Part shown: piece by piece, positions 1-64,000 of the stretch
How positions within the stretch are numbered: the first letter of the stretch is position 1
Layout: each line of letters opens with the position of its first letter
Assembly: GCA_017308375.1 (NCBI GenBank)
Contig: JAFKEW010000048.1
Coordinates: 1-64,000 of the forward strand
Direction: 5' to 3'
DNA length: 64,000 nt
Source: Alphaproteobacteria bacterium
GTDB taxonomy: Bacteria > Pseudomonadota > Alphaproteobacteria > Micropepsales > Micropepsaceae
Program-made: the position numbers and the translations under genes
The notes under the pieces: model-generated
Databases searched by the model: none
What the model was told of the DNA's origin: nothing
Seen by the model: only the letters and a program-made list of their open reading frames with translations

Positions 1-63
1 GGCCGAGACCGTGGGCTCGGCCGCAGGGGAAGGCTTTCCCCTTAGAGGCGATATGTATTATCA

Positions 64-78
64 GAACCGCGATACAAC
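64..78 (+). promoter_or_regulatory. possible LexA-like box upstream of the SRAP gene
   Basis: The sequence reads GAAC-N7-CAAC, one base away from the alphaproteobacterial LexA operator GAAC-N7-GAAC. It lies 36 bases before the SRAP start codon. An SOS link is plausible because the imu cassette is nearby, but a single-mismatch match is common by chance. Confidence 0.25.
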
Positions 79-114
79 CAAGGGGCGCCATCCAAGACGG
101 GAGGAGATGAGCGT

Positions 115-705
115 GTGTGCAACGATTACAGGCTAACTGTCGACGTTGCGTCGATCATTGAGGAGTTCGCCGATCTAAAGATCAAGATTGTCTTCAGCGA
201 AGGCGCGCCCAACATCGAACCGCGACAGGACATCAAGATCACCGACGTCGCGCCGATCGTCAGGACCGTTGAGGGTTCCCGCAACCAGGGCGACTTGGTT
301 CAGCGGCGGTGGAGCTGGCCCGGCCCGAACAGGCGACCTGTCTACAACTTCCGTTCGGACGGGCGTGAGCTTGTGTCAGGTCGTTGTTTGATCGTCGCGG
401 ACGGATTTTACGAGTTCACCGCGCCGTCCGACCCAAAGAAGAAGCTCAAGGACAAGTGGCTTTTCACGCTGCGGGACAATCCGATTTTCTGTGTGGCAGG
501 AATCTGGCGGGAGACCAAGGACGTCGGGCAGGCCTTCACAATGCTCACCATGGAGCCGGGTCCCGACATAGCGCCGTATCATGATCGGCAGATTGTCATT
601 GTCGATCGTGACGCCTGGGCCGACTGGCTCGATCCCTCAATATCAGCGAAGTCGCTAATCAAGCCGCTGGCGCCCGGGACGCTTCAGGTCAAACAGGTCG
701 GGTGA
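115..705 (+). CDS. SRAP-family abasic-site DNA-protein crosslinking protein (YedK/HMCES-like)
   Basis: This 196-residue protein begins Met-Cys-Asn-Asp-Tyr. SRAP proteins lose the initiator Met so that Cys2 can form a thiazolidine crosslink with abasic sites in single-stranded DNA. Family key residues are visible: Cys2, Asn78 (YNFRSD), Glu100 (DGFYEF) and His156 (PYHDRQ). The GTG at 115 is chosen because it is the only start that puts Cys at position 2, and an AGGAG ribosome site lies just upstream. Its length is a little under the usual 220 or so. It converges with the SIR2 gene, and the imuA-imuB-dnaE2 cassette lies beyond, which fits a role in damage tolerance during replication. Confidence 0.93.
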   Translation: MCNDYRLTVDVASIIEEFADLKIKIVFSEGAPNIEPRQDIKITDVAPIVRTVEGSRNQGDLVQRRWSWPGPNRRPVYNFRSDGRELVSGRCLIVADGFYEFTAPSDPKKKLKDKWLFTLRDNPIFCVAGIWRETKDVGQAFTMLTMEPGPDIAPYHDRQIVIVDRDAWADWLDPSISAKSLIKPLAPGTLQVKQVG

Positions 706-756
706 AGCTGCGGACGCAGCGTCGTAGCTGACCCCCTGGACGCGCAGTTTGTAAAT

Positions 757-774
757 GGAGTGAATCTACACTCC
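757..774. terminator. hairpin between two convergent genes
   Basis: GGAGTG and CACTCC form a 6-bp stem around a 6-base loop, overlapping the stop codon of the SIR2 gene and lying 51 bases after the SRAP stop. There is no strong T-run, so termination is only suggested by position. Confidence 0.3.
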
Positions 775-2409
775 GCCCTGAACATCGATGATCGCCTCAA
801 CGCCTTCGACGATAACCTTAGCTTCGTTCCGGCTAATTAGCTTCCCCGAGTGTACGGCTTCGTTTCTGACTTTTGTCCAGCGAAGGAGCTCCTGCTCGGA
901 TATATCCAAAATGCCGTCTTCGAGAGCACGGCTTACGAGCTGGCGCATAGACATTGGTCGCTGCACAGCTTCCCGAACTGGTTTGTTCAACCGCTGTCGC
1001 AGCGTGGCTTCCAGCAGCGTCATCGCCGCGATCACCGCTGCGCGATATTCCTTTGCCTCGAAAAGCCGGCGCGGTTCCAAATTCTGAGCGATGCCCATTT
1101 CGTTTGCCAGCGCTTGGAAAGCCTCGGCGAGCTGAGAAACGAAAAGGCTATCTTCGGTTAGTACTGTCGGCCGCTTGATTGCCTGGATTGTGATGCTCGA
1201 ACCCGAAAGCTGGGTGAACTCAGTCACCACCGGGATAAGACGTAGCGGCTGCCGGTTCGATCGAGTGGATACTTCCTGCGCACGCGACGCGGCGAGCCCT
1301 AATTCGAATTGAGTGTGCGCTGAACTGGCGTCGACGACCATGACAGCTGCACGGTCAATCAGTGTGTCGATTTTCGCGCTCACGCTATCGCCGAGATTGA
1401 TAACATCTGCCGCCGTCACGGGAACAAACCCCGCCGCTTCGGCGAGCGGGAATATGTTTTCGCGATAGAATGGCAGAACGTCCAGCGGGGTCGCGAAGAG
1501 GCAAAGCCGGGTCATGGCATCGCGCGGCAACAGGAATTGTTCGAGCGGCTTTTCTTCGGTGGGCTTCAGCGTCGGACCGGCATGCTCCCGCCGATATTCG
1601 CGCAGCTCCGCGAAGGTTTCTGCGAGAACGTCGCCATACCGTTCTCTGGTCCCCGGCAGATTGACGATCTTCACCCCGCGGCGTTCAAACCTGGCGATGT
1701 CCCCGGGCCGGGCACCAACAAGCACGGCATATGCCATACGGCGTGTTTTTCCCAACCGGTTGCCAACGAGATGCCAGATTTGACGAAAGTCTGGATCATC
1801 AAGGCTGTATCCAACGAACACGGCCGTCTTTGTGATGAGTTGGTTGGCGAGGTAGGTTGCGATGAGCGGATACTCGGTCAGGAATCCATCATAATCGGAC
1901 TCAGTGACCACGAGACGCTTCGGATGACGCAAGTCACCATGAAGTTTTAGCAGTAATGTTCCCGCTGTGTCGACGTTGATAGAAAGCTGGTCCTCATCGA
2001 CTACGGGATGAATCGTGCGATTATCTTGACGCTCCAAATCATACTGCTTCTCCAGTAGAAAGTCGAAGTTGGTAGTGCACACGATATCGAAAGGAAGGCT
2101 GCAAAACTCTCTATGGGCGATGCCCGGCTGCGCGCGATTGATGTGCAGTAATTCAGCGAGACGTTCGATCAGGCGCGCGCGTCCAAATTCATGTTCATAC
2201 GCGGAGATTGCATCCAGCACGCTGTTGGGCGAGTAATCCGTGAGATCTTCAGAGAAGCTTTTGCTTAGGTCGGCCCACAGTGGCATCTTTGCCGGCGGCG
2301 GCAACGTGGCATTCATGGACATTCCGGCGCCAAGAACAGGTATCCATCGCCCGTCTACAAGATCGTCGAGCAACGGCTTGGGAAAATGTTGAAGATACTT
2401 TGCTTTCAC
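766..2409 (-). CDS. SIR2 / TIR-like / HEPN multidomain protein, probable anti-phage effector
   Basis: The 547-residue protein has three parts. Residues 1 to about 260 are a SIR2_2-type domain with GAGMS (27-31), TTNFD (112-116) and KLHGD with the catalytic His157; relatives in defence systems deplete NAD+. Residues about 297-430 are a Rossmann-like TIR or nucleoside-deoxyribosyltransferase-like domain, with an AVMVVDASS strand and an FELGLA motif. The C-terminal about 100 residues are helical and carry RNEAVH (515-520), the RX4H signature of HEPN ribonucleases. The start is GTG behind a G-rich ribosome site. The gene sits between the dnaE2 tail and SRAP and has no obvious partner. The domain motifs are seen directly; a defence role is inferred. 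The middle domain could be a sensor rather than an enzyme. Confidence 0.8.
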   Translation of the reverse strand: MKAKYLQHFPKPLLDDLVDGRWIPVLGAGMSMNATLPPPAKMPLWADLSKSFSEDLTDYSPNSVLDAISAYEHEFGRARLIERLAELLHINRAQPGIAHREFCSLPFDIVCTTNFDFLLEKQYDLERQDNRTIHPVVDEDQLSINVDTAGTLLLKLHGDLRHPKRLVVTESDYDGFLTEYPLIATYLANQLITKTAVFVGYSLDDPDFRQIWHLVGNRLGKTRRMAYAVLVGARPGDIARFERRGVKIVNLPGTRERYGDVLAETFAELREYRREHAGPTLKPTEEKPLEQFLLPRDAMTRLCLFATPLDVLPFYRENIFPLAEAAGFVPVTAADVINLGDSVSAKIDTLIDRAAVMVVDASSAHTQFELGLAASRAQEVSTRSNRQPLRLIPVVTEFTQLSGSSITIQAIKRPTVLTEDSLFVSQLAEAFQALANEMGIAQNLEPRRLFEAKEYRAAVIAAMTLLEATLRQRLNKPVREAVQRPMSMRQLVSRALEDGILDISEQELLRWTKVRNEAVHSGKLISRNEAKVIVEGVEAIIDVQGGV

Positions 2410-2489
2410 GAGCCCCCCACCAGTCTATCACCGCCATGAAACGTTGGTTTGGTTCCATAGAGCGCGCTCAGTTACCACCATGCAAGGGC

Positions 2490-2673
2490 CTAACGGAAAT
2501 CCCGCGTCTTCACCTTGATCGAGTCGATGTGCAGATCGCGGACGTAGATGTCGCGCGTCCGGAGCCCCTTGGGCGCCAGGCCGCGTGGGTCTGGCGTCGG
2601 CGAGCCATGATGAAACTCGTCCCCGCGTCCATGCGGCAGCGGGAATGCGGCGTCCCGATCGCCGACGCTCGCC
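2490..2673 (-). pseudogene. dnaE2: 3' fragment of dnaE2, cut off by the IS insertion
   Basis: Translation gives the last 60 residues of DnaE2 (from ASVGDRD through HGRGDEFHHG to DLHIDSIKVKTRDFR) and then TAG. It lines up in frame with the upstream dnaE2 piece across the IS: GAG CTG ends one side and GCG AGC GTC begins the other. There is no start codon or ribosome site of its own, so this piece is probably not translated. Together the two pieces would give a 1,090-residue protein, the normal size for DnaE2/ImuC. Confidence 0.9.
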
Positions 2674-2677
2674 AGCT

Positions 2678-2695
2678 GGACACCCGCAAAAAGCC
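2678..2695 (+). repeat. left terminal inverted repeat of the IS5-family element
   Basis: The sequence is GGACACCCGCAAAAAGCC. It differs from the right repeat at positions 4 and 16 only. The target duplication AGCT lies immediately outside, at 2674-2677. Confidence 0.92.
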
Positions 2696-2815
2696 GGGTC
2701 TGTAGGCTCGAAGTGTAATGATGGCCTGTTAGGGCCGGCATTTTGGCGCCTCAGGTGTCGTGATTTGACCGTTTGCATTGCCCGATGTGGGGCCCTCTCT
2801 GGGGCCTGGGCAGAC

Positions 2816-3895
2816 TCAGGGTGTGGCGGCGCGCTTTTCGTGGAAGACGAGGCGGTCGAAGTTGTAGGCCAGATTGGCCAGGGTCAGTTTCGCTTCGGCC
2901 CGGGCGATGCCGATGGTGCGGATGAACAGGCCGAACTTGTTCTTCTGATGGGCGAACACATGCTCGATCCTGGCCCGGATCGAGGACTTGGCCGCATTGG
3001 CCCTGGCGGTCGCGATCGGCATCGACTTGCCCTTGGGTTTGCGCCGGTGGATGTGGCTGGTCAGCATACGATCGGCAAGCCAGGCCTCGTTGCTCTGGGA
3101 GCGATAGGCGCTGTCCGCCCAGACCTCACTGCCTGTGTTCTCCCGGTCGATGACATGGCGCAGCATGCGGCCATCGGGATGGGCAGCCGAGGTAACCGCC
3201 GCAGCCCGGATGAAGCCAAAACGCCGGTCGATGCTGATGTGGCTCTTGTAGCCGAACACCGGGAGGGCAATCATGGGCAGGGGCGTGCTGTCCGCCCGAT
3301 AGCGCACCTTGCCCCCGATCTTGAGCGTCCAGCGCGCATCGGTATCCTTCTGGGCCGCCTTGGCCGGTTCGTTCGGCCAGATTTCATCGGCTGTCTTACC
3401 CGCCTTGATTGCTTCGCGCTCGCCATCGGTGTTGCGCTGCCTGGGCGCGGGTACCAGAGAGGCATCCACGATCTGGCCCGACATGGGGATGTATCCCTTC
3501 TTGTGTAACTGCCAGTCGAAGGCCTTCATCACCCGCTTGAGGGTGCCGGTCTCGGTCATGCGGTTGCGGAAATGGCGGATGGTATTCTCATCGGGCGTGC
3601 GGTCTCCCAGCGAAAACCCCAGGAACCGCATCCAGCTCAGCCGATCCCGGATCATGAACTCCGTGCGGGCATCGCTGAGGTTGTGCTGGGCCTGCAGGAT
3701 CAGGATCTTGAACATCGCCACAGGATCAAAGGGCGGACGACCACCCTTGCTGCCATCGCCATAGCCCAGCCCTTCCACCAGCCAGGAGCGGAAATACTCG
3801 AAATCCACCGTCCGCTCCAGGACCTCGAGTGGATCGCCGTGCTGGCTCAGGGCTTCAAGGTGATCGTTCAGGCTGAAAAGCGAATGCGGGTCCAT
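2816..3895 (-). CDS. IS5-family DDE transposase
   Basis: The protein has 359 residues, normal for IS5 transposases. An N-terminal DUF772-type region (GGRPPFDPVAMFKILILQ) precedes an RNase H-like DDE domain. Likely catalytic residues are Asp144 (QIVDASLV), Asp261 (VWADSAYR) and Glu311 in the R-x3-E-x6-K signature (RARIEHVFAHQK). It fills almost the whole of the element at 2678-3969 and is oriented the same way as dnaE2. The reading frame is uninterrupted, so the element may still be active. Confidence 0.95.
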   Translation of the reverse strand: MDPHSLFSLNDHLEALSQHGDPLEVLERTVDFEYFRSWLVEGLGYGDGSKGGRPPFDPVAMFKILILQAQHNLSDARTEFMIRDRLSWMRFLGFSLGDRTPDENTIRHFRNRMTETGTLKRVMKAFDWQLHKKGYIPMSGQIVDASLVPAPRQRNTDGEREAIKAGKTADEIWPNEPAKAAQKDTDARWTLKIGGKVRYRADSTPLPMIALPVFGYKSHISIDRRFGFIRAAAVTSAAHPDGRMLRHVIDRENTGSEVWADSAYRSQSNEAWLADRMLTSHIHRRKPKGKSMPIATARANAAKSSIRARIEHVFAHQKNKFGLFIRTIGIARAEAKLTLANLAYNFDRLVFHEKRAATP

Positions 3896-3920
3896 GATGA
3901 CGCTCCGTGATCGGACGACA

Positions 3921-6900
3921 TCAGTGAATCATGACTTCCCCAGACGCGCGAGGGTTTTTGCGGGTCTCCAGCTCGGCCGAGAGATCGGTCAAGCGCTGCG
4001 CCACGAGATGCACGACCTCGCCCTCGCGCTGGACGCGCCCGCGCACGGCGAACATGCCGGCCGACAGGATGATGCGGCGGTGCTTCTCGAAAACCTGCGG
4101 CCATACGACGAGATTGGCGATACCGCTCTCGTCTTCTAGCGTGATGAACATCACACCCTTGGCGCTGCCGGGGCGCTGACGGACCAGCACGATCCCGGCG
4201 GCCTCCAGCCATCGACCATCGCGGGCCTCCATCGCCTCCTTGCATGTGACGATGCGCCGACGGCGCAGATCGTCACGCAGGAAAGCGACCGGGTGGCTGC
4301 GCAGCGACAGGCCGATATGGCCGTAATCCTCCACCACCTCCGAGCCTGCCGTCATCGACCGCAGGACCACGGAGGGCTCGTTGACCTCCGGCACGAGCTG
4401 CTGCTCGCGGGCGGTGGCGGCCATGAAGAGGGGCAAGGGTTCGTCGGGCAGCGCCTTGATGGCCCAAAGTGCCTCTCGGCGCGCCAGACCGAAGGACGGA
4501 CGAAACCCGTCCGCTTCAGCAATCTGCGTGAGCGCCGCGACGGGCACGCCGGCCCGACGCCAAAGATCATCGACCGAGCCGAAGGACTGGTCCGCCCTGG
4601 CCGTGACGATCGCCCCGCCGTGGGCATTGGCGAGGCCTTTGACCATGCGCAGCCCCAGGCGAACGGCGAACCGCTCCTCGCTGCCGGTGGGCTCGAGTGT
4701 GCAGTCCCACCGGGACGCGTTGGCGCAGACCGGTCGGATCTCAACGCCATGATCGCGCGCGTCGCGGACGATCTGGGCCGGCGCGTAGAAGCCCATGGGC
4801 TGGCTGTTCAGCAGCGCGGCGCAGAAGATTTCCGGGTGCCAGCATTTCAGCCAGGCCGAGGCGTAGGCGATCAGCGCAAAAGAGGCTGCGTGACTTTCCG
4901 GAAATCCGTAACTGCCAAAGCCCTCAAGCTGCTTGAAGGTCTGCTCGGCGAACTCGGCCTCGTAGCCATTGGCGACCATGCCCGCGATCAGCTTGGCGCG
5001 AAAATGCGAGACACCTCCCGTGAACTTGAAGGTGGCCATCGACTTGCGGAGCATATCGGCCTCGCCAGGAGTAAAGCCGGCACATTCGATGGCGACGCGC
5101 ATCGCCTGCTCCTGAAAGAGCGGCACGCCGAGCGTCTTGCCGAGCACTTTCTCCAGTTCGGGCTTCGGATAGTCGACGGGCTCGAGGCCCTCCCGGCGAC
5201 GAAGATACGGATGCACCATGTCGCCCTGGATCGGACCGGGCCTGACGATCGCCACCTGGACGACGAGATCGTAATAGGTGCGCGGCTTGAGGCGAGGCAG
5301 CATCGACATTTGCGCCCGGCTCTCGATCTGAAAGGTGCCGAGCGTGTCCGCCTTGCGGATCATCGCGTAGGTGCGCGGGTCCTCGGCTGGGATGGAGGCG
5401 AGATCGAGATTGACGCCCTTGTGCTCGGCCAGGAGATCCAGCCCCTTCTTCATGCAGGTTAGCATCCCGAGCGCCAGGACGTCGACCTTCATGAACTTCA
5501 GGGCGTCGATGTCGTCCTTGTCCCATTCGATGACCTGCCGGTCCTTCATCGCGGCGGGCTCGATCGGCACGAGATCGTCGAGTCTGTCATGGGTCAGCAC
5601 GAAACCGCCAGGATGCTGGCTTAGATGGCGCGGCGCGCCCATGAGCTGCCGAGCGAGATCAAGCGTTAGGCGAAGCCTGCGATCGGCTAGGTTGAGATTC
5701 AACTCCTCGACATGCTTCTGCTCGACGCCTTCCTCCGACCAGGCCCAGACCTGCGACGACAAGGTGCCGATCAGGTCCTCGGGCAGGCCGAGGGCTTTGC
5801 CCACATCCCGCAGCGCGCCTTTGGTGCGATAGCGAATGACGGTCGAGCAGAGCGCGGCGTGATCGCGGCCGTAGGTGTCGAACACCCACTGCATGACGAT
5901 CTCGCGCCGCTCATGCTCGAAATCGACGTCGATGTCGGGCGGTTCGCGCCGCTCCTCGCTGACGAAGCGCTCGAAGAGAAGATCATTGCGGCCGGGATCG
6001 ATCGACGTAATGCCGAGGACGTAGCAGACCGCCGAGTTGGCCGCCGAGCCGCGGCCTTGGCAAAGGATGTCCTTTGATCGTGCGAAGCGGACGATCGAAT
6101 TCACGGTCAGGAAATACGGCGCGTAGTCGAGCTTCTCGATCAGCCGCAGCTCATGCTGAAGCGCGGAAGTCACACTGTCAGGCACGCCTTCCGGATAACG
6201 CTCTGTAGCGCCGTCCCAGGTGAGCTTCGCCAGCGTTTCCTGCGGGGTAAGCGCAGGATTGTCGCGTTCCTCGGGATATTGATAGGCCAGCTCGTCGAGG
6301 CTGAAGCGGCAGCGGTCTGCGATCTGTATCGTCCGGGCGAGCGCTTCGGGATAGCGGTTGCAAAGACGGTGCATCTCCTCGGGCGGCTTGATGTACCGAT
6401 CGGCGTGGCGCTCCCGCCGGTCGCCGATCGTGTCGATCGTGACGTTGTGCCGGATGCAGGAGACGACGTCCTGAAGGATGCGGCGGGCGGGCTCATGGAA
6501 GAGAACGTCGTTCGTTACCACGGTCGCAACCCGGATTTGGGCGGCCAGGTTCGACAGCTCGTGAAGGCGGAGCTGGTCGTTGGGCCGACGGCGCAGTGTC
6601 AGAGCCAAATAGGCCCGATCGCCGAACGCGTCGCGCAAACGGCGCAGCCGAAGGCCGCATTTCTCGTCGGCGAGATCCGGCACGAGGACGGCGATCAAGC
6701 CTTCGCCGTAGGCGACGAGGTCCTGCCATTCGAGGACGCACTTCGCTTTTCCACCGCGCCGCTTGCCGAGCGACAGCAGCCGGCAGAGACGGGAATAAGC
6801 GGGTCGATCGGTCGGATAGACCAGCACCGACATGCCGTCGGCGAGGTCGAGGCGGCAGCCGACGATCAGGCGGACGCCCGTCGTCTTCGCCGCCTCATGG

Positions 6901-7058
6901 GCGCGAACGATGCCGGCGAGCGAATTCCGGTCCACCACGGCCAGCGCTTCGATCCCGGCGAGCGCGGCCTGGGCGAACAGCTCCTCACAGGACGAAGCGC
7001 CCCGGAGGAAGCTGAAATGCGAGGTGACCTGAAGCTCGACATAGCGGGGCTCGCTCAT
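3921..7058 (-). CDS. dnaE2: error-prone DNA polymerase DnaE2 (ImuC), truncated by an IS element
   Basis: This is a C-family polymerase used in SOS mutagenesis together with ImuA and ImuB. The PHP domain starts at [20 protein letters not shown], followed by the polymerase core ([25 protein letters not shown]), the helix-hairpin-helix region and an OB-fold near the C-terminus. After native residue 1,030 (LTDLSAEL) the frame runs into the IS and adds 15 foreign residues before TGA, giving 1,045 residues. The last 60 native residues are lost. The ATG at 7058 overlaps the imuB stop (ATGA), implying coupled translation. The OB-fold looks complete, so activity is possible, but the conserved C-terminal tail is missing. 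Confidence 0.93.
3952..3969 (-). repeat. right terminal inverted repeat of the IS5-family element
   Basis: On the minus strand it reads GGAGACCCGCAAAAACCC, pairing with the left repeat at 16 of 18 bases. The second copy of the target duplication AGCT lies immediately outside at 3970-3973. Confidence 0.92.
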
Positions 7059-8575
7059 CCGAAGACCCCGTGAATGAACCAGCGGTGCGAGCCTGTGGCG
7101 ATGTCCTCGCCGTCGCCGGCGCGAAACAGCCAGTAGCGTTCGCCGGCGTCGTCCTCGACCCGGAAATAGTCGCGGACAGCAGCCAGCTCGGCATCGCGCT
7201 TCCACCATTCGCCGTACACGCGCTCGGGCCCGTCGCCACGCCGAAGGCGGCGGCGGATGCCGCGCCAAGTGAACGACACCGGCGGATGGTCGGGAAGCAA
7301 CGCCACGGTCTCGACCGGCTCAGGGGCCGGCAGAAGGCGGGAGGGCCGCGGCCAGTGGCCGGGCCAACCCGCTCCCGTATCGGCCGCCATCGCGGGGATA
7401 CGACAGACAGACCGCTCCGGAACATCGCTGGCGACCGGTGCAAGCCGATAGAGGGCACGCTCGCCCACGCGGTTCATCAAGGTGTCGATGAGATCGGAGA
7501 CGTCCGGGGTGCTCTCCTCGACCAGCGAGCTGACGATCTGCTTGCGCTCGAGCGGCTCAGCGACGCTTGCGGCGAGGGTCATCACCTCGATGCCGAAGCC
7601 GGGCGAGATGGTATCGATCTTGTCGCACAGGAGGCGCGTCAGCCGCTTCGCATCGCGGACCGGCGTGGCCATGCCGACCCGCACGGCCTGGGCCCGGCTA
7701 TCGACGCGGTGGCAGATGAGATCGAGCCTGCGTGCGCCGAGGCCGCCTTCCTCCAGACGTTCGCAAAGCTGGGTGACGAGCTTGCCGATGTAACGGGCGA
7801 TGGTCTCAGCCGCGCCGATCGGCTCGGCGAAGGCCCGGCGCACCTCGATGAGATCGGCCGGACGGACCGGCTCGATGATTTCGGCCGCAATGCCCAAGGC
7901 CTGGTCCAAGCGTCTGCCGAGTTCGGGGCCGAAGCGAAGGGTGAGCGGCGCGCGCGGCTGCGCCAGAAGATCGCCGACCGTTCGAAAGCCGAGCGTGCGC
8001 AGCGCCGCGATGGTGAGAGATGGAATGCGTAACGCCTCTAGCGGCAATCGCTCCAAGATGAGCGAGCCGTGGCCCTCGGGCGCGATGACAGCCGGCTGCG
8101 CTGAAAATCGGGCCAGCGCATGGGCTGCTCCCCAGGTGTCGGCGATCGCTCCTCTCGCGGAGATCCCGGACATGGCAAGGCGCCCGATCAAGCCATCCAG
8201 CATGACAGTCTCGCCGCCGTGGAGATGATCAGCGCCTGTCGAGTCGATGATGAGGCCGTCGGGCGGGTCGGGGGCGACGATTGGTGCATACCGGAGAAGC
8301 CACACCGCGAGACGCTCAAGCGCCTCGGCGTCGGCTGCCGGATCGGCATCCTGCACGATGAGGCCACGCGCCAGCACTTGCGCCTTGGTGACGGGCATGC
8401 CGGCGCGCAGGCCGCCGGCCTGGGCCGCAGCATCCGCCGCCAGCACCACCCGCCTTTTCCCGTCGCGGCCAATCAGGACGAGCGGCGCCTCAGTCGGAGG
8501 CGCCGCGTCGCCAGCCTTCCGCCGAAGCCGGTCGGTGGACCAGTTCGGCAGGAAGAGCGAGACGACCCGTGTCAT
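7055..8575 (-). CDS. imuB: ImuB, catalytically inactive Y-family polymerase-like mutasome protein
   Basis: The protein has 506 residues from the ATG at 8575, which gives the typical start [19 protein letters not shown]. The first 350 residues resemble the palm, fingers and little-finger domains of Y-family polymerases. ImuB proteins in general lack the catalytic acidic residues and bridge the beta clamp, ImuA and DnaE2. The C-terminal part is the ImuB-specific domain. The gene overlaps imuA by 86 bases at its start and dnaE2 by 4 bases at its end, so the three genes form one operon controlled from the LexA box before imuA. A longer in-frame start exists but lacks family similarity. Confidence 0.93.
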
Positions 8576-9242
8576 CGCACGCCTCCAACTCGAAATCTGC
8601 ACTTTCGCCCGCTCGCGCGCGGATGAGTTCAACCAGCCAGCGGGCGCGGCCTACGCCGGGAACAGGCAGCGGCGTCGAGGGCAGCGCGGACACACGCCAG
8701 CGCGTCATCGCCGCGGTCGGCTGGCCAAAATCCGTTGCCTCTGTCTGTCGCCGCCAGCGCCGCAAGGCGATCCCAAGCGAGCCTGTGCCTTCGGCCGCCA
8801 ATTGCAGCCGCCGCGACGCCGTCATGGATAGGCGGGCGACCTCGCCGATCACGGCCCCGAGGCCGCCATGTCGTAAGCCTTCCTCCATGCACGCGAGCAC
8901 GGTCTTGTCGTCGCCAGCTTCGAGATAGATCACGCGGTCGCTTGCAAGGCCCGCCTGGGCGATGGCCGGAGCAAACAGGTCCGCGCGCGTAATGCACCAG
9001 AGGATTTTACCCTTGGTGCGGGCGGCGACACCTGCGCTGAAAGACGCTGCCGCCGCGCCGTCGACAGCGCCATTGCCGCCACCGGCTATTTCATGCAGCG
9101 CGCCGAAGGCTAGGCCGCCACCAGGAAGTCGTGAGTCCACCTCGGTGATCCCGAAGGGGAGCACCGATTTGGCGCGCCGGCTTCTGCCTTCGATCTTTTC
9201 GATCTGCGCGCGCAAAGACTCTATGGCGGGCTCGGGCCGCAA
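8490..9242 (-). CDS. imuA: ImuA, SOS mutagenesis protein (RecA/SulA-like fold)
   Basis: This 250-residue protein has the ImuA pattern FGITEVDSRLPGGGLAFGALHEIAGGG near the N-terminus and a RecA-like core (ILWCITRADLFAPAIAQAGL; VIYLEAGDDKT). ImuA works with ImuB to bring DnaE2 to lesions; the Walker A motif of true RecA is not conserved here. The start is TTG with GGAGG 12 bases upstream. The LexA box lies 37 bases upstream of the start codon. The 86-base overlap with imuB is long but both frames are well conserved in character. Confidence 0.9.
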   Translation of the reverse strand: MRPEPAIESLRAQIEKIEGRSRRAKSVLPFGITEVDSRLPGGGLAFGALHEIAGGGNGAVDGAAAASFSAGVAARTKGKILWCITRADLFAPAIAQAGLASDRVIYLEAGDDKTVLACMEEGLRHGGLGAVIGEVARLSMTASRRLQLAAEGTGSLGIALRRWRRQTEATDFGQPTAAMTRWRVSALPSTPLPVPGVGRARWLVELIRARAGESADFELEACDDTGRLALPAELVHRPASAEGWRRGASD

Positions 9243-9279
9243 GTTCGTTCCTGACCTCCGGGGACGGGTTCTTCATCAT

Positions 9280-9294
9280 GTTCTCTGTTTGTTC
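9280..9294 (-). promoter_or_regulatory. LexA (SOS) box for imuA-imuB-dnaE2
   Basis: The plus strand reads GTTCTCTGTTTGTTC, a perfect GTTC-N7-GTTC, the established alphaproteobacterial LexA operator. It sits in the divergent intergenic region, 37 bases from imuA and 85 bases from the helicase gene on the other strand, so it could also affect the latter. Confidence 0.88.
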
Positions 9295-9355
9295 TATCCT
9301 TTGCGTCTTGGAGTCAAGCGGTAGCTTAGAATCTCCATAGGGAATTGACTGCCTG

Positions 9356-9382
9356 CATAGAGTTGCGTAAGGTTGCTCTATG
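9356..9382 (+). promoter_or_regulatory. inverted repeat covering the helicase start codon, possible operator
   Basis: CATAGAG (9356-9362) and CTCTATG (9376-9382) are perfect inverted copies separated by 13 bases, and the second copy contains the ATG of the downstream gene. That gene's product has an N-terminal MerR/excisionase-like DNA-binding domain, so autoregulation is an attractive guess. Confidence 0.4.
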
Positions 9383-11434
9383 TCACAGAATGATGCCCCT
9401 GATTTCCTAACCCTAGCTGAGGCCGCTGAGTACGTCGGCGTTTCGAAGGACACCCTTCGCCGGTGGGATGCCTCCGACAAGCTCAAGCCGGTGCGCCGGC
9501 CAGGAAGCGGCTATCGCTTCTATCGCCGGCCCGACCTTGAGCCCTTCCGCCTCGAGTATCGGCGCGCTGAGCAGGCCGCCGACGAGCCGGACCACATGTT
9601 TCAGACGCTAACTGTGGACATTGAGGCGAACCCCAAGATCCGCGAGCCGCAGCAGGGCGCCCACCGTGCAGTGCGGACCCACTTCGACGCTTCGAACGAG
9701 CCGGTGATCTTGCAGATTCCCGTCGGATGCGGAAAGACCGGCGTCATTGCGACATTGCCCTTCGGCGTCGCCAAAGGGCGCGCGCTCGTCATCACGCCGA
9801 ACTTGACGATCCGGTCGGGCGTCGCGGAATCGCTCGACATCAGCAACCCGAAGAATTTCTGGCGGCGGACGGGGGCGCTCCACGATTTTTCCGCAGGGCC
9901 GTTTCGCGCCGTCCTGGATGGCGTCGACGCCAATCTCCACGACTGCAACGCGAGCCAGTTCGTCGTGACCAACATCCACCAATTGGCCAGTTCGGCCGAT
10001 CGTTGGCTCCCGCAGTTTCCGCCGAACTATTTCGACATGATCATGATCGACGAGGGCCACCACAACGTGGCCCCGAGCTGGGCGAAGGTCTTCGATCGCT
10101 TTCCGAACGCCAAGGTCGTCAGCCTGACCGCGACGCCGTTCCGAGGTGACGGAACCCGGCCGGTCGGCAAGGTGATCTATCGCTACCCGTTCACGCGGGC
10201 GATGGTGAAGGGGTACATCAAGCAAATCCACTCCCGGAACGTCGCGCCGTCGGAGTTGTCCTTCACCTACCGCGACGACACGAAACGGCACACCCTGGAA
10301 GAGGTGATGGCGTTGCGGGAACATGCCTGGTTCAGGCGGGGCGTCGCGTTGGCGCCCGAGTGCAATCGGCACATCGTCGAAGCCAGCATCAAGTATCTGC
10401 AGGAGCTGCGAGAGCGAAGTGGTTTCCGCCACCAGATTATCGCCGTCGCCTGTTCCGTCGACCATGCCCGCCAGGTGCGCGGGCTGTATGAGGAACGGGG
10501 CCTGAAGGCGGCCGAAATCTACGGTGAAATGGATCGAGACAAGCAGGATGCCGTTCTTGCCGATCTGCGCAGCGGCAAGCTCGATTGCATCGTGCAGGTG
10601 CAGATGCTCGGTGAAGGCTTCGATCACCCGCCCCTTAGCGTTGCGGCCATCTTCCGGCCGTTCGCAAGCTTGTCGCCTTACATCCAGTTCGTCGGGCGCG
10701 TGATGCGCGTTGTCCATGAGGCGAAGCCCGACCACCCGGACAACCACGCCTTTGTGGTTTCCCATGTGGGCTTGAACACCGACGCCCATTGGGACGATTT
10801 CCGCGAACTCGATTTCGATGACCAGGCGATGGTCAAGAAGTGGCTGGAGGCTGGTGACGAGAATGGCGATGGCGACGGCTCAGGAGAGCCCCGCCGCTTC
10901 GACATCGGAATGCTGGTCGATAACGAGATCGTCGGCTCGTTCATCAATCGGTCGTTCCTTGATCCGGAAGACGATCGCGTCCTCGAGGAGATGCTGGACC
11001 ACGAGATCGGCGCCGGCCTCCGCCTGCGCGACGTCATCGCGAAGGACAAGCTCAGGGAGACGCTGCGGCGAAAGCAGGCGGAGCTTTCCCAGGTCAGCAG
11101 TGCTGGCGACCTCCCGGTGCAGCCGCAGGCGCGGCGGGTTGGCGCACGCAAGCGGCTCTCCGAACGCACAGGCTCCGTCGTCGCCCGCATACTCAAGGAT
11201 CTGAAACTTTCGCCCGCCGGCCGCGAGGTCGGCCAGCGAGACAAGACCGTAGCGGGGCGCGACAACCGAGCCGCCGTCACGTCGCTGCTAAACAAGGCGG
11301 TCAACGAACACCTCGGAATCAAGGCCGGGAGCCGCAAAACGACCGATGCAGGTGACAACGAGGATGCGCTGGCTGCACTCGACATGCTGGGAGACACCGT
11401 GCGCGACTCCCTCAAGGGGAAGAACGATGGCTAA
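9380..11434 (+). CDS. HTH-fused SF2 (DEAD/DEAH, type III restriction-like) helicase
   Basis: The 684-residue protein starts with a MerR/excisionase-type helix-turn-helix (residues about 10-55, LTLAEAAEYVGVSKDTLRRW). An SF2 helicase follows: Walker A PVGCGKT (114-120), Walker B DEGHH (224-228), SLTATP, and a second RecA domain with QFVGRVMR as motif VI. The last 200 residues are charged and unassigned. No nuclease motif was recognised. SF2 proteins of this kind occur in many defence islands, but a covalent HTH is less usual. It overlaps the next gene by 8 bases and heads a plus-strand group that runs towards the Gabija-like pair. The LexA box is 85 bases upstream of its start. Confidence 0.85.
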   Translation: MSQNDAPDFLTLAEAAEYVGVSKDTLRRWDASDKLKPVRRPGSGYRFYRRPDLEPFRLEYRRAEQAADEPDHMFQTLTVDIEANPKIREPQQGAHRAVRTHFDASNEPVILQIPVGCGKTGVIATLPFGVAKGRALVITPNLTIRSGVAESLDISNPKNFWRRTGALHDFSAGPFRAVLDGVDANLHDCNASQFVVTNIHQLASSADRWLPQFPPNYFDMIMIDEGHHNVAPSWAKVFDRFPNAKVVSLTATPFRGDGTRPVGKVIYRYPFTRAMVKGYIKQIHSRNVAPSELSFTYRDDTKRHTLEEVMALREHAWFRRGVALAPECNRHIVEASIKYLQELRERSGFRHQIIAVACSVDHARQVRGLYEERGLKAAEIYGEMDRDKQDAVLADLRSGKLDCIVQVQMLGEGFDHPPLSVAAIFRPFASLSPYIQFVGRVMRVVHEAKPDHPDNHAFVVSHVGLNTDAHWDDFRELDFDDQAMVKKWLEAGDENGDGDGSGEPRRFDIGMLVDNEIVGSFINRSFLDPEDDRVLEEMLDHEIGAGLRLRDVIAKDKLRETLRRKQAELSQVSSAGDLPVQPQARRVGARKRLSERTGSVVARILKDLKLSPAGREVGQRDKTVAGRDNRAAVTSLLNKAVNEHLGIKAGSRKTTDAGDNEDALAALDMLGDTVRDSLKGKNDG

Positions 11435-11669
11435 AGTCAGGGACATTCTGATCGACGTGAAGATCGAGCAGGCGCAGCGCCAACGCAAATGTCGGCGGAA
11501 CACTTCGCACACGATCTCCAAGGGAGAGTGGTGTCTCGTCGTTCGGACGAACGCGACCAACGACGACTACAGTTACAGCCGGGACGCTGCGAAGCCGATG
11601 CTCGATGCGGCCTGGGCGAAGCTCAAGACCATCTATGAAGGGCTAGGAATGTCACCGCCTGGGAGCTGA
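11427..11669 (+). CDS. small conserved-looking protein of unknown function
   Basis: The product has 80 residues from ATG 11427 (MAKVRDILIDVKIEQAQRQR). It is basic in its first half (RQRKCRRN), contains the stretch TISKGEWCLVVRT and then a helical tail (DAAKPMLDAAWAKLKTIYEGLG). Its start overlaps the helicase stop by 8 bases, which argues that it is a real, coupled gene. No family was recognised; a helicase partner or regulator is possible. Confidence 0.65.
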   Translation: MAKVRDILIDVKIEQAQRQRKCRRNTSHTISKGEWCLVVRTNATNDDYSYSRDAAKPMLDAAWAKLKTIYEGLGMSPPGS

Positions 11670-11680
11670 GGGAACAGGGT

Positions 11681-12148
11681 ATGGGAGACGGATACAACTT
11701 TCAGCAGCTTAAGGCCGCGATCTTGACGCTGAGCCGGGCCACCGATTGGGAAGTTGCCAAAAAAGAATGGCGGCTTGTCGAGATTTCCGAAGCCGACGAG
11801 CCCGAGACCTGTCTGTGCGGTCATTTCCCTATCATCGAGTTGTGTACCATCTCCAACGCTACGACCGCGAAGTCGGTGGACGTCGGCAACGTCTGTGTGA
11901 AGAGGTTCTTGGGCTTCCGCTCCGATCTAATTTTCCAATCTCTAAAACGTGTCCGAGCCGACCTGGATAAGGCTATTGGCCCGGATGCAACCGCGTTCTT
12001 TCACGAACGCGGGGTTATCAACGATTGGGAGTATCAGTTCCAGCAGAGCACAATGCGCAAGCGCAACCTGTCTGCGCGGCAGTTGGCGAGTAGGCGCGTG
12101 ATAAATCAAAAGGTGATCGCGGCAGTAAGACGTCGCGGCCTCTCATAG
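11681..12148 (+). CDS. Cys/His motif protein of unknown function
   Basis: The 155-residue protein has a compact motif ETCLCGHFPIIELCTISN followed by VGNVCVKRF (residues about 45-80), giving CxCGH-x6-C and a further Cys, which looks like a metal site or small zinc ribbon. The N-terminal part (WEVAKKEWRLVEI) and C-terminal basic helices (MRKRNLSARQLASRR) flank it. It starts 11 bases after the previous small gene and is co-directional with the helicase. I do not recognise a named family. Nucleic-acid binding is an inference from the motif and the basic tail. Confidence 0.65.
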   Translation: MGDGYNFQQLKAAILTLSRATDWEVAKKEWRLVEISEADEPETCLCGHFPIIELCTISNATTAKSVDVGNVCVKRFLGFRSDLIFQSLKRVRADLDKAIGPDATAFFHERGVINDWEYQFQQSTMRKRNLSARQLASRRVINQKVIAAVRRRGLS

Positions 12149-12285
12149 CGGGGCGCCTCGCCAACAAGAAAGTGCCTCGAAAAGACTTTGCGGGAGTCGA
12201 CTGCTGCTATCGGTCAAAGAAAAGTATAACGCGAAAATGATTTGCGGATGATGTTACCGCAGACCGGGGTTGGGGGACGCTAACA

Positions 12286-14673
12286 GTGCATATCGAATTT
12301 TTAGAGATCGCCAATTTCAGGAAATTATTGTCGACGCGGGTCGATCTTTCAACCACGACCACACTTTTCGTCGGAGCGAACAACAGCGGCAAGACATCGG
12401 CGATGCTTGCGCTACGGCGCTTCCTGTCGCCGCGGCGCTGCCCGTTCGAGATGCACGATTTCACGTTGTGCCATTGGCCCACGATCATCGCCTTGGGCGC
12501 GGCGTGGATAGCTGCGCGGAACGCGGAGGAAATCGTCGACCTGGTCATCGATCCCTGGGTTAGCACGTTGCCGACTCTGGACCTGTGGCTGCACGTCGAA
12601 GCGGGGGAGATGCACCACGTTCGCGACCTCATCCCAACCTTGGATTGGGAGGGGGGACGACTCGGCGTTCGGCTACGCTACGAGCCGAAGGACCTTGCGC
12701 TCTTGTACAAGGAGTACATGGGCGCGGTGAGCGATGCCGAGACGATGAGGGCGGCCGCCGTCGCGGCCGCTGCGGCGGAGAATCCCGACGCTGATCCGCC
12801 TGCTGCTCCGCCCAAGCTGACAATCTGGCCCGAGAGTCTGATCGATTTCCTGAGCAAGCGTTTGTCGACGCACTTCACCATTCGGGCTTATTCGCTGGAT
12901 CCGGGTCAGCTTGTCGCTCCTGCAAAATCACTGGCGCGTCCGCAGGTCCTTCCGGGCGGGGCTCGGCCGATCGATGGCGACCCGCTGAGCGGCTTGATCC
13001 GCGTTCATGACATACCGGCGCAGAGGGGCTTCGGTGAAGAGCAGCAGGCGGCGGAGGATGATGATGCTCCTGCGGCGGCGAGCGGCAGTCGCCTGTCCGA
13101 CCAGCTCAGAAGCTACTACTCCAAACACCTTGACCCGACGAAGGGACCTGATCCGAAGGACCTTGGCGCGTTGCAGGCGATAGAAGCCGCCCAGGACGCG
13201 TTCGACAAGCGGCTGACCGAGAGTTTCAAGGCAGCGTTCACCGAGGTCGAGGGTATGGGATACCCCGGCGTGACCGATCCGCGCCCGCGCGTTTCGACAC
13301 GCTTGAAAGCAATCGACGGTCTCAATCACAACGCGGCGATCAGCTTCGAGGTGGACGTCATTGCCGAGGACGGCGCGACGACCCCGGTGTTGCGATTGCC
13401 CGAGGCTAATAACGGCCTCGGCTATCAAAACCTGATCTCGATGATATTCCAGTTGATGAGTTTTCGTGACGCCTGGATGCGCGTCGGGAAGGCATCAACC
13501 GGCGCGACGGTGACGACGACCGAGCCTCTCCATCTCGTCCTGGTCGAGGAACCGGAAGCGCATTTGCACGCGCAGGTCCAGCAAGTCTTCATCAAGAAGG
13601 CTTATGCAGTGCTGCGTGCGCACGAGGACCTTGGTGACAGCCAAAAGCTGCGCACCCAATTAGTTGTCAGCACCCATTCGAGCCATGTAGCGCATGAGAC
13701 GTCGTTCTCTTGCCTGCGCTACTTCCGGCGGCTGCCTGCGGGTATGGCCGCGAAAGTGCCGGTCTCCACTGTTATCAATCTGTCGGAGGTTTTTGGTCCC
13801 GGGAGTGAGACCGAGCGTTTCGTGACCCGATATCTTCGGGCCCAGCACGCGGATCTGTTCTTCGCCGACGCGGCCATTTTGGTGGAGGGTCCAGCGGAAC
13901 GTATGCTCGTCCCCAATTTCATCCGGGCGCACTATGACGAGCTCAACCAATGCTACATCACCCTGCTTGAGATTGGAGGAAGCCACGCGCATCGTCTCAA
14001 GCCTTTGATTGATCATCTCGGCTTGCTGACCCTGATTATCACTGACCTGGATACGCTGGATAAAGCGGGGGGCGCCTCCGTCCCACCCGCGAAAGGCGCT
14101 GGTCAGAAAACCAATAATGCGACGTTGAAGACATGGGTGCCAAAGCTCGACGACGTCGATGAGCTGATGCGAGCTGATGCCGCGACGAAGACGCTACATG
14201 AGGACGACGACCCACTATTTGCTGTGCGGGCCGCGTATCAGATCCCGTTGGGTCTGACGTCCCCGGGTATTGTCGGACCGGAGGTCGCGTATCCTTATAC
14301 GTTTGAGGATGCCCTGGCGTTCGAGAATCTCAGCTTCTTCGCCGGACTGGATGGCACCGGCCTGGTCCGCAAGTTTCGAGATGCGATCGCTGATGGTGGT
14401 GGGGCGGCCGCGATCGGCGGGAAAATGTACCTCGCTCTCAAGAACGGCAAGAAGGCTGAGTTTGCGCTTGACGTGATGGAGGTGGAGAATTTCGACACGA
14501 TCGTCGTGCCGCGTTACATCGCCGAGGGACTTGAGTGGCTGCTCGCGCAGCTCAAGAAAAAGCAGGTTGAGATTCTGCCTCTGGTCAAGGAGGCGCCACC
14601 CGAAGAGGAGGTCGACGCTGACCCGCCGGAGGAAGTGCTTGTCGTCGCTGAAATCGAGGGGGCCGATGCATGA
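12286..14673 (+). CDS. OLD-family ATPase/TOPRIM nuclease, GajA-like (Gabija)
   Basis: The 795-residue protein begins with an ABC/SMC-type ATPase: Walker A GANNSGKT (30-37), Walker B LVLVEEPEAHLH (417-428) and switch His464 (STHSSH). A TOPRIM domain follows, with ILVEGPAE (Glu534) and TDLDTLD (Asp587/Asp589). This order is that of OLD nucleases and of GajA, which nicks DNA in the Gabija anti-phage system. It is about 200 residues longer than typical GajA; much of the excess is between the ATPase motifs, including an acidic linker (about 250-268). The start is GTG after GGGGGAC. It overlaps the UvrD-like gene by 4 bases, the pairing expected for Gabija or class 2 OLD. Confidence 0.85.
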   Translation: MHIEFLEIANFRKLLSTRVDLSTTTTLFVGANNSGKTSAMLALRRFLSPRRCPFEMHDFTLCHWPTIIALGAAWIAARNAEEIVDLVIDPWVSTLPTLDLWLHVEAGEMHHVRDLIPTLDWEGGRLGVRLRYEPKDLALLYKEYMGAVSDAETMRAAAVAAAAAENPDADPPAAPPKLTIWPESLIDFLSKRLSTHFTIRAYSLDPGQLVAPAKSLARPQVLPGGARPIDGDPLSGLIRVHDIPAQRGFGEEQQAAEDDDAPAAASGSRLSDQLRSYYSKHLDPTKGPDPKDLGALQAIEAAQDAFDKRLTESFKAAFTEVEGMGYPGVTDPRPRVSTRLKAIDGLNHNAAISFEVDVIAEDGATTPVLRLPEANNGLGYQNLISMIFQLMSFRDAWMRVGKASTGATVTTTEPLHLVLVEEPEAHLHAQVQQVFIKKAYAVLRAHEDLGDSQKLRTQLVVSTHSSHVAHETSFSCLRYFRRLPAGMAAKVPVSTVINLSEVFGPGSETERFVTRYLRAQHADLFFADAAILVEGPAERMLVPNFIRAHYDELNQCYITLLEIGGSHAHRLKPLIDHLGLLTLIITDLDTLDKAGGASVPPAKGAGQKTNNATLKTWVPKLDDVDELMRADAATKTLHEDDDPLFAVRAAYQIPLGLTSPGIVGPEVAYPYTFEDALAFENLSFFAGLDGTGLVRKFRDAIADGGGAAAIGGKMYLALKNGKKAEFALDVMEVENFDTIVVPRYIAEGLEWLLAQLKKKQVEILPLVKEAPPEEEVDADPPEEVLVVAEIEGADA

Positions 14674-16577
14674 GCGCGGTCGACGACAAATTCGATTCCG
14701 AAGCCGATGAAACGATCCTCGCCTGCCTGAACGTCGAGAAGCCGAGGAGCTTCTTTCTCTATGCTGGCGCCGGGTCGGGCAAGACGCGTTCGCTCGTCGA
14801 GGCGATCCGGACGGTGTGTAAGGAGCAGGGCCGGAGGTTGTCGCTATCCGGTCAGAAGATCGGAGTGATTACCTACACCAATGCCGCCTGCGACGAGATC
14901 AAGCAACGGCTCGAGTTCGATCCTCGGGTAGAGGTGTCGACCATTCACGCGTTCGCGTGGTCGCTGATTGCCGGCTACGACGGTGATATTCGTGGGTGGC
15001 TGGCGACACGGCTCCTTGCGGATATCGCAGAGCTGGAGGAAGCACAGGCGAAGGGGCGGCCAAACAGCAAAGCCGCTTCGGATCGCGCTCGCTCGATAGA
15101 AAGCAAGCGGCGTCGCCGCGAGAATCTCGCCGAGATCACGCGATTTGTTTACAGCCCCACGGGCGACAACCGCACGCGGGACTCTTTGAGCCACGCAGAG
15201 GTCATTGCCATGACCGCTGATTTTCTCGGCGCGAAGCCTGGTTTGCGCCGGCTGCTTGTAACCCGATTCCCCATTCTGCTGATCGACGAGAGCCAGGATA
15301 CGAGCCGAAGGCTCATGGAAGCGCTGCTCGATGTCGAGGCGGGATACCGCGAGGCCTTTTGCCTCGGACTCTTTGGCGACACGATGCAGCGCATCTACGC
15401 CGACGGGAAGGAGCGTTTAGCGGAGGCTATCCCGCAGGCCTGGGCCAGGCCGAGGAAGCGAATGAACCATCGTTGCCCCACGCGGGTCATCGCGCTCATC
15501 AACAAAATTAGACGAGATGAGGATGGCGAGGAACAGCAGCCACGCAGCGATGCTAAACAGGGTGTGGTTCGGCTGTTCGTCGTCTCGCAGGCGATAGCCG
15601 ACAAGAGCGCCGCCGAGGCCACCGCAGCGGCGCGTATGGCAGAGCTCACGGCCGATCCGAACTGGGCGGCCGGAGCGGAAGCGATCAAGACGCTGGCGCT
15701 GGAGCACCTGATGTCCGCGCGCCGGTTTGGCTTCGAACAATTCTTCGAGCCCCTCTACGCGGTTGAGCGCATCCGCACGAGCTTTCTGCAAGGGACCGGA
15801 GCGGGCATCGGACTTTTCACGCGCGAGATACTGCCGCTGGTCACGGCCCTGCGCGCGGGAGATCGGTTTGCTGTCGCTGCGGTCGTTCGGCGCACATCTC
15901 CACTCCTCGAGCGCAAGGCGCTTGAAGCTGCGGGCGAGAAGCAGGTTGGCCTTCTCAGCGAGGTTAAGGCTGCTTGCGATGGCCTGCTGGCCTTGGTGAA
16001 CGCGGAAGCGAAGCCGACTGCGCGCTCGGTCTTGCGCTATGTCGCCGAAGCTAACCTCTTCACGATACCCGAGGTGCTCGTTCCGTTTTCCGCCGCCGAT
16101 GCCGTCGTCGTGGAAGGCGAGGGTGACGCAGCCGGCGACGCCGACGACCAGGAAGAAGAAGTCGATGTCAAAAGCGAGTTGGGCGGTTGGCGGTTGGCGC
16201 TTGAGGCGCCGTTCGACCAGATCGAGCGATATGATCGCTACGTTCGGGGCATCTCGCAGTTCGACACGCATCAAGGGGTAAAAGGGCTAGAATTTCCAAG
16301 GGTGATGGTTGTCGTTAGCGACGATGAAGCCCGCGGTTTCATGTTCGCTTACGACAAGCTTTTCGCGACAAAGGCGAAGAGCAAGACGGATCTTGATAAT
16401 GAAGCTGCCGGCAAGGAGACAACGATCGATAGGACGCGACGGCTGTTTTACGTGACCTGCAGCCGCGCTGAAGAGAGCCTTGCCGTTGTGTATTACGCAA
16501 CTGATCCCGCGCTCGCGCGCGACGCAATGATCAGACAAGGTTGGTTCGAAGCCGGTGAGATAGAATTGATCTCATAG
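14670..16577 (+). CDS. UvrD/PcrA-like SF1 helicase, GajB-like (Gabija)
   Basis: This 635-residue protein is an SF1A helicase: Walker A GAGSGKT (33-39), a TYTNAACDEI motif Ia, IDESQDTS (205-212) as motif II, QGVKGLEFP as motif V and RRLFYVTCSRAEE as motif VI. A long, acidic insert (EGEGDAAGDADDQEEEVD) lies before motif V. In Gabija, GajB senses DNA ends and activates GajA. ATGA coupling with the OLD gene supports a two-protein complex. It is somewhat longer than the usual 500 residues of GajB. A general repair helicase is less likely given the neighbour. Confidence 0.87.
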   Translation: MSAVDDKFDSEADETILACLNVEKPRSFFLYAGAGSGKTRSLVEAIRTVCKEQGRRLSLSGQKIGVITYTNAACDEIKQRLEFDPRVEVSTIHAFAWSLIAGYDGDIRGWLATRLLADIAELEEAQAKGRPNSKAASDRARSIESKRRRRENLAEITRFVYSPTGDNRTRDSLSHAEVIAMTADFLGAKPGLRRLLVTRFPILLIDESQDTSRRLMEALLDVEAGYREAFCLGLFGDTMQRIYADGKERLAEAIPQAWARPRKRMNHRCPTRVIALINKIRRDEDGEEQQPRSDAKQGVVRLFVVSQAIADKSAAEATAAARMAELTADPNWAAGAEAIKTLALEHLMSARRFGFEQFFEPLYAVERIRTSFLQGTGAGIGLFTREILPLVTALRAGDRFAVAAVVRRTSPLLERKALEAAGEKQVGLLSEVKAACDGLLALVNAEAKPTARSVLRYVAEANLFTIPEVLVPFSAADAVVVEGEGDAAGDADDQEEEVDVKSELGGWRLALEAPFDQIERYDRYVRGISQFDTHQGVKGLEFPRVMVVVSDDEARGFMFAYDKLFATKAKSKTDLDNEAAGKETTIDRTRRLFYVTCSRAEESLAVVYYATDPALARDAMIRQGWFEAGEIELIS

Positions 16578-16635
16578 TGTGATGAGCGCGTGCGGACGCA
16601 AGCACCGAGAATGGCGTGAGACGCACCCATGCTCC

Positions 16636-17289
16636 TCAGCGGGCGGCGGGAGTCCAACCCGCCGCGATCGCTTCCGCCGCGCTGCAGAACCAGCGCTCGC
16701 CGTGCGCGGTGTCGATCACCGTGACGCCATAGTCTCGCTGGCCAGGTGTGTGAAAGATCTTGCGACCTTTGGCGTTGGTGTTGCCCTTCAGCATGCAGGA
16801 CCCTGGCGGGGACTGCGGAGCCGGTCGCTCCGCTCGGGCGTCGGCGCGCCAATGGTCGGGCGGTTCGAACGTTCCACCCCAGAGGCGGCGCTTGCCCGAC
16901 CGGGCCTGCCGCTCGGCAGCGGCATAGGCTCCTCGGCTGAACTGGCGGTATTCGACCGCCCAGCCTTCGCGGATCATGGCCTCGCCAAGGTCGTGGCCCG
17001 CGACGTTGCACTGGGCGACCATCCGGCCATAGCCGTCTCGGTCTTTCAGCCGGCAATCCACGGATCGGCCGCCGATCAGGGCGATCAGGCGCTCACGCGC
17101 CACGTCCCCGCATCTGAAGCCACGACCAGCGGCGTCTTGGCAGATCTGGAGGCCTTCGGGTGCATCTATGCCCGACAGCCGAACGCGCTCGCCGCCGAGC
17201 GTGAAGGTGTCACCATCGATGATGTGCGTCGCGGGCGAGGCGGCGATGAGACCGAGAGCGAGCAAGGGAAGGCAGTGGCGAAGCCGCAC
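16636..17289 (-). CDS. exported SNase-like (thermonuclease-family) nuclease
   Basis: The 217-residue protein has an N-terminal hydrophobic signal-like segment (LPLLALGLIAASPA) and an SNase domain beginning HIIDGDTFTLGGERVRLSGIDAPE; the Arg and Glu positions of the family are visible (RLSGIDAPE, ARERL, YGRMV). The C-terminal part (CMLKGNTNAKGRKIFHTPG to GERWFCSAAEAIAAGW) is the short domain often found after SNase in proteobacteria. The start is GTG, two bases after the stop of the HEPN-motif gene, so it is the last gene of the integrase operon. It probably acts in the periplasm or outside the cell. Confidence 0.85.
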   Translation of the reverse strand: MRLRHCLPLLALGLIAASPATHIIDGDTFTLGGERVRLSGIDAPEGLQICQDAAGRGFRCGDVARERLIALIGGRSVDCRLKDRDGYGRMVAQCNVAGHDLGEAMIREGWAVEYRQFSRGAYAAAERQARSGKRRLWGGTFEPPDHWRADARAERPAPQSPPGSCMLKGNTNAKGRKIFHTPGQRDYGVTVIDTAHGERWFCSAAEAIAAGWTPAAR

Positions 17290-17291
17290 TG

Positions 17292-18455
17292 CTAGATGTT
17301 TCCAGCCGGTCGTGTGATCCGGGGGCGGCGCGTGTCTGGAATGGGCGGCGGCTGCGTCGCGGTCAGTAATCCCTCTTCGGCCGCTTTCTGCGGGTCCATG
17401 AACGTCATGCGATCGGCGATATATTCGCCCAAGGCTTCAGGGTTCTCCTTTGATGGAATCGGCGCATCGTATGTGAGCGGCAGGAAGGCGGTGAGCGCGA
17501 TCCTGTAGAGCGGCGCGGCGTACTCGAAGATGGTGCGCTGAGGCGTGGCGAGCAGCAGCGTGCTCCGGTCCACGGGATTGCCGTGAAGGAAATCGTTTCG
17601 GCAAACATAGAGCGTCTCGACCAGCCATGACGCCAGAGTCCGTTTCACCTTCGTCTTCCCGCCGGTGTCATGTGCGAGCTGGCCGCTGGCCGGAATCGCC
17701 CACCGCGTCCGCTCGATCAGCTCGAACACCTTTTTACGATCCGCCTGACCGCTTCCGCCCGGGTGAACCAGAATTTCAAAAGCGCTGACCCAGAGCGAGA
17801 CGATCCGGCCGACATCATAGAACGTCGTGTCGGTCCCGGCGGGCAGGAGCGAAGCCTGGTAGGCCATGTTGAGTGAACGCATCAGCGCCACGTCCTCCCA
17901 TGCCGGCTCATGGGCCTCATATCGGCGGCGCCAACGTGCCAACAGCGCGCTGAGGAGTGGTTCGTCGATGTCGCTCGCCGCGAGCGGCGTGCGGAAGATG
18001 GTCGGTGATGACTGGCCTCGGAAGCTAGACACCATATGCGTCCCGAGGATGGCCGGTGTGCTGCCGATGACGTCCTTGTAATGCCGGTCGAGCATCCACG
18101 GGTAGATCGCGAAGGCCTCGCCGAACAGAACGCGGTGCCCGCGCGGATAGCGAAGCTCCATAGCGCGCCCGTGGGTGATGGCCGACAGTGCGATGGTGTC
18201 TCGGAAACTTCCCAGGGCGGCGACGTCGCGGAAGCGTGGTGGCGCATCGGCATCGAGCAGGAGGACGGCCGGCTCGAACTTCTCTCCGAAATTATCCGTG
18301 AAGCGATTGAGGAATTGCTTGAACGTCGGATGGGCGCGCTTCAGGGCTTTGACGCGAGGGTCATGAGCCGGCGCGATCGCCGCGATCTCGCAGTCGACGG
18401 CCTGGTCGAGGGGCACGTTGGGCAGGACGAACACCGGCGTCCATTCGACGGTCAT
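17292..18455 (-). CDS. HEPN-motif protein of unknown function
   Basis: The 387-residue product contains CRNDFLHGN near residue 285, with Arg286 and His291 forming the RX4H signature of HEPN ribonucleases, set in a helical region (FELIERTRWAI; TLASWLVETLYVCRNDFLH). The rest, including ALSAITHGRAMELRYPRGHRVLFGEAFAIYPW, has no family that I recognise. ApeA-like HEPN proteins have similar size and layout. A GAGGA ribosome site precedes the ATG. It lies between the Cys/His protein and the exported nuclease in the integrase operon. An RNA-cleaving abortive-infection role is inferred from the motif only. Confidence 0.7.
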   Translation of the reverse strand: MTVEWTPVFVLPNVPLDQAVDCEIAAIAPAHDPRVKALKRAHPTFKQFLNRFTDNFGEKFEPAVLLLDADAPPRFRDVAALGSFRDTIALSAITHGRAMELRYPRGHRVLFGEAFAIYPWMLDRHYKDVIGSTPAILGTHMVSSFRGQSSPTIFRTPLAASDIDEPLLSALLARWRRRYEAHEPAWEDVALMRSLNMAYQASLLPAGTDTTFYDVGRIVSLWVSAFEILVHPGGSGQADRKKVFELIERTRWAIPASGQLAHDTGGKTKVKRTLASWLVETLYVCRNDFLHGNPVDRSTLLLATPQRTIFEYAAPLYRIALTAFLPLTYDAPIPSKENPEALGEYIADRMTFMDPQKAAEEGLLTATQPPPIPDTRRPRITRPAGNI

Positions 18456-18478
18456 ACGCTATTCCTCAGATGGCAGGC

Positions 18479-19678
18479 CTAGCCGGGGGGCTGTTCGCTC
18501 TTCCATAGGCGATGCTGCTCGCGCAGCTCCGCCTCGATCGCCGCTAGCCGGGCCCCGTAATCCAGGCCGTTTGCGCTTCTGGCGGCGACCTCGGAGGACG
18601 CAATGACGAGACGCCACGCGCCATAGTCGTGAAAGGGATTGAGTCCAATGACGTTGCCGAGCGCGAGATCGCTGGGCGGCGGCGCGGCCAACAGCTTCGC
18701 GAAGGCTGTGGTCGCGGCGATCATGTTCCAATCGGAGACGAACAACACCAGCGCGCAGAGGGCAAGCAGAACGGGTGGAGCGCCTTTCCATCGATAAATT
18801 TCGGGATGTCGCTTACCGAAATCGATGCCGCCGTTCGCAGCGACGAAGGTGCAGAGCGAGATCGCGGCCTCATAGTAGGGCTGGAGTTTGGTGGCGTCGA
18901 AAACCTCGCGCCCATGGTTTTTCCGGGCGAGCTCGGCCGCCTGTCGCCACGTCGCCTCTTCGAAAGGCAGGATGCCGCCTTTCACCAGATCGAACAGATC
19001 GAGGTGCTCTTCGGTGAATTGCTTCTTCGCGGCGGCTTTCCAATCGAAGGCCGGCATGTCGCCTTGGGAGGGGTGGAACGGCCAGCGCTGATGGTAGGGA
19101 TGTCGCTGGAGCGCCTGTGTCCATGGGATCGCCTCTAGCGGCAAGGACACCGTGAAGCGGGTGGCGGACTTGAGATCGAAAAACCACTGCCGCATGTCCC
19201 GGATGCGACGTTGGTCAAAGATACCCTGCTCTATGCCCTTGCAGACGAGAAGCCGGATTGCGCGCGTTTCTACGCTTTTTTCTGATCCGAAGTCGAAAAG
19301 GCTGTCCTGAGTCGAGCGCGTTTCGTCGTCGCCGTAGAATTCACAGAACGGATGATGGGCGTCGCCGCCGCTGGGATCGACAAATCTGAAATGTGCCTGT
19401 CGGAGAACCGCCTTAGAGGCCCGAGATCTTGCCGATCGAACGACGCCAGCACCGAATTTGCCGCACGATGAGCATTGAATATCGGCGCGGATCGCATCGC
19501 CAAACCCGCTGAGAAGTTCAGCCCCGTCGCGGTCCTGCGTTGGTTGTGCGCCGGTCATCAGGGTCGCGAGCTGGTCAACGTCGAGTTCGCGCGCGAACCT
19601 TATAGAAAATGCAGTTGCTGGCATTTGCCTCCCCAGCGCCTTGATCGTATGCGCCGATCGAGCGACGCGACTACACAC
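18479..19678 (-). CDS. Cys/His-rich hypothetical protein in the integrase operon
   Basis: The protein has 399 residues if it begins at GTG 19678, which overlaps the DUF1016 stop by one base (TAGTG), or 381 from ATG 19624 with a close GGGGAGG site. CSSCGKFGAG and, some 40 residues on, DAHHPFCEFYGDD give C-x2-C and H-H-x2-C, a likely metal-binding site. The C-terminal half contains a hydrophobic stretch (APPVLLALCALVLFVSDWNM). I recognise no family. Its place between a nuclease and a HEPN-motif gene suggests a shared function with them. Confidence 0.65.
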   Translation of the reverse strand: MCSRVARSAHTIKALGRQMPATAFSIRFARELDVDQLATLMTGAQPTQDRDGAELLSGFGDAIRADIQCSSCGKFGAGVVRSARSRASKAVLRQAHFRFVDPSGGDAHHPFCEFYGDDETRSTQDSLFDFGSEKSVETRAIRLLVCKGIEQGIFDQRRIRDMRQWFFDLKSATRFTVSLPLEAIPWTQALQRHPYHQRWPFHPSQGDMPAFDWKAAAKKQFTEEHLDLFDLVKGGILPFEEATWRQAAELARKNHGREVFDATKLQPYYEAAISLCTFVAANGGIDFGKRHPEIYRWKGAPPVLLALCALVLFVSDWNMIAATTAFAKLLAAPPPSDLALGNVIGLNPFHDYGAWRLVIASSEVAARSANGLDYGARLAAIEAELREQHRLWKSEQPPG

Positions 19679-21057
19679 TACTTATCAATATTGGTGTTCT
19701 TCGTGGAGTGGTCAGTCATCTCGTTTATTGTCCTGAGATCAGCAAGGAAAGCCGTGCCGATTTCCACGGCCCGCTTGGCCGCGTCCGACTCGACATCCAC
19801 GCCGTGCGACGCCTCAAGCATGGATTGCAGGACGCCGTGCATTTGCCTGATGCTGGCTGTAGAAATCCCCAGGCCTTGCAGTTTGCCGAGCATCTGCGAG
19901 ATGCCCATCCGGCGCGGATCGATGCCCTTAGCGACGACGAGTTCACGCAGGGCGCGCTCGATTTCGATACGAAGCTTGACGACCGACATGAGCGGGAATT
20001 CCCGCCCAAGCTCCTCGACCGTCGGGAGATCTTCTTGGAGCTGAGGAGGGAGCGCCTGCGAAAGTTGATATTGAGCCACCCCCATCGGCTTGCTCGAATC
20101 TCGCAAGGCGTACTCGACGATCACCTCGTTGCGTCCCTTGCACAGGATGATGCCGATCGTCGGCTTGTCGTCGGGATGGCGCAATTGCTCGTCCACGGCC
20201 GACAGATAGAAATTCATCTTGCCCGCGAACTCGGGTTTGAAATCCTCGATCTTCAGCTCGATCACCACGAAGCAGCGCAGTCGCAGATGGTAGAACAGCA
20301 GGTCGAGGTAATAATCCTGCCCGCCGACTTCGAGATGGTACTGGCTGCCGACGAAGGCGAAGCCCTTGCCGAGTTCGAGGATGAGCGAGCGGAGGTGTTC
20401 GATCAGGCCGCGTTCGAGATCGCGCTCCAACATTTCGGGGCCGAGCGAGAGGAAGTCGAACGTATAGGGGTCTTTGAGAATCTGCTGGGCCAGCTCGGAT
20501 TGCTCCGCCGGAAGAGTCCGCGAGAAGTTGGTCAGCGCGCTTCCTTGACGGGCGAAGAGATTGCTTGCGATCTGGTGGGCGAGAACGTTCCGGCTCCAGC
20601 CGTACTCGATTGTCTGCCGGGCATACCAAGCGCGTTCTTCAGATGCCTTGGTGGCATCGAGAAGGAGCATGTTGTGGCCCCATGGCAATTGTGCAGCAAG
20701 CTGCTGCACAAATTCGCCGTCGGGCCAGGCCTCGGCGAAGGTGCGCATATATTTCAGGTTTCGGGCTGAAAGTCCGGTCATCTCGGGAAAGGCTTGGCGG
20801 AGGTCCTCCGACAGCCGGTCGATGACCTTGGCGCCCCAACCCTCGCGCTCCTGCCGACTCAGAATATCGCGACCGATAGTCCAATAGAGCATCACCAGCT
20901 CGCGATTGATGGACAGGCCGGCCCGGTGGCGGGCAGCGGCGATCTTCTGCTTCAGGTCTCCGACGAACGCGGCGTAGGTGTGTGCATTGACCTCGGTCGA
21001 GGGAGCGGAAGCCCTCGCTCGCCGAGAATGGACGGGTTTCGGCGGCCGAGAGGTCAT
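19678..21057 (-). CDS. PD-(D/E)XK nuclease-domain protein, DUF1016 (YhcG-like)
   Basis: The product has 459 residues from ATG 21057, whose ATGA overlaps the integrase stop. The N-terminal DUF1016_N region is recognisable (LYWTIGRDILSRQEREGWGA; FPEMTGLSARNLKYMRTFA), as is the C-terminal nuclease domain with YYLDLLFYHLRLRCFVVIELK, which supplies the Asp and the Glu-x-Lys of a PD-(D/E)XK site. YhcG-type proteins are implicated in DNA processing or recombination and often sit in restriction-modification or mobile contexts. A longer upstream start only reads into integrase sequence. The last 100 residues are helical and may be a C-terminal extension. Confidence 0.88.
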   Translation of the reverse strand: MTSRPPKPVHSRRARASAPSTEVNAHTYAAFVGDLKQKIAAARHRAGLSINRELVMLYWTIGRDILSRQEREGWGAKVIDRLSEDLRQAFPEMTGLSARNLKYMRTFAEAWPDGEFVQQLAAQLPWGHNMLLLDATKASEERAWYARQTIEYGWSRNVLAHQIASNLFARQGSALTNFSRTLPAEQSELAQQILKDPYTFDFLSLGPEMLERDLERGLIEHLRSLILELGKGFAFVGSQYHLEVGGQDYYLDLLFYHLRLRCFVVIELKIEDFKPEFAGKMNFYLSAVDEQLRHPDDKPTIGIILCKGRNEVIVEYALRDSSKPMGVAQYQLSQALPPQLQEDLPTVEELGREFPLMSVVKLRIEIERALRELVVAKGIDPRRMGISQMLGKLQGLGISTASIRQMHGVLQSMLEASHGVDVESDAAKRAVEIGTAFLADLRTINEMTDHSTKNTNIDK

Positions 21058-22295
21058 GCGGCCGCCTTCAGGCGCTTCTTCGCCAGCATGGCGCGGACGA
21101 ACTTGTCCCATTTCGCCATGCCGGCTCGCTTCTCAGCCATGTAGTTCCAGCGGTCGTAGTGCTTCGAGCTGACGTCCTGCAAAGCATGGTTTTGCAGGCG
21201 ATCGCGGATTTCCTTCGGGATGCCCGCTTTGCCGGTTAGCGTCTTGAAGGTCCGGCGTAGGTCGCGGTTCGTCACGTAGGGGATTACGCCGCGGTCGCGC
21301 TGGCGCCACATGAACGAATAGAGTGTGCCGTGGCTAACGGGCTTCGACGGGTCCTTGGCCGAAGGGAAGAACCAGCCGTATTCGTTGACATTGATGGACG
21401 AGATTAGCTCTGCCGCCAGAGCAGGCACCGGCACGGCATGGGGCTGTTCGTTCTTGGTCTTGGACCAGTCGATGATCTTCTCTTTGGCGTCCCACTGGTC
21501 GATGTGGAGATTTGCGATCTCCTCGACGCGCTGGCCGGTCAGCATGAGGATGCGGACCGCGCGCGTATACGGGGGATGGACAGGCGTATCGGGACACTCC
21601 AGCCAGCGGTAGAGCTGGACCCACTCCTCTTCGTCGAGCCAGCGCGTACCCTGGACCTTGGGTTCGGTCGGGATGCCTGTCGCCGGATTGAAGGGAATAC
21701 GGAAGCGCCGAGCGGATTGCTGCCGATAGTCGTTGTCGGACTTCATGCCCCAGCTAAAGGCGGCGTGGAGGTAGGAGCGCACATGATCCGCCATCGACTT
21801 GGCGCCGCGATCATAGATCGGGCGGATCAGTTCAATGATTTCCTCGGACTCGATCTCGCGGGCTAGGCGGTTGCGTCCGAGGGTGTCGGCAATTTTGTTC
21901 AGGCCCTTTTCGGCTTCCTTCCAGGAGGGTTTGTTCGCGGCCTTGAGCGACGCGACATATCCCTCGAAAAGATCGGCGACTGTGCCGGGACGCGTGTCCG
22001 TCGCGATCTTGATGCTTCGACCTTTCTGGATGACGTCGGCGAAGTCGCGCTTGAAAATCTCGCGGGCCTGGCCAAGCGTCATCGACGGGTAGGCGCCGAG
22101 CTTTTTCTTGGTTCGCTTCCCATCGCGCCACTGCTGCGCCATCCAGTCAGCCGTCACGCGCTTCGGCATGGGTTTGAGGACGAGGACGAGACGTCCTGTG
22201 CCGCGCCCTTCGCCATCGGCGAGGTTTTCTTGTTTCTGACTCATCTCGACGCGCTTCAGCGCATGTCGGATTGCTGTGTCGGTCAGGCTTGGCAT
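21054..22295 (-). CDS. tyrosine recombinase / phage-type integrase
   Basis: The 413-residue integrase begins at ATG 22295, preceded by AGGAGGAACGCC, an ideal ribosome site; the longer frame upstream is not needed. The catalytic domain shows LTGQRVEEIANL (first Arg), KTKNEQPH, TNRDLRRTFKTLTG (second Arg in box II, with Asp where many enzymes have His) and SSKHYDRWNY (nucleophile Tyr). The N-terminal part resembles P4-type island integrases (GAYPSMTLGQAREIFKR). It lies next to the truncated radC, as expected for an integrase at one end of an island, and is translationally coupled to the DUF1016 nuclease gene. Confidence 0.92.
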   Translation of the reverse strand: MPSLTDTAIRHALKRVEMSQKQENLADGEGRGTGRLVLVLKPMPKRVTADWMAQQWRDGKRTKKKLGAYPSMTLGQAREIFKRDFADVIQKGRSIKIATDTRPGTVADLFEGYVASLKAANKPSWKEAEKGLNKIADTLGRNRLAREIESEEIIELIRPIYDRGAKSMADHVRSYLHAAFSWGMKSDNDYRQQSARRFRIPFNPATGIPTEPKVQGTRWLDEEEWVQLYRWLECPDTPVHPPYTRAVRILMLTGQRVEEIANLHIDQWDAKEKIIDWSKTKNEQPHAVPVPALAAELISSINVNEYGWFFPSAKDPSKPVSHGTLYSFMWRQRDRGVIPYVTNRDLRRTFKTLTGKAGIPKEIRDRLQNHALQDVSSKHYDRWNYMAEKRAGMAKWDKFVRAMLAKKRLKAAA

Positions 22296-22381
22296 GGCGT
22301 TCCTCCTGGTCCCGCAACTGGGATCGGTCGAGGAGAAACGGGGATCGTTTGCTGGGATCGGAAAGCCGTTTTCAATACCTC

Positions 22382-22412
22382 TAACCGCCCCCAATTTGCC
22401 ATAACCGCCCCC
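22382..22412. repeat. paired 11-base direct repeats near the island end, possible integrase arm sites
   Basis: TAACCGCCCCC occurs at 22382-22392 and again at 22402-22412, exactly 20 bases apart. They lie between the integrase start and the radC junction, where arm-type integrase binding sites are usually found. The function is inferred. Confidence 0.4.
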
Positions 22413-22451
22413 TGTACGCAACGCGCAAAAAGCAGCTATTTCATTGATGAT

Positions 22452-23159
22452 TCAGCGGCATTGAGCGTGATCCAACGTGATCGAAAGAGGGGTAGTGGGG
22501 TGGTTGTGCACGAGTATGAGGGCCGAGGCGCCAAGCTCCAGCGCGCGCTTGACGATCTCGCGCGGATAGACCGGCGTGTGATCGACAGTGCCGCGGGTCT
22601 GTACTTCGTCGGCGATCAGGACATTCTTGCGGTCGAGGAACAGGGTACGGAATTCCTCGTTGGGGGCGCGCGCCATCGCGGCGGTGCAATAGTCGATCAG
22701 GGCCGCCCATGAACTGAGCGCGGGCCGGTTCAGCACCTGTGTGCGTGACAGACGAAGGGCCGCCGCGTGAATCACCTTCAGTGCGCTGACGGTCGTTTCC
22801 CCGATGCCATCGACGTCGAGCAGGCGTTCGGGCGGGGCCGCGATCACATCGGCAAAGCTGCCGAAGCGGGCGATCAAGGTTTTGGCCAGCGGCTTCACAT
22901 CGCGCCGCGGAATGGCGGCGAACAGCACCAGCTCCAGCAATTCGTAATCGGGCAGGGCATCGGCCCCGCCCGCCATGAAGCGGGCACGCAATCGCGCGCG
23001 GTGTTCGAGATAATGCGGTGGTTGCTGCGATGCTGGTGGTTCGAAGATGCGGGCGGCATCGGCAATGCCGTCCGCCCCGCCATTATCCACGATGCCGTCA
23101 GCCGGTATAGGGCGGCTTGTCCCAGCCTTTGGGCGAGCGGGTGAAGATTTCGACGCCAT
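22452..23159 (-). pseudogene. radC: radC (JAMM/MPN-domain protein) truncated at its 3' end
   Basis: The N-terminal helix-hairpin-helix part (LLDVDGIGETTVSALKVI) and the start of the JAMM domain (NEEFRTLFLDRKNVLIADE; ALILVHNHP) are normal. After HNHP the family continues with S-G-[DN]-P and S-x-x-D, completing the metal site, and then about 45 further residues. Here it changes to TTPLSITLDHAQCR and stops, so the Ser and Asp are missing. The 235-residue product from ATG 23159 should have no JAMM site. The gene start overlaps the map 3' end by 62 bases. Truncation by island integration is the simplest explanation. Confidence 0.85.
22485..22510. other. probable island/chromosome junction (att site) inside radC
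   Basis: On the minus strand radC reads normally through His-Asn-His-Pro (22508-22497) and then departs at once from the family sequence. The departure point near 22496 is taken as the junction. The other junction, with the missing radC end, is not in the window, so the exact core repeat cannot be defined. Confidence 0.6.
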
Positions 23160-23991
23160 CCTGGGTGACACCAATGGAATGTTCGAACTGTGCAGACAGT
23201 GAGCGGTCGCGAGTCACCGCCGTCCACCCGTCATGAAGCACTTTTACGCCATAGCCGCCAAGATTGATCATCGGTTCGATGGTGAAGAACATGCCGGGCT
23301 TGAGCGCCAGCCCATGGCCCGCGCGGCCGTAATGCACGATGTTGGGCAGGCTGTGAAAAATCTTGCCGACGCCATGGCCGCAGAAATCGCGCACGACCGA
23401 GCAGCGCTCCTCATCTTCGGCATAGGACTGGATGGTGTGGCCGATGTCGCCGGTGGTGGCGCCGGGCTTCACGATATTGATCGCGCGCATCATCGATTCA
23501 TAAGTGATGTCGATCAGGCGCATCGCTTTGCGCTTGACCGCGCCCACCGGGTACATGCGGCTGGTGTCGCCGTGCCAGCCGTCGACGATCACGGTGACGT
23601 CGATGTTGATGATGTCGCCGTCGCGCAACGGCTTGTCGTTCGGAATGCCGTGGCAGACCACGTGATTGATGGACGTGCACAGCGTGTTGCGATAGCCGCG
23701 ATAGCCGAGGCAGGCGGGAATGGCGCCGTGATCGACAATGTATTGATAAGCCACCTTGTCGAGTTCGGCGGTGGTGACACCAGGCTGAACCAGCGGCACC
23801 ATCAGGTCCAGCACCTCGGCCGCCAGACGGCCCGCCTTGCGCATGCCGGCAAAGCCGTCTTCGTTATGCAGGCTGACGGCAAAACTCGCCCGCCGCGCCG
23901 CCTCGAAGGCGCCTTCGTCGGGCATCACACCCAAATCGCCCGTCAAACCAGTGTCGCCTGCCAGACCGGCATCGCTTGCAAAAGATGACAC
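23098..23991 (-). CDS. map: type I methionine aminopeptidase
   Basis: The 297-residue enzyme removes N-terminal Met from new proteins. The pita-bread fold is clear: SINHVVCHGIP, DIINIDVTVIVDGWHGDTSRM (metal Asp pair), CGHGVGKIFH (metal His), FFTIEPM (Glu) and QFEHSIGV (Glu). The first 30 residues (DAGLAGDTGLTGDLGV) are a low-complexity extension not found in the core enzyme; the GTG start at 23991 has an AAGG site, but an internal ATG before PDEGAFEAAR is also possible. It precedes and overlaps radC. A SPKGWDKPPY C-terminus is usual in the alphaproteobacterial group. Confidence 0.95.
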   Translation of the reverse strand: MSSFASDAGLAGDTGLTGDLGVMPDEGAFEAARRASFAVSLHNEDGFAGMRKAGRLAAEVLDLMVPLVQPGVTTAELDKVAYQYIVDHGAIPACLGYRGYRNTLCTSINHVVCHGIPNDKPLRDGDIINIDVTVIVDGWHGDTSRMYPVGAVKRKAMRLIDITYESMMRAINIVKPGATTGDIGHTIQSYAEDEERCSVVRDFCGHGVGKIFHSLPNIVHYGRAGHGLALKPGMFFTIEPMINLGGYGVKVLHDGWTAVTRDRSLSAQFEHSIGVTQDGVEIFTRSPKGWDKPPYTG

Positions 23992-24141
23992 GCCTTCAAC
24001 CTTTCTTTTTGCGGCCTCCGGTTTCTTGCGAACGGGCCGCTTGTGGCCTCGGCCACTCCGGGCTTTTCTTACACCCGGTGCGGGGGTTCACGCAAAGTTT
24101 CCGCCTTTTCCACCGCCAATTCTCATGAGATAGGCATTGCC

Positions 24142-24900
24142 ATGAGCGAAACAATCGTAACCGCCGCCGTGCTGGTGATCGGGGATGAAATCCTCTCCGG
24201 CCGCACCCAGGATACCAACACCAATGCCATTGCGCGGTTTCTGGGCGCGCTCGGCATCGATCTGCGTGAGGTCCGCGTGGTGGGGGATGTCCAGGATGAG
24301 ATCGCTGCCGCGCTGAACGCGCTCAGGGCCCGCTACACTTACGTTTTCACCACCGGCGGCATCGGCCCCACCCATGACGACATCACCGCCGATGCGGTGG
24401 CCAAGGCCTTCGACGTCGGCATCGATTACCACCCCGATGCGATGGCGCTGCTGGCCGTCCGCTACAAGCCGGGGGAGTTCACCGAGGCCCGCAAACGGAT
24501 GGCGCGCATTCCCTTCACCGCCACCTTGGTGAGAAACCCGGTCTCGACCGCGCCGGGCTTCCAGATCGGCAATGTCTTCGTGATGGCAGGGGTGCCGATG
24601 ATCATGCGCGCGATGCTGGAAGACATTGCCCCCCGGCTGACCCGCGGCCAGGTGGTCCACGCCGCCACCATCAGCACACGGATGGCGGAGGGCCGTATTG
24701 CCGCAGGGCTGGCCAAAGTGCAGGCCGGCCATGCTTCGGTCGCAATCGGCTCCTACCCGTTCTACCGCGAAGACGGGTTTGGCACGCAACTGGTGGTCCG
24801 GGGCCGCGATTCGGCGGCGGTGGAAGAAGCGGCAGAAGCCGTGGAGGCCATGGTCCGGGCCGAGGGCGGAATCCCTGAACGCATCGGGAACCAAAGCTGA
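24142..24900 (+). CDS. CinA N-terminal / MoaB-like molybdopterin-binding domain protein
   Basis: The 252-residue protein has the MoCF_biosynth domain: AAVLVIGDEILSGRTQDTN, VFTTGGIGPTHDDITADAVAKAF and VFVMAGVPMIMRAML. It corresponds to the N-terminal half of CinA without the C-terminal amidase domain; such stand-alone proteins are common in Alphaproteobacteria and are annotated as competence/damage-inducible protein A-like. The precise substrate is not known. ATG 24142 directly precedes SETIVTAAV. It is divergent from map, with 150 bases between them. Confidence 0.88.
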   Translation: MSETIVTAAVLVIGDEILSGRTQDTNTNAIARFLGALGIDLREVRVVGDVQDEIAAALNALRARYTYVFTTGGIGPTHDDITADAVAKAFDVGIDYHPDAMALLAVRYKPGEFTEARKRMARIPFTATLVRNPVSTAPGFQIGNVFVMAGVPMIMRAMLEDIAPRLTRGQVVHAATISTRMAEGRIAAGLAKVQAGHASVAIGSYPFYREDGFGTQLVVRGRDSAAVEEAAEAVEAMVRAEGGIPERIGNQS

Positions 24901-25115
24901 ATTCGTGTAACATCCTGTCTCTGTTCGAGAAAAAGGCGTGACAAGCGGTTTTCGGTCTTCTAGCTTAACCATGGCTGGGCGCGCCCGGGGCTGTATTCAG
25001 GGGCCGCCGCCCACGCGCATTGGGAGCATAAAGCGGATTTTCGCGGGGCCATCCGAGCCCGAGATTGGCGCGTTCGCCATGCGCATGGCTGAACGCAAGG
25101 GAGCCAGATAACACA

Positions 25116-25391
25116 ATGTCAGCAAAGCGCATCCTGGGTGCCGCGATCTGCGGTGTGGTGGTGGCGATAGCCGGTGTGGCCATGGCGACCGGATTCACCT
25201 CCAGCCGGCAGACCGACTTCTTCGCCGCCGGAAATCATCAATTCTATGTCTGGTGTGCCGGCAGCTCCGACTACTTCGCCGACGAACGCGGGGCCAACGC
25301 CGAAGAGGCACAGATGAAGCTCTACAACGCCGTGAAGGCAGCGGGCAAAACCACCTGCTGGCCGGTGTGGCAGGGCCGCGTCGCCAGCTAG
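25116..25391 (+). CDS. small exported or membrane-anchored protein, function unknown
   Basis: The 91-residue product starts with a hydrophobic segment (ILGAAICGVVVAIAGVAMA) that could be a signal peptide or anchor. The remaining 60 residues contain two Cys (YVWCAGSSDYF; TTCWPVWQG) that might form a disulfide in the periplasm. The start is ATG 25116. Its only near neighbour is ccmI on the opposite strand, ending 12 bases away. No family was recognised. Confidence 0.65.
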   Translation: MSAKRILGAAICGVVVAIAGVAMATGFTSSRQTDFFAAGNHQFYVWCAGSSDYFADERGANAEEAQMKLYNAVKAAGKTTCWPVWQGRVAS

Positions 25392-25403
25392 GGCGGGGAC
25401 GAT

Positions 25404-26291
25404 TCAGTCCGTCAGTTTGAGTGTCTTGGCCTCGGCTTCGACCGCGGCAAGACCATTGAGGTCACCGGCCAGCGCCTTGCGCGCATCGCCGAGTGCGCTT
25501 TGCGCTTTTTCCTTTTCGCCCAGCACCGTGTAGGCGCGGATCAGCCGCTGCCAGCCAGGCGCGTCGGCCGGGTTCTGTTTCAGCCGTTCGGCCAGCCCCG
25601 CCACCATCGCGGAAATATCGGGCGCGCCGCCATTGCTTTGCGCCGTTAGAACCGCGATGCGGTCGACCAGATCGGCACGCCATGGCGCATTGGCCGGTGT
25701 GTCAGCCAGAAGCCCCTGCCACAGCGCCAGCGCCTCGTCCTTCTTGCCGCGATTGGCGAGCGCGAGGCCGAGGAAGAAGCGGCTGCCCGGATCCTTCGCA
25801 TTGATCGCGAGCGCCTTGCGGAAGGCGGTTTCGGCCTCGCTTCCCACCGCACCACCGCCGGCGCGGACCAATGCCTCGCCGTAAGCCGAATAGAGCTCCG
25901 CATCCTTACGGCCTTTGCGTTCGGCAATCGCGATGGCCTCGCCGTAAGATCGCGCGGCTTCCGACGGATCGTTCAAGGAAAGATAGCCGCGGCCGAGCAG
26001 CACCCAGCCCCGTTCATCGGCCGGATTGCGCACCATCTTGCGGGACAATGTGCCAACCAGCCCGGCCAGATCGGTATCGCTGGGCCCGGTCAGGGCGCGC
26101 ACGCCAAGCGCCGGCCGGCCCAGCACCAGATAGGTGCCGCCGCCAATGCCGAGGATGAGCAGCGTGAGCGCCAGCGCCAGCACCGCGCGCGCCATCGGCG
26201 GGCGTGTTTTCCGGCGCCACAGGGGCCAGGCCGCGAACCCGGCCGCGATCAGCGCCAGCGCAAACAGGATCAGGAAAAAAACGGCGTTCAC
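25404..26291 (-). CDS. ccmI: CcmI/CycH-type cytochrome c biogenesis protein
   Basis: The 295-residue protein has two N-terminal membrane segments (FFLILFALALIAAGFAAWPL; AVLALALTLLILGIGGGTYLVL) followed by TPR repeats (NPADERGWVLLGRGYLSLNDPSEAARSYGEAI; DPGSRFFLGLALANRGKKDEAL; NPADAPGWQRLIRAYTVLGEKEKA). CcmI holds apocytochrome c for heme attachment, with TPRs in the periplasm. The start is GTG 26291. No other ccm gene is beside it, which is unusual because ccmI often heads ccmEFH, so assignment rests on architecture. Confidence 0.8.
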   Translation of the reverse strand: MNAVFFLILFALALIAAGFAAWPLWRRKTRPPMARAVLALALTLLILGIGGGTYLVLGRPALGVRALTGPSDTDLAGLVGTLSRKMVRNPADERGWVLLGRGYLSLNDPSEAARSYGEAIAIAERKGRKDAELYSAYGEALVRAGGGAVGSEAETAFRKALAINAKDPGSRFFLGLALANRGKKDEALALWQGLLADTPANAPWRADLVDRIAVLTAQSNGGAPDISAMVAGLAERLKQNPADAPGWQRLIRAYTVLGEKEKAQSALGDARKALAGDLNGLAAVEAEAKTLKLTD

Positions 26292-26300
26292 ACCGGCTGG

Positions 26301-27098
26301 TTAGCCTGTGCCGGGGGGAATGTCATCTGCGCCATTGTCACCTGTCAAAGGCGCGCCTGGTGCGGACGGGCGGTGTTTGCCGCGGGACAGCGCGACAATC
26401 ATGCCGCGAAGCGTGCGCACCTCCTGATCGGTGAAATCCGCCCGCGTCAGCATGGCGCGGATGTTGCGCATCATCCCGGCCGCCTTGTCAGGCGGGAACA
26501 GGAAGCCGGATTTCAGCAGTTCGCCTTCCAGGTGGGCGAAAAGATGCTCCATCTCCTCACCGCTGGCCGGATGGGCAAGCCCGCCATGGTCGATCTGCAC
26601 CGGCGGGGTGGTGTCGGCGGCGCGGAACCATTCATGGCCCAGCAGCAGCACCGCCTGCCCCAGATTGAGGGAGGAGAAGTCCGAGGTCGGAATGGTGATC
26701 ACTGCATGGGCACGGGCAAGTTCCTCATTGTCGAGGCCGGAGCGTTCGGAGCCGAACAGGAGCCCGGTCTTTTCACCGCGCCCCGCAGCCGCGCGCAAAC
26801 GCGATACGGCCTCGGCCGGGGTCAGTACCGGCTTTGCGACGCCACGTTCGCGCGCCGTGGTGGCGAGGATCAGATGCAGGTCGGCCAGTGCCGCAGGCAG
26901 GGTGGGGAAGACGCGGGCCCCGTCCACAATATCGGCCGCACCGGCCGCCATGGCGGTGGCCTTCTCATTCGGCCAGCCGTCGCGCGGGGCGACCAGGCGC
27001 AGGTCTGAAAGGCCGAAATTCTTCATGGCACGGGCCGCGGCGCCGATGTTTTCACCCAGTTGCGGGCGGGCGAGGATGATGGCGGGGGCGGCGGTCAT
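26301..27098 (-). CDS. SPOUT-class RNA methyltransferase, TrmJ-like
   Basis: The 265-residue protein from ATG 27098 begins with PAIILARPQLGENIGAAARAMKNFG, typical of the TrmJ/TrmH branch. SPOUT knot motifs follow: TGLLFGSERSGLDNEEL and ITIPTSDFSSLNLGQAVLLL. TrmJ methylates the 2'-O of position 32 in some tRNAs. The C-terminal helical part (FTDQEVRTLRGMIVALS) also fits. An upstream extension in the same frame has no family character. It is followed 10 bases later by ccmI on the same strand. Confidence 0.88.
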   Translation of the reverse strand: MTAAPAIILARPQLGENIGAAARAMKNFGLSDLRLVAPRDGWPNEKATAMAAGAADIVDGARVFPTLPAALADLHLILATTARERGVAKPVLTPAEAVSRLRAAAGRGEKTGLLFGSERSGLDNEELARAHAVITIPTSDFSSLNLGQAVLLLGHEWFRAADTTPPVQIDHGGLAHPASGEEMEHLFAHLEGELLKSGFLFPPDKAAGMMRNIRAMLTRADFTDQEVRTLRGMIVALSRGKHRPSAPGAPLTGDNGADDIPPGTG

Positions 27099-27237
27099 CT
27101 GCGCTCTATCCCAGCAACAGCCCGGCTTTGACAAGGCCTGTACCGCCATTCCCGTGCCGCCCCTCCGGCATCCGGCGCTTTGACGCCCGCGACCATGGCC
27201 GCTATATCCCCGCCAGCGAAAATTCCCGAGGATTTCC

Positions 27238-28452
27238 ATGGAAAAGATCAAGGTAGCGAACCCGGTCGTCGAGCTCGACGGCGACGAGATGACCCGCATC
27301 ATCTGGGACCTGATCAAGAAGAAGCTGATCCTGCCTTATCTCGACCTCACGCTCGAATATTACGACCTCGGGATCGAGCATCGCGACGCCACGGCCGATC
27401 AGGTGACGATCGATGCCGCGCACGCCATCCAGAAACATGGTGTCGGCGTCAAATGCGCCACCATCACGCCGGACGAGGCTCGCGTGGAAGAATTCAAGCT
27501 CAAGAAGATGTGGAAGTCGCCCAACGGCACCATCCGCAATATTCTGGGCGGGGTGATCTTCCGCGAGCCGATCATCTGCCAGAACGTGCCGCGTCTGGTG
27601 CCGGGCTGGACCCAGCCGATCGTGATCGGCCGTCATGCCTTCGGCGATCAGTACAAGGCGACCGATTTCCGCTATCCGGGCAAGGGTACGCTGTCGATCA
27701 AATTCGTCGGCGAAGACGGCAAGGTGATCGAGCACGAGGTGTTTCAGGCACCGGGCTCCGGCGTTGCGATGGCGATGTACAATCTGGATGAGTCGATCCG
27801 CGATTTCGCCCGCGCCTCGATGAATTACGGCCTGAACCGGAAATATCCGGTCTACCTCTCGACCAAGAACACGATCCTAAAAGCCTATGACGGCCGCTTC
27901 AAGGATCTGTTCCAGGAGGTGTTCCACAAGGAATTCGCCGCTAAGTTCAAGGCCGCCGGCATCACCTACGAACACCGCCTGATCGACGACATGGTGGCCA
28001 GCGCACTGAAATGGTCCGGCGGTTATGTCTGGGCCTGCAAGAACTACGATGGCGATGTGCAGTCCGACACGGTGGCGCAAGGGTTTGGTTCGCTCGGCCT
28101 GATGACGTCGGTGCTGATGTCGCCGGATGGCAAGACGGTGGAAGCCGAAGCAGCCCACGGCACGGTGACGCGCCATTACCGCGAACATCAGAAGGGCAAC
28201 GCCACCTCCACCAACTCCATCGCCTCGATCTTCGCGTGGACACGCGGGCTTGCCCATCGCGCCAAGCTGGATGGCAACGCCGCGCTCGACAAATTCGCCC
28301 ACACGCTGGAGACGGTGTGCGTGGCGACGGTGGAAGCGGGCTTCATGACCAAGGACCTGGCACTTCTGGTCGGACCGGAACAGAAATGGCTGACCACCGA
28401 AGGCTTCCTCGACAAGGTGGACGAGAACCTGAAGAAGGCGATGGCGACGTAA
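27238..28452 (+). CDS. icd: NADP-dependent isocitrate dehydrogenase
   Basis: The 404-residue enzyme of the TCA cycle converts isocitrate to 2-oxoglutarate. It is of the type shared with eukaryotic cytosolic and mitochondrial [19 protein letters not shown] at the start, [19 protein letters not shown] (substrate Ser, Asn, Arg), [31 protein letters not shown] (metal Asp residues) and [17 protein letters not shown] (NADP region). The start ATG is fixed by [15 protein letters not shown]. The product feeds the 2-oxoglutarate dehydrogenase encoded further along. A short AT-richer insertion follows 19 bases after its stop. Confidence 0.97.
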
Positions 28453-28471
28453 GGCGCCGCTGTCGGCGGAA

Positions 28472-29215
28472 ATGCAGGCAAGAAAGAAAAAGACCAAGCG
28501 TAGTGATGCCAAACAAGTGGCATACGAAAAGAAAATTGCTGCGCTTCGGGCTAATTACATTGAGCGGCGATTCGGCTCTACTGCGGATCAAAAAGCCACA
28601 ACGGCAAAACAAAATCGGAAGAGGGTTCAGGATTCGGTCCCGAAACTAATATCAACCATCCCAACGCGGTCTCATGCAGAACTTCTTGAGATGTATCAGA
28701 AATGCGTGAAAAAGATGGTTGGTCGGAATCCCGCCGAAATTTCGAGTGCAGTTTTGAATTTACGTGATGCGATCCTTAGGGAATGGCAGAAGCGAACAAG
28801 ATCATTGATTTCGGGCGATGATTATTTTGAGTGGCCTACTACCGATGCACCCAAAGGTGACGGATATCTGTCAGCCGAATCTTGGCGCGCAGTCGGAATG
28901 TTGTCTGCGCTCGGCTATCATGTTGGAAGCACATACAATCTCTCTGAGTCTGAACGACGACACCTACTGGACCAGGTGCTTGTCATACCTCTGCCACCCC
29001 TCAACGACGCCCTCTATATGCGAGAGTGGGCCGCACCCAAATCAGCGGCGCGCCTCAAGAAACTTGCGGAAACAATTGCTGCACTAACGCGCAACGCCAA
29101 GCGGCGAAACTCTAACTGGCTCCAAACCGCTTGTGGCGAATGGGAGTCTGATCTCGATTATCTCCATAAGAGCTATTATATCGGACGCTTTCATTTCGAC
29201 TGGCCTGTAACATGA
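28472..29215 (+). CDS. hypothetical protein on a lower-GC insert
   Basis: The 247-residue product is basic at the N-terminus (MQARKKKTKRSDAKQ) and appears helical. A central block (SAESWRAVGMLSALGYHVG) and the C-terminal block (CGEWESDLDYLHKSYYIGRFHFDWP) look like conserved domains, but I cannot name the family. Its codon use is clearly more AT-rich than icd or the genes beyond, which suggests horizontal acquisition. It begins 19 bases after icd and overlaps a GFA remnant by 4 bases (ATGAGC). A role in a defence or plasmid setting is possible but unsupported. Confidence 0.65.
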   Translation: MQARKKKTKRSDAKQVAYEKKIAALRANYIERRFGSTADQKATTAKQNRKRVQDSVPKLISTIPTRSHAELLEMYQKCVKKMVGRNPAEISSAVLNLRDAILREWQKRTRSLISGDDYFEWPTTDAPKGDGYLSAESWRAVGMLSALGYHVGSTYNLSESERRHLLDQVLVIPLPPLNDALYMREWAAPKSAARLKKLAETIAALTRNAKRRNSNWLQTACGEWESDLDYLHKSYYIGRFHFDWPVT

Positions 29216-29406
29216 GCACGCATCTCAAACCTTCGGGCGATAATAATGTCCGTACTGCCAGGTGTTGCTGCGGTGATTGTTGGTTGATGGTGAAGGGCGA
29301 GCCGGCCTTGAACGGCCCCTGCTATTGCGCAAGCTGCCCGCACCCGATCTTTCCGCCAACGGCCATGGCCGCTGCGCGTGGCTGGTATTGCCGGAAGGCT
29401 GGCTGA
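29212..29406 (+). pseudogene. truncated GFA-family (glutathione-dependent formaldehyde-activating-like) remnant
   Basis: The 64-residue frame has the N-terminus of GFA proteins: RTARCCCGDCWLMVKGEPALNGPCYCASC, with the CxCGxC and CxCxxC zinc ligands. It then changes to unrelated sequence and stops, while the family is about 120-140 residues. The second zinc site and the rest of the domain are absent. It lies at the end of the low-GC insert. Confidence 0.7.
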
Positions 29407-29420
29407 TCGCACCGTAATCC

Positions 29421-30467
29421 TTACTGTGGCGCGACAGGCAGCGGTTCTGCCGGCGGCGTGGCTGTGGGCCCCTGTTGCATCGGCCCTTCTTGTGCCGGAA
29501 CGGGCGCGGCCTCAGCCGGGCGCAAGGTGGCGGTAAGGAAATCCGCCACGTCTTTCGCCGAACGGTCCGCCACTTCCTCCTGCGGGATGTGGCCGGTGCC
29601 GGGATAGATGATCAGTTTGGAGCCCTTGATCGCATCGTGAAAACGGTGCGCGGCCTCCACCGGAATAAGGCCATCCTTGTCACCCCACAGGATCAGGGTT
29701 GGCGCCGTGATTTTGCCGATGTCGTCGGCCACCGCCGTGTTCCACGGCAGGGCGAAGCGGGCACGCGTCGCCTCCCGCGTGCCGGTCATGCGCGCGAAAT
29801 CCCAATACTGGTCGATCATCTGGTCGGTCAGGATGTTTTTGCGCACGATGGCGTCGTTCAGGCCCTCCGAAACCAGGCTGCGCGGGGTGATGTGCAGCAG
29901 AAGCTGGTTCACCACCGGCATGCGCGCAATGCGGAAGACAAGGGGAATGCTGCTGCCTTGTTCCCTGGTCGGCATGCCGCCCGCATCCACCAGGATCAAC
30001 GCGCTGACGCGGTTCGGATGTTCTTCGGCAAAGCGCGCGGCTACGCCGCCGCCCATCGAATTGCCGCCGAGGGCGAAACGATGAAGGCCGAGCTTGTCCG
30101 CAACCTCGGCGGTGAAACGCACCATCGCTTCTTGCGAATAATCGCCGTTCGGCACCGCGCCGGTCAGGCCGTGGCCCGGCATGTCCATGCTGACCACGCG
30201 CCATTGTCCGCTCAGCCTTGCGACCCACGGCTCCCACGTGAAGAGAGAGGCATTGGAGCCATGGATCAGCACCAGCGCCGGGGCGTCGCGCGGCCCGCGA
30301 TCGCGCACATGCGCCCGCGCGCCATCCGGCAGCATGAGGAATTCCGATGGCGGCTTGGCGTATTTCGCTTCCAGCGTGGCGCGCGGAATGTCGGGTGTGC
30401 TGAGCGCCCACAGCCCCACGGCCAGCAATACGACAATGGCCCCCACAACGATCAGCAGTTTGCGCAT
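29421..30467 (-). CDS. membrane-anchored alpha/beta hydrolase
   Basis: The 348-residue protein has an N-terminal signal or anchor (LLIVVGAIVVLLAVGLWAL), then an alpha/beta-hydrolase fold: VLIHGSNASLFTWEPW (oxyanion region), GGNSMGGGVAARFAEEHP (nucleophile Ser), LILWGDKDGLIP (Asp) and YPGTGHIPQEE (His). The last 30 residues are Pro/Gln rich. The start ATG 30467 has GGGGGAAACGTC before it; the longer frame upstream lacks a signal. The substrate is unknown. It ends 15 bases from the GFA remnant, on the opposite strand. Confidence 0.88.
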   Translation of the reverse strand: MRKLLIVVGAIVVLLAVGLWALSTPDIPRATLEAKYAKPPSEFLMLPDGARAHVRDRGPRDAPALVLIHGSNASLFTWEPWVARLSGQWRVVSMDMPGHGLTGAVPNGDYSQEAMVRFTAEVADKLGLHRFALGGNSMGGGVAARFAEEHPNRVSALILVDAGGMPTREQGSSIPLVFRIARMPVVNQLLLHITPRSLVSEGLNDAIVRKNILTDQMIDQYWDFARMTGTREATRARFALPWNTAVADDIGKITAPTLILWGDKDGLIPVEAAHRFHDAIKGSKLIIYPGTGHIPQEEVADRSAKDVADFLTATLRPAEAAPVPAQEGPMQQGPTATPPAEPLPVAPQ

Positions 30468-30607
30468 GACGTTTCCCCCGTCTTCCCGCCAGCCGGTTTC
30501 CGGGCAGCAGCATGAAGGGCCATGCGGATTGTGCAATCCTGCCCCGGCAAATATGTTCTTTATTCGTTCCATCTATTCGGTAACCTGCCGGACCTCGTTC
30601 AAGGGAG

Positions 30608-31012
30608 ATGCGAATGCTTGGCTATGTCACCATCGGCGCGCTGGACAGCGAAAAGGCCGGAACATTCTACGACGCGGTTTTCGGTGCGCTGGAGAGCGAG
30701 CGCAAGCTCGCCGATGGCGGCTGGATCGGCTATGGCGAAAAGGATGCGCCGGGCGAAGGCTTCATGGCCTGCCACACCGCGATCTGCCCACCCTATGACG
30801 GCAAACCGGCGCACGCCGGCAACGGCATCATGATCGCCTATCAGGCGAAATCGCCCGATCAGGTGAAGGCGGCCCATCAAGGTGGCATGGCGCATGGGGG
30901 CCGCGATGAAGGCGGGCCCGGCTTCCGCCCGCCGGACGCGAAAAGCGGTTTCTATGCCGCCTATCTGCGCGACCCGACCGGCAACAAGCTGTGCGTCTTC
31001 TGCGTGGCGTGA
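30608..31012 (+). CDS. VOC-superfamily (glyoxalase/bleomycin-resistance-like) protein
   Basis: The 134-residue protein has one VOC domain with paired beta-alpha-beta-beta-beta modules: MLGYVTIGALDSEKAGTFYDAVFGAL at the start and SGFYAAYLRDPTGNKLCVFCVA at the end, the second providing the usual metal Glu/His region in altered form. Many such proteins are of unknown substrate. The stop overlaps the start of the next VOC gene by one base (TGATG), so the two were probably an operon. Confidence 0.85.
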   Translation: MRMLGYVTIGALDSEKAGTFYDAVFGALESERKLADGGWIGYGEKDAPGEGFMACHTAICPPYDGKPAHAGNGIMIAYQAKSPDQVKAAHQGGMAHGGRDEGGPGFRPPDAKSGFYAAYLRDPTGNKLCVFCVA

Positions 31013-31435
31013 TGAAAGGGAAGATCAGCCTGGTCACATTGGGGGTGCGCGATCTGCCGCGATCGCGCGCCTTTTATCGCGATGGTTTCGGCCTGCCTGA
31101 GCACAGCGACAATTCCAGCGATGATGTCGTGTTCTTCGCGCTGGAGGGGACGTGGCTTGCGCTTTTCCCCACGCGACAAGCTGGCCGAAGACGCGGGTAT
31201 TTCCGATGATGGGGGTATTCCCAATGATGGACTGGGATTTTCCGGCATCACGCTGGCCCACAACGCGCCATCGAAGGAAGCGGTCGATCGCGTCTTCGCT
31301 ACGGCGCTTGCCGCCGGCGCCCGCGCGGTGAAACGCCCGCAGGATGTGTTCTGGGGCGGCTATTCCGGTTACTTCGCCGATCCCGACGGGCATTTGTGGG
31401 AAGTGGCGTTCAATCCGCTGATGGATCTGACCTGA
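31012..31435 (+). pseudogene. second VOC-family gene with a frameshift
   Basis: The first half (MKGKISLVTLGVRDLPRSRAFYRDGFG to LALFP) and the second half (RDKLAEDAGISDD to YFADPDGHLWEVAFNP) are both clear VOC sequence but in different frames. The shift is near 31172-31174, where one extra base follows CTTTTCCCC; removing it joins LALFP directly to RDKLAED. The complete product would be about 140 residues. It may be a true pseudogene or a sequencing error. Confidence 0.8.
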
Positions 31436-31441
31436 AGCTGT

Positions 31442-34105
31442 TCAGGCCGAGGCCAGTTCGCTCAATCGCGCGGCAATGGCATCCAGTGCGGCTTGTGCCT
31501 GTGCCGTTTCGGGCCCACCGGCCTGCGCCATATCGGGCCTGCCGCCGCCACCTTTACCGCCCAGTTTCTCTGCACCGATCTTGACCAGATCGACCGCGTT
31601 GATGCGGGCCTTCAGATCATCGGTGACGCCGACGACGAGCGAGGCCTTGCCATCCGCGGCCGCGACGAAAGCGACGACGCCGGAGCCTATTTTTGTTTTC
31701 GCCTCATCGGCAAGACCCTTCAGGTCCTTGGGCGAAACACCATCAACCACGCGCAACACGGCTTTCAGTCCGGCGATGTCGCGGGTTTCATCGCCGCCGC
31801 TTCTGGCGGGACCGGCGAGTGCCAGGGCTTTCTTTGCATCGGTCAGTTCGCGTTCGAGACGGCGGCGTTCTTCGGCCAGTTGCGCCACACGCTGCGGCAG
31901 TTCGGCGGGCGAAGTTTTAAGCGCACCGGCCGCCTCTCGCGCCAGTTCGGCCTGGCCCAGAAGGTAGCGCCGCGCGCCTTCGCTGGTCAGCGCCTCGATC
32001 CGGCGCACACCGGCCGCGACCGCGCTTTCCGACAGGATGGTGAAAAGTCCGATATCGCCGAGGCGATGGACATGGGTGCCGCCGCACAGTTCGACCGAAT
32101 AGGGTTTGGCCGCGGCAGGGTCGTCACCCATGGTGAGGACGCGCACCTCATCACCATATTTTTCGCCGAACAGGGCTTCGGCACCGGCCTTGATCGCATC
32201 GTCCGTCGGCATCAACCTCGTGGCGACATCGGAATTCTGACGGATGACGGCATTCACCTGTTGCTCGATCTCCTGCAATTCCTCGTGGCTCAGTGGCTTT
32301 GGATGACTGAAATCGAAGCGCAGGCGGTCCGGCGCAACCAGTGAACCCTTCTGCGACACATGCGGGCCCAGCACGCGCTTCAGTGCCGCGTGCAGAAGAT
32401 GGGTGGCGGAATGGTTGGCGCGGGTGGCGCGGCGGCGCTCATGATCCACCGCAAGGTCGATCGCCTCGCCCACGGCCATATTGCCGCTTTCGATTTTTAC
32501 CACGTGAACATGCAGGGCGCCGAGTTTCTTTTCGGTGTCGAGCACGACGGCTTTCGCGCCATTGGCGCCGGTGATGGTGCCGTGGTCGCCGATCTGGCCG
32601 CCGGATTCGCCATAGAATGGCGTCTGGTTGGTCAGTATACGGATGGTTTCGCCCACCTTCGCACTATCCACCCGCGCGCCGTCGCGCACGATGGTCGTGA
32701 TGGTGCCTTCGGCACGTTCGGTGTCGTAGCCAAGAAACTCGCTCGCGCCCAGTTCATCGCGCAAGGCGAACCAGAGGGAGTCATCGGCCGTTTCGCCGGA
32801 GCCGGCCCAGGCTTTGCGCGCCTCCGCCCGCTGTTTCTGCATCGCGGTTTCAAAGCCCGCGGTGTCAACCGAAATGCCGCGCGCCTTCAGCGCATCCTGC
32901 GTCAGGTCGAGCGGGAAGCCATACGTGTCATAGAGTTTGAAGGCGACATCGCCCGCCAGCACGGCCCCTTTGGAAAGCGTGCCAGTTGCCTCATCCAGCA
33001 GCTTCAGACCGCGGGCCAGCGTGTCGCGGAAACGGGTTTCTTCCAGCTTCAGGGTTTCGGTGATCAGCGCCTGCGCGCGGACCAGTTCGGGATAGGCGGT
33101 GCCCATTTCGGCCGCCAGCGCCGGCACCAGCCGGTGCATCAGCGGTTCCTTGGTACCGATCAGATGAGCATGGCGCATGGCGCGGCGCATGATCCGGCGC
33201 AGGACATAGCCACGGCCTTCGTTCGATGGCAGCACGCCATCGGCAATCAGGAACGAGGACGAGCGCAGATGATCGGCGATCACGCGATGGCTGGCGGCCG
33301 CATCGCCCCTGGCCGCAACGCCCGATGCCGCCACCGATGCCGCGATCAGATGCTGAAACAGATCGGTGTCGAACACATTGTGCACGCCCTGCATCACGGT
33401 GGTGAAGCGTTCGAGGCCCATGCCGGTGTCGATGGAGGGGCGGGGAAGGTTCTCCCGCCGGCCATCGGCGAATTGCTCGTATTGCATGAAGACGAGGTTC
33501 CAGACCTCGACAAAGCGGTCGCCGTCTTCATCCGGGCTGCCGGGCGGGCCGCCGGCGATGGATGGGCCGTGGTCGTAGAAGATTTCGGAGCACGGGCCGC
33601 AGGGGCCGGTATCGCCCATCGACCAGAAATTGTCGGCGGTGGCGATACGGATGATACGCTCGTCTGGCAGGCCCGCGATCTTCTTCCACAGAGCTGCGGC
33701 CTCATCATCCTCGGCATAGACGGTGACGAGAAGACGGTCCTTGGGAAGTGCGAAATCCTTCGTCAGCAGCGACCAGGCGAACTGGATCGCATCGTCCTTG
33801 AAATAATCGCCGAACGAGAAATTGCCCAGCATTTCGAAAAAGGTCAGGTGGCGGGCGGTGTAGCCGACATTGTCGAGGTCATTGTGCTTGCCGCCGGCGC
33901 GAACGCATTTCTGGGCCGTGGTGGCGCGGGAATAGGGCCGCTTCTCCTGCCCGGTGAAGGCGTTCTTGAACTGCACCATCCCGGCATTGGTGAAGAGCAG
34001 GGTGGGGTCGTTGCGCGGCACCAGCGGGGAGGAGGGCACAATGGTGTGGCCATGGCCGCCGAAGAAGCCAAGGAAATGCGAACGGATGTCGGACAGGCTT
34101 GTCAT
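31442..34105 (-). CDS. alaS: alanyl-tRNA synthetase
   Basis: The 887-residue enzyme has the class II catalytic core ([52 protein letters not shown]), the editing domain with HxxxH ([14 protein letters not shown]) and [13 protein letters not shown], and the C-terminal DHHA1 domain with [16 protein letters not shown]. All are expected for charging tRNA-Ala and clearing mischarged Ser or Gly. ATG 34105 gives the normal N-terminus. It lies behind recA on the same strand, an arrangement common in Alphaproteobacteria, with a terminator-like hairpin between them. Confidence 0.97.
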
Positions 34106-34213
34106 GGGCTGTATGTAGCGGGCGGCCGGTTCCTTGTCACCGTTCCCTGTACGGGGCGAAAAACGGGGTACCAAAAGGCAGGTCATCCAAAGACTGGGCA
34201 CCCAAAACCAGAA

Positions 34214-34242
34214 GAGGGGCACCCTTGTTCAGGATGCCCCTC
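34214..34242 (-). terminator. recA terminator-like hairpin
   Basis: On the minus strand GAGGGGCA and TGCCCCTC form an 8-bp stem around a 13-base loop, followed by TTCTGGTTTTGG. It lies 38 bases after the recA stop. A second hairpin, GTTCCC with GGGAAC, is at 34251-34272. Confidence 0.6.
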
Positions 34243-34279
34243 CGGGAGTCGTTCCCCATGCCAACAGGGAACGAAAAAC

Positions 34280-35365
34280 TCAGTCTTCGGCAGCGGCCTC
34301 CGCCGTTTCCTCCTCGCCATGCTGCAACGCCTGGCCGACCAGGCCCGCGTTCTGGCGCACCTGGGCTTCGATCTTGGCGGCGACGTCCGTGTTCTGGGCC
34401 AGAAACTGCTTGGCGTTTTCGCGGCCCTGGCCGATGCGCTCCCCGTCATAGGAGTACCAGGCGCCCGATTTCTCCACGACGCCGGCCTTGACGCCGAGGT
34501 CGATCAGCTCGCCGGTCTTGGACACGCCCTGGCCGTACATGATGTCGAATTCGACCTGCTTGAAGGGCGGTGCAACCTTGTTCTTCACCACCTTGACGCG
34601 GGTCTGGTTGCCCACCACCTCGTCATGGTCCTTGATCGCGCCGATGCGGCGGATGTCGAGCCGGACGGAGGAATAGAATTTCAGCGCATTGCCGCCGGTG
34701 GTGGTTTCCGGGTTGCCGAACATGATGCCGATCTTCATGCGGATCTGGTTGATGAAGATCACAATGGTGTTGGAGCGCGAGATCGAACCGGTGAGCTTGC
34801 GCAAAGCCTGGCTCATCAGGCGGGCCTGCAGGCCGGGCAATTGATCGCCCATCTCGCCTTCCAGTTCGGCCTTGGGCGTCAGCGCCGCAACCGAATCCAC
34901 CACCACGATGTCGACACCGCCGGAACGCACCAGCGTGTCGGTGATTTCGAGCGCCTGTTCGCCGGTGTCGGGCTGGGAGATCAGCATTTCGTCGATATCG
35001 ACGCCGAGCTTGCGGGCATAGATGGGGTCGAGCGCATGTTCGGCATCGACATAGGCCGCGATGCCGCCCTTCTTCTGGGCTTCGGCCACCGCATGCAGCG
35101 CCAGCGTGGTCTTGCCGGACGATTCCGGCCCGTAAATCTCGATCACGCGGCCGCGCGGCAGACCGCCGACACCGAGCGCGATGTCGAGGCCGAGCGAGCC
35201 GGTGGAAACGGTATCCAGCGCCTCCGTCGCGGCCTCGCGCTGGCCGAGTTTCATCACGCTGCCTTTGCCGAAGGCGCGATCGATCTGGCTCAACGCCGCT
35301 TCAAGCGCCTTTTTCCGATCGCCGTTGTCTTCCCGTCCCACCACGCGCAAATTTGCCTGTGCCAT
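34280..35365 (-). CDS. recA: recombinase RecA
   Basis: The 361-residue protein carries Walker [10 protein letters not shown], the [13 protein letters not shown] segment, [21 protein letters not shown], the L2 region [28 protein letters not shown] and an acidic C-terminus ([11 protein letters not shown]). RecA drives homologous recombination and LexA self-cleavage, and so controls the imu cassette in the same window. The start ATG 35365, preceded by GAAGAGGCGGAC, gives the expected MAQANLRVV; the longer frame reading back to 35659 is not part of RecA. Confidence 0.98.
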
Positions 35366-35417
35366 GTCCGCCTCTTCTCTTATTTCACGCCGCCCCAAGC
35401 AGCGCAATGCAATGAAT

Positions 35418-35432
35418 GTGCATGTTTTGTTC
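35418..35432 (-). promoter_or_regulatory. LexA-like box upstream of recA
   Basis: The plus strand reads GTGCATGTTTTGTTC, i.e. GTGC-N7-GTTC, one base from the perfect box found before imuA. It lies 52 bases upstream of the recA start codon, a normal place for SOS control. Confidence 0.55.
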
Positions 35433-35577
35433 TTGTTTGCAAGATAGGTATCAAGATACTGATTATAATACGGTATTTTGATTGTGTTCGTATGACGTTC
35501 GGACGAGTTGGCGCGGGCAGGGAACCCTAGGTGCGGACGGATTCCCGCAAAGCCCGATTCCCTGCTGCCGGGCCCTT

Positions 35578-35772
35578 TCAGGGTGTTTTGGTCCGGGTCG
35601 AAAACCAGCCTGCAGCGATCACCGGCAGGCTGAGCGCCGCCCAGGAAAGCCTGTCCCAAACCCCGTCACCCACCAGGGCTGCGATGAGCCCGATCGTCGT
35701 GACAAGGCCGATCACGAGCGGCCAGACAAAGATCTGACGCAGGGTGCGTGCCGGGCGTATCGAACGGCGCAT
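35578..35772 (-). CDS. small two-segment membrane protein of the TonB/PepSY operon
   Basis: The 64-residue protein has two predicted membrane segments ([22 protein letters not shown] and [16 protein letters not shown]) separated by a short loop, with a basic N-terminus. Its ATG is 2 bases after the PepSY gene stop, so it is the last gene of the iron-uptake operon. Small membrane proteins of this kind frequently accompany PepSY-domain proteins next to siderophore receptors. The function is unknown. Confidence 0.7.
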
Positions 35773-35774
35773 GC

Positions 35775-36962
35775 TCAGGCCTGCACCGTTGCGGCGGTCT
35801 CACTGCCCGCACCGCCGATGAGTTCTGTCAGCCTCTGTTCGAGCGCGCTGCGCCTCTTGCCCAGCCAGAGATAAACACCGCTCGCCAGAACGATGATGGT
35901 GATGATGTCGAGAACGGTCCAGATGATTTTCATCGCCAGCCCGCCATAATCGCCGAAGTGCAGCGGCTGGGAAATGAACAGCGCCTTGGCGTACCACGGC
36001 ATCTCGCGCATCGCGGTCAGATCGCCGGTTTCGGCATCGATCAGCGCGGGCTTGTAAAGCCGCGAGGTCAACGGCGTCCTGCCCTCCATGAACACGGCAT
36101 AGTGGTGCTTGCTGGAATAGACCGTGCCCGGGAAGGCGAGGAAAGACGGTGTCATGTCGGGGGCCGCCCGTTCCGCGGTATTCATTGCGGCCTGGATGGA
36201 GGCGAATTTCGCCGGCGCCGGTTTGTCCTTGTAAGGCGCCACCATCTGGGCGAGCTGGTCTGCCTGCCACAGATTGAGGATCGGCACACCCAGCGTGTTG
36301 AGCACGCCGGTTCCCCCCACCACGAATGCCCAGCACAGCGTGACAATGCCCAGCATGTTGTGCAGGTCCAGCCACTTGACCCGCGTGTTGCGGTTCTTGC
36401 GCACAGTGCCGAAGTCGAGCCGGCGCATGAAGGGTGTGTAGACCATCACGCCGGAGACGAGTGCCGTCACGAACAGAAGGCCCATCAGCCCGAGAAACAA
36501 TTCGCCCGGCAGGCCTGCGAACATATCCACATGCAGGCGGAAGATGATGTCCATCACGTTGTTGCCGTCATCGGGCGCGTGCAGCACCCTGGCGGTGCGG
36601 CGGTCGATCATCGAATAGTGATTGTCCGTCGCAGCCGCGGTTTCTCCGACCGTGACATAGGCGATGCGCGGTTCCTCATGATCGAAAATGAGATATTGCG
36701 GCACGGTGCCGGGATATTGTGCCACGCCCGCCGCCACCACGCGGTCCAGGTTGACGAAGGGCGTGTTGGCCGCCATCGCGGGCGGTTCGGGCGCATCGCC
36801 CAGCGCATGATCGATCTCTTCATGGAAGATCAGCGGCAGGCCGGTGATGCACAACAGCAGCAGAAACGCCGTGCAGATCAGGCTGGTCCATTTGTGGATC
36901 AGATACCAGTGGCGGATCTTTGCCGCCTGTCGCGCGATTCCATTGCGAAGGGGGGCGCTCAC
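35775..36962 (-). CDS. PepSY-associated transmembrane protein (iron-uptake reductase type)
   Basis: The 395-residue protein has four or so membrane segments: WTSLICTAFLLLLCITGLPLIF, LFLGLMGLLFVTALVSGVMVY, WLDLHNMLGIVTLCWAFVVGGTGV and WTVLDIITIIVLASGVYLWLG. Periplasmic PepSY-like parts lie between them. His residues near the membrane (RHWYLIHKW; DLHNMLG) suggest heme binding, as in the family thought to reduce ferric siderophores. GTG 36962 overlaps the TonB receptor stop (GTGA), so the genes are coupled. A start nine bases earlier is also open. Confidence 0.88.
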   Translation of the reverse strand: MSAPLRNGIARQAAKIRHWYLIHKWTSLICTAFLLLLCITGLPLIFHEEIDHALGDAPEPPAMAANTPFVNLDRVVAAGVAQYPGTVPQYLIFDHEEPRIAYVTVGETAAATDNHYSMIDRRTARVLHAPDDGNNVMDIIFRLHVDMFAGLPGELFLGLMGLLFVTALVSGVMVYTPFMRRLDFGTVRKNRNTRVKWLDLHNMLGIVTLCWAFVVGGTGVLNTLGVPILNLWQADQLAQMVAPYKDKPAPAKFASIQAAMNTAERAAPDMTPSFLAFPGTVYSSKHHYAVFMEGRTPLTSRLYKPALIDAETGDLTAMREMPWYAKALFISQPLHFGDYGGLAMKIIWTVLDIITIIVLASGVYLWLGKRRSALEQRLTELIGGAGSETAATVQA

Positions 36963-39130
36963 AGCGACCACTCCAGCGAAATGGTGGCATTGCGGGGTGC
37001 GCCCGGCTGGACATAAACGTCATTGTAGGAGCCGGTGAAATAGCGCGCGTTCAGAATGTTCCTGACATTGAGTTGCAGGCGTGCCGGGCCGAAATCATAC
37101 CCCAGCATCGCGTTCAGCAATGTGTAGCCCGGCAGCTTGAAGGTGTTGGGAAGATCGCCTGCCTGGCTTGAATAGTAATAAAGCCCGGCGCCCATGCTGA
37201 GGCCCTTCAGCATGCCGTCCTGCAATTCGTACTGGTTCCACAGCCCGACGCTGTGCACCGGGGCGTTCTGCGGGTGATCGCCAATCGGGATTGTGTTGTC
37301 GTTCACCACGCCGACATCGATATAGGCGTAGGTCAGGATGGTCTGCCAGCCCGGCGCCAAAGTCGCGTGCGCATCGAGTTCGAAACCGCGGCTTCGCTGT
37401 TCGCCTGTCTGTACCGAAAAACCTGGGTGAAGCTGATCGTCGGTCGATACGTTCTGCCGCGTGAGCTGGAACAGTGCGGCCGTCAGATCCAGCCTGTCGT
37501 CCAGAAGGCTGGATTTGATGCCGGCTTCCCATTGGCGGCCGGTTTCCGGCTTCAATGCCTCGCCCGCGAAAGTCAGGCCGGATTGCGGCAGGAAGGATTC
37601 GCTGTAGCTGGTGTAGAGCACGGCCTGTGGCGTGACGGCATAGGTCAGGCCGACGCGCGGGGTGAAATGGGTGATGCTTTCCGTTGTGCGCACGCCGCCT
37701 GCGCTATTGCCGGATTTGGCAAAGTCCCACCGCCCGCTGAGCGTCAGGGTGAAGGCGTCATAGCGGATGTGATCCTGAAGATAGAGGCCGGTGTCGTCGA
37801 TGCTCTCCCGCGAACTGGGGCCCCAGGTCAGCACCGGCATCGGCTGGCCATAGACCGGTGCGTAGAGATCCAGCGGCATATAGGCGGCCGGATCGGCATA
37901 GTCGATCTGCCCGGCGGCCCAGCGATAGACGAAGGTGTAATGATCCACACCGGCGACAATTGTGTGGGACAGCGGCCCGGTTTCAAACGCCGCCTGCAGC
38001 CGTGAATCGCTGCCGTAATTCAGCCACCCGCCATTGGAGCTGTAAGGGTAGCGGTACAGGGTGCGGCCGTCTGCATCCAAATAGGACGAATACAGGATGT
38101 GATCCCACTCGGACCAGTTGCTGGTGTAGCGGAAATTCTGCGTGAAGCTGAACACATCGTTGAAGCGATGGCGGAATTCAAAGCCGAGGGCGGTACGTTC
38201 TGCCTTGCTTCTGTTGGAGCGATCAGGCTCGCCGGTATAGCGGTCCAGCAGGTAGCGCCCATATGGGCCCGGCACCACCGCGCCCACATAGGTCAGGGGA
38301 AAACCCATATCGGTACGGTCACGCTGAAAGCTTGTCAGCACAGTCAGCGATGTGTCGGGGTCGATGGTCCAGGTCAGGGATGGCGCGACATAGATGCGGT
38401 CGTTGCCCTTGGCGTATTCGGTGAAAGTGCCGGAATGACGCGTTAGCGCGACAAGGCGGCCTGCGATGTTCGGATTGCCGAACAGGGTGGTGTTACCGTC
38501 GAGATGAAGCTCGTAGGAATCGAACGAGCCGTAATCCGCGCCGAGGGTGAGGAAGGTTTCCGGCCGGGGATGTTTGCTGACGAGATTGATCAGACCGCCG
38601 AGCGAACCCTGACCGTAAAGCGCGGAGGACGGGCCCTTCATCACCTCCACCTGTTCCAGCCCGTAAAGCTCGACATTGAGCTGGACATAGGAATCGTATT
38701 GCAGCCCGTCCTGATAGATGTGGCCTGAGGCATCGAAGCCGCGGATACGGAAATAATCCCAGCTCTGGTAATAGCCGCCCGGCATCACACCGGCGACATT
38801 GCGCAGCACGTCGTCCAGCACCTTGCCACCCTGGTCGGCGATCAGATCCGCCGGAATGACCTGGATGTTCTGCGGGGTCTCGATCAGCGGGATGCTGCTT
38901 TTGGTGGATTCGGCGGTGCGCACGCCGGTGACCAGCACGGTTTCCACCGGCCCGGCACTGGCCAGCACGATTGGGGCAGCGGGGGCTGCCGTCTCTTCTG
39001 CCGCCATGCCGGGTCCGGTGGCGCCCGCCACAGCCAGCCAAGCCATTGATCCTGTTACTAATCCTGTTCGAAAAGCTGTCACGCCCGCCTCTTTTGCTGC
39101 AATATCGGCATTGTTGATATTGAGAGTCAT
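36959..39130 (-). CDS. TonB-dependent siderophore receptor
   Basis: The 723-residue outer-membrane receptor has a signal-like N-terminus ending near GPGMAAEE, a plug domain (SIPLIETPQNIQVIPADLIADQG; YFRIRGFDASGHIYQDGLQ; VEVMKGPSSALYGQGSLGGLINLVSKHP) and a 22-strand barrel ending in TISLEWSL with an aromatic near the end. QNIQV and the plug sequence are typical of ferric-siderophore (FhuA/FpvA-type) receptors. The TonB box is probably ETVLVTG. ATG 39130 lies inside a palindrome and has no good ribosome site. It leads the operon with the PepSY and small membrane proteins. Confidence 0.92.
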   Translation of the reverse strand: MTLNINNADIAAKEAGVTAFRTGLVTGSMAWLAVAGATGPGMAAEETAAPAAPIVLASAGPVETVLVTGVRTAESTKSSIPLIETPQNIQVIPADLIADQGGKVLDDVLRNVAGVMPGGYYQSWDYFRIRGFDASGHIYQDGLQYDSYVQLNVELYGLEQVEVMKGPSSALYGQGSLGGLINLVSKHPRPETFLTLGADYGSFDSYELHLDGNTTLFGNPNIAGRLVALTRHSGTFTEYAKGNDRIYVAPSLTWTIDPDTSLTVLTSFQRDRTDMGFPLTYVGAVVPGPYGRYLLDRYTGEPDRSNRSKAERTALGFEFRHRFNDVFSFTQNFRYTSNWSEWDHILYSSYLDADGRTLYRYPYSSNGGWLNYGSDSRLQAAFETGPLSHTIVAGVDHYTFVYRWAAGQIDYADPAAYMPLDLYAPVYGQPMPVLTWGPSSRESIDDTGLYLQDHIRYDAFTLTLSGRWDFAKSGNSAGGVRTTESITHFTPRVGLTYAVTPQAVLYTSYSESFLPQSGLTFAGEALKPETGRQWEAGIKSSLLDDRLDLTAALFQLTRQNVSTDDQLHPGFSVQTGEQRSRGFELDAHATLAPGWQTILTYAYIDVGVVNDNTIPIGDHPQNAPVHSVGLWNQYELQDGMLKGLSMGAGLYYYSSQAGDLPNTFKLPGYTLLNAMLGYDFGPARLQLNVRNILNARYFTGSYNDVYVQPGAPRNATISLEWSL

Positions 39131-39142
39131 TATCAATATCAA
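39114..39142 (-). promoter_or_regulatory. perfect palindrome over the receptor start, possible Fur-type operator
   Basis: TTGATATTGA (39114-39123) and TCAATATCAA (39133-39142) are perfect 10-base inverted repeats separated by 9 bases, and the receptor ATG (39128-39130) lies in the spacer. The centre contains TCATTATCAATA, reminiscent of Fur boxes. Iron control fits the operon. A translation-blocking hairpin is the alternative. Confidence 0.55.
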
Positions 39143-39260
39143 CCCGGAGGGGCGCGATTTGCTGCAGAAAAGGGAGTTGCAGGGCTGCTGGGGGCTTTGC
39201 GGAAATTCAGGCTGAACGGAGTGGCCGCATCCACGGCTGCAATCGGACGGCCGCGTGAAC

Positions 39261-41369
39261 TCAGTGCGCGGCGGAGCCCGAAAGCACGTCCTTCACCTTG
39301 GCCGCCAATTGTTTGAGGCCGAAGGGCTTGGGCAGGAAGTGGAGATTTTCCGCCTTCTCCTCGTTGCGGCGAAAGGCTTCCTCGGCATAGCCGGACATGA
39401 ACATGATCTGCATCTCGGGGCGCAGGCGGCGCACCGCGCGCACTAGGGTCGGTCCATCCATGCCGGGCATCACCACATCGGTGATCAGAAGTGCGATGGT
39501 CTGGGCCTGATTGCGCACGATTTCGAGCGCCTCCTCACCGCCTGCGGCCTCCAGCACCTGATAACCGCGCATCCTGAGCGCGCGCGCGGCGAAGCTGCGC
39601 ACCGCGTCTTCGTCTTCCACCAGCAGGATGGTGTCCTGCCCGGTGATGTCGCGCGGGGCCGCGGGCTCCGCCGCCTCCGGCGCGGCCGCGTTCTCGTCGA
39701 TGCGGTGGCGCGGCAGGAAGATGCGGAAGGTGGCGCCCTTGCCCGTTTCGCTTTCGACCGTGATGAAGCCGCCGGTCTGTTTGACGATGCCATAAACCGT
39801 GGCAAGGCCAAGGCCGGTGCCCTGTCCCACTGCCTTGGTCGTGAAGAAGGGATCGAAGATCTTGTCCAGATTTTCTTTTGTGATGCCGGTGCCGGTGTCG
39901 GCCACTTCCACCTTCACATATTCGCCCGGCGGCATGATCGCGGTGCCGAGCGCCATCGGCGTTTCCGCCGTGATGTTGGCGGTGCGGATAAACACGGTGC
40001 CGCCCTTCGGCATCGCGTCGCGCGCATTGACCACCAGATTGATGATGGCGTTGGAAATCTGGGTTTCATCGGCATGCACCGGCCACAGATCGCCCTGATT
40101 TTCGAGCTTCAGATCGACACCTTCGCGCAACAGGCGGCGCAGCATGTTGGCAAGCTCCGCCACCACGGCGCCGAGCGACAGCACACGCGGCTGCAGGGTC
40201 TGCTTGCGGGAGAAGGCGAGCAATTGCCCCACCAGATTGGCTGCGCGCAGCGCGTTCTGGTGAATCTCGTTGATTTCCTTGAACGAGGGGTCGCCCGCGG
40301 CATGGCGCATCAGCAGGAATTCGCAATTGCCGATGATGACGGTCAGAAGATTGTTGAAGTCGTGTGCGACACCGCCCGCCAGTTGCCCCACGGCCTGAAG
40401 CTTTTGCGATTGCGCGAATTTGAGTTCAAGCGCCTTCTGCGCCGAGACATCGATCAGATAGAACAGGATGCGCTTGTCATCGCCCGCGGCAAACGGGCTG
40501 GCATAAAACTCCGCCATCCGCTCCGGCTGGCCGCTGCCGGGCTCATCGGTGCGATGCAGGTCGATCGGGCCCGCGGCGCCATCGGCCGCCTTTGCGATCA
40601 GAAGGGAAAGCGCCTCACGGTCATCTGCGATCGCGAGTTTCAGAACCTGCTGCCCACTGAGCGAACCGGCCTGGTCGAAGAACGCGGCGAAGGCGCGATT
40701 GGCCTCCACGATCTCGCCATCCGGTTTTGCCAGCGCGACGCCGACCGGGGCATCGCGGTGCAGGACTGGGGCGGGAAGGGGCGCGGTTTTCGCTTCGGCC
40801 GTGGCGGCTGCGCCTTGCGTCGCGCCGGCGGTGGCAAGGCGGGGAATGAACCACCAGGCCGCCTCGCCCCGGGAAAGCGGGCGCACGGCGGCAGTCAATT
40901 CGCTGCCGTCGGCCAGTTTCAGGGTTTCCTCGCGCGCCTCGCCCTCCGTGGCGCCGCGGGCCAGCCGGTAAAGCACGCTGGCAGAAGGTTCGCCGCCCAA
41001 TGCCAGTTCCGGCGGCGGGGGGATTTCGCCTTCCGCGATTCCGGTCAGCTTGCGGTATCCGGCATTGCATTCGACGGCCGCGCCGTCGGGCCCGGTGATA
41101 ACCCAGGCGATTGCCGCATGGGCGGCGGCTTCGGCCAGCCTTTGCGCTTCGGCAAGACGGTCCCCCGTCCGGGGCCGGATCGCATAGAGAAACACGAGCG
41201 CCACCGCGCCAATCCCGGCCAGAAGCGCAAAGCCCGCCCAGCGGGCCAGTTCCGGCGCACCCACCGCGAGGCCCGCGGCCATCAGCGCGACAAACAGAAA
41301 GCCCAGCGCCACCCAGCGCCAAACGCCACCCGGCAGACCGTAAGGCGTGCTGAGGCGGAGCGCGTTCAC
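39261..41369 (-). CDS. cckA: CckA-like hybrid sensor histidine kinase
   Basis: The 702-residue protein has two N-terminal membrane segments, two PAS-like domains (about 80-180 and 205-320), a histidine kinase with phosphorylatable His in [16 protein letters not shown] and ATPase motifs ([49 protein letters not shown]), and a C-terminal receiver ([24 protein letters not shown] with the phospho-Asp). This is the CckA architecture; CckA feeds ChpT and CtrA to control cell cycle and flagellar genes, which lie directly upstream on the same strand. The start is GTG 41369. Identity as CckA is by architecture and context. Confidence 0.88.
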
Positions 41370-41393
41370 AGAAGATGCCTGATTTTGGGCCCG

Positions 41394-42470
41394 TTAGTGG
41401 GCGCGGATTTTCCCGGTAAGCCGCATGACATAGCCGATAACCTGAGCCACGGCCTTGTAATGTTCCGGCGGCACCGTCTCATCGATCTCGATGGCGGCAT
41501 AAAGGGCCCGCGCAAGCGGCGGATTCTCGACAATCGGAACCTCATGCTCTTCGGCCACCTCGCGGATGCGCAGCGCCAGCGCGTCGACGCCCTTGGCCAC
41601 GCAGATCGGCGCGGCCATCTTGCCTGATTCGTACTTTAATGCGACTGCGAAGTGTGTCGGGTTCATGATCACGACCGTCGCTTCCGGCACCGCGGCCATC
41701 ATGCGGTGGCGGGCACGCTCCTGCCGGAGCTGGCGGATACGGGCCTTGACGGCCGGATCGCCCTCGGACTGGCGGTTTTCCTCCTTGATTTCCTGGCGGC
41801 TCATGCGGTTGCGCTTCATGAAGCGGTAGCGCTGCAGGAAATAGTCGCCGCCCGCGATCACCGCCAGAACCGAAAGGGCGGCCATCAGCACCTTCATCAG
41901 AAGGTGCATCATGTCGCCGGCAATGGCCTCCGGCCCCTGGGTCAGAGTGGCCTCCAGCCGCCCGCGCTCCGGCCACAGCACCAGCCATGTCACCGTGCCC
42001 ACGATCAGGATCTTGATCATGCCCTTGATCAGGTTGGCGGCGCCTTCAAACCCGAACAGGCGTTTGAAGCCGTTCAGCGGGTTCAGCTTGTTCAGATCGG
42101 GCTTGATCCGTTCCGCGCTGAAGACCGGGCGGTGCTGCACCAGATGCCCGCCAATGCCCATGGCGAAAAGAATCGCGAAGACCGGCGCCAGCAGCAGCAG
42201 GGCCTGCAGCAGCACCATCCGCACCAGTTGCAGGGTGCCGCCGCCATCCAGGATGAACTGGTCCGGCTGTTCGAGAAAGATGCGGAAATGGCGGATGAAG
42301 CCTTCGGCGGTGGACGGTCCGAACATCGCGATGCACAGCGTGCCCGCCGCCAGCATGACAAAGGCGGTGACCTCTGTGCTTTTGACCACATCGCCTTTTT
42401 CATGCGCATCGTCGAGCCGTCTTTGCGTCGGCTCTTCGGTTTTATCGTCGTCGTCGTTGCCTTCCGCCAT
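41394..42470 (-). CDS. flhB: flagellar type III export switch protein FlhB
   Basis: The 358-residue protein has four membrane segments and a cytoplasmic domain with the self-cleaving Asn-Pro-Thr-His motif (VVIMNPTHFAVALKYESG). Cleavage switches export from hook to filament substrates. The N-terminus DDDDKTEEPTQRRLDDAHEKGDV is typical. Its ATG follows the fliR stop with no gap (TAGATG). It is the last gene of the flgB-to-flhB run and ends 24 bases before cckA starts. Confidence 0.96.
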   Translation of the reverse strand: MAEGNDDDDKTEEPTQRRLDDAHEKGDVVKSTEVTAFVMLAAGTLCIAMFGPSTAEGFIRHFRIFLEQPDQFILDGGGTLQLVRMVLLQALLLLAPVFAILFAMGIGGHLVQHRPVFSAERIKPDLNKLNPLNGFKRLFGFEGAANLIKGMIKILIVGTVTWLVLWPERGRLEATLTQGPEAIAGDMMHLLMKVLMAALSVLAVIAGGDYFLQRYRFMKRNRMSRQEIKEENRQSEGDPAVKARIRQLRQERARHRMMAAVPEATVVIMNPTHFAVALKYESGKMAAPICVAKGVDALALRIREVAEEHEVPIVENPPLARALYAAIEIDETVPPEHYKAVAQVIGYVMRLTGKIRAH

Positions 42471-43235
42471 CTAGAGGAAGACCCGCATCTGGGTAGCGAA
42501 GAAATTCAAGAACACGGTCATCAAGGTGCCGAGCAGCAGCATCATGATCAAAAAACCGGTCATGATGTTGATCGGCATCGCGACGAAGAACACCTGTAGC
42601 TGCGGCATCAGCCGGGCCAGAAGCCCGATGGAGGCGGTGACGACGAAGCCGAACACCAGAAACGGTGCCGCCAGCTCCAGCCCGAGTGAAAAGGCACTGC
42701 TGGTCATCCGGATCGCCAGTTCGGCCAGATCGCCGGTCGGCAATGCAGCACCCGGCGGCATCATGCGGTAGCTGCCTTCGATCGCACCGATCGCCAGATG
42801 ATGCAGATTGGTGGCGAAGATCAGCACCGTGCCCAGAAGCGCGAAAAACGTGCCGACAATGGCGCCCTGTACACCCATGGTGGGATCGAGGGTCTGGGCA
42901 TAGGCAAGACCCGTCTGCGTGGCGACGAGATAGCCCGCGACCTGTAGCGCGCTCATGATCAGGCGCGCGGCGGCCCCGACGGCAACGCCAACGGTTGCTT
43001 CCTGTATGATCAGAAGGCCGAGCGGCAGGGCCGCCTGCGGCAGGGCTGCGGGATAGAATTTCGCCACCACCGGCGTCAGCGCCAGCGAAATGGCAAGGGC
43101 AAGCGACAGGCGCACGCGCGGCGGCACGCCGACATCGCCGATCGCCGGCAGCAGCATGATCATCGCGCCGGCGCGCACGAAGACGAGCAGATAGACCAGC
43201 AACAGGCCGGACGGATCGGGGAAGCTGATCGTCAT
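42471..43235 (-). CDS. fliR: flagellar export gate protein FliR
   Basis: The 254-residue, highly hydrophobic protein has about six membrane segments and family features near the N-terminus (LLVYLLVFVRAGAMIMLLPAIGDVGVPPRVRL) and in the LELAAPFLVFGFVVTASIGLLARLMPQLQVF region. It forms the FliPQR export channel in the basal body. fliQ precedes it by 18 bases and flhB follows directly. Confidence 0.95.
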   Translation of the reverse strand: MTISFPDPSGLLLVYLLVFVRAGAMIMLLPAIGDVGVPPRVRLSLALAISLALTPVVAKFYPAALPQAALPLGLLIIQEATVGVAVGAAARLIMSALQVAGYLVATQTGLAYAQTLDPTMGVQGAIVGTFFALLGTVLIFATNLHHLAIGAIEGSYRMMPPGAALPTGDLAELAIRMTSSAFSLGLELAAPFLVFGFVVTASIGLLARLMPQLQVFFVAMPINIMTGFLIMMLLLGTLMTVFLNFFATQMRVFL

Positions 43236-43253
43236 CGCCTGTTATGGGTCCTG

Positions 43254-43517
43254 CTAGTAAGCGGCGATGCGTTGGGCGACATCTGTCATCAACCCGCCCA
43301 TGGCGGCACCGACAAAGGGCAGCGTGAACAGCAGAACCAGAAAGATCGCGATGATCTTCGGCACGAAGACGAGCGTCATTTCCTGAATCTGGGTCAGCGC
43401 CTGCAACAGGCCGATGGTCACGCCGACGACAAGCGCCGCCAGCATGGCGGGCGCCGATATTTTCAGCAGCACGTAAATCGCTTCACGCGCGAAGTCGAGC
43501 GTCTCCGCTCCGGTCAT
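43254..43517 (-). CDS. fliQ: flagellar export gate protein FliQ
   Basis: The 87-residue protein has two membrane hairpin segments (YVLLKISAPAMLAALVVGVTIG and VPKIIAIFLVLLFTLPFVGAAM) around the conserved ALTQIQEMTLVFVPK loop, exactly as in FliQ. It is a channel component with FliP and FliR. It lies between fliE (29 bases upstream) and fliR. Confidence 0.95.
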   Translation of the reverse strand: MTGAETLDFAREAIYVLLKISAPAMLAALVVGVTIGLLQALTQIQEMTLVFVPKIIAIFLVLLFTLPFVGAAMGGLMTDVAQRIAAY

Positions 43518-43546
43518 GACAGAACTCCGTTGTTTGCCATCCGCCG

Positions 43547-43855
43547 TCAGATCGGCATTTGCATGATGCTTTGATAGGCCTGGATCACCTTGTCGCGCAC
43601 CGCGACCACGGTATCGAGGCTGAGTTCGGCGGCGTTGACCGCGTTGACCACATCGACAATGTCGGCCTGGCCCGCCACCTGTTTGAGCGCCATGGTCTCA
43701 CCCTGTTTCAGGGTGCCGATGCTGTCGTTCAGCGCACCGGAGAGGAATTCGGAAAAATTCTGCGCCGGCGCGGCGGCAGCGCCGGTGGCGGCACCGCCTG
43801 CGCCCATCTGGGCGGCGGCCTGATAAGCGGCGGCGGCAAGGGCTGGAATGGCCAT
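43547..43855 (-). CDS. fliE: flagellar hook-basal body complex protein FliE
   Basis: The 102-residue protein has an Ala/Gly-rich N-terminus and the family C-terminus (QNFSEFLSGALNDSIGTLKQGE; DIVDVVNAVNAAELSLDTVVAVRDKVIQAYQSIMQMPI). FliE joins the MS ring/export gate to the rod. It follows flgC after 14 bases, on the same strand. Confidence 0.95.
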   Translation of the reverse strand: MAIPALAAAAYQAAAQMGAGGAATGAAAAPAQNFSEFLSGALNDSIGTLKQGETMALKQVAGQADIVDVVNAVNAAELSLDTVVAVRDKVIQAYQSIMQMPI

Positions 43856-43869
43856 GGTCTATCTCCCCA

Positions 43870-44280
43870 TTAACGCCGCAGCAGATCGACGGTGCGCGCC
43901 AGCATCGCTTTCGACGCATCCATCACATTAAGGTCGGCTTCGTAGGAACGCTGCGCCTCGCGCATGTCCATCACCTCGATCAGCGGATTGACGTTGGGCA
44001 GCTTGACGTAGCCTTGCGCATTGGCGGCCGGGTTGCCGGGATCGTATTTGCTGCGGAAATCGCTCATGTCCTGCACCGGGCGGCCGGATTCGACCATGGT
44101 GGCGTTCAGCGCGCGGTCGAAATCGCTTTTCATCGTGGCGACCTTGCGGCGATAGGGATCGCCGCCCGCGGTCTCGGCGGTGGAATTGGCGTTGGCGATA
44201 TTCTCCGCGATCACGCGCATGCGGCTCGACTGGGCGCGCATGCCGGAAGCGGCAACAATCATCGAGGTTGCGAGATCCAT
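43870..44280 (-). CDS. flgC: flagellar basal-body rod protein FlgC
   Basis: The 136-residue protein starts at ATG 44280 with the rod-protein N-terminus (TSMIVAASGMRAQSSRMRVIAENIANANST) and ends with MREAQRSYEADLNVMDASKAMLARTVDLL, which pair as coiled coils in the rod. The internal PNVNPLIEVMDM segment is typical. A longer open frame upstream runs through flgB out of frame and is not real. flgB precedes it by 11 bases. Confidence 0.95.
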   Translation of the reverse strand: MDLATSMIVAASGMRAQSSRMRVIAENIANANSTAETAGGDPYRRKVATMKSDFDRALNATMVESGRPVQDMSDFRSKYDPGNPAANAQGYVKLPNVNPLIEVMDMREAQRSYEADLNVMDASKAMLARTVDLLRR

Positions 44281-44291
44281 GCTGTTCTCCT

Positions 44292-44729
44292 TCAGCCGCC
44301 CGGCTTGCCGATGGCCGTGCGCATCATGTTGATGGCCTTGGAATAGAGATTGGTGGCGATCTGATACTGGGCCTGGGTGTCGGCAACCTTGATCATCTCC
44401 TGTTCGAGGGAGACGGTGTTGCCGCCGGCGGTGCTTTCCGCATCGGGGGCGCTGTAATCCTGGAATGTGCCGGCGCTCCCCTTCAGGGCGATGTGATGGG
44501 GATCGGTAACGGTCAGGGCGCCGGGCGTTGCCCCCGTTCCGGCCGCCCGTTTCAACAGGGCGGCGAAATCCATCGGCTTGATGTCGCGGGCGCCATAGCC
44601 GGGTGTGTCGGCATTGGCGACGTTGGTGGACAGCACGTTCTGGCGTGTGTTCAGCCACGCCATGCGTTCGCGCAGTACGTCGAACAGCGGGATCGAGGAC
44701 AGTTGCATGGGATGGTCCGTAACGCTCAC
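44292..44729 (-). CDS. flgB: flagellar basal-body rod protein FlgB
   Basis: The 145-residue product contains the rod-protein motif ERMAWLNTRQNVLSTNVANADTPGYGARDIKPMDF and a C-terminal helix (AQYQIATNLYSKAINMMRTAIGK). Either GTG 44729, with TAAGGT upstream, or ATG 44708 could be the start; the GTG has the better ribosome site. It is the first gene of the minus-strand flagellar operon and is divergent from fliO across 120 bases. Confidence 0.93.
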   Translation of the reverse strand: MSVTDHPMQLSSIPLFDVLRERMAWLNTRQNVLSTNVANADTPGYGARDIKPMDFAALLKRAAGTGATPGALTVTDPHHIALKGSAGTFQDYSAPDAESTAGGNTVSLEQEMIKVADTQAQYQIATNLYSKAINMMRTAIGKPGG

Positions 44730-44849
44730 TTAACCTTACCGGCGGCCATCCTCACCTGCGAAGTTTAAGCGGCGCTTAACGCAAGGCGATCTTTTTGCCG
44801 GGCAGATTCTTCCGCTCTTTAACGTGCGATTAAGCCTAACGGCCGCTTT

Positions 44850-45143
44850 ATGCGCGCCATGGATCTGATCGACATCGTCCGCTACACCGGCGCGCTTCTT
44901 CTTGTCCTGGCCCTGATCGGGCTTGCGGGGCTGGCGGCGCGGCGCTTCGGTGTGCCGGGTGTTGCGCGCGCCGGTGCCAAACGCCGGCTGGCGGTGGTCG
45001 AAACCCTGATGGTCGGCCCGCGCCACAAGCTCTATCTGCTCAGCCGCGATGGTGTCGAACATCTGGTGCTGGTGGGGCCGCAAGGCGCCAATGTGGTCGA
45101 ACGCGGTCTTGGCACCACGCCGCCTGTGGAAACCGTGCCATGA
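44850..45143 (+). CDS. fliO: FliO-like flagellar biosynthesis protein
   Basis: The 97-residue protein has one membrane segment (YTGALLLVLALIGLAGLAARRF) and a short cytoplasmic domain with KRRLAVVETLMVGPRHKLYLLSRDGVEHLVLVGP, the FliO pattern. FliO helps assemble the FliP ring. It may begin at ATG 44850 or 44859. Its stop overlaps the fliP start (ATGA), which supports the assignment of this short gene. Confidence 0.88.
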   Translation: MRAMDLIDIVRYTGALLLVLALIGLAGLAARRFGVPGVARAGAKRRLAVVETLMVGPRHKLYLLSRDGVEHLVLVGPQGANVVERGLGTTPPVETVP

Positions 45144-45910
45144 CACGCAGGTTTTGCGGGGTTGCCGCATTTCTTCTTCTGCTCGCGCTGCCGACGCTTG
45201 CCTTCGCCGCCGATGCGGCGCAAGGGGCGAATTCGCTGTCGATCAATCTGACCGGCAACGGGCTTTTCTCCGACCGGATCGTACAGATCGTCGCGCTGAT
45301 CACGGTCTTGAGCCTGGCGCCCTCGATCCTGATCATGATGACGAGTTTCGTGCGCATCGTGGTGGTGCTGTCGCTGTTGCGCACGGCGCTGGGGGTCGCA
45401 CAAAGCCCGCCAAACATGGTGATTGTCAGCCTGGCGCTATTCCTGACGTTCTTCGTGATGACGCCGACCTTGCACGATGCCTATCAGGCCGGTGTGGTGC
45501 CGCTCGTCGCCAATCAGATCACCACCGAAGAGGCGCTCGACCGCGCCAGCGTGCCGGTGAAAAAATTCATGCTGGACCATGTGCGCACCAGCGATCTGAA
45601 GCTGTTTCTCGACATGAGCCACGCCAAGACGCCGAAGAATCCGCAGGATGTGGCGCTGACGACACTGGCGCCGGCTTTCATGCTGTCGGAACTGAAACGT
45701 GCCTTTGAAATCGGCTTCCTGATCTTCGTGCCGTTCCTGATCATCGACATGGCGGTGGCCTCGATCCTGATGAGCATGGGCATGATGATGCTGCCGCCGG
45801 TGATCATCTCACTGCCGTTCAAGCTGATCTTTTTCGTGCTGGTGGATGGCTGGCGCCTGGTTGCCGGCTCTCTCGTCGAAAGTTACATGCATGGCCCGCC
45901 GCTGCACTGA
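45140..45910 (+). CDS. fliP: flagellar export gate protein FliP
   Basis: The 256-residue protein has a cleavable signal (FLLLLALPTLAFAAD), four membrane segments and family motifs: LAPSILIMMTSFVRIVVVLSLLRTALG, FFVMTPTLHDAYQ, TTLAPAFMLSELKRAFEIGFLIFVPFLIIDMAVASILMSMGMMMLPP and the C-terminal DGWRLVAGSLVESY. FliP forms the core pentamer of the export gate. It is coupled to fliO and followed 68 bases later by the fliX start. Confidence 0.96.
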   Translation: MTRRFCGVAAFLLLLALPTLAFAADAAQGANSLSINLTGNGLFSDRIVQIVALITVLSLAPSILIMMTSFVRIVVVLSLLRTALGVAQSPPNMVIVSLALFLTFFVMTPTLHDAYQAGVVPLVANQITTEEALDRASVPVKKFMLDHVRTSDLKLFLDMSHAKTPKNPQDVALTTLAPAFMLSELKRAFEIGFLIFVPFLIIDMAVASILMSMGMMMLPPVIISLPFKLIFFVLVDGWRLVAGSLVESYMHGPPLH

Positions 45911-45978
45911 CACAGTCCTGCAACCACTCTTTAACCATGACGGGGTCAAACTTGCCCGTCGCATGGGGGGTTGAGCCC

Positions 45979-46413
45979 GTGGAGATCAAGAGCAGCAGCC
46001 GCGTTGAAAGCGGCAATGTACGCCGGGCCGGAAAGGCTTCGGCGGATACGGGCGGGCGTTCCTTCACCGTGTCGCAGACCGGTGACGCACCACAGGCCCA
46101 TACCACGGCGGCGCTGGGGCCGATCAGTTCGCTGGACGCGATCCTGACCCTTCAGGGGCTGGATGATTCCACCTCCGGCCGTTCCAAAGGCCTGCAACGC
46201 TGCGAACAATTGCTCGACATGCTGGATGAAGTGCGCGACGGCCTGCTGGCCGGCAGCATTCCGCGTGTCACGCTGAACCGGCTTGCCAGCGCGGTCAGCC
46301 GCCGCCACGACAATTTCGCCGATCCGCAATTGCAGGGCGTGCTGGACGAGATCGAACTGCGCGCGCGCGTCGAACTCGCCAAGCTCGAACAGGCCGACAA
46401 GCTTTATGCTTAG
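45979..46413 (+). CDS. fliX: FliX-like flagellar assembly regulator
   Basis: The 144-residue protein has the FliX C-terminal pattern (SSLDAILTLQGL; GRSKGLQRCEQLLDMLDEVRDGLLAGSIP; DPQLQGVLDEIELRARVELAKLEQ). In Caulobacter FliX links basal-body assembly to FlbD-dependent late flagellar transcription. The GTG at 45979 has GGGGGG upstream and gives the usual basic N-terminus; a longer frame from ATG 45937 is possible. It lies behind fliP and converges with sucB. Confidence 0.83.
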   Translation: MEIKSSSRVESGNVRRAGKASADTGGRSFTVSQTGDAPQAHTTAALGPISSLDAILTLQGLDDSTSGRSKGLQRCEQLLDMLDEVRDGLLAGSIPRVTLNRLASAVSRRHDNFADPQLQGVLDEIELRARVELAKLEQADKLYA

Positions 46414-46414
46414 A

Positions 46415-46458
46415 GCGGTTCCAGGAAAAGTGTGAAGCGGCTTTCCGCCAGGAACCGC
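46415..46458. repeat. 44-nt hairpin repeat, copy A
   Basis: GCGGTTCC at one end pairs perfectly with GGAACCGC at the other, enclosing AGGAAAAG and CTTTCC that can extend the stem. A copy of identical length is at 63899-63942, with matching changes on both sides of the stem. It begins 2 bases after the fliX stop. Confidence 0.75.
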
Positions 46459-46473
46459 GACAAATAAAGAACG

Positions 46474-46504
46474 AGAGCATCGCCGCGATTCATGGCGATG
46501 CTCT
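46474..46504. terminator. strong hairpin between fliX and sucB
   Basis: AGAGCATCGCC (46474-46484) and GGCGATGCTCT (46494-46504) form a perfect 11-bp stem with a 9-base loop, overlapping the sucB stop codon. Located between convergent genes it may end both transcripts, though no long T-run follows. Confidence 0.6.
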
Positions 46505-47747
46505 AAACATCCAGCAGCAGGCGCTGCGGGTCTTCAAGATTTTCCTTCACCCGGACCAGAAAGGTGACCGCCTCGCGGCCATCGACCAGACGGTGATCGT
46601 AGCTGAGCGCCAGATACATCATCGGGCGGATCACAATCTGATCGTCTTCCACCATCGCGCGCTTCTGTATCCTGTGCATGCCCAGAATGCCGGATTGCGG
46701 CGTGTTCAGAATGGGCGTGGACATCAGCGAACCGAACACCCCGCCATTGGAGATGGTGAAGGTGCCACCCTGCAATTCTTCCAGCTTCAGCTTGTTGTCG
46801 CGGGCACGGGTACCGAAATCGTTGATCGTCTTTTCGATCTGGGCCAGCGACAATTGATCGGCATCGCGGATCACCGGCACGATCAGCCCGCGCTCGGTCG
46901 AGACCGCAACCCCGACGTCGTAATAATTCTTGTAGATGATGTCGTTGCCTTCGATCTCGGCATTCACATTGGGCAGCTCTTTCAGCGCCGCGATGCAGGC
47001 CTTGACGAAGAAGCCCATGAAGCCGAGGCGCACGCCGTGCTTCTTCTCGAAATCTTCCTTGTATTCGGTGCGCAGCGCCATCACGTGGCTCATATCGACT
47101 TCGTTGAAGGTCGTGAGCTGGGCGGCGGTGTTCTGCGATTCCTTCAGGCGCAGCGCGACGGTCCGGCGCAGACGGCTCATCGCCACGCGTTCTTCCTGGG
47201 CGGCGCGCGGGCGCGGGCCGGCAGGCGTGGCGGCGGGGGCCGGCTGGGGCTGATGGGCGCCCGCTTCCAGGGCGGCCAGCATGTCGCCCTTCAGCACGCG
47301 GCCATCCCGGCCGCTGCCCGGCACGGCGGCGGGGGATAATCCTGTCTCGGCCGCGATGCGGCGCACCGATGGCATGACGGGGGCCGCGGCCGCAGCAGGG
47401 GCGGGTGCCGCAGCAGGAACAGGTGCTGCGACGGGTTGCGGCGCGGGCTGGGGCTTCGGCGCTTCGGCCGGTTTCGGGGTTGCGGCCGCTGGTTTGGCCG
47501 TTCCAGATTTTCCCTCGGCAATCGCACCCAGAATCGTACCCACCGAAACGGTGTCGCCTTCCTTCACCGAAATGCTTTCGATGGCGCCATCGGCAGGGGC
47601 GGGAACCTCCACACTGACCTTGTCGGTTTCCAGTTCCACCACCGGCTCGTCGCGGGCCACTGCCTCGCCTTCTTTTTTCAGCCAGCGGGCCACGGTTGCT
47701 TCCGTGACGGATTCGCCCATGGCGGGAACGGTAATCTGAATGCTCAT
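46503..47747 (-). CDS. sucB: 2-oxoglutarate dehydrogenase E2, dihydrolipoyl succinyltransferase
   Basis: The 414-residue E2 has a lipoyl domain with the attachment Lys43 ([12 protein letters not shown]), an Ala/Pro-rich linker, a peripheral-subunit binding domain ([31 protein letters not shown]) and the catalytic domain ending in [17 protein letters not shown] (catalytic His and Asp). It transfers succinyl groups to CoA. ATG 47747 follows GGAGATGATTG. It lies 39 bases after sucA, on the same strand. E3 (lpd) is not within the window. Confidence 0.96.
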
Positions 47748-47786
47748 CAATCATCTCCGCGCTGGGCACATATGCCCCGGCGCACT

Positions 47787-50717
47787 TTATAGCGTTAATG
47801 CCTCGTTCAAGAATGCCTGAAGTTCGGCCAGATGCTGGCTCATCAGCCCGGCCGCCGTCGAGGCATATTCGGGACGGCCGACGTAACGGGGCCTCGCCGT
47901 GCCGCCGAGCTTCGCAATCGTGTCCTCGATCCGCGGTTCGACAAAGGTCCAGGCCCCCTGGTTTTTCGGTTCTTCCTGGCACCACACCATCTCGGCCCTG
48001 GGGAAACGCTTCATCTCGTCGGCCAGCGTTCCTTGCGGGAAGGGATAAAGCTGTTCGAGACGCAGGATCTGGATGCGGTTTTCGCCGCGCTTTTCGCGCT
48101 CCTCCATCAGGTCGAAATAGACTTTGCCGGTGCACAGAATCACCCGCTTGATATCGCGGTCGGGCACCAGTTTCACGCTGGTGGCGCCTTCCACGCATTC
48201 GGCCTGATCACGGAACACACGGTGGAACGAAGACCCCGGCCCCATGTCGGACAGGAACGAAACGCAGCGTTTGTGACGCAGCAGCGATTTCGGCGTCATC
48301 AGCACCAGCGGTTTGCGGAACGGCCGGTGCATCTGGCGGCGCAGGATGTGGAAATAGTTTGCCGGCGTGGTGGGGCAGGCAACCTGCATGTTGTCCTGTG
48401 CGCAAAGCTGGAGATACCGCTCCAGCCGGGCCGAGGAATGCTCCGGCCCCTGGCCTTCATAGCCATGCGGCAGCAGCAGCACGAGGCCGTTCATGCGCAG
48501 CCATTTCATTTCGCCGGAAGCGATGAACTGGTCGATCACGATCTGCGCGCCGTTGGCGAAGTCGCCGAACTGCGCTTCCCACAGCACCAGTGCCTTGGGC
48601 TCGGCCGAGGAATAGCCGTATTCAAAGCCCAGCACCGCTTCTTCGGACAGCAGCGAATCCACCACTTCGAATTCGGCCTGGCCGTCATGGATGTGGTTGA
48701 GCGGGATATAGCGTGCCTCGGTCTCCTGATCGATCAGGGCCGAATGGCGCTGGCTGAAGGTGCCGCGCGAAGAATCCTGCCCCGACAGGCGGACGTGATA
48801 GCCCTCGTCCAGCAAGGTGCCGAAGGCAAGCGCTTCCGCCGTGGCCCAGTCGAACCCCTCGCCGGTCTCGAACATTTTCGCTTTGGCATGAAGCTGGCGG
48901 GCAATGGTGCGGTGCAGGTTGAAATCGGCCGGCACCGTGGTCAGCGCCTTGCCGACCTGTTGCAAAAGCTCGTCCGGCACCGCGGTCTGGCCGCGGCGGT
49001 CGCCTTCCGGCGCCATCGAAAATCCGGTCCAGCGGCCATCCAGCCAGTCGGCCCGGTTGGGGCGGTGGGTTTTGGATGCCTCGAACTCCTGATCCAGCCG
49101 CTTGTTGAACGCCGCGATCATCGTGCGCACGTCATCTTCGGTGACGGTGCCTTCAGCGACCAGTTTCGCGGCATAAAGCTCCAGCGCGGTCGGATGTTCC
49201 TTGATCGCACGGTACATCAAAGGCTGTGTGAAGGCCGGTTCGTCCGTTTCGTTATGGCCGAAGCGGCGATAACAGAACATGTCGATCACGACATCCTTGT
49301 GAAACAACTGGCGGAATTCGGTGGCGATGCGGGCGCAGTGGACCACAGCCTCCGGATCGTCGCCGTTCACGTGGAAAATCGGCGCCTGCACCATCAGCGC
49401 CACGTCCGAACAATAGGGCGAGGAGCGTGAGTGCATCGGCGCGGTGGTGAAGCCGATCTGGTTGTTGATGACGAAATGAATGGTGCCGCCGGTGCGGAAA
49501 CCTTTGGTGCCGCTCATCGCGAAGCATTCGGCCACCACGCCCTGACCGGCAAAGGCCGCATCGCCATGCAGCAGAAGCGGCAGCACGCTCGCCCGCTGCA
49601 CCGTGTCGCCCAATTGCCATTGCTTGGCGCGCGCCTTGCCCAACACCACGGAATCTTCCGCTTCGAGGTGGGAAGGATTGGCGGTCAGGGACAGATGCAC
49701 ATTGCGGCCGTCGAATTCGCGGTCTGATGAGGCGCCGAGGTGATATTTCACGTCGCCTGAGCCTTGCACCTCGCTTGGGTTGGCGCTGCCGCCCTGGAAT
49801 TCGTGAAAAATCTGGCGATAGGGCTTGGCCAGCAGATTGGCGAGCACGTTCAGCCGCCCGCGATGGGCCATGCCGAGCACGATCTCCTTCACGCCCAGTT
49901 GCCCGCCGCGTTTGATGATCTGTTCCAGCGCGGGGATCATCGCTTCGCCGCCATCGACACCGAAACGCTTGGTGCCGAGAAAGCGCACGCCGGCGAATTT
50001 CTCGAAGCCTTCTGCCTCGATCAGCTTGTTCAGGATGGCGCGCTTGCCTTCCGGGGTGAAGGAAATCTCCTTGTCCGGTCCTTCGATGCGGCGCTGCAGC
50101 CAGTCCTTCTGCTCCGGATCGTTGATGTGCATGAACTCATAGCCGATGGGCCCGCAATAGGTACGGCGCAGATCGGCCACGACCTGGCGCGGGGTGGCAT
50201 GTTCCAGCCCCATCACCCCATCCATGAAAACGGGACGGTCCATATCCTGGTCATGGAAGCCGTAGAAAGACGGATCGAGTTGGGGATGGGGGACCGGCTC
50301 GCCCAGCTTCAGCGGGTCAAGGTCCGCTTCCAGATGGCCGATCACGCGATAGGCGCGCACCAGCTGGATCATGCGGATGGATTGCTGGGCGCTGCTGCGG
50401 ATTTCGGCCTGGCTGACCACACCCTTTTTCGGCGCCCACTGCCCGGTCAGCGCGCTGACCAGCTCGCTGCTTTCGTGGGCGGGGCGGGCATCGCGGCGCC
50501 AGGCGGGGCCCCGGCCCAACTGGGTCGCGTTCAGCCCGCGTTCGCCCAGTTCGGTGAACCAGGCCCGCCAGCTCGGCTCCACCGAATCCGGGTTTTCCAG
50601 ATACTGGGCGTAAAGAGCCTCGATGAAATGGGCATTGGTGCCATAGAGAAACGAGGTCGCCTCCAGAATCTCGTTGGAGAGACGGGCGATACGATCCGGC
50701 GATGATTGGCTTGTCAT
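47787..50717 (-). CDS. sucA: 2-oxoglutarate dehydrogenase E1 (thiamine-diphosphate dependent)
   Basis: The 976-residue enzyme has the N-terminal E2-binding segment (TSFLYGTNAHFIEALYAQYLENPDSVEPSWRAWF), the substrate region GMAHRGRLNVLANLLAKP, the ThDP/Mg site (LLLHGDAAFAGQGVVAE; FVINNQIGFTT) and the C-terminal domain (VVDSLLSEEAVLGFEYGYS; WCQEEPKNQGAW). It decarboxylates 2-oxoglutarate in the TCA cycle. The 291 bases upstream, between it and sucD, hold its presumed promoter, but I could not identify one with confidence. Confidence 0.97.
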   Translation of the reverse strand: MTSQSSPDRIARLSNEILEATSFLYGTNAHFIEALYAQYLENPDSVEPSWRAWFTELGERGLNATQLGRGPAWRRDARPAHESSELVSALTGQWAPKKGVVSQAEIRSSAQQSIRMIQLVRAYRVIGHLEADLDPLKLGEPVPHPQLDPSFYGFHDQDMDRPVFMDGVMGLEHATPRQVVADLRRTYCGPIGYEFMHINDPEQKDWLQRRIEGPDKEISFTPEGKRAILNKLIEAEGFEKFAGVRFLGTKRFGVDGGEAMIPALEQIIKRGGQLGVKEIVLGMAHRGRLNVLANLLAKPYRQIFHEFQGGSANPSEVQGSGDVKYHLGASSDREFDGRNVHLSLTANPSHLEAEDSVVLGKARAKQWQLGDTVQRASVLPLLLHGDAAFAGQGVVAECFAMSGTKGFRTGGTIHFVINNQIGFTTAPMHSRSSPYCSDVALMVQAPIFHVNGDDPEAVVHCARIATEFRQLFHKDVVIDMFCYRRFGHNETDEPAFTQPLMYRAIKEHPTALELYAAKLVAEGTVTEDDVRTMIAAFNKRLDQEFEASKTHRPNRADWLDGRWTGFSMAPEGDRRGQTAVPDELLQQVGKALTTVPADFNLHRTIARQLHAKAKMFETGEGFDWATAEALAFGTLLDEGYHVRLSGQDSSRGTFSQRHSALIDQETEARYIPLNHIHDGQAEFEVVDSLLSEEAVLGFEYGYSSAEPKALVLWEAQFGDFANGAQIVIDQFIASGEMKWLRMNGLVLLLPHGYEGQGPEHSSARLERYLQLCAQDNMQVACPTTPANYFHILRRQMHRPFRKPLVLMTPKSLLRHKRCVSFLSDMGPGSSFHRVFRDQAECVEGATSVKLVPDRDIKRVILCTGKVYFDLMEEREKRGENRIQILRLEQLYPFPQGTLADEMKRFPRAEMVWCQEEPKNQGAWTFVEPRIEDTIAKLGGTARPRYVGRPEYASTAAGLMSQHLAELQAFLNEALTL

Positions 50718-51008
50718 TTCAACTGCTTGGGGGTGAACTTGTTAGGTTCATGCCCGGTCCATGGACGGCGCTGTGCCGACGGGGTGGCCTGTAACCCCGA
50801 TTGCTTGGCAATTCAATGCCTTCACGGTGGTTAATATGGGTTCAATGCGGCGCCATTGCGACTGTTCGCCCGCAAGCCATGCTGCGGCGTCTGACGTGTT
50901 GCCGAAAGACAACCGGGCCACACGCTGTGCGGCGTGGGTCCAGTTGAATACTTACAATGAAATTGTGCGCGGGAATTGTGCGCCGGCCACGCGGCCTGCA
51001 GGCGATGG

Positions 51009-51887
51009 CTATTTCCCGTTCAGCAGTTCGACCAGCGTGGTGCCGAGTGCGGCCGGATTGGGCGAGACGCGGATACCGGCCGATTTCATCGCTTCGATCT
51101 TCGAATCCGCGCCGCCTTTGCCGCCGGAGATGATGGCACCGGCATGGCCCATGCGCCGGCCCGGCGGTGCGGTGACACCGGCAATGAAGCCCACGGTCGG
51201 CTTTTTGACCTTGTGGTTCTTGAGGAATTCGGCCGCGTCTTCTTCCGCCGTGCCGCCGATTTCACCGATCATGATGATGGATTTTGTTTCCGGGTCGTTG
51301 AGGAACATGTCCAGCACCTCGATATGCTCGGTGCCTTTGACGGGATCGCCGCCAATGCCGACGCAGGAAGATTGGCCGAGGCCAACTGCCGTCGTCTGTG
51401 CCACTGCTTCATAGGTCAGCGTGCCGGAACGCGACACGATGCCGACGCTGCCGCGGCGGTGAATGTGGCCCGGCATGATGCCGATCTTGCATTCGTCCGG
51501 TGTGATCACGCCGGGGCAGTTCGGCCCGATCAGGCGCGATTTGGAGCCGCACAGCGCACGCTTCACCTTCACCATGTCCAGCACCGGAATACCTTCGGTG
51601 ATGCAGACGATCAGCGGGATTTCGGCGTCGATCGCTTCCAGGATCGCATCGGCGGCGAAGGGCGGCGGCACGTAGATCGCGCTGGCCGTGGCACCGGTCT
51701 TCTCGCGCGCTTCGCGCACGGTGTCGAACACCGGCAGGCCCAGATGGGTCGAGCCGCCCTTGCCGGGCGAGGTACCCCCGACCATCTTGGTGCCATAGGC
51801 GATGGCCTGTTCGGAATGGAAGGTGCCCTGATTGCCGGTGAAGCCCTGGCAGATGACCTTGGTGTTTTTATCGACGAGAATGGACAT
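51009..51887 (-). CDS. sucD: succinyl-CoA synthetase alpha subunit
   Basis: The 292-residue subunit has the CoA-binding domain ([35 protein letters not shown]), [41 protein letters not shown] and the phosphohistidine region ending [21 protein letters not shown], where the active His lies in GHAGA. It converts succinyl-CoA to succinate with nucleotide formation. sucC lies 6 bases upstream on the same strand. Confidence 0.97.
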
Positions 51888-51893
51888 GGATGC

Positions 51894-53060
51894 TTACGAG
51901 CCTTTCACGGCGTTGACGATTTTCTGGGCGGCATCGGCCAGATCGCTGGCCGAGAGAATGGGAAGGCCGGATTCGGCCAGAATCTTCTTGCCCAATTCGA
52001 CATTGGTGCCTTCAAGGCGAACCACCAGCGGAACCTTCAGCGAAATCTCCTTCGCGGCGGCGACGATGCCTTCCGCGATGATGTCGCATTTCATGATGCC
52101 GCCGAAAATATTGACCAGAATGCCTTTCACATTCGGGTCGGAGACGATGATCTTGAACGCCGCCGTCACTTTTTCCTTCGAGGCGCCGCCGCCGACATCG
52201 AGGAAGTTGGCCGGTTCTTCGCCATAAAGCTTGATGATGTCCATCGTCGCCATGGCAAGACCGGCACCGTTGACCATGCAGCCGATGGTGCCGTCGAGCT
52301 TGATGTAGGAGAGGTCGTATTCCGAGGCTTCGACCTCTGCCGGGTCTTCCTCTTCCAGATCGCGCAGTTCCTGCACGTCCTTGTGGCGGTAAAGCGCGTT
52401 GTCGTCGAAATTGACCTTGGCGTCGAGGCAGATGACCTTGCCGTCCTTGGTCACCACCAGCGGGTTGATCTCCAGAAGGCTCATGTCCTTGGCGAGGAAG
52501 GCCTCGTACAGGCTTTTGATCAGGGCGCCGCATTGCTTGGCCTGATCGCCCTTCAGCTTCAGGGCCGAGGCGATCTGGTTGCCGACATAAGAGGAATAAC
52601 CGGCAGCCGGTTCGATCTGGAAGGTGTGAATGCGCTCCGGCGTCTTGTGGGCGACTTCCTCGATATCCATGCCGCCTTCGGTGGAGGCAATGAAGGCGAC
52701 GCGGCTGGTGGCGCGGTCGACCAGGGCGGAGAGATAAAGTTCGCGCTCGATGGCTGAACCGTCTTCTACATAAAGCCGCTTCACCACGCGGCCCTGCGGC
52801 CCCGTCTGATGGGTGACGAGCGTCATGCCCAGCATGCGCTCGGCTTCCTTTTTCACCTCGTCGATGGACTTCACCACCTTGACGCCGCCGCCCTTGCCGC
52901 GGCCGCCGGCATGAATCTGTGCCTTCACCACCCAGACCGGGCCAGGCAGCGCCTTGGCTGCGGCAACCGCTTCATCCACCGTGAAGGCCGGCTTGCCCGT
53001 GGGCACCGGCACGGCGAATGCGCGCAAAACTGTTTTGGCCTGATATTCATGAATGTTCAT
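51894..53060 (-). CDS. sucC: succinyl-CoA synthetase beta subunit
   Basis: The 388-residue subunit begins at ATG 53060 with [23 protein letters not shown], has the ATP-grasp domain ([62 protein letters not shown]) and the C-terminal domain ([47 protein letters not shown]). It pairs with SucD. A longer upstream frame is not needed. The 272 bases between it and the rhomboid gene on the other strand probably contain both promoters; no clear element was recognised. Confidence 0.97.
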
Positions 53061-53332
53061 ACGGGTCGCGTCCTGACGAAATGCGGGGTGCGGGAATGGG
53101 GGGCGCCGGAAACGGCCGTCCCCGGCGCGGGGGCACAATATCAGCCGCGCTCCATGGTGCAAGCCGCGATCCGTCGCGGTTGAACGCCTGTTTGCCGGGC
53201 GCAACGGCTTGCGATCGGCGACCTTTGGATGGGTGTCGCCCTTTGTGAGGCAGCGCGTCAGGTGCCCTGTTCTGGTACAGAAGGACGGAATCGCAATTTT
53301 ATTCCACACTGTTCTGCCACCCTGCACCGGCC

Positions 53333-54037
53333 ATGATCCCGATCTCGGACGACAATCCCGTACGCATCACGCCCTATGTCACTTGGGCGATCATCGCGCT
53401 GTGCGTGGCTGTTTTCCTGTGGGAGCTTTCGCTCGGGCCGCATATGGCGGCGGCGAGTTATATTTTCGGCTTTGTTCCGGCAACCTTGTTCGCGGGTGTG
53501 AAAAGTCCGTCTGCCGCACTCGGCATTCCAGGCTCGGTAACCCTGTTTACTTCGATGTTCCTGCATGGCGGCTTCATGCATATCGCCGGCAACATGCTTT
53601 ATCTCTGGATTTTCGGGAACAATGTGGAAGAGGCGATGGGCCACTTCCGCTATCTGCTGTTTTATCTCGCGAGCGGTCTGGCCGCGGCCTTTACCATGGC
53701 ATTGATGGATCCGCTTTCCACCGTGCCGATGATCGGCGCGTCGGGCGCGATCTCCGGTGTGCTGGGCGGCTATGTCCTGCTTTATCCGCGCGCGCGCGTC
53801 ACAGCCATCGTGCCGCTCGGCATCCTGTTTTATCCCCTGAGAATTAGCGCGATCTGGGTTGTCGGCCTGTGGTTTTTGCTGCAATTGCTGAATGCGGTCT
53901 TGAGCGATCCCAATCAGCCCGGCGTTGCATGGTGGGCTCATGTCGGGGGCTTTGCGATGGGGCTTTTGCTGACCCCGTTCTTCAAGACCGCGCAATATCG
54001 CCTGTTCGGCGATGTCCGCCGCGGGCCCTGGGGGTGA
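53333..54037 (+). CDS. rhomboid-family intramembrane serine protease
   Basis: The 234-residue membrane protein has six or so membrane segments. The active-site Ser is in [15 protein letters not shown] and the His in [13 protein letters not shown]. The structural motif [30 protein letters not shown] is diagnostic of rhomboids. It cleaves membrane proteins inside the bilayer; its substrate here is unknown. It is divergent from sucC. Confidence 0.94.
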
Positions 54038-54280
54038 GTATCCGGGTAAATGTCTGACGGGTGAATGCCTTTTGGGAAAATGGGGGCGTTAACCCACGTC
54101 ATAGCCCCCCGTACAAAGGCCGTGATCCGCTCCCGTCGCCACCGGTTGCGATCTTGGCACGGCTTCTGCTGGGAGAGGCTGTATCCGGCCGGAAACGTTC
54201 CGAACTGGTTCATCCTGCCGGGTGTGCGTGGCGTCTTCAAAACGGCGGCACAACAATAAAATGTCGCAGAACAACACATA

Positions 54281-55042
54281 TTGGGCATGGCCGGGACATT
54301 GAACACTATGAAACACCGCAATTCTCATCTCTTGATCGGTTATTGGAGCCGCCTGCGCCGCGGCCGCGCCGTTCCCGATCAGTGCGATATCGATCCGCGC
54401 GCGATCAAGCGGATGCTTTCCTTCGTCTTCATCCTGGATGCGGCCGATACCATGCGCCCGGTTTACCGGCTGGCGGGTACATCGCTATGCCATCATTTCG
54501 GCACCGAGTTGAAAGGGCTGAGCTTCCTCGCCCATTGGGAAGAGGAAAGCCGCCGTGCCCTTGCCGGCCTGTTGCAACAGGGGCTCGCACTTCAGAAGCC
54601 GCTTTGCCTGTCCTCGGTTGCCGCCACGCCGGAATGCGGCATGGCAGAGGTTGAAACCACGCTGGCGCCCGTCACCTTTGGCGAAGTGAAGCCGACGCGC
54701 TTTCTGGGGCTGGTCCAGATTCTGGGCGATGCCGATACGCTGGCGGGACGGCCGATTGCGTTTGAGCGTCTGGCCGGATCGCAATTCGTGGAAGAAAACC
54801 AGCCGCTGGCGCCGCCGGATTTTCCGCTGCCGCCATACCCTGTCACGTCCTTCCCGCCGGCGTCTGGCCACCCGAAAGCCCCGCATCTGCGGCTGGTGGT
54901 GAACCGCAATACGGCCGCGCCGGACGCACCCGACCAGGTTCAGAACGGTTTTACGGCAGAAGGGCAGCCGGCGGATACGCCGATGGATGCGCTTACCCGC
55001 CTGCTTGACGTCTATGGCACCGGCATTTCAATCGGCAAGTAA
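54281..55042 (+). CDS. PAS-fold protein of the alphaproteobacterial PAS_5 type
   Basis: The product is 253 residues from ATG 54281, or 244 from ATG 54308 (MKHRNSHLLIGYWSRLRRGR). The core LLIGYWSRLRRGRAVPDQCDIDPRAIKRMLSFVFILDAADTMRPVYRLAGTSLCHHFGTELKGLSF matches the PAS_5 family, which has lone PAS folds and no known enzyme domain. The C-terminal 100 residues are Pro-rich and probably disordered. Some members affect cell-cycle signalling, but a role here is open. It overlaps the convergent membrane protein gene by 15 bases. The 243 bases before it hold nothing I could identify. Confidence 0.75.
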   Translation: MGMAGTLNTMKHRNSHLLIGYWSRLRRGRAVPDQCDIDPRAIKRMLSFVFILDAADTMRPVYRLAGTSLCHHFGTELKGLSFLAHWEEESRRALAGLLQQGLALQKPLCLSSVAATPECGMAEVETTLAPVTFGEVKPTRFLGLVQILGDADTLAGRPIAFERLAGSQFVEENQPLAPPDFPLPPYPVTSFPPASGHPKAPHLRLVVNRNTAAPDAPDQVQNGFTAEGQPADTPMDALTRLLDVYGTGISIGK

Positions 55043-55618
55043 CGCGCCGGGTGGATTTTCCGCTTTCGCCTTCAGCGCCCGGTGCACCATCAGGCGGATG
55101 CTGAGATATTGAATGACGAACAGTGAAAGCTGCAGCACAAGCGGAACGGTGCCGTTGAACCAGGCCCAGGCCGCCGGGCTCATGGTCAGGGCCACAAACA
55201 GATTGGCGCCCGCGATCGCAAACATCGCCGCCGCCCAGACATAGCCCCACGCGATCGGCACCGATGCGGGCAGGTTTTCCGTCACGATGGGCGGCATGTA
55301 ACGCCCCATCCAGTTCGGTTTCAGCATGACAAGGCCGATCGCAAAGGTGGCGATACTGGGCTTGATCATGATGAAGCGCGGGTCGTTCAGGAACAGCGTG
55401 ATGCTGCCCAGCACGATGACAAGCCCAAGGCTCATCCACTGCATGGCGGCGACGCCGCGCCCGTGCCATTTCAGCCAGCCGATCTGTGCGATACCGGCCG
55501 CAATGCCAAGCACGGTTGCCCATAAAATACTGCCGGTGATGGCATAAAAGGCGACGAACAGAATGGTCGAGAACAGATCGACGGCGACAGGACGGAATGC
55601 TTTCAGGAGATCGAGCAT
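55028..55618 (-). CDS. inner-membrane protein of the YciB/IspA (septation protein A) family
   Basis: The 196-residue protein has about five membrane segments, with LFSTILFVAFYAITGSILWATVLGIAAGIAQIGW and FIMIKPSIATFAIGLVMLKPNWMGRYMPPIV resembling YciB. YciB affects cell envelope synthesis and division in enterobacteria. It follows the winged-helix regulator gene after 9 bases, so the three minus-strand genes 56487-55028 probably form one operon. Confidence 0.75.
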   Translation of the reverse strand: MLDLLKAFRPVAVDLFSTILFVAFYAITGSILWATVLGIAAGIAQIGWLKWHGRGVAAMQWMSLGLVIVLGSITLFLNDPRFIMIKPSIATFAIGLVMLKPNWMGRYMPPIVTENLPASVPIAWGYVWAAAMFAIAGANLFVALTMSPAAWAWFNGTVPLVLQLSLFVIQYLSIRLMVHRALKAKAENPPGALLAD

Positions 55619-55627
55619 GGCTGCACC

Positions 55628-55927
55628 TCAAAATGTTTCGCTGTCCAGGATGTTGCGCAGATAGGCGACGTGCCCGGCGAAGGCGCGTCTGCCTTCGGGT
55701 GTGGCGCGCACGCGGGTTTGCGGCCGCTTGCCGGCAAAGCGTTTTTCGATGGCGACGTAACCGGCTTTGCTCAGTGTTTCGAGATGGGCGCCCAGATTGC
55801 CATCGGTCGCGCCGACGATTTCGCGCAGGCGCGTGAAGGCCATCCATTCGTTGCGGGCGGCGGTGTTCAGCACGGCCATGATCTTCAGCCGCAGCGATTG
55901 GTGGATGATCTCGTCAGGCCCGGCCAT
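55628..55927 (-). CDS. winged-helix transcriptional regulator
   Basis: The 99-residue protein is a single winged-helix domain of the MarR/ArsR-like type: LRLKIMAVLNTAARNEWMAFTRLREIVGATDGNLGAHLETLSKAGYVAIEKRFAGKRPQTRVRATPEGRRAF. Members of this family are often encoded next to small membrane proteins that they control. ATG 55927 lies 2 bases after the stop of the membrane protein gene upstream. The ligand is unknown. Confidence 0.88.
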   Translation of the reverse strand: MAGPDEIIHQSLRLKIMAVLNTAARNEWMAFTRLREIVGATDGNLGAHLETLSKAGYVAIEKRFAGKRPQTRVRATPEGRRAFAGHVAYLRNILDSETF

Positions 55928-55929
55928 GG

Positions 55930-56487
55930 TCACCGCCTGAGCCACAGTCCGATACCGATCAGCGTGCCGCCGCCGCCAATCGCCATCCACAAATCGTAAT
56001 ACGACCCACTCAGCCAATAGCCCGCGAGCGTCAGGGCTGCGAGGGTGACGCCGGCCGCGATCAGCGCGCGCCCGACCCACAGCCCGAACAGGATCATGGC
56101 GAAGGAAAAGAAGGTGGGCCAGAACGCGGCTTCCGCCCGCCAGCTGAACTGGCCAAGGTGGAGCCACAGGCTGCCGAAAGCGAAAAAGCACAGCACCACC
56201 GCCGGAATGCGCCAGTTGATATGGGCCGTGCTGGCATCGGTGTCGCGGTGCCGGGCGCCCATCGCCATCGCAACGCTGGCGGCAAGGCCGAAAAGATCGA
56301 GCCCGATCCAGATCCACCCCGACCACGGCGCCAGAAAATGGGTGGCGCAATTGCCGGCAAACCAGATCGCGCCCCACAGAAGGATGGAATCGCTGATCCG
56401 GTTATAGGTCAGAAAGGCGCGCGCCCGGCGCTCGACACCGGCAATATCCGCGAGCAGGGCACCAGCTTCTTCCGGTTTGACCGTCAT
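55930..56487 (-). CDS. hypothetical multi-pass membrane protein
   Basis: The 185-residue protein has five to six hydrophobic segments (ILLWGAIWFAGNCATHF, WIWIGLDLFGLAASVAMAM, IPAVVLCFFAFGSLWLHLG, FWPTFFSFAMILFGLWVG, LIAAGVTLAALTLAGYWL). It is the first gene of the operon with the winged-helix regulator. Unknown membrane proteins with this regulator type are a recurrent pair; the function is unknown. Confidence 0.72.
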   Translation of the reverse strand: MTVKPEEAGALLADIAGVERRARAFLTYNRISDSILLWGAIWFAGNCATHFLAPWSGWIWIGLDLFGLAASVAMAMGARHRDTDASTAHINWRIPAVVLCFFAFGSLWLHLGQFSWRAEAAFWPTFFSFAMILFGLWVGRALIAAGVTLAALTLAGYWLSGSYYDLWMAIGGGGTLIGIGLWLRR

Positions 56488-56643
56488 GGATTATTCACAC
56501 AGAGAACTCTGCCACGCAGAGTATGTGGTCACGTTTGCGCCGGATACAAGACCCTTTCAGGCAGGATGATGTGGACAGGCGGGATGATGTGGGCGGGCAG
56601 GGCGGTGCGGGAACTTTTTATGCCGCCTGTGTGTGCTGCCCGG

Positions 56644-57003
56644 TCAGGGATTGGGGGCGGGCGGCTGTTGCGGATGGTCGACCGGATTGGCGGTCGGATC
56701 GCTGTGCATGATGATGCGGTTGAAATTCTGCTCCTGCTGGCGCCGTTGCAGATAGGGAATCTCGTAGCGTTCCACCGTGTTCACATAGGCCTGATAGGCC
56801 GCATCGTCTTGCGGAAGCCGCTTGTCGCAACGGTCGGGTGGCAATTTCTGGGTTTCCTGGCACCACAGATCGAAATTGATGGTCTTCACGTCATAAGTGG
56901 TGCGCGACGGCGCGGGCGGCAATGGTTGCGCGAAAGCAAGACCACCTGCGAACACCAGAGAAGCGGCTGCCAGAACAAGGCCGGGGCGGATGAAGCGTCT
57001 CAT
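56644..57003 (-). CDS. small exported protein, function unknown
   Basis: The 119-residue product starts at ATG 57003 with a signal peptide (LVLAAASLVFAGGLAFA, cleavage near AFAQP). The mature part has two Cys (DLWCQETQ; PPDRCDKR) that may form a disulfide, a central DDAAYQAYVNTVERYEIPYLQRR helix and a Pro-rich tail. No family was recognised. It lies 68 bases upstream of the GMC oxidoreductase stop, so the genes are tandem on the minus strand. Confidence 0.68.
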   Translation of the reverse strand: MRRFIRPGLVLAAASLVFAGGLAFAQPLPPAPSRTTYDVKTINFDLWCQETQKLPPDRCDKRLPQDDAAYQAYVNTVERYEIPYLQRRQQEQNFNRIIMHSDPTANPVDHPQQPPAPNP

Positions 57004-57071
57004 CACCCCAACATAGGCGCGATAGGGGGCCGGTTAAAGGCCGCCTTGTTTTATAATAATGGGCAATCCGT

Positions 57072-58751
57072 CTAAAGGGCGGCCTGTGCGGCGGCGAAAC
57101 GCTGCGGGCCGTCTTCGGCGACTTTCACGCTTTCGGGCGGCAAGGGCGCACGGCCCAGTATCATGTCGGCGGCCTTTTCCGCGATCATGATGGTGGGGGC
57201 ATTGGTATTGCCCGACACCAGTGATGGCATCACCGAGGCATCGACCACGCGCAACCCTTCCACGCCGTAAACGCGCAGCCGGCTGTCCACCACCGCGCCA
57301 TCGCCGGTGCCCATCCTGGCGGTGCCAACCGGGTGGTAGATGGTTTCGGCCGTCTTGCGGACGAAGGTGTCGATGTCTTCATCGCTGCGGACCTGTGCAC
57401 CGGGCATCAGCTCCGGCCCGCGATAGGGGGCGAACGCCTTCTGCGCGAAAATCTCGCGCGCCATTTTCACCCCTTCGCGCAACGCGCGGCGGTCTTCCTC
57501 GGCCTCCAGATAATTGGGCTGGATCAGCGGCGGCGCCAGCGGGTCGGCGGATTTCAGCGAAATGAAGCCGCGGCTTTGCGGGCGCAACTGGCAGACATGG
57601 GCCATGAAGCCGTGGCGGTCGGCGCGGCGCCGTGTGTGATCGTACATCAGGGCGGCGATGAAGTGATATTGCAGGTCCGGGGTTTCGAGGTCGGGGCGGC
57701 TTTTCAGGAAGGCGCCCGATTCAAGCCCCTGTCCGGTCGCAAGCCCGGTGCCGAACAGCAGATATTGCAAGCCGGTTTTGGCCGCATTCAGCGGGTTCGA
57801 CTGGCTGTAAAGCGTGATCGGCTGGGTGCATTCGTACTGGATCGAACAATCCAGATGGTCCTGCAGATTCTGGCCCACGCCGTCGAGATCGGCCACCACG
57901 TCGATGCCGAAACGGTTCAGGGTCTCCGCCGGGCCGATGCCGGAGAGCATCAGCACCTGCGGTGTGTTCACCGCACCGCCGCAGAGGATGACTTCGCGTG
58001 CGGCGCGCACATGCACCACCTCTTTCTTCTGCACGAATTCGACACCGGCGGCGCGTTCGCCTTCAAAAATGATGCGGCTGACTTGCGCGTGGGATTCGAT
58101 GGTGAGATTCGGCCGCTCCAGAATGGGTTTCAGATAGGCGGTGGCCGCGCTCCAGCGTTTGCCGTCGTGAATGGTGAACTGATAGGGGCCGAAGCCTTCC
58201 TGCGCGAAACCGTTGAAATCACGCGTGGCGGCATGGCCGGCCTCGACACCGGCGCGCACAAAGGCGCGGAACAGCGGATTGGCGGAACGCCCGTTGGAAA
58301 CATGAAGCGGGCCGCCCGCGCCATGAAAATCGTCGCCGCCGTTCTCGTTGCTTTCGGCGCGCTTGAAATAGGGCAATACATCGGCAAACGACCAGCCTTC
58401 GCAGCCCATCTGGCGCCAGCGGTCGTAATCGCGCGCATGGCCGCGGATATAGATCATGCCGTTGATGGAGGAGGAGCCGCCCCAGCCCTTGCCGCGCGGC
58501 CAGTAAAGCCTGCGATTGTTGAGGTTCAGTTGCCCTTCGGTTTCGTAATACCAGTTGTAGGGGTTGGGCTTGCCGAGAAGTGCCGGAATTCCCGCCGGCA
58601 TATGGATCATCAGCGATTTGTCGCGGCCACCCGCCTCGATCAGCAAAACCTGCGCCTTTGAATCGGCGGACAGCCGGTTGGCCAGCACGCAGCCCGCACT
58701 GCCGGCACCGATGATGATGTAGTCATAAGTCTGCATGGTCGCCACAGCCAT
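57072..58751 (-). CDS. GMC-family FAD oxidoreductase (choline dehydrogenase-like)
   Basis: The 559-residue protein has the FAD-binding DYIIIGAGSAGCVLANRLS, the GMC signatures WPRGKGWGGSSSINGMIYIRGH and GAVNTPQVLMLSGIGP, and the catalytic region YHPVGTARMG together with VSGNTNAPTIMIAEKAADMI. GMC enzymes oxidise alcohols; choline is only one possibility, and no betaine-pathway partner is adjacent. The start is ATG 58751 after CAGGGATTCT, with a second possible ATG 15 bases in. Confidence 0.92.
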   Translation of the reverse strand: MAVATMQTYDYIIIGAGSAGCVLANRLSADSKAQVLLIEAGGRDKSLMIHMPAGIPALLGKPNPYNWYYETEGQLNLNNRRLYWPRGKGWGGSSSINGMIYIRGHARDYDRWRQMGCEGWSFADVLPYFKRAESNENGGDDFHGAGGPLHVSNGRSANPLFRAFVRAGVEAGHAATRDFNGFAQEGFGPYQFTIHDGKRWSAATAYLKPILERPNLTIESHAQVSRIIFEGERAAGVEFVQKKEVVHVRAAREVILCGGAVNTPQVLMLSGIGPAETLNRFGIDVVADLDGVGQNLQDHLDCSIQYECTQPITLYSQSNPLNAAKTGLQYLLFGTGLATGQGLESGAFLKSRPDLETPDLQYHFIAALMYDHTRRRADRHGFMAHVCQLRPQSRGFISLKSADPLAPPLIQPNYLEAEEDRRALREGVKMAREIFAQKAFAPYRGPELMPGAQVRSDEDIDTFVRKTAETIYHPVGTARMGTGDGAVVDSRLRVYGVEGLRVVDASVMPSLVSGNTNAPTIMIAEKAADMILGRAPLPPESVKVAEDGPQRFAAAQAAL

Positions 58752-58842
58752 AGAATCCCTGGCCGGAGCATAGCGGAATTGACGGGCGCGTCACAGACGG
58801 CGGTGTTTGCGCTGGCTCGCAAGGTGGGCGCGCCGCATGTTT

Positions 58843-60507
58843 TCAGCGCACCAGTGCGACATTCTGGCAGCGTATGCCGTTCACGCGCACATCGGCTTCG
58901 CCCAGGCTGACACCGGCAAGCCCGGTCAGCCCGTTGATGGTGTCGTCAAGCGGTGCGGCCACGGCCTGCAACGTGTTGCTCATGGCAGCCGTGACGGCGT
59001 TTTGCCCGAGTCCGATGCCGAGGCCGAGCAGCTTTACCCGCAACGACAATTTGCCCAGTAGGGTGGAAAACAAACCTTGTGCCAGATCGTCGGTGCGCAC
59101 GGTTTTGGTGGTGCCGCTGGCAATCTCCGCTGCATCGAAATCCACGCTCTGCCAATTGACGCCGCCCAGTTTTGCCTGCGCGAAGCCGCTCACCTGCAGA
59201 AGCGCGGTGTTGATCAAGGTGAAATCGCGCAGATTCAGAGCGCGCTCGAAATCGCTCAGGTCGCTGCTGTTCAGGCTGGCAAGGGCCGCCTGGCCGATGC
59301 TGGGTTGCACCGACAGGGTTACGTGGTCATCTTCGGGCGCTGCGCCGCATGTCAGCGCGGACAGTTTCGCTTCGGCGGAAGCGAGTTCGATCAGCACCGG
59401 CACGGTGATGCTGGCAATGCCGGAGAGGGCGCTGCCCTGCGGCAGGATTTCCGCCTTCAGCCACAGCCGCGCCTGTGCCGTGCGTACGATCACGTCGTCC
59501 TTGCTGGTGATCGCGATCCAGGGCGAATTGGCGGGCCGTTCACCGATGGCGAGCGTGGCGGTGATCTTCGTCAGCCCCGGCACGTTGGCGGCAACATCGA
59601 AACTGACCTGATGGCCGCCTTGCGCAAGCGTCAGCACCGCGGCGGCAAGATCCAGCGCGCCGACCGAAACGCCGGAGCCGTGCGACGGATTGATGAAATC
59701 CTGATCGCCATAGGGTCCAAGGTCCAGCAGATGATTCAGCGCGACGGGCTGGCTGTTCGCGGCATTCGCGATATCGCCCATCGCGCGGGCGGCATCGCGT
59801 GCGCCATCGCTCCGCAACACATCGGCAATGGCGTTCAGCACATCGCCGCCGGTCATCTTGGCCGCCAGCGTCTGGTTGAAACTGGCGGCCTTGAGGTCGA
59901 GGCGGGTTTTCAGCGCGTCGGAAAACCGGAACAGATCGACCTGCGCGCCGGCGAGATTGTTATAATCCATCGCGGAGAGATTGACCGTGCTGCCGGTCAG
60001 CGCCGACAGCAGTGCGTTGGCGATGCCGCCCTTGATCTGCAGCAGGCGCGAACCGATCGAGAAGCTGACCAGTTCGGCACGCGCAGCGGTCGCGCTGCGC
60101 CGGATCGTGAGGCCGGAGCGGCCGAGCAGGACGGACGCGAAATAAAGCGGCGCCTCGCCTTCGAGCGTCACCTGCGCGGCATCGGCGGGGGCCGCACCGG
60201 CCACAAAGCGCGCGGACGGGGCAAGCGTGGCAAGCGGTTGATAGGTGCCGGTCACCACCTGGGCGGTGATCGGCCCGCCCCAATCGTTTTCCCGCGCGGT
60301 GGCGTTGGCCGCGGCCACCGCCCGGTCCAGATGACCGGCTGCGGCCATCGCGGCAAGATCGGCAATGCCCTGAAGCTGGCGTGCTTTCAGATAGGCATGG
60401 CCGAAATCGACCGCGCCCGCGGTGAAGCCCACCAGCACCAGAAGCGACAAGGCTGTGATCATCGCGACGGCGCCCTTGCGGTCGCGGCAGAAGCGTCTGA
60501 AGCGCAT
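58843..60507 (-). CDS. TadG-like pilus-associated protein
   Basis: The 554-residue protein has the TadG N-terminus (RDRKGAVAMITALSLLVLVGFTAGAVDFGHAYLKARQLQGIADLAAMAAA), a single membrane segment with Gly/Ala before it, then a large extracytoplasmic domain with few Cys. TadG takes part in surface-attachment (tad) pilus assembly. TadE overlaps it by one base (TGATG). No other tad genes are in the window. Confidence 0.8.
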   Translation of the reverse strand: MRFRRFCRDRKGAVAMITALSLLVLVGFTAGAVDFGHAYLKARQLQGIADLAAMAAAGHLDRAVAAANATARENDWGGPITAQVVTGTYQPLATLAPSARFVAGAAPADAAQVTLEGEAPLYFASVLLGRSGLTIRRSATAARAELVSFSIGSRLLQIKGGIANALLSALTGSTVNLSAMDYNNLAGAQVDLFRFSDALKTRLDLKAASFNQTLAAKMTGGDVLNAIADVLRSDGARDAARAMGDIANAANSQPVALNHLLDLGPYGDQDFINPSHGSGVSVGALDLAAAVLTLAQGGHQVSFDVAANVPGLTKITATLAIGERPANSPWIAITSKDDVIVRTAQARLWLKAEILPQGSALSGIASITVPVLIELASAEAKLSALTCGAAPEDDHVTLSVQPSIGQAALASLNSSDLSDFERALNLRDFTLINTALLQVSGFAQAKLGGVNWQSVDFDAAEIASGTTKTVRTDDLAQGLFSTLLGKLSLRVKLLGLGIGLGQNAVTAAMSNTLQAVAAPLDDTINGLTGLAGVSLGEADVRVNGIRCQNVALVR

Positions 60508-60941
60508 CAGAAGCCCCCCAGCCGCACACTGGCCGAGCGCGTGATGGTGGAAGACGGCATCGGGATCAGGCCGGAGGCCGCCCAGAACGCGCTGCCCGAT
60601 GCGTCATAGGCGATGCTGACGGTGAAGGCCTCGCCGCTGCCGCGATATTCGGCGCGCACCTTTTGCGGCGACAGGGCACCATAGTCGGCGATTTCGCTGT
60701 TCAGGCTATCCTGCGCCAGGCTGGTGCGCTCTGCCCCGTCCAGGCCTGCAATGGCGGCGCGGGCCGCGTCATTGGCCAGTTCCTGAACATTGTGCGCCAG
60801 CCAGAAATAGCCGCCGTAAGAGATGATGCCGAGCAGGAACGCCAGCAGAATCGGCGACACCAGCGCGAACTCGACCGCGGCGTTACCATTACAGTCAGAC
60901 AGCCGCGCCCATCGGCCACTACCCCAGAACCCCAACCGCAT
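60507..60941 (-). CDS. TadE-like pseudopilin
   Basis: The 144-residue protein contains the TadE motif GNAAVEFALVSPILLAFLLGIISYGGYFW, which in tad systems is processed by a prepilin peptidase before the hydrophobic stretch. The soluble part ends in ITRSASVRLGGF. ATG 60941 gives the basic N-terminus. It is followed directly by the TadG-like gene, so the pair is a partial tad operon. Confidence 0.82.
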   Translation of the reverse strand: MRLGFWGSGRWARLSDCNGNAAVEFALVSPILLAFLLGIISYGGYFWLAHNVQELANDAARAAIAGLDGAERTSLAQDSLNSEIADYGALSPQKVRAEYRGSGEAFTVSIAYDASGSAFWAASGLIPMPSSTITRSASVRLGGF

Positions 60942-61031
60942 TTCCGGCCCCAACCCCCGGCGAAGGTTGATCCGAATCCATTATGCTACCTATGGTAGTG
61001 TAATCCCTTTAACGGAAGGTTTCCGGGGCTG

Positions 61032-61655
61032 TTATTGCGGTTGGGTTGCCGGTCCGGTTTCCGCGGCCGCAGGTGGGGCGGCCTGACGCTGCACGTTGGT
61101 TTCGAAGTCGGGCAGGGTGATGTCGAGCGAGCGTTTGCACTGGGCCGAGGCGGCGGCCAGCGTATCCACCTGCCCATCCAGAACCCAGCAATCGTAATCG
61201 GCCTGGGCACGGGCGGCCTTGTCGGGGAATTGATCGCGGCCTTTGACCAGCGCCCGGATCAGCCGCCCGCGATAGCTCTCCGCCGCATCGTTCGGCGCCC
61301 CTTCCGGCGACACCGGAACGCCCCGGCCGCTGTCGAGTGCCTTGCGCGCAAACGCATCCGCCACGCCGGAGACCGAGTTGCTGAGTGTGCTGAGCGAGAA
61401 CGAGCCTTCCTGATCGAACGCGGTACCGGGCGGGGCGGCGACCTCGCCGAAGGAACGCGCGAGCAGGCTGTAATATTTGTAGAGCGAGCGGTCGAAGCTG
61501 GAGCCGGTGGGCTGCATGCCGGAAAGTTCGTCCAGTGCCGTGCGCCCGGCGCAGCCGGCCAGCACAAGCAGTAGCGCCAATCCGATTGCGCCCGATAATG
61601 ACCGTGCGGCGGGCCGGCGCAACGGTGTGGCGCTCTCAGTCTTTTGCATTTGCAT
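61032..61655 (-). CDS. putative lipoprotein
   Basis: The 207-residue protein has a signal with lipobox LVLAGC near residue 35, so the mature protein would be lipid-anchored. Recognisable segments are ELSGMQPTGSSFDRSLYKYYSLLARSFGEVA and ARAQADYDCWVLDGQVDTLAAASAQCKRSL. Similar lipoproteins occur upstream of OmpA-like genes in Alphaproteobacteria, but no ompA is beside it here. It precedes the TadE gene by 90 bases on the same strand. Confidence 0.75.
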   Translation of the reverse strand: MQMQKTESATPLRRPAARSLSGAIGLALLLVLAGCAGRTALDELSGMQPTGSSFDRSLYKYYSLLARSFGEVAAPPGTAFDQEGSFSLSTLSNSVSGVADAFARKALDSGRGVPVSPEGAPNDAAESYRGRLIRALVKGRDQFPDKAARAQADYDCWVLDGQVDTLAAASAQCKRSLDITLPDFETNVQRQAAPPAAAETGPATQPQ

Positions 61656-61880
61656 CAAAACCCCTCGGGCTTGTCAGTGATTTGTTATGCCCGGCTATAG
61701 CGTGGGCGGCTTCATGGGTTAAGGCCCCGTTGTTGCAGATGCCCGGAAAACGGGAAAAACGACCGGAAAAGAATGAAATAAAGCCCGTGCGCGCCGCCGA
61801 TGTAAACGATCCGTTGACCGTCATCGGGTTACAAACGCGACAGAGGCCGTGGGGACCTAGCCGTTGGCGATGGCGCGTAC

Positions 61881-62513
61881 ATGAAACCGGAATTGGAGCC
61901 TGTCATCGCCAAGGCGCGTGCCGAACGGCGCCGCTTCCGCCGTGTGCGCGTGGATCAGCCGGGCAAGCTGTTCATGCCCGCCTCATCACAGGAAGGCGAT
62001 TGCACCATCCTCGACATGTCGCCCGGCGGGGCTGCGATCCAGTCCGCGCTGCCGCTCGAAGAAAACATGCAGGTCATCATCTATATCGATGGTTTCGGCC
62101 GCTTCGAAGGGCAGATCACGGGCCGCAATGACGAAGGCTTCGGTGTGCAGTTTCAATGCACCGCCGCCAAGCGCGAACGTATCGCCGAACAACTGACCCT
62201 GTTTGCCAATCGCGGCCTTGTCAGCGATGCCGATTTGCGCCGCCACGACCGCATGCCGGCCAAGGGCTTTACCCGCTTCACCCGCGCCGACGGCGAATTG
62301 GTGAAATGCGAAGTGCTCGACCTTTCCTTGTCCGGCGTTGCACTCAAATCGCCGGTGCGCCCGCCGATCGGGGAGTTCGTGCTGATCGGGCAGATGGCGG
62401 GCCGTGTGGTACGCCATCACGAACAGGGCATCGCCATCGAATTCGTCGGCGGCACGTCGCAGGAAAAGCAGACGGCCGAAACGCTGAAGACCAGACTTTC
62501 AATCGCGAAGTAA
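61881..62513 (+). CDS. tandem PilZ-domain protein, probable cyclic di-GMP receptor
   Basis: The 210-residue protein is two PilZ domains in a row. The first has RRRFRRVRV with DMSPGGA (about residues 17-110) and the second has RRHDR with DLSLSGV (about 120-205); both match the R-rich box and the D/N-x-S-x-x-G motif that bind cyclic di-GMP. Such proteins control motility or exopolysaccharide. It is divergent from the lipoprotein gene across 225 bases. Confidence 0.88.
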   Translation: MKPELEPVIAKARAERRRFRRVRVDQPGKLFMPASSQEGDCTILDMSPGGAAIQSALPLEENMQVIIYIDGFGRFEGQITGRNDEGFGVQFQCTAAKRERIAEQLTLFANRGLVSDADLRRHDRMPAKGFTRFTRADGELVKCEVLDLSLSGVALKSPVRPPIGEFVLIGQMAGRVVRHHEQGIAIEFVGGTSQEKQTAETLKTRLSIAK

Positions 62514-62527
62514 AACCCGCGCTGGTA

Positions 62528-62920
62528 TTACTGGCCGAAATCCCATTCCGTTCCCGATGATGTGGTCGCGGCAATGCCGAGGCTTGCGCGCGTCTTCTTC
62601 GGCAGGTTGGCCGCAACCTGCGCGTGGGCACGGGTGAGATAGGCTTTCAACTCCGCCGGTTTCAGGGCCTTCAATCCGTCCATCGCGACCCAATGCGCCC
62701 GCGCAAGATAGGGGCACGGCCTGATGCCGTCGCTTGCGGTCAGGATGCGAAAACTCTGTTCGCCTGCCTTGAACCAGACGCCGGTGCCCCGGCCGTTCTC
62801 CATTGCGATCATCGCGAACATCTTGCCGCCGACCTTGAAGACACGGCTTTCACCCCATGGCGTGTGAACGCTTGTTCCCGGAAGGGAAAGGCAATGGCGC
62901 TCGATCGCGGTGTAGCTCAC
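62528..62920 (-). CDS. MmcQ/YjbR-family protein
   Basis: The 130-residue protein has the family pattern: MSYTAIERHCLSLPGTSVHTPWGESRVFKVGGKMFAM and RAHWVAMDGLKALKPAELKAYLTRAHAQVAANLPKK. The fold is a small alpha/beta CyaY-like domain; DNA binding is sometimes proposed but the role is unknown. It converges with the PilZ gene, 14 bases away. Confidence 0.88.
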   Translation of the reverse strand: MSYTAIERHCLSLPGTSVHTPWGESRVFKVGGKMFAMIAMENGRGTGVWFKAGEQSFRILTASDGIRPCPYLARAHWVAMDGLKALKPAELKAYLTRAHAQVAANLPKKTRASLGIAATTSSGTEWDFGQ

Positions 62921-62958
62921 GTGCCCAGTCTCATGGGTCTAGTCTCAGGGGTCTAGTC

Positions 62959-63345
62959 TCACGTGCCGGATTCCGGTGGCAGGCCAAGCGCCTTGCGCGC
63001 CTGTTCGCGATGTTCCGGCTTGATGCTGCGCGCCACCATGCCGAGCGCGAGCGCCAGAACCGCGGCGTCGTCGGTGAAGCCGATGGCCGGCAGAATATCG
63101 GGCAGCGCATCGACCGGCGTGACGAAATAGGCCATCGCGGCCAAAAGAATGCCGCGCACGCGCCCGGGTGTTGTGGGATCGGTGACGCAATACCATGCCG
63201 CCGCCAGATCTTCCGAAAACGGAACATGGCCGGAATAGCGCAGCAATTTTTTCCAGAACCGTTCGCGCACCAGTTTTTCGTTGCGCGCGACCACGGCGGG
63301 CAATTGTGCGGCAGGCGAATCCGGCAATTCGATATCGTTGGCCAT
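62959..63345 (-). CDS. DUF1232 (YkvA-like) membrane protein
   Basis: The 128-residue protein contains the DUF1232 core GRVRGILLAAMAYFVTPVDALPDILPAIGFTDDAAVLALALGMVARSIKP, with the typical hydrophobic Pro-Val-Asp-x-x-Pro-Asp motif. ATG 63345 is the normal start; the longer frame upstream is antisense to the thioesterase gene. The function of the family is not known. Confidence 0.9.
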   Translation of the reverse strand: MANDIELPDSPAAQLPAVVARNEKLVRERFWKKLLRYSGHVPFSEDLAAAWYCVTDPTTPGRVRGILLAAMAYFVTPVDALPDILPAIGFTDDAAVLALALGMVARSIKPEHREQARKALGLPPESGT

Positions 63346-63459
63346 GGCCCGAATATCGGGGTTCTCGCCTGCGATTAAAAGAGTTTGCGGGCCTCTCGCA
63401 TGGACCATGGCCGGTGAACTGTGGAACACTGGCGCTGGAAATCGAGGAAAAACATCACG

Positions 63460-63867
63460 ATGGCTGCTGAAATTCCCGCCGCGCCCGCCGCGCTGATTGC
63501 CCAGCCTTTTCCCCGCCTGATGGGTGTGGAGATCGTGGAGGCGGGCAAGGACCGGGTCCGCGGGCGGCTGACGGTACGCCCGGATGTCTGCACCGCGGGG
63601 CACATTCTGCATGGCGGCGCGATCATGGCCTTTGCCGATACGCTGGGGGCGACAGGCGCGTTTCTGAACCTGCCGGAAGGGGCGGGCGGCACCACCACCA
63701 TTGAAAGCAAAACCAATTTCATCGGGGCCGCCAGGGAAGGAACCACGGTGGAGGCCGAAGCGCTTCCCATCCATATCGGGCGGCGCAGCTCGGTCTGGCA
63801 GACAAGGATCACCCGCGCCGACGGCAAGCTGGTTGCCATTGTCACTCAGACCCAGATGGTGCTTTAG
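63460..63867 (+). CDS. PaaI-type hotdog-fold thioesterase
   Basis: The 135-residue protein has the hotdog fold with LMGVEIVEAGKDRVRGRLTVRPDVCTAGHILHGGAIMAFADTLGATGAFL, where the HGGAIMAFADT motif carries the catalytic Asp/Glu region of PaaI thioesterases. It probably hydrolyses a small acyl-CoA. The start ATG 63460 gives the family N-terminus. It diverges from the DUF1232 gene. Confidence 0.9.
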   Translation: MAAEIPAAPAALIAQPFPRLMGVEIVEAGKDRVRGRLTVRPDVCTAGHILHGGAIMAFADTLGATGAFLNLPEGAGGTTTIESKTNFIGAAREGTTVEAEALPIHIGRRSSVWQTRITRADGKLVAIVTQTQMVL

Positions 63868-63898
63868 CAATTCGTGCGGCAAACCGCCCCGCGCCAAA

Positions 63899-63942
63899 GC
63901 AATTCCAGGAAAAGCGGGAACCGGTTTTCCGTCCGGAATTGC
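63899..63942. repeat. 44-nt hairpin repeat, copy B
   Basis: GCAATTCC and GGAATTGC pair perfectly. Compared with copy A at 46415, two stem positions on the left (GG to AA) are balanced by two on the right (CC to TT). The centre AGGAAAAG and TTTTCC is conserved. It starts 32 bases after the thioesterase stop. Confidence 0.75.
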
Positions 63943-64000
63943 GATAATCCAACAGCTTAGAGCCGTTCATCCATTCCGGAGAATGGTGCATGGCTCGAAG

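What the first reader, a model, noticed from the sequence alone, without database searches (positions are those of the whole stretch)
9380..16577. Gabija-like pair embedded in a five-gene co-directional cluster
The OLD/TOPRIM and UvrD-like genes overlap by 4 bases like gajA-gajB. Upstream, on the same strand, are an HTH-fused SF2 helicase, an 80-residue protein and a CxCGH protein, tightly packed. A five-component set with two different helicase classes is not the standard two-gene Gabija and may be an extended variant or two systems side by side.
Basis: partly seen in the sequence, partly recalled or inferred. Interest (0 to 1): 0.72.

Follow-up and report, generated by a model that had tools for sequence, protein, structure and literature searches.

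The report
Gabija beside an undescribed helicase–zinc-finger cassette
The five genes are not one enlarged defence system: they are an ordinary two-gene Gabija anti-phage system sitting directly behind an independently mobile cassette, made of a DNA helicase and a tiny zinc-finger-like protein, that recurs beside many different bacterial defence systems and may be an undescribed one.

Summary
All five genes are real, at the stated places, and under purifying selection. 12286–16577 is a standard Gabija pair (GajA E=1.7e-278, GajB E=3.6e-249; motifs intact). The three upstream genes are not part of it. DNA homology to relatives splits cleanly: the upstream cassette matches others over 9338–12147, and Gabija matches a different set over 12198/12260–16571. 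Near-identical Gabija (95.7%) occurs without the cassette, and no other locus examined has both.

The cassette's core is two genes. The HTH–SF2 helicase (HEL) is followed directly by the ~80-residue protein (S80) in 29 of 29 intact loci, across Alpha-/Gammaproteobacteria and Actinomycetota, down to 5.9-kb plasmids. Prophage-type and Leptospira homologues carry a different small protein in that slot. The CxCGH gene is an optional third member (6 of 29). HEL–S80 lies next to Gabija, Shedu, Lamassu, SIR2–pAgo, Hachiman, AbiE, RosmerTA or PDC-S37 in eight loci; 29 control genes gave no defence hit. S80's predicted fold is closest to PARP-type zinc fingers, weakly (E≈0.07). No library used here holds HEL–S80 as a unit.

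Verdict: two systems side by side. "Extended Gabija" is refuted; HEL–S80 is a candidate undescribed defence unit whose function is inferred.

The parts
9380..11434 (+). HEL: SF2 helicase (XPB/RadD/ResIII-like core) with N-terminal MerR/excisionase-type HTH, 684 aa
   Evidence: Pfam MerR, ResIII, Helicase_C; motifs intact; 16-member alignment; dN/dS 0.02-0.04
11427..11669 (+). S80: small zinc-finger-like partner of HEL, 80 aa; relatives carry C-x5-H or C-x2-C plus C-x2-C, but the window copy has lost the distal pair (YSRDAA)
   Evidence: HMM found it directly behind HEL in every intact locus; fold nearest zf-PARP; dN/dS 0.04-0.07
11681..12148 (+). CGH: CxC...C...C zinc-binding-type protein, 155 aa, optional third gene of the cassette; also widespread alone
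   Evidence: C44, C46, C55, C72 invariant in a 21-sequence alignment; 80 plasmid records; with HEL-S80 in 6 of 29 loci; confident model without a PDB match
9338..12147 (+). extent of cassette HEL-S80-CGH by DNA homology to L034 and L040 (about 90%)
   Evidence: blastn
12286..14673 (+). GajA: OLD-family ABC ATPase + TOPRIM endonuclease
   Evidence: PADLOC GajA E=1.7e-278, profile 1-729/736; Pfam AAA_15, OLD-like_TOPRIM
14670..16577 (+). GajB: UvrD-like helicase
   Evidence: PADLOC GajB E=3.6e-249, profile 3-624/625
12198..16571 (+). extent of Gabija cassette by DNA homology to L165 (12260-16571 for L164, 12259-16570 for L166), 91-92%
   Evidence: blastn

Best explanation
Two independently mobile defence-associated units abut within one genomic island. 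Unit 1 is a HEL-S80 operon with an optional CGH gene; unit 2 is a canonical two-gene Gabija. Gabija presumably works as described for the family: a GajA-GajB complex whose nuclease is regulated by nucleotides and which aborts infection (established for the family, not shown here). For HEL-S80 the most likely mechanism is a RadD/XPB-like double-strand DNA translocase whose zinc-finger module is supplied in trans by S80. S80 would recognise nicked, broken or branched DNA, such as phage replication intermediates, and position HEL to remodel it and block phage or plasmid propagation. The HTH fused to HEL would add DNA binding or autoregulation. Shown: gene order, linkage, module boundaries, motif integrity, selection, neighbourhood. 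Inferred: anti-phage function, S80 as DNA-structure sensor, HEL-S80 contact. The confidence given is for the two-unit statement; defence function of HEL-S80 is put at about 0.55 and its detailed mechanism at about 0.3.
For: Separation: the cassette matches L034/L040 over 9338-12147 and Gabija matches L164-L166 from 12198/12260 to 16571. In 385 alphaproteobacterial genomes, four others have HEL, seven others GajA, and none has both. GajA 95.7% identical in Rhizobium NLR16a has no cassette. Unit: S80 directly follows HEL in 29 of 29 intact loci (window plus 27 loci and L180; an IS sits between them in L031), including 5.9-kb plasmids where the pair follows rep; prophage-type HELs have another 105-150-aa partner in that slot. 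Defence association: neighbours are Shedu (L005), Lamassu (L033), SIR2-pAgo (L034), Hachiman HamA+HamB (L035), AbiE (L037), PDC-S37 (L038), RosmerTA RmrA (L040), Gabija (window); 29 control genes from the same window gave no hit at 1e-40. Mechanism: the HEL profile matches XPB and RadD structures and partly the RadD family; RadD has two zinc fingers in cis behind its helicase core (PMC9049331), whereas HEL has no cysteine after residue 403; most of the top 22 fold matches of S80 are PARP-1 zinc fingers, probability up to 0.99, and one S80 member hits Pfam zf-PARP at E=0.01.
Against: No defence assay exists for HEL-S80. The S80 fold matches are weak (E at least 0.065, TM about 0.4-0.5), and the window copy lacks the distal cysteine pair, so zinc binding in this clade is doubtful. 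Some HEL-S80 loci (L023, L024, L043) show no defence neighbour. The linkage count includes close relatives, and the S80 profile was partly trained on genes found beside HEL. Defence islands attract unrelated genes, so adjacency is indirect evidence.
Confidence: 0.85

Rival explanations
1. An extended five-component Gabija in which HEL, S80 and CGH are accessory subunits of GajAB.
For: All five genes are co-directional and close together.
Against: Homology breaks between CGH and GajA; near-identical Gabija without the trio; HEL-S80 with many other systems; no second five-gene locus found in any collection searched.
Confidence: 0.04
2. HEL-S80 is a DNA-repair, replication or plasmid-maintenance module like RadD that merely rides on mobile elements and islands.
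For: Core resembles RadD/XPB repair enzymes; on the 5.9-kb plasmid HEL overlaps the end of rep; in the window it lies beside imuA-imuB-dnaE2, and in Mesorhizobium L037 the same genes lie about 6 kb away.
Against: Patchy in genomes (4 of 384 other alphaproteobacteria); repeated adjacency to different defence systems; cargo of prophages.
Confidence: 0.3
3. HEL-S80 is a general sensor or regulatory head that switches on whatever defence genes lie downstream.
For: In the window, L005, L033, L035, L037 and L038 the known defence genes downstream point the same way; HEL has a DNA-binding HTH.
Against: In L034 and L040 the neighbouring system points the other way; small plasmids carry HEL-S80 with no recognised defence system.
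Confidence: 0.1
4. HEL-S80 is part of a PsyrTA-like system: a split helicase, ComF-type phosphoribosyltransferase and SLOG/DprA-like protein.
For: Ten close HEL loci have a divergent SLOG-HTH gene plus ComF-type phosphoribosyltransferase just upstream; the latter hits the phosphoribosyltransferase part of the PADLOC PsyrT profile and HEL weakly the helicase part.
Against: The pair is absent beside the window's HEL, the transferase was not found in the genome (no positive control), and more than half of the HEL loci lack it.
Confidence: 0.07

Closest known systems
Gabija (GajA-GajB; class 2 OLD + UvrD-like helicase)
   Same: Full-length PADLOC GajA and GajB, 4-nt overlap, catalytic motifs intact
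   Different: Large GajA (795 aa against 575-598 aa in most solved GajA chains) of a distinct subgroup; best phmmer match to solved GajA chains only over 417-604
RadD (YejH) repair helicase
   Same: XPB/RadD-like SF2 core; zinc-finger function associated with the motor
   Different: HEL has an N-terminal HTH and no zinc fingers in cis; a separate small zinc-finger-like protein is encoded next door; NCBIfam RadD score 78.5 against cut-off 720
Hachiman (HamA-HamB)
   Same: SF2 helicase plus partner, two-gene defence operon
   Different: S80 is not HamA and HEL does not match HamB models; a true Hachiman lies next to HEL-S80 in L035
PsyrTA
   Same: Helicase, phosphoribosyltransferase and SLOG parts occur together in ten loci
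   Different: Separate divergent genes, absent from the window
PARP-type zinc finger (PF00645)
   Same: Best predicted-fold matches of S80; C..C/H...G...C..C pattern in relatives
   Different: Not recognised by Pfam in the window copy (one relative at E=0.01 only); the window copy keeps only part of the metal site

Membership tests
Gabija | GajA: ABC ATPase + TOPRIM (class 2 OLD), full length | tested here: met
   PADLOC 1.7e-278 over 1-729/736; TOPRIM PF20469 1.4e-17; motifs intact
Gabija | adjacent UvrD-like GajB | tested here: met
   PADLOC 3.6e-249 over 3-624/625; 4-nt overlap
Gabija | anti-phage activity of the pair | not testable with these tools
   needs a plaque assay
Extended five-gene Gabija | recurrence of all five genes together | tested here: not met
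   none among 385 genomes or in the viral, plasmid and GTDB loci examined; homology break at 12148-12198
RadD | RadD equivalog score | tested here: not met
   78.5 bits against cut-off 720
RadD | zinc fingers C-terminal to the helicase core | tested here: not met
   no cysteine after residue 403 in HEL
Hachiman | HamA (DUF1837) + HamB | tested here: not met
   no HamA or HamB hit for HEL, S80 or CGH
PsyrTA | helicase-phosphoribosyltransferase toxin with DprA-like antitoxin adjacent | tested here: not met
   no such genes beside HEL in the window; present as separate genes in ten relatives
zf-PARP | Pfam PF00645 match / metal site | tested here: inconclusive
   one of 15 S80 members at E=0.01; fold nearest zf-PARP but E at least 0.065

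The most novel reading that the evidence does not exclude
HEL-S80 is an undescribed, phylum-crossing mobile defence system: an SF2 translocase paired with a free-standing bacterial PARP-type zinc-finger-like protein that senses nicked or branched foreign DNA. The small-partner slot is swappable by clade, optional third genes occur (CGH, or a 586-residue protein of unknown family), and it travels next to many other systems.
Probability: 0.35. Interest if true: 0.72.

Novelty: new variant of a known kind. Interest (0 to 1): 0.55.

Why it matters
It prevents a false "extended Gabija" annotation and exposes a recurrent two-gene helicase–small-protein operon, absent as a unit from PADLOC 2.0, Pfam and NCBIfam, that sits beside at least eight different defence systems and on tiny mobilisable plasmids. 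If it is defensive it would be a compact system with a possible bacterial counterpart of the PARP-type nick-sensing zinc finger, and it is small enough for a direct cloning test.

Tried and rejected
Extended Gabija: rejected on module boundaries and co-occurrence. A fixed upstream trio: rejected, CGH is optional and independent. HEL as known RadD, Hachiman or type I/III/IV restriction helicase: only core-domain similarity. CGH identity: no Pfam, PADLOC, NCBIfam, PHROG or PDB match; weak similarity to uncharacterised viral proteins. CGH in sequenced phages: none. Non-coding RNA in 1–24000: no Rfam match. Promoter scan of the 137-bp gap: no co-directional promoter-like site found, and the scan is not informative for this organism. 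Literature searches on RadD-like helicases, zinc fingers and phage defence returned nothing describing this pair; subscription papers and bioRxiv are largely not covered. The first S80 alignment failed on a wrong coordinate and was redone; one Pfam call failed likewise and was redone in part.

Full report
OBSERVATION. The five genes are present at the given coordinates on the + strand. HEL and S80 overlap by 8 nt, S80 and CGH are 11 nt apart, CGH and GajA are 137 nt apart, and GajA and GajB overlap by 4 nt. All are under strong purifying selection against close relatives (dN/dS 0.02–0.10).

GABIJA. GajA and GajB match PADLOC models end to end (E=1.7e-278 and 3.6e-249), and their ATPase, TOPRIM and helicase motifs are intact. 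This is a regular Gabija, of a large-GajA subgroup. The published Gabija mechanism is that of class 2 OLD nucleases with a UvrD-like partner, a GajA–GajB complex acting by abortive infection (PMC10568477); I did not test it.

THE FIVE GENES ARE TWO UNITS. BLASTN against relatives shows a sharp module boundary. L034 and L040 match the window from 9338 to 12146/12147 and stop at the end of CGH. The Gabija relatives L164, L165 and L166 match from 12260, 12198 and 12259 to about 16571 and share nothing upstream. In 385 alphaproteobacterial genomes, HEL occurs in four others, GajA in seven others and clear CGH homologues in two others, with no overlap between the sets. Gabija loci checked with profiles for HEL, S80 and CGH had none of them, including one whose GajA is 95.7% identical; some of those loci carry only short flanks.

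WHAT THE UPSTREAM CASSETTE IS. S80 follows HEL immediately in all 29 intact loci examined: the window, 27 loci, and L180 from a further genome not used to build the profile (E=5e-19). The loci span Alpha- and Gammaproteobacteria and Rhodococcus, from chromosomes to 5.9-kb mobilisable plasmids. In L031 an IS element lies between the two genes. Truncated or contig-end loci (L004, L050) are not counted. Prophage-type, Leptospira and Peribacillus homologues carry a different 105–150-aa protein in the same slot in nearly every case. So the unit is "helicase plus small partner". CGH is an optional third gene (6 of 29) and is found alone on many plasmids, for example near ThiF/multiubiquitin genes, HTH–ImmA pairs or methyltransferase–helicase genes. 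In ten close relatives a divergent SLOG-HTH plus ComF-type phosphoribosyltransferase pair sits upstream; the window lacks it.

DEFENCE NEIGHBOURHOOD. Within about 10 kb of HEL–S80 lie Shedu (L005), Lamassu (L033), SIR2–pAgo (L034), Hachiman HamA+HamB (L035), AbiE (L037), PDC-S37 (L038) and RosmerTA RmrA with a HamB-like helicase (L040), plus Gabija in the window. Twenty-nine ordinary genes from the right side of the same window gave no PADLOC hit at 1e-40. Because the neighbour differs each time, HEL–S80 is not a subunit of any one of them. Some loci (L023, L024, L043) have no recognised defence neighbour. In L003, L027 and L029 the gene after S80 encodes a 586-residue protein without a Pfam or PADLOC match.

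MECHANISM (INFERRED). The HEL core is XPB/RadD-like. E. coli RadD carries two zinc fingers behind its helicase core, and mutation of one abolishes function (PMC9049331). HEL has none (no cysteine after residue 403), and a small zinc-finger-like protein is encoded next door. AlphaFold gives S80 a mean pLDDT of 83.5. Its nearest solved folds are PARP-1 zinc fingers, DNA-break-binding domains (probability up to 0.99, but E at least 0.065 and TM about 0.4–0.5); one relative also hits Pfam zf-PARP at E=0.01. In relatives the metal ligands are C-x5-H or C-x2-C followed by C-x2-C; the window copy keeps C22 and H28 but has lost the distal pair, so it may bind zinc poorly or differently, although it is still under purifying selection. 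I therefore propose a split RadD-like translocase in which S80 supplies recognition of DNA ends, nicks or forks. CGH has a confident model (pLDDT 91.6) without any PDB match.

CONTEXT. The cluster lies in an accessory island running from the contig start to a tyrosine integrase beside a radC-like gene (about 22.4 kb), with a SIR2-like gene, imuA–imuB–dnaE2, an SNase and a YhcG/DUF1016 nuclease (the radC, SIR2 and imu names are read from the sequence). imuA itself is accessory in this genus (2 of 41 genomes).

CONCLUSION. Ordinary Gabija beside an independently mobile HEL–S80(–CGH) cassette. The first half is known biology. The second is a recurrent, apparently undescribed operon with strong circumstantial but untested links to defence. 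The confidence of 0.85 refers to the two-unit statement; the defence function of HEL–S80 I put at about 0.55, and its detailed mechanism at about 0.3.

Noticed in passing
L033:8307-9851 (also L003, L027, L028, L029, L031, L032, L034, L040, L050): Divergent SLOG-HTH plus ComF-type phosphoribosyltransferase pair upstream of HEL in ten loci; the transferase matches the phosphoribosyltransferase part of the PsyrT profile.
   Followed up: partly
L003:10354-12114; L027:12354-14114; L029:12310-14115: A 586-601-residue protein with a possible PD-(D/E)XK-like stretch (read by eye) directly after S80 in three otherwise unrelated loci; no Pfam or PADLOC match.
   Followed up: partly
L059-L076, L048, L049: Prophage-type, Leptospira and Peribacillus homologues of HEL with a different 105-150-aa partner in the same slot, many near one end of the viral contig.
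   Followed up: partly
window 19678-21111 (-): YhcG/DUF1016 nuclease (PADLOC PDC-S02) next to two unclassified genes (17292-18455 and 18479-19678, - strand) and a tyrosine integrase (21054-22421).
   Followed up: no
window 766-2409 (-): 547-residue protein whose start looks SIR2-like (read by eye), another likely defence gene at the left end of the island.
   Followed up: no
window 3921-9242 (-): imuA-imuB-dnaE2 mutagenesis cassette carried on the island; imuA found in only 2 of 41 genomes of the genus.
   Followed up: partly
L164:12550-15069: PDC-S28 candidate helicase directly after the 95.7%-identical Gabija, a different neighbour from the window's.
   Followed up: partly
L031:7561-8727: IS5-type transposase gene inserted between HEL and S80.
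   Followed up: no
L006, L010: CGH next to ThiF / multiubiquitin / DUF6527 genes on alphaproteobacterial plasmids, suggesting a separate association with ubiquitin-like systems.
   Followed up: no
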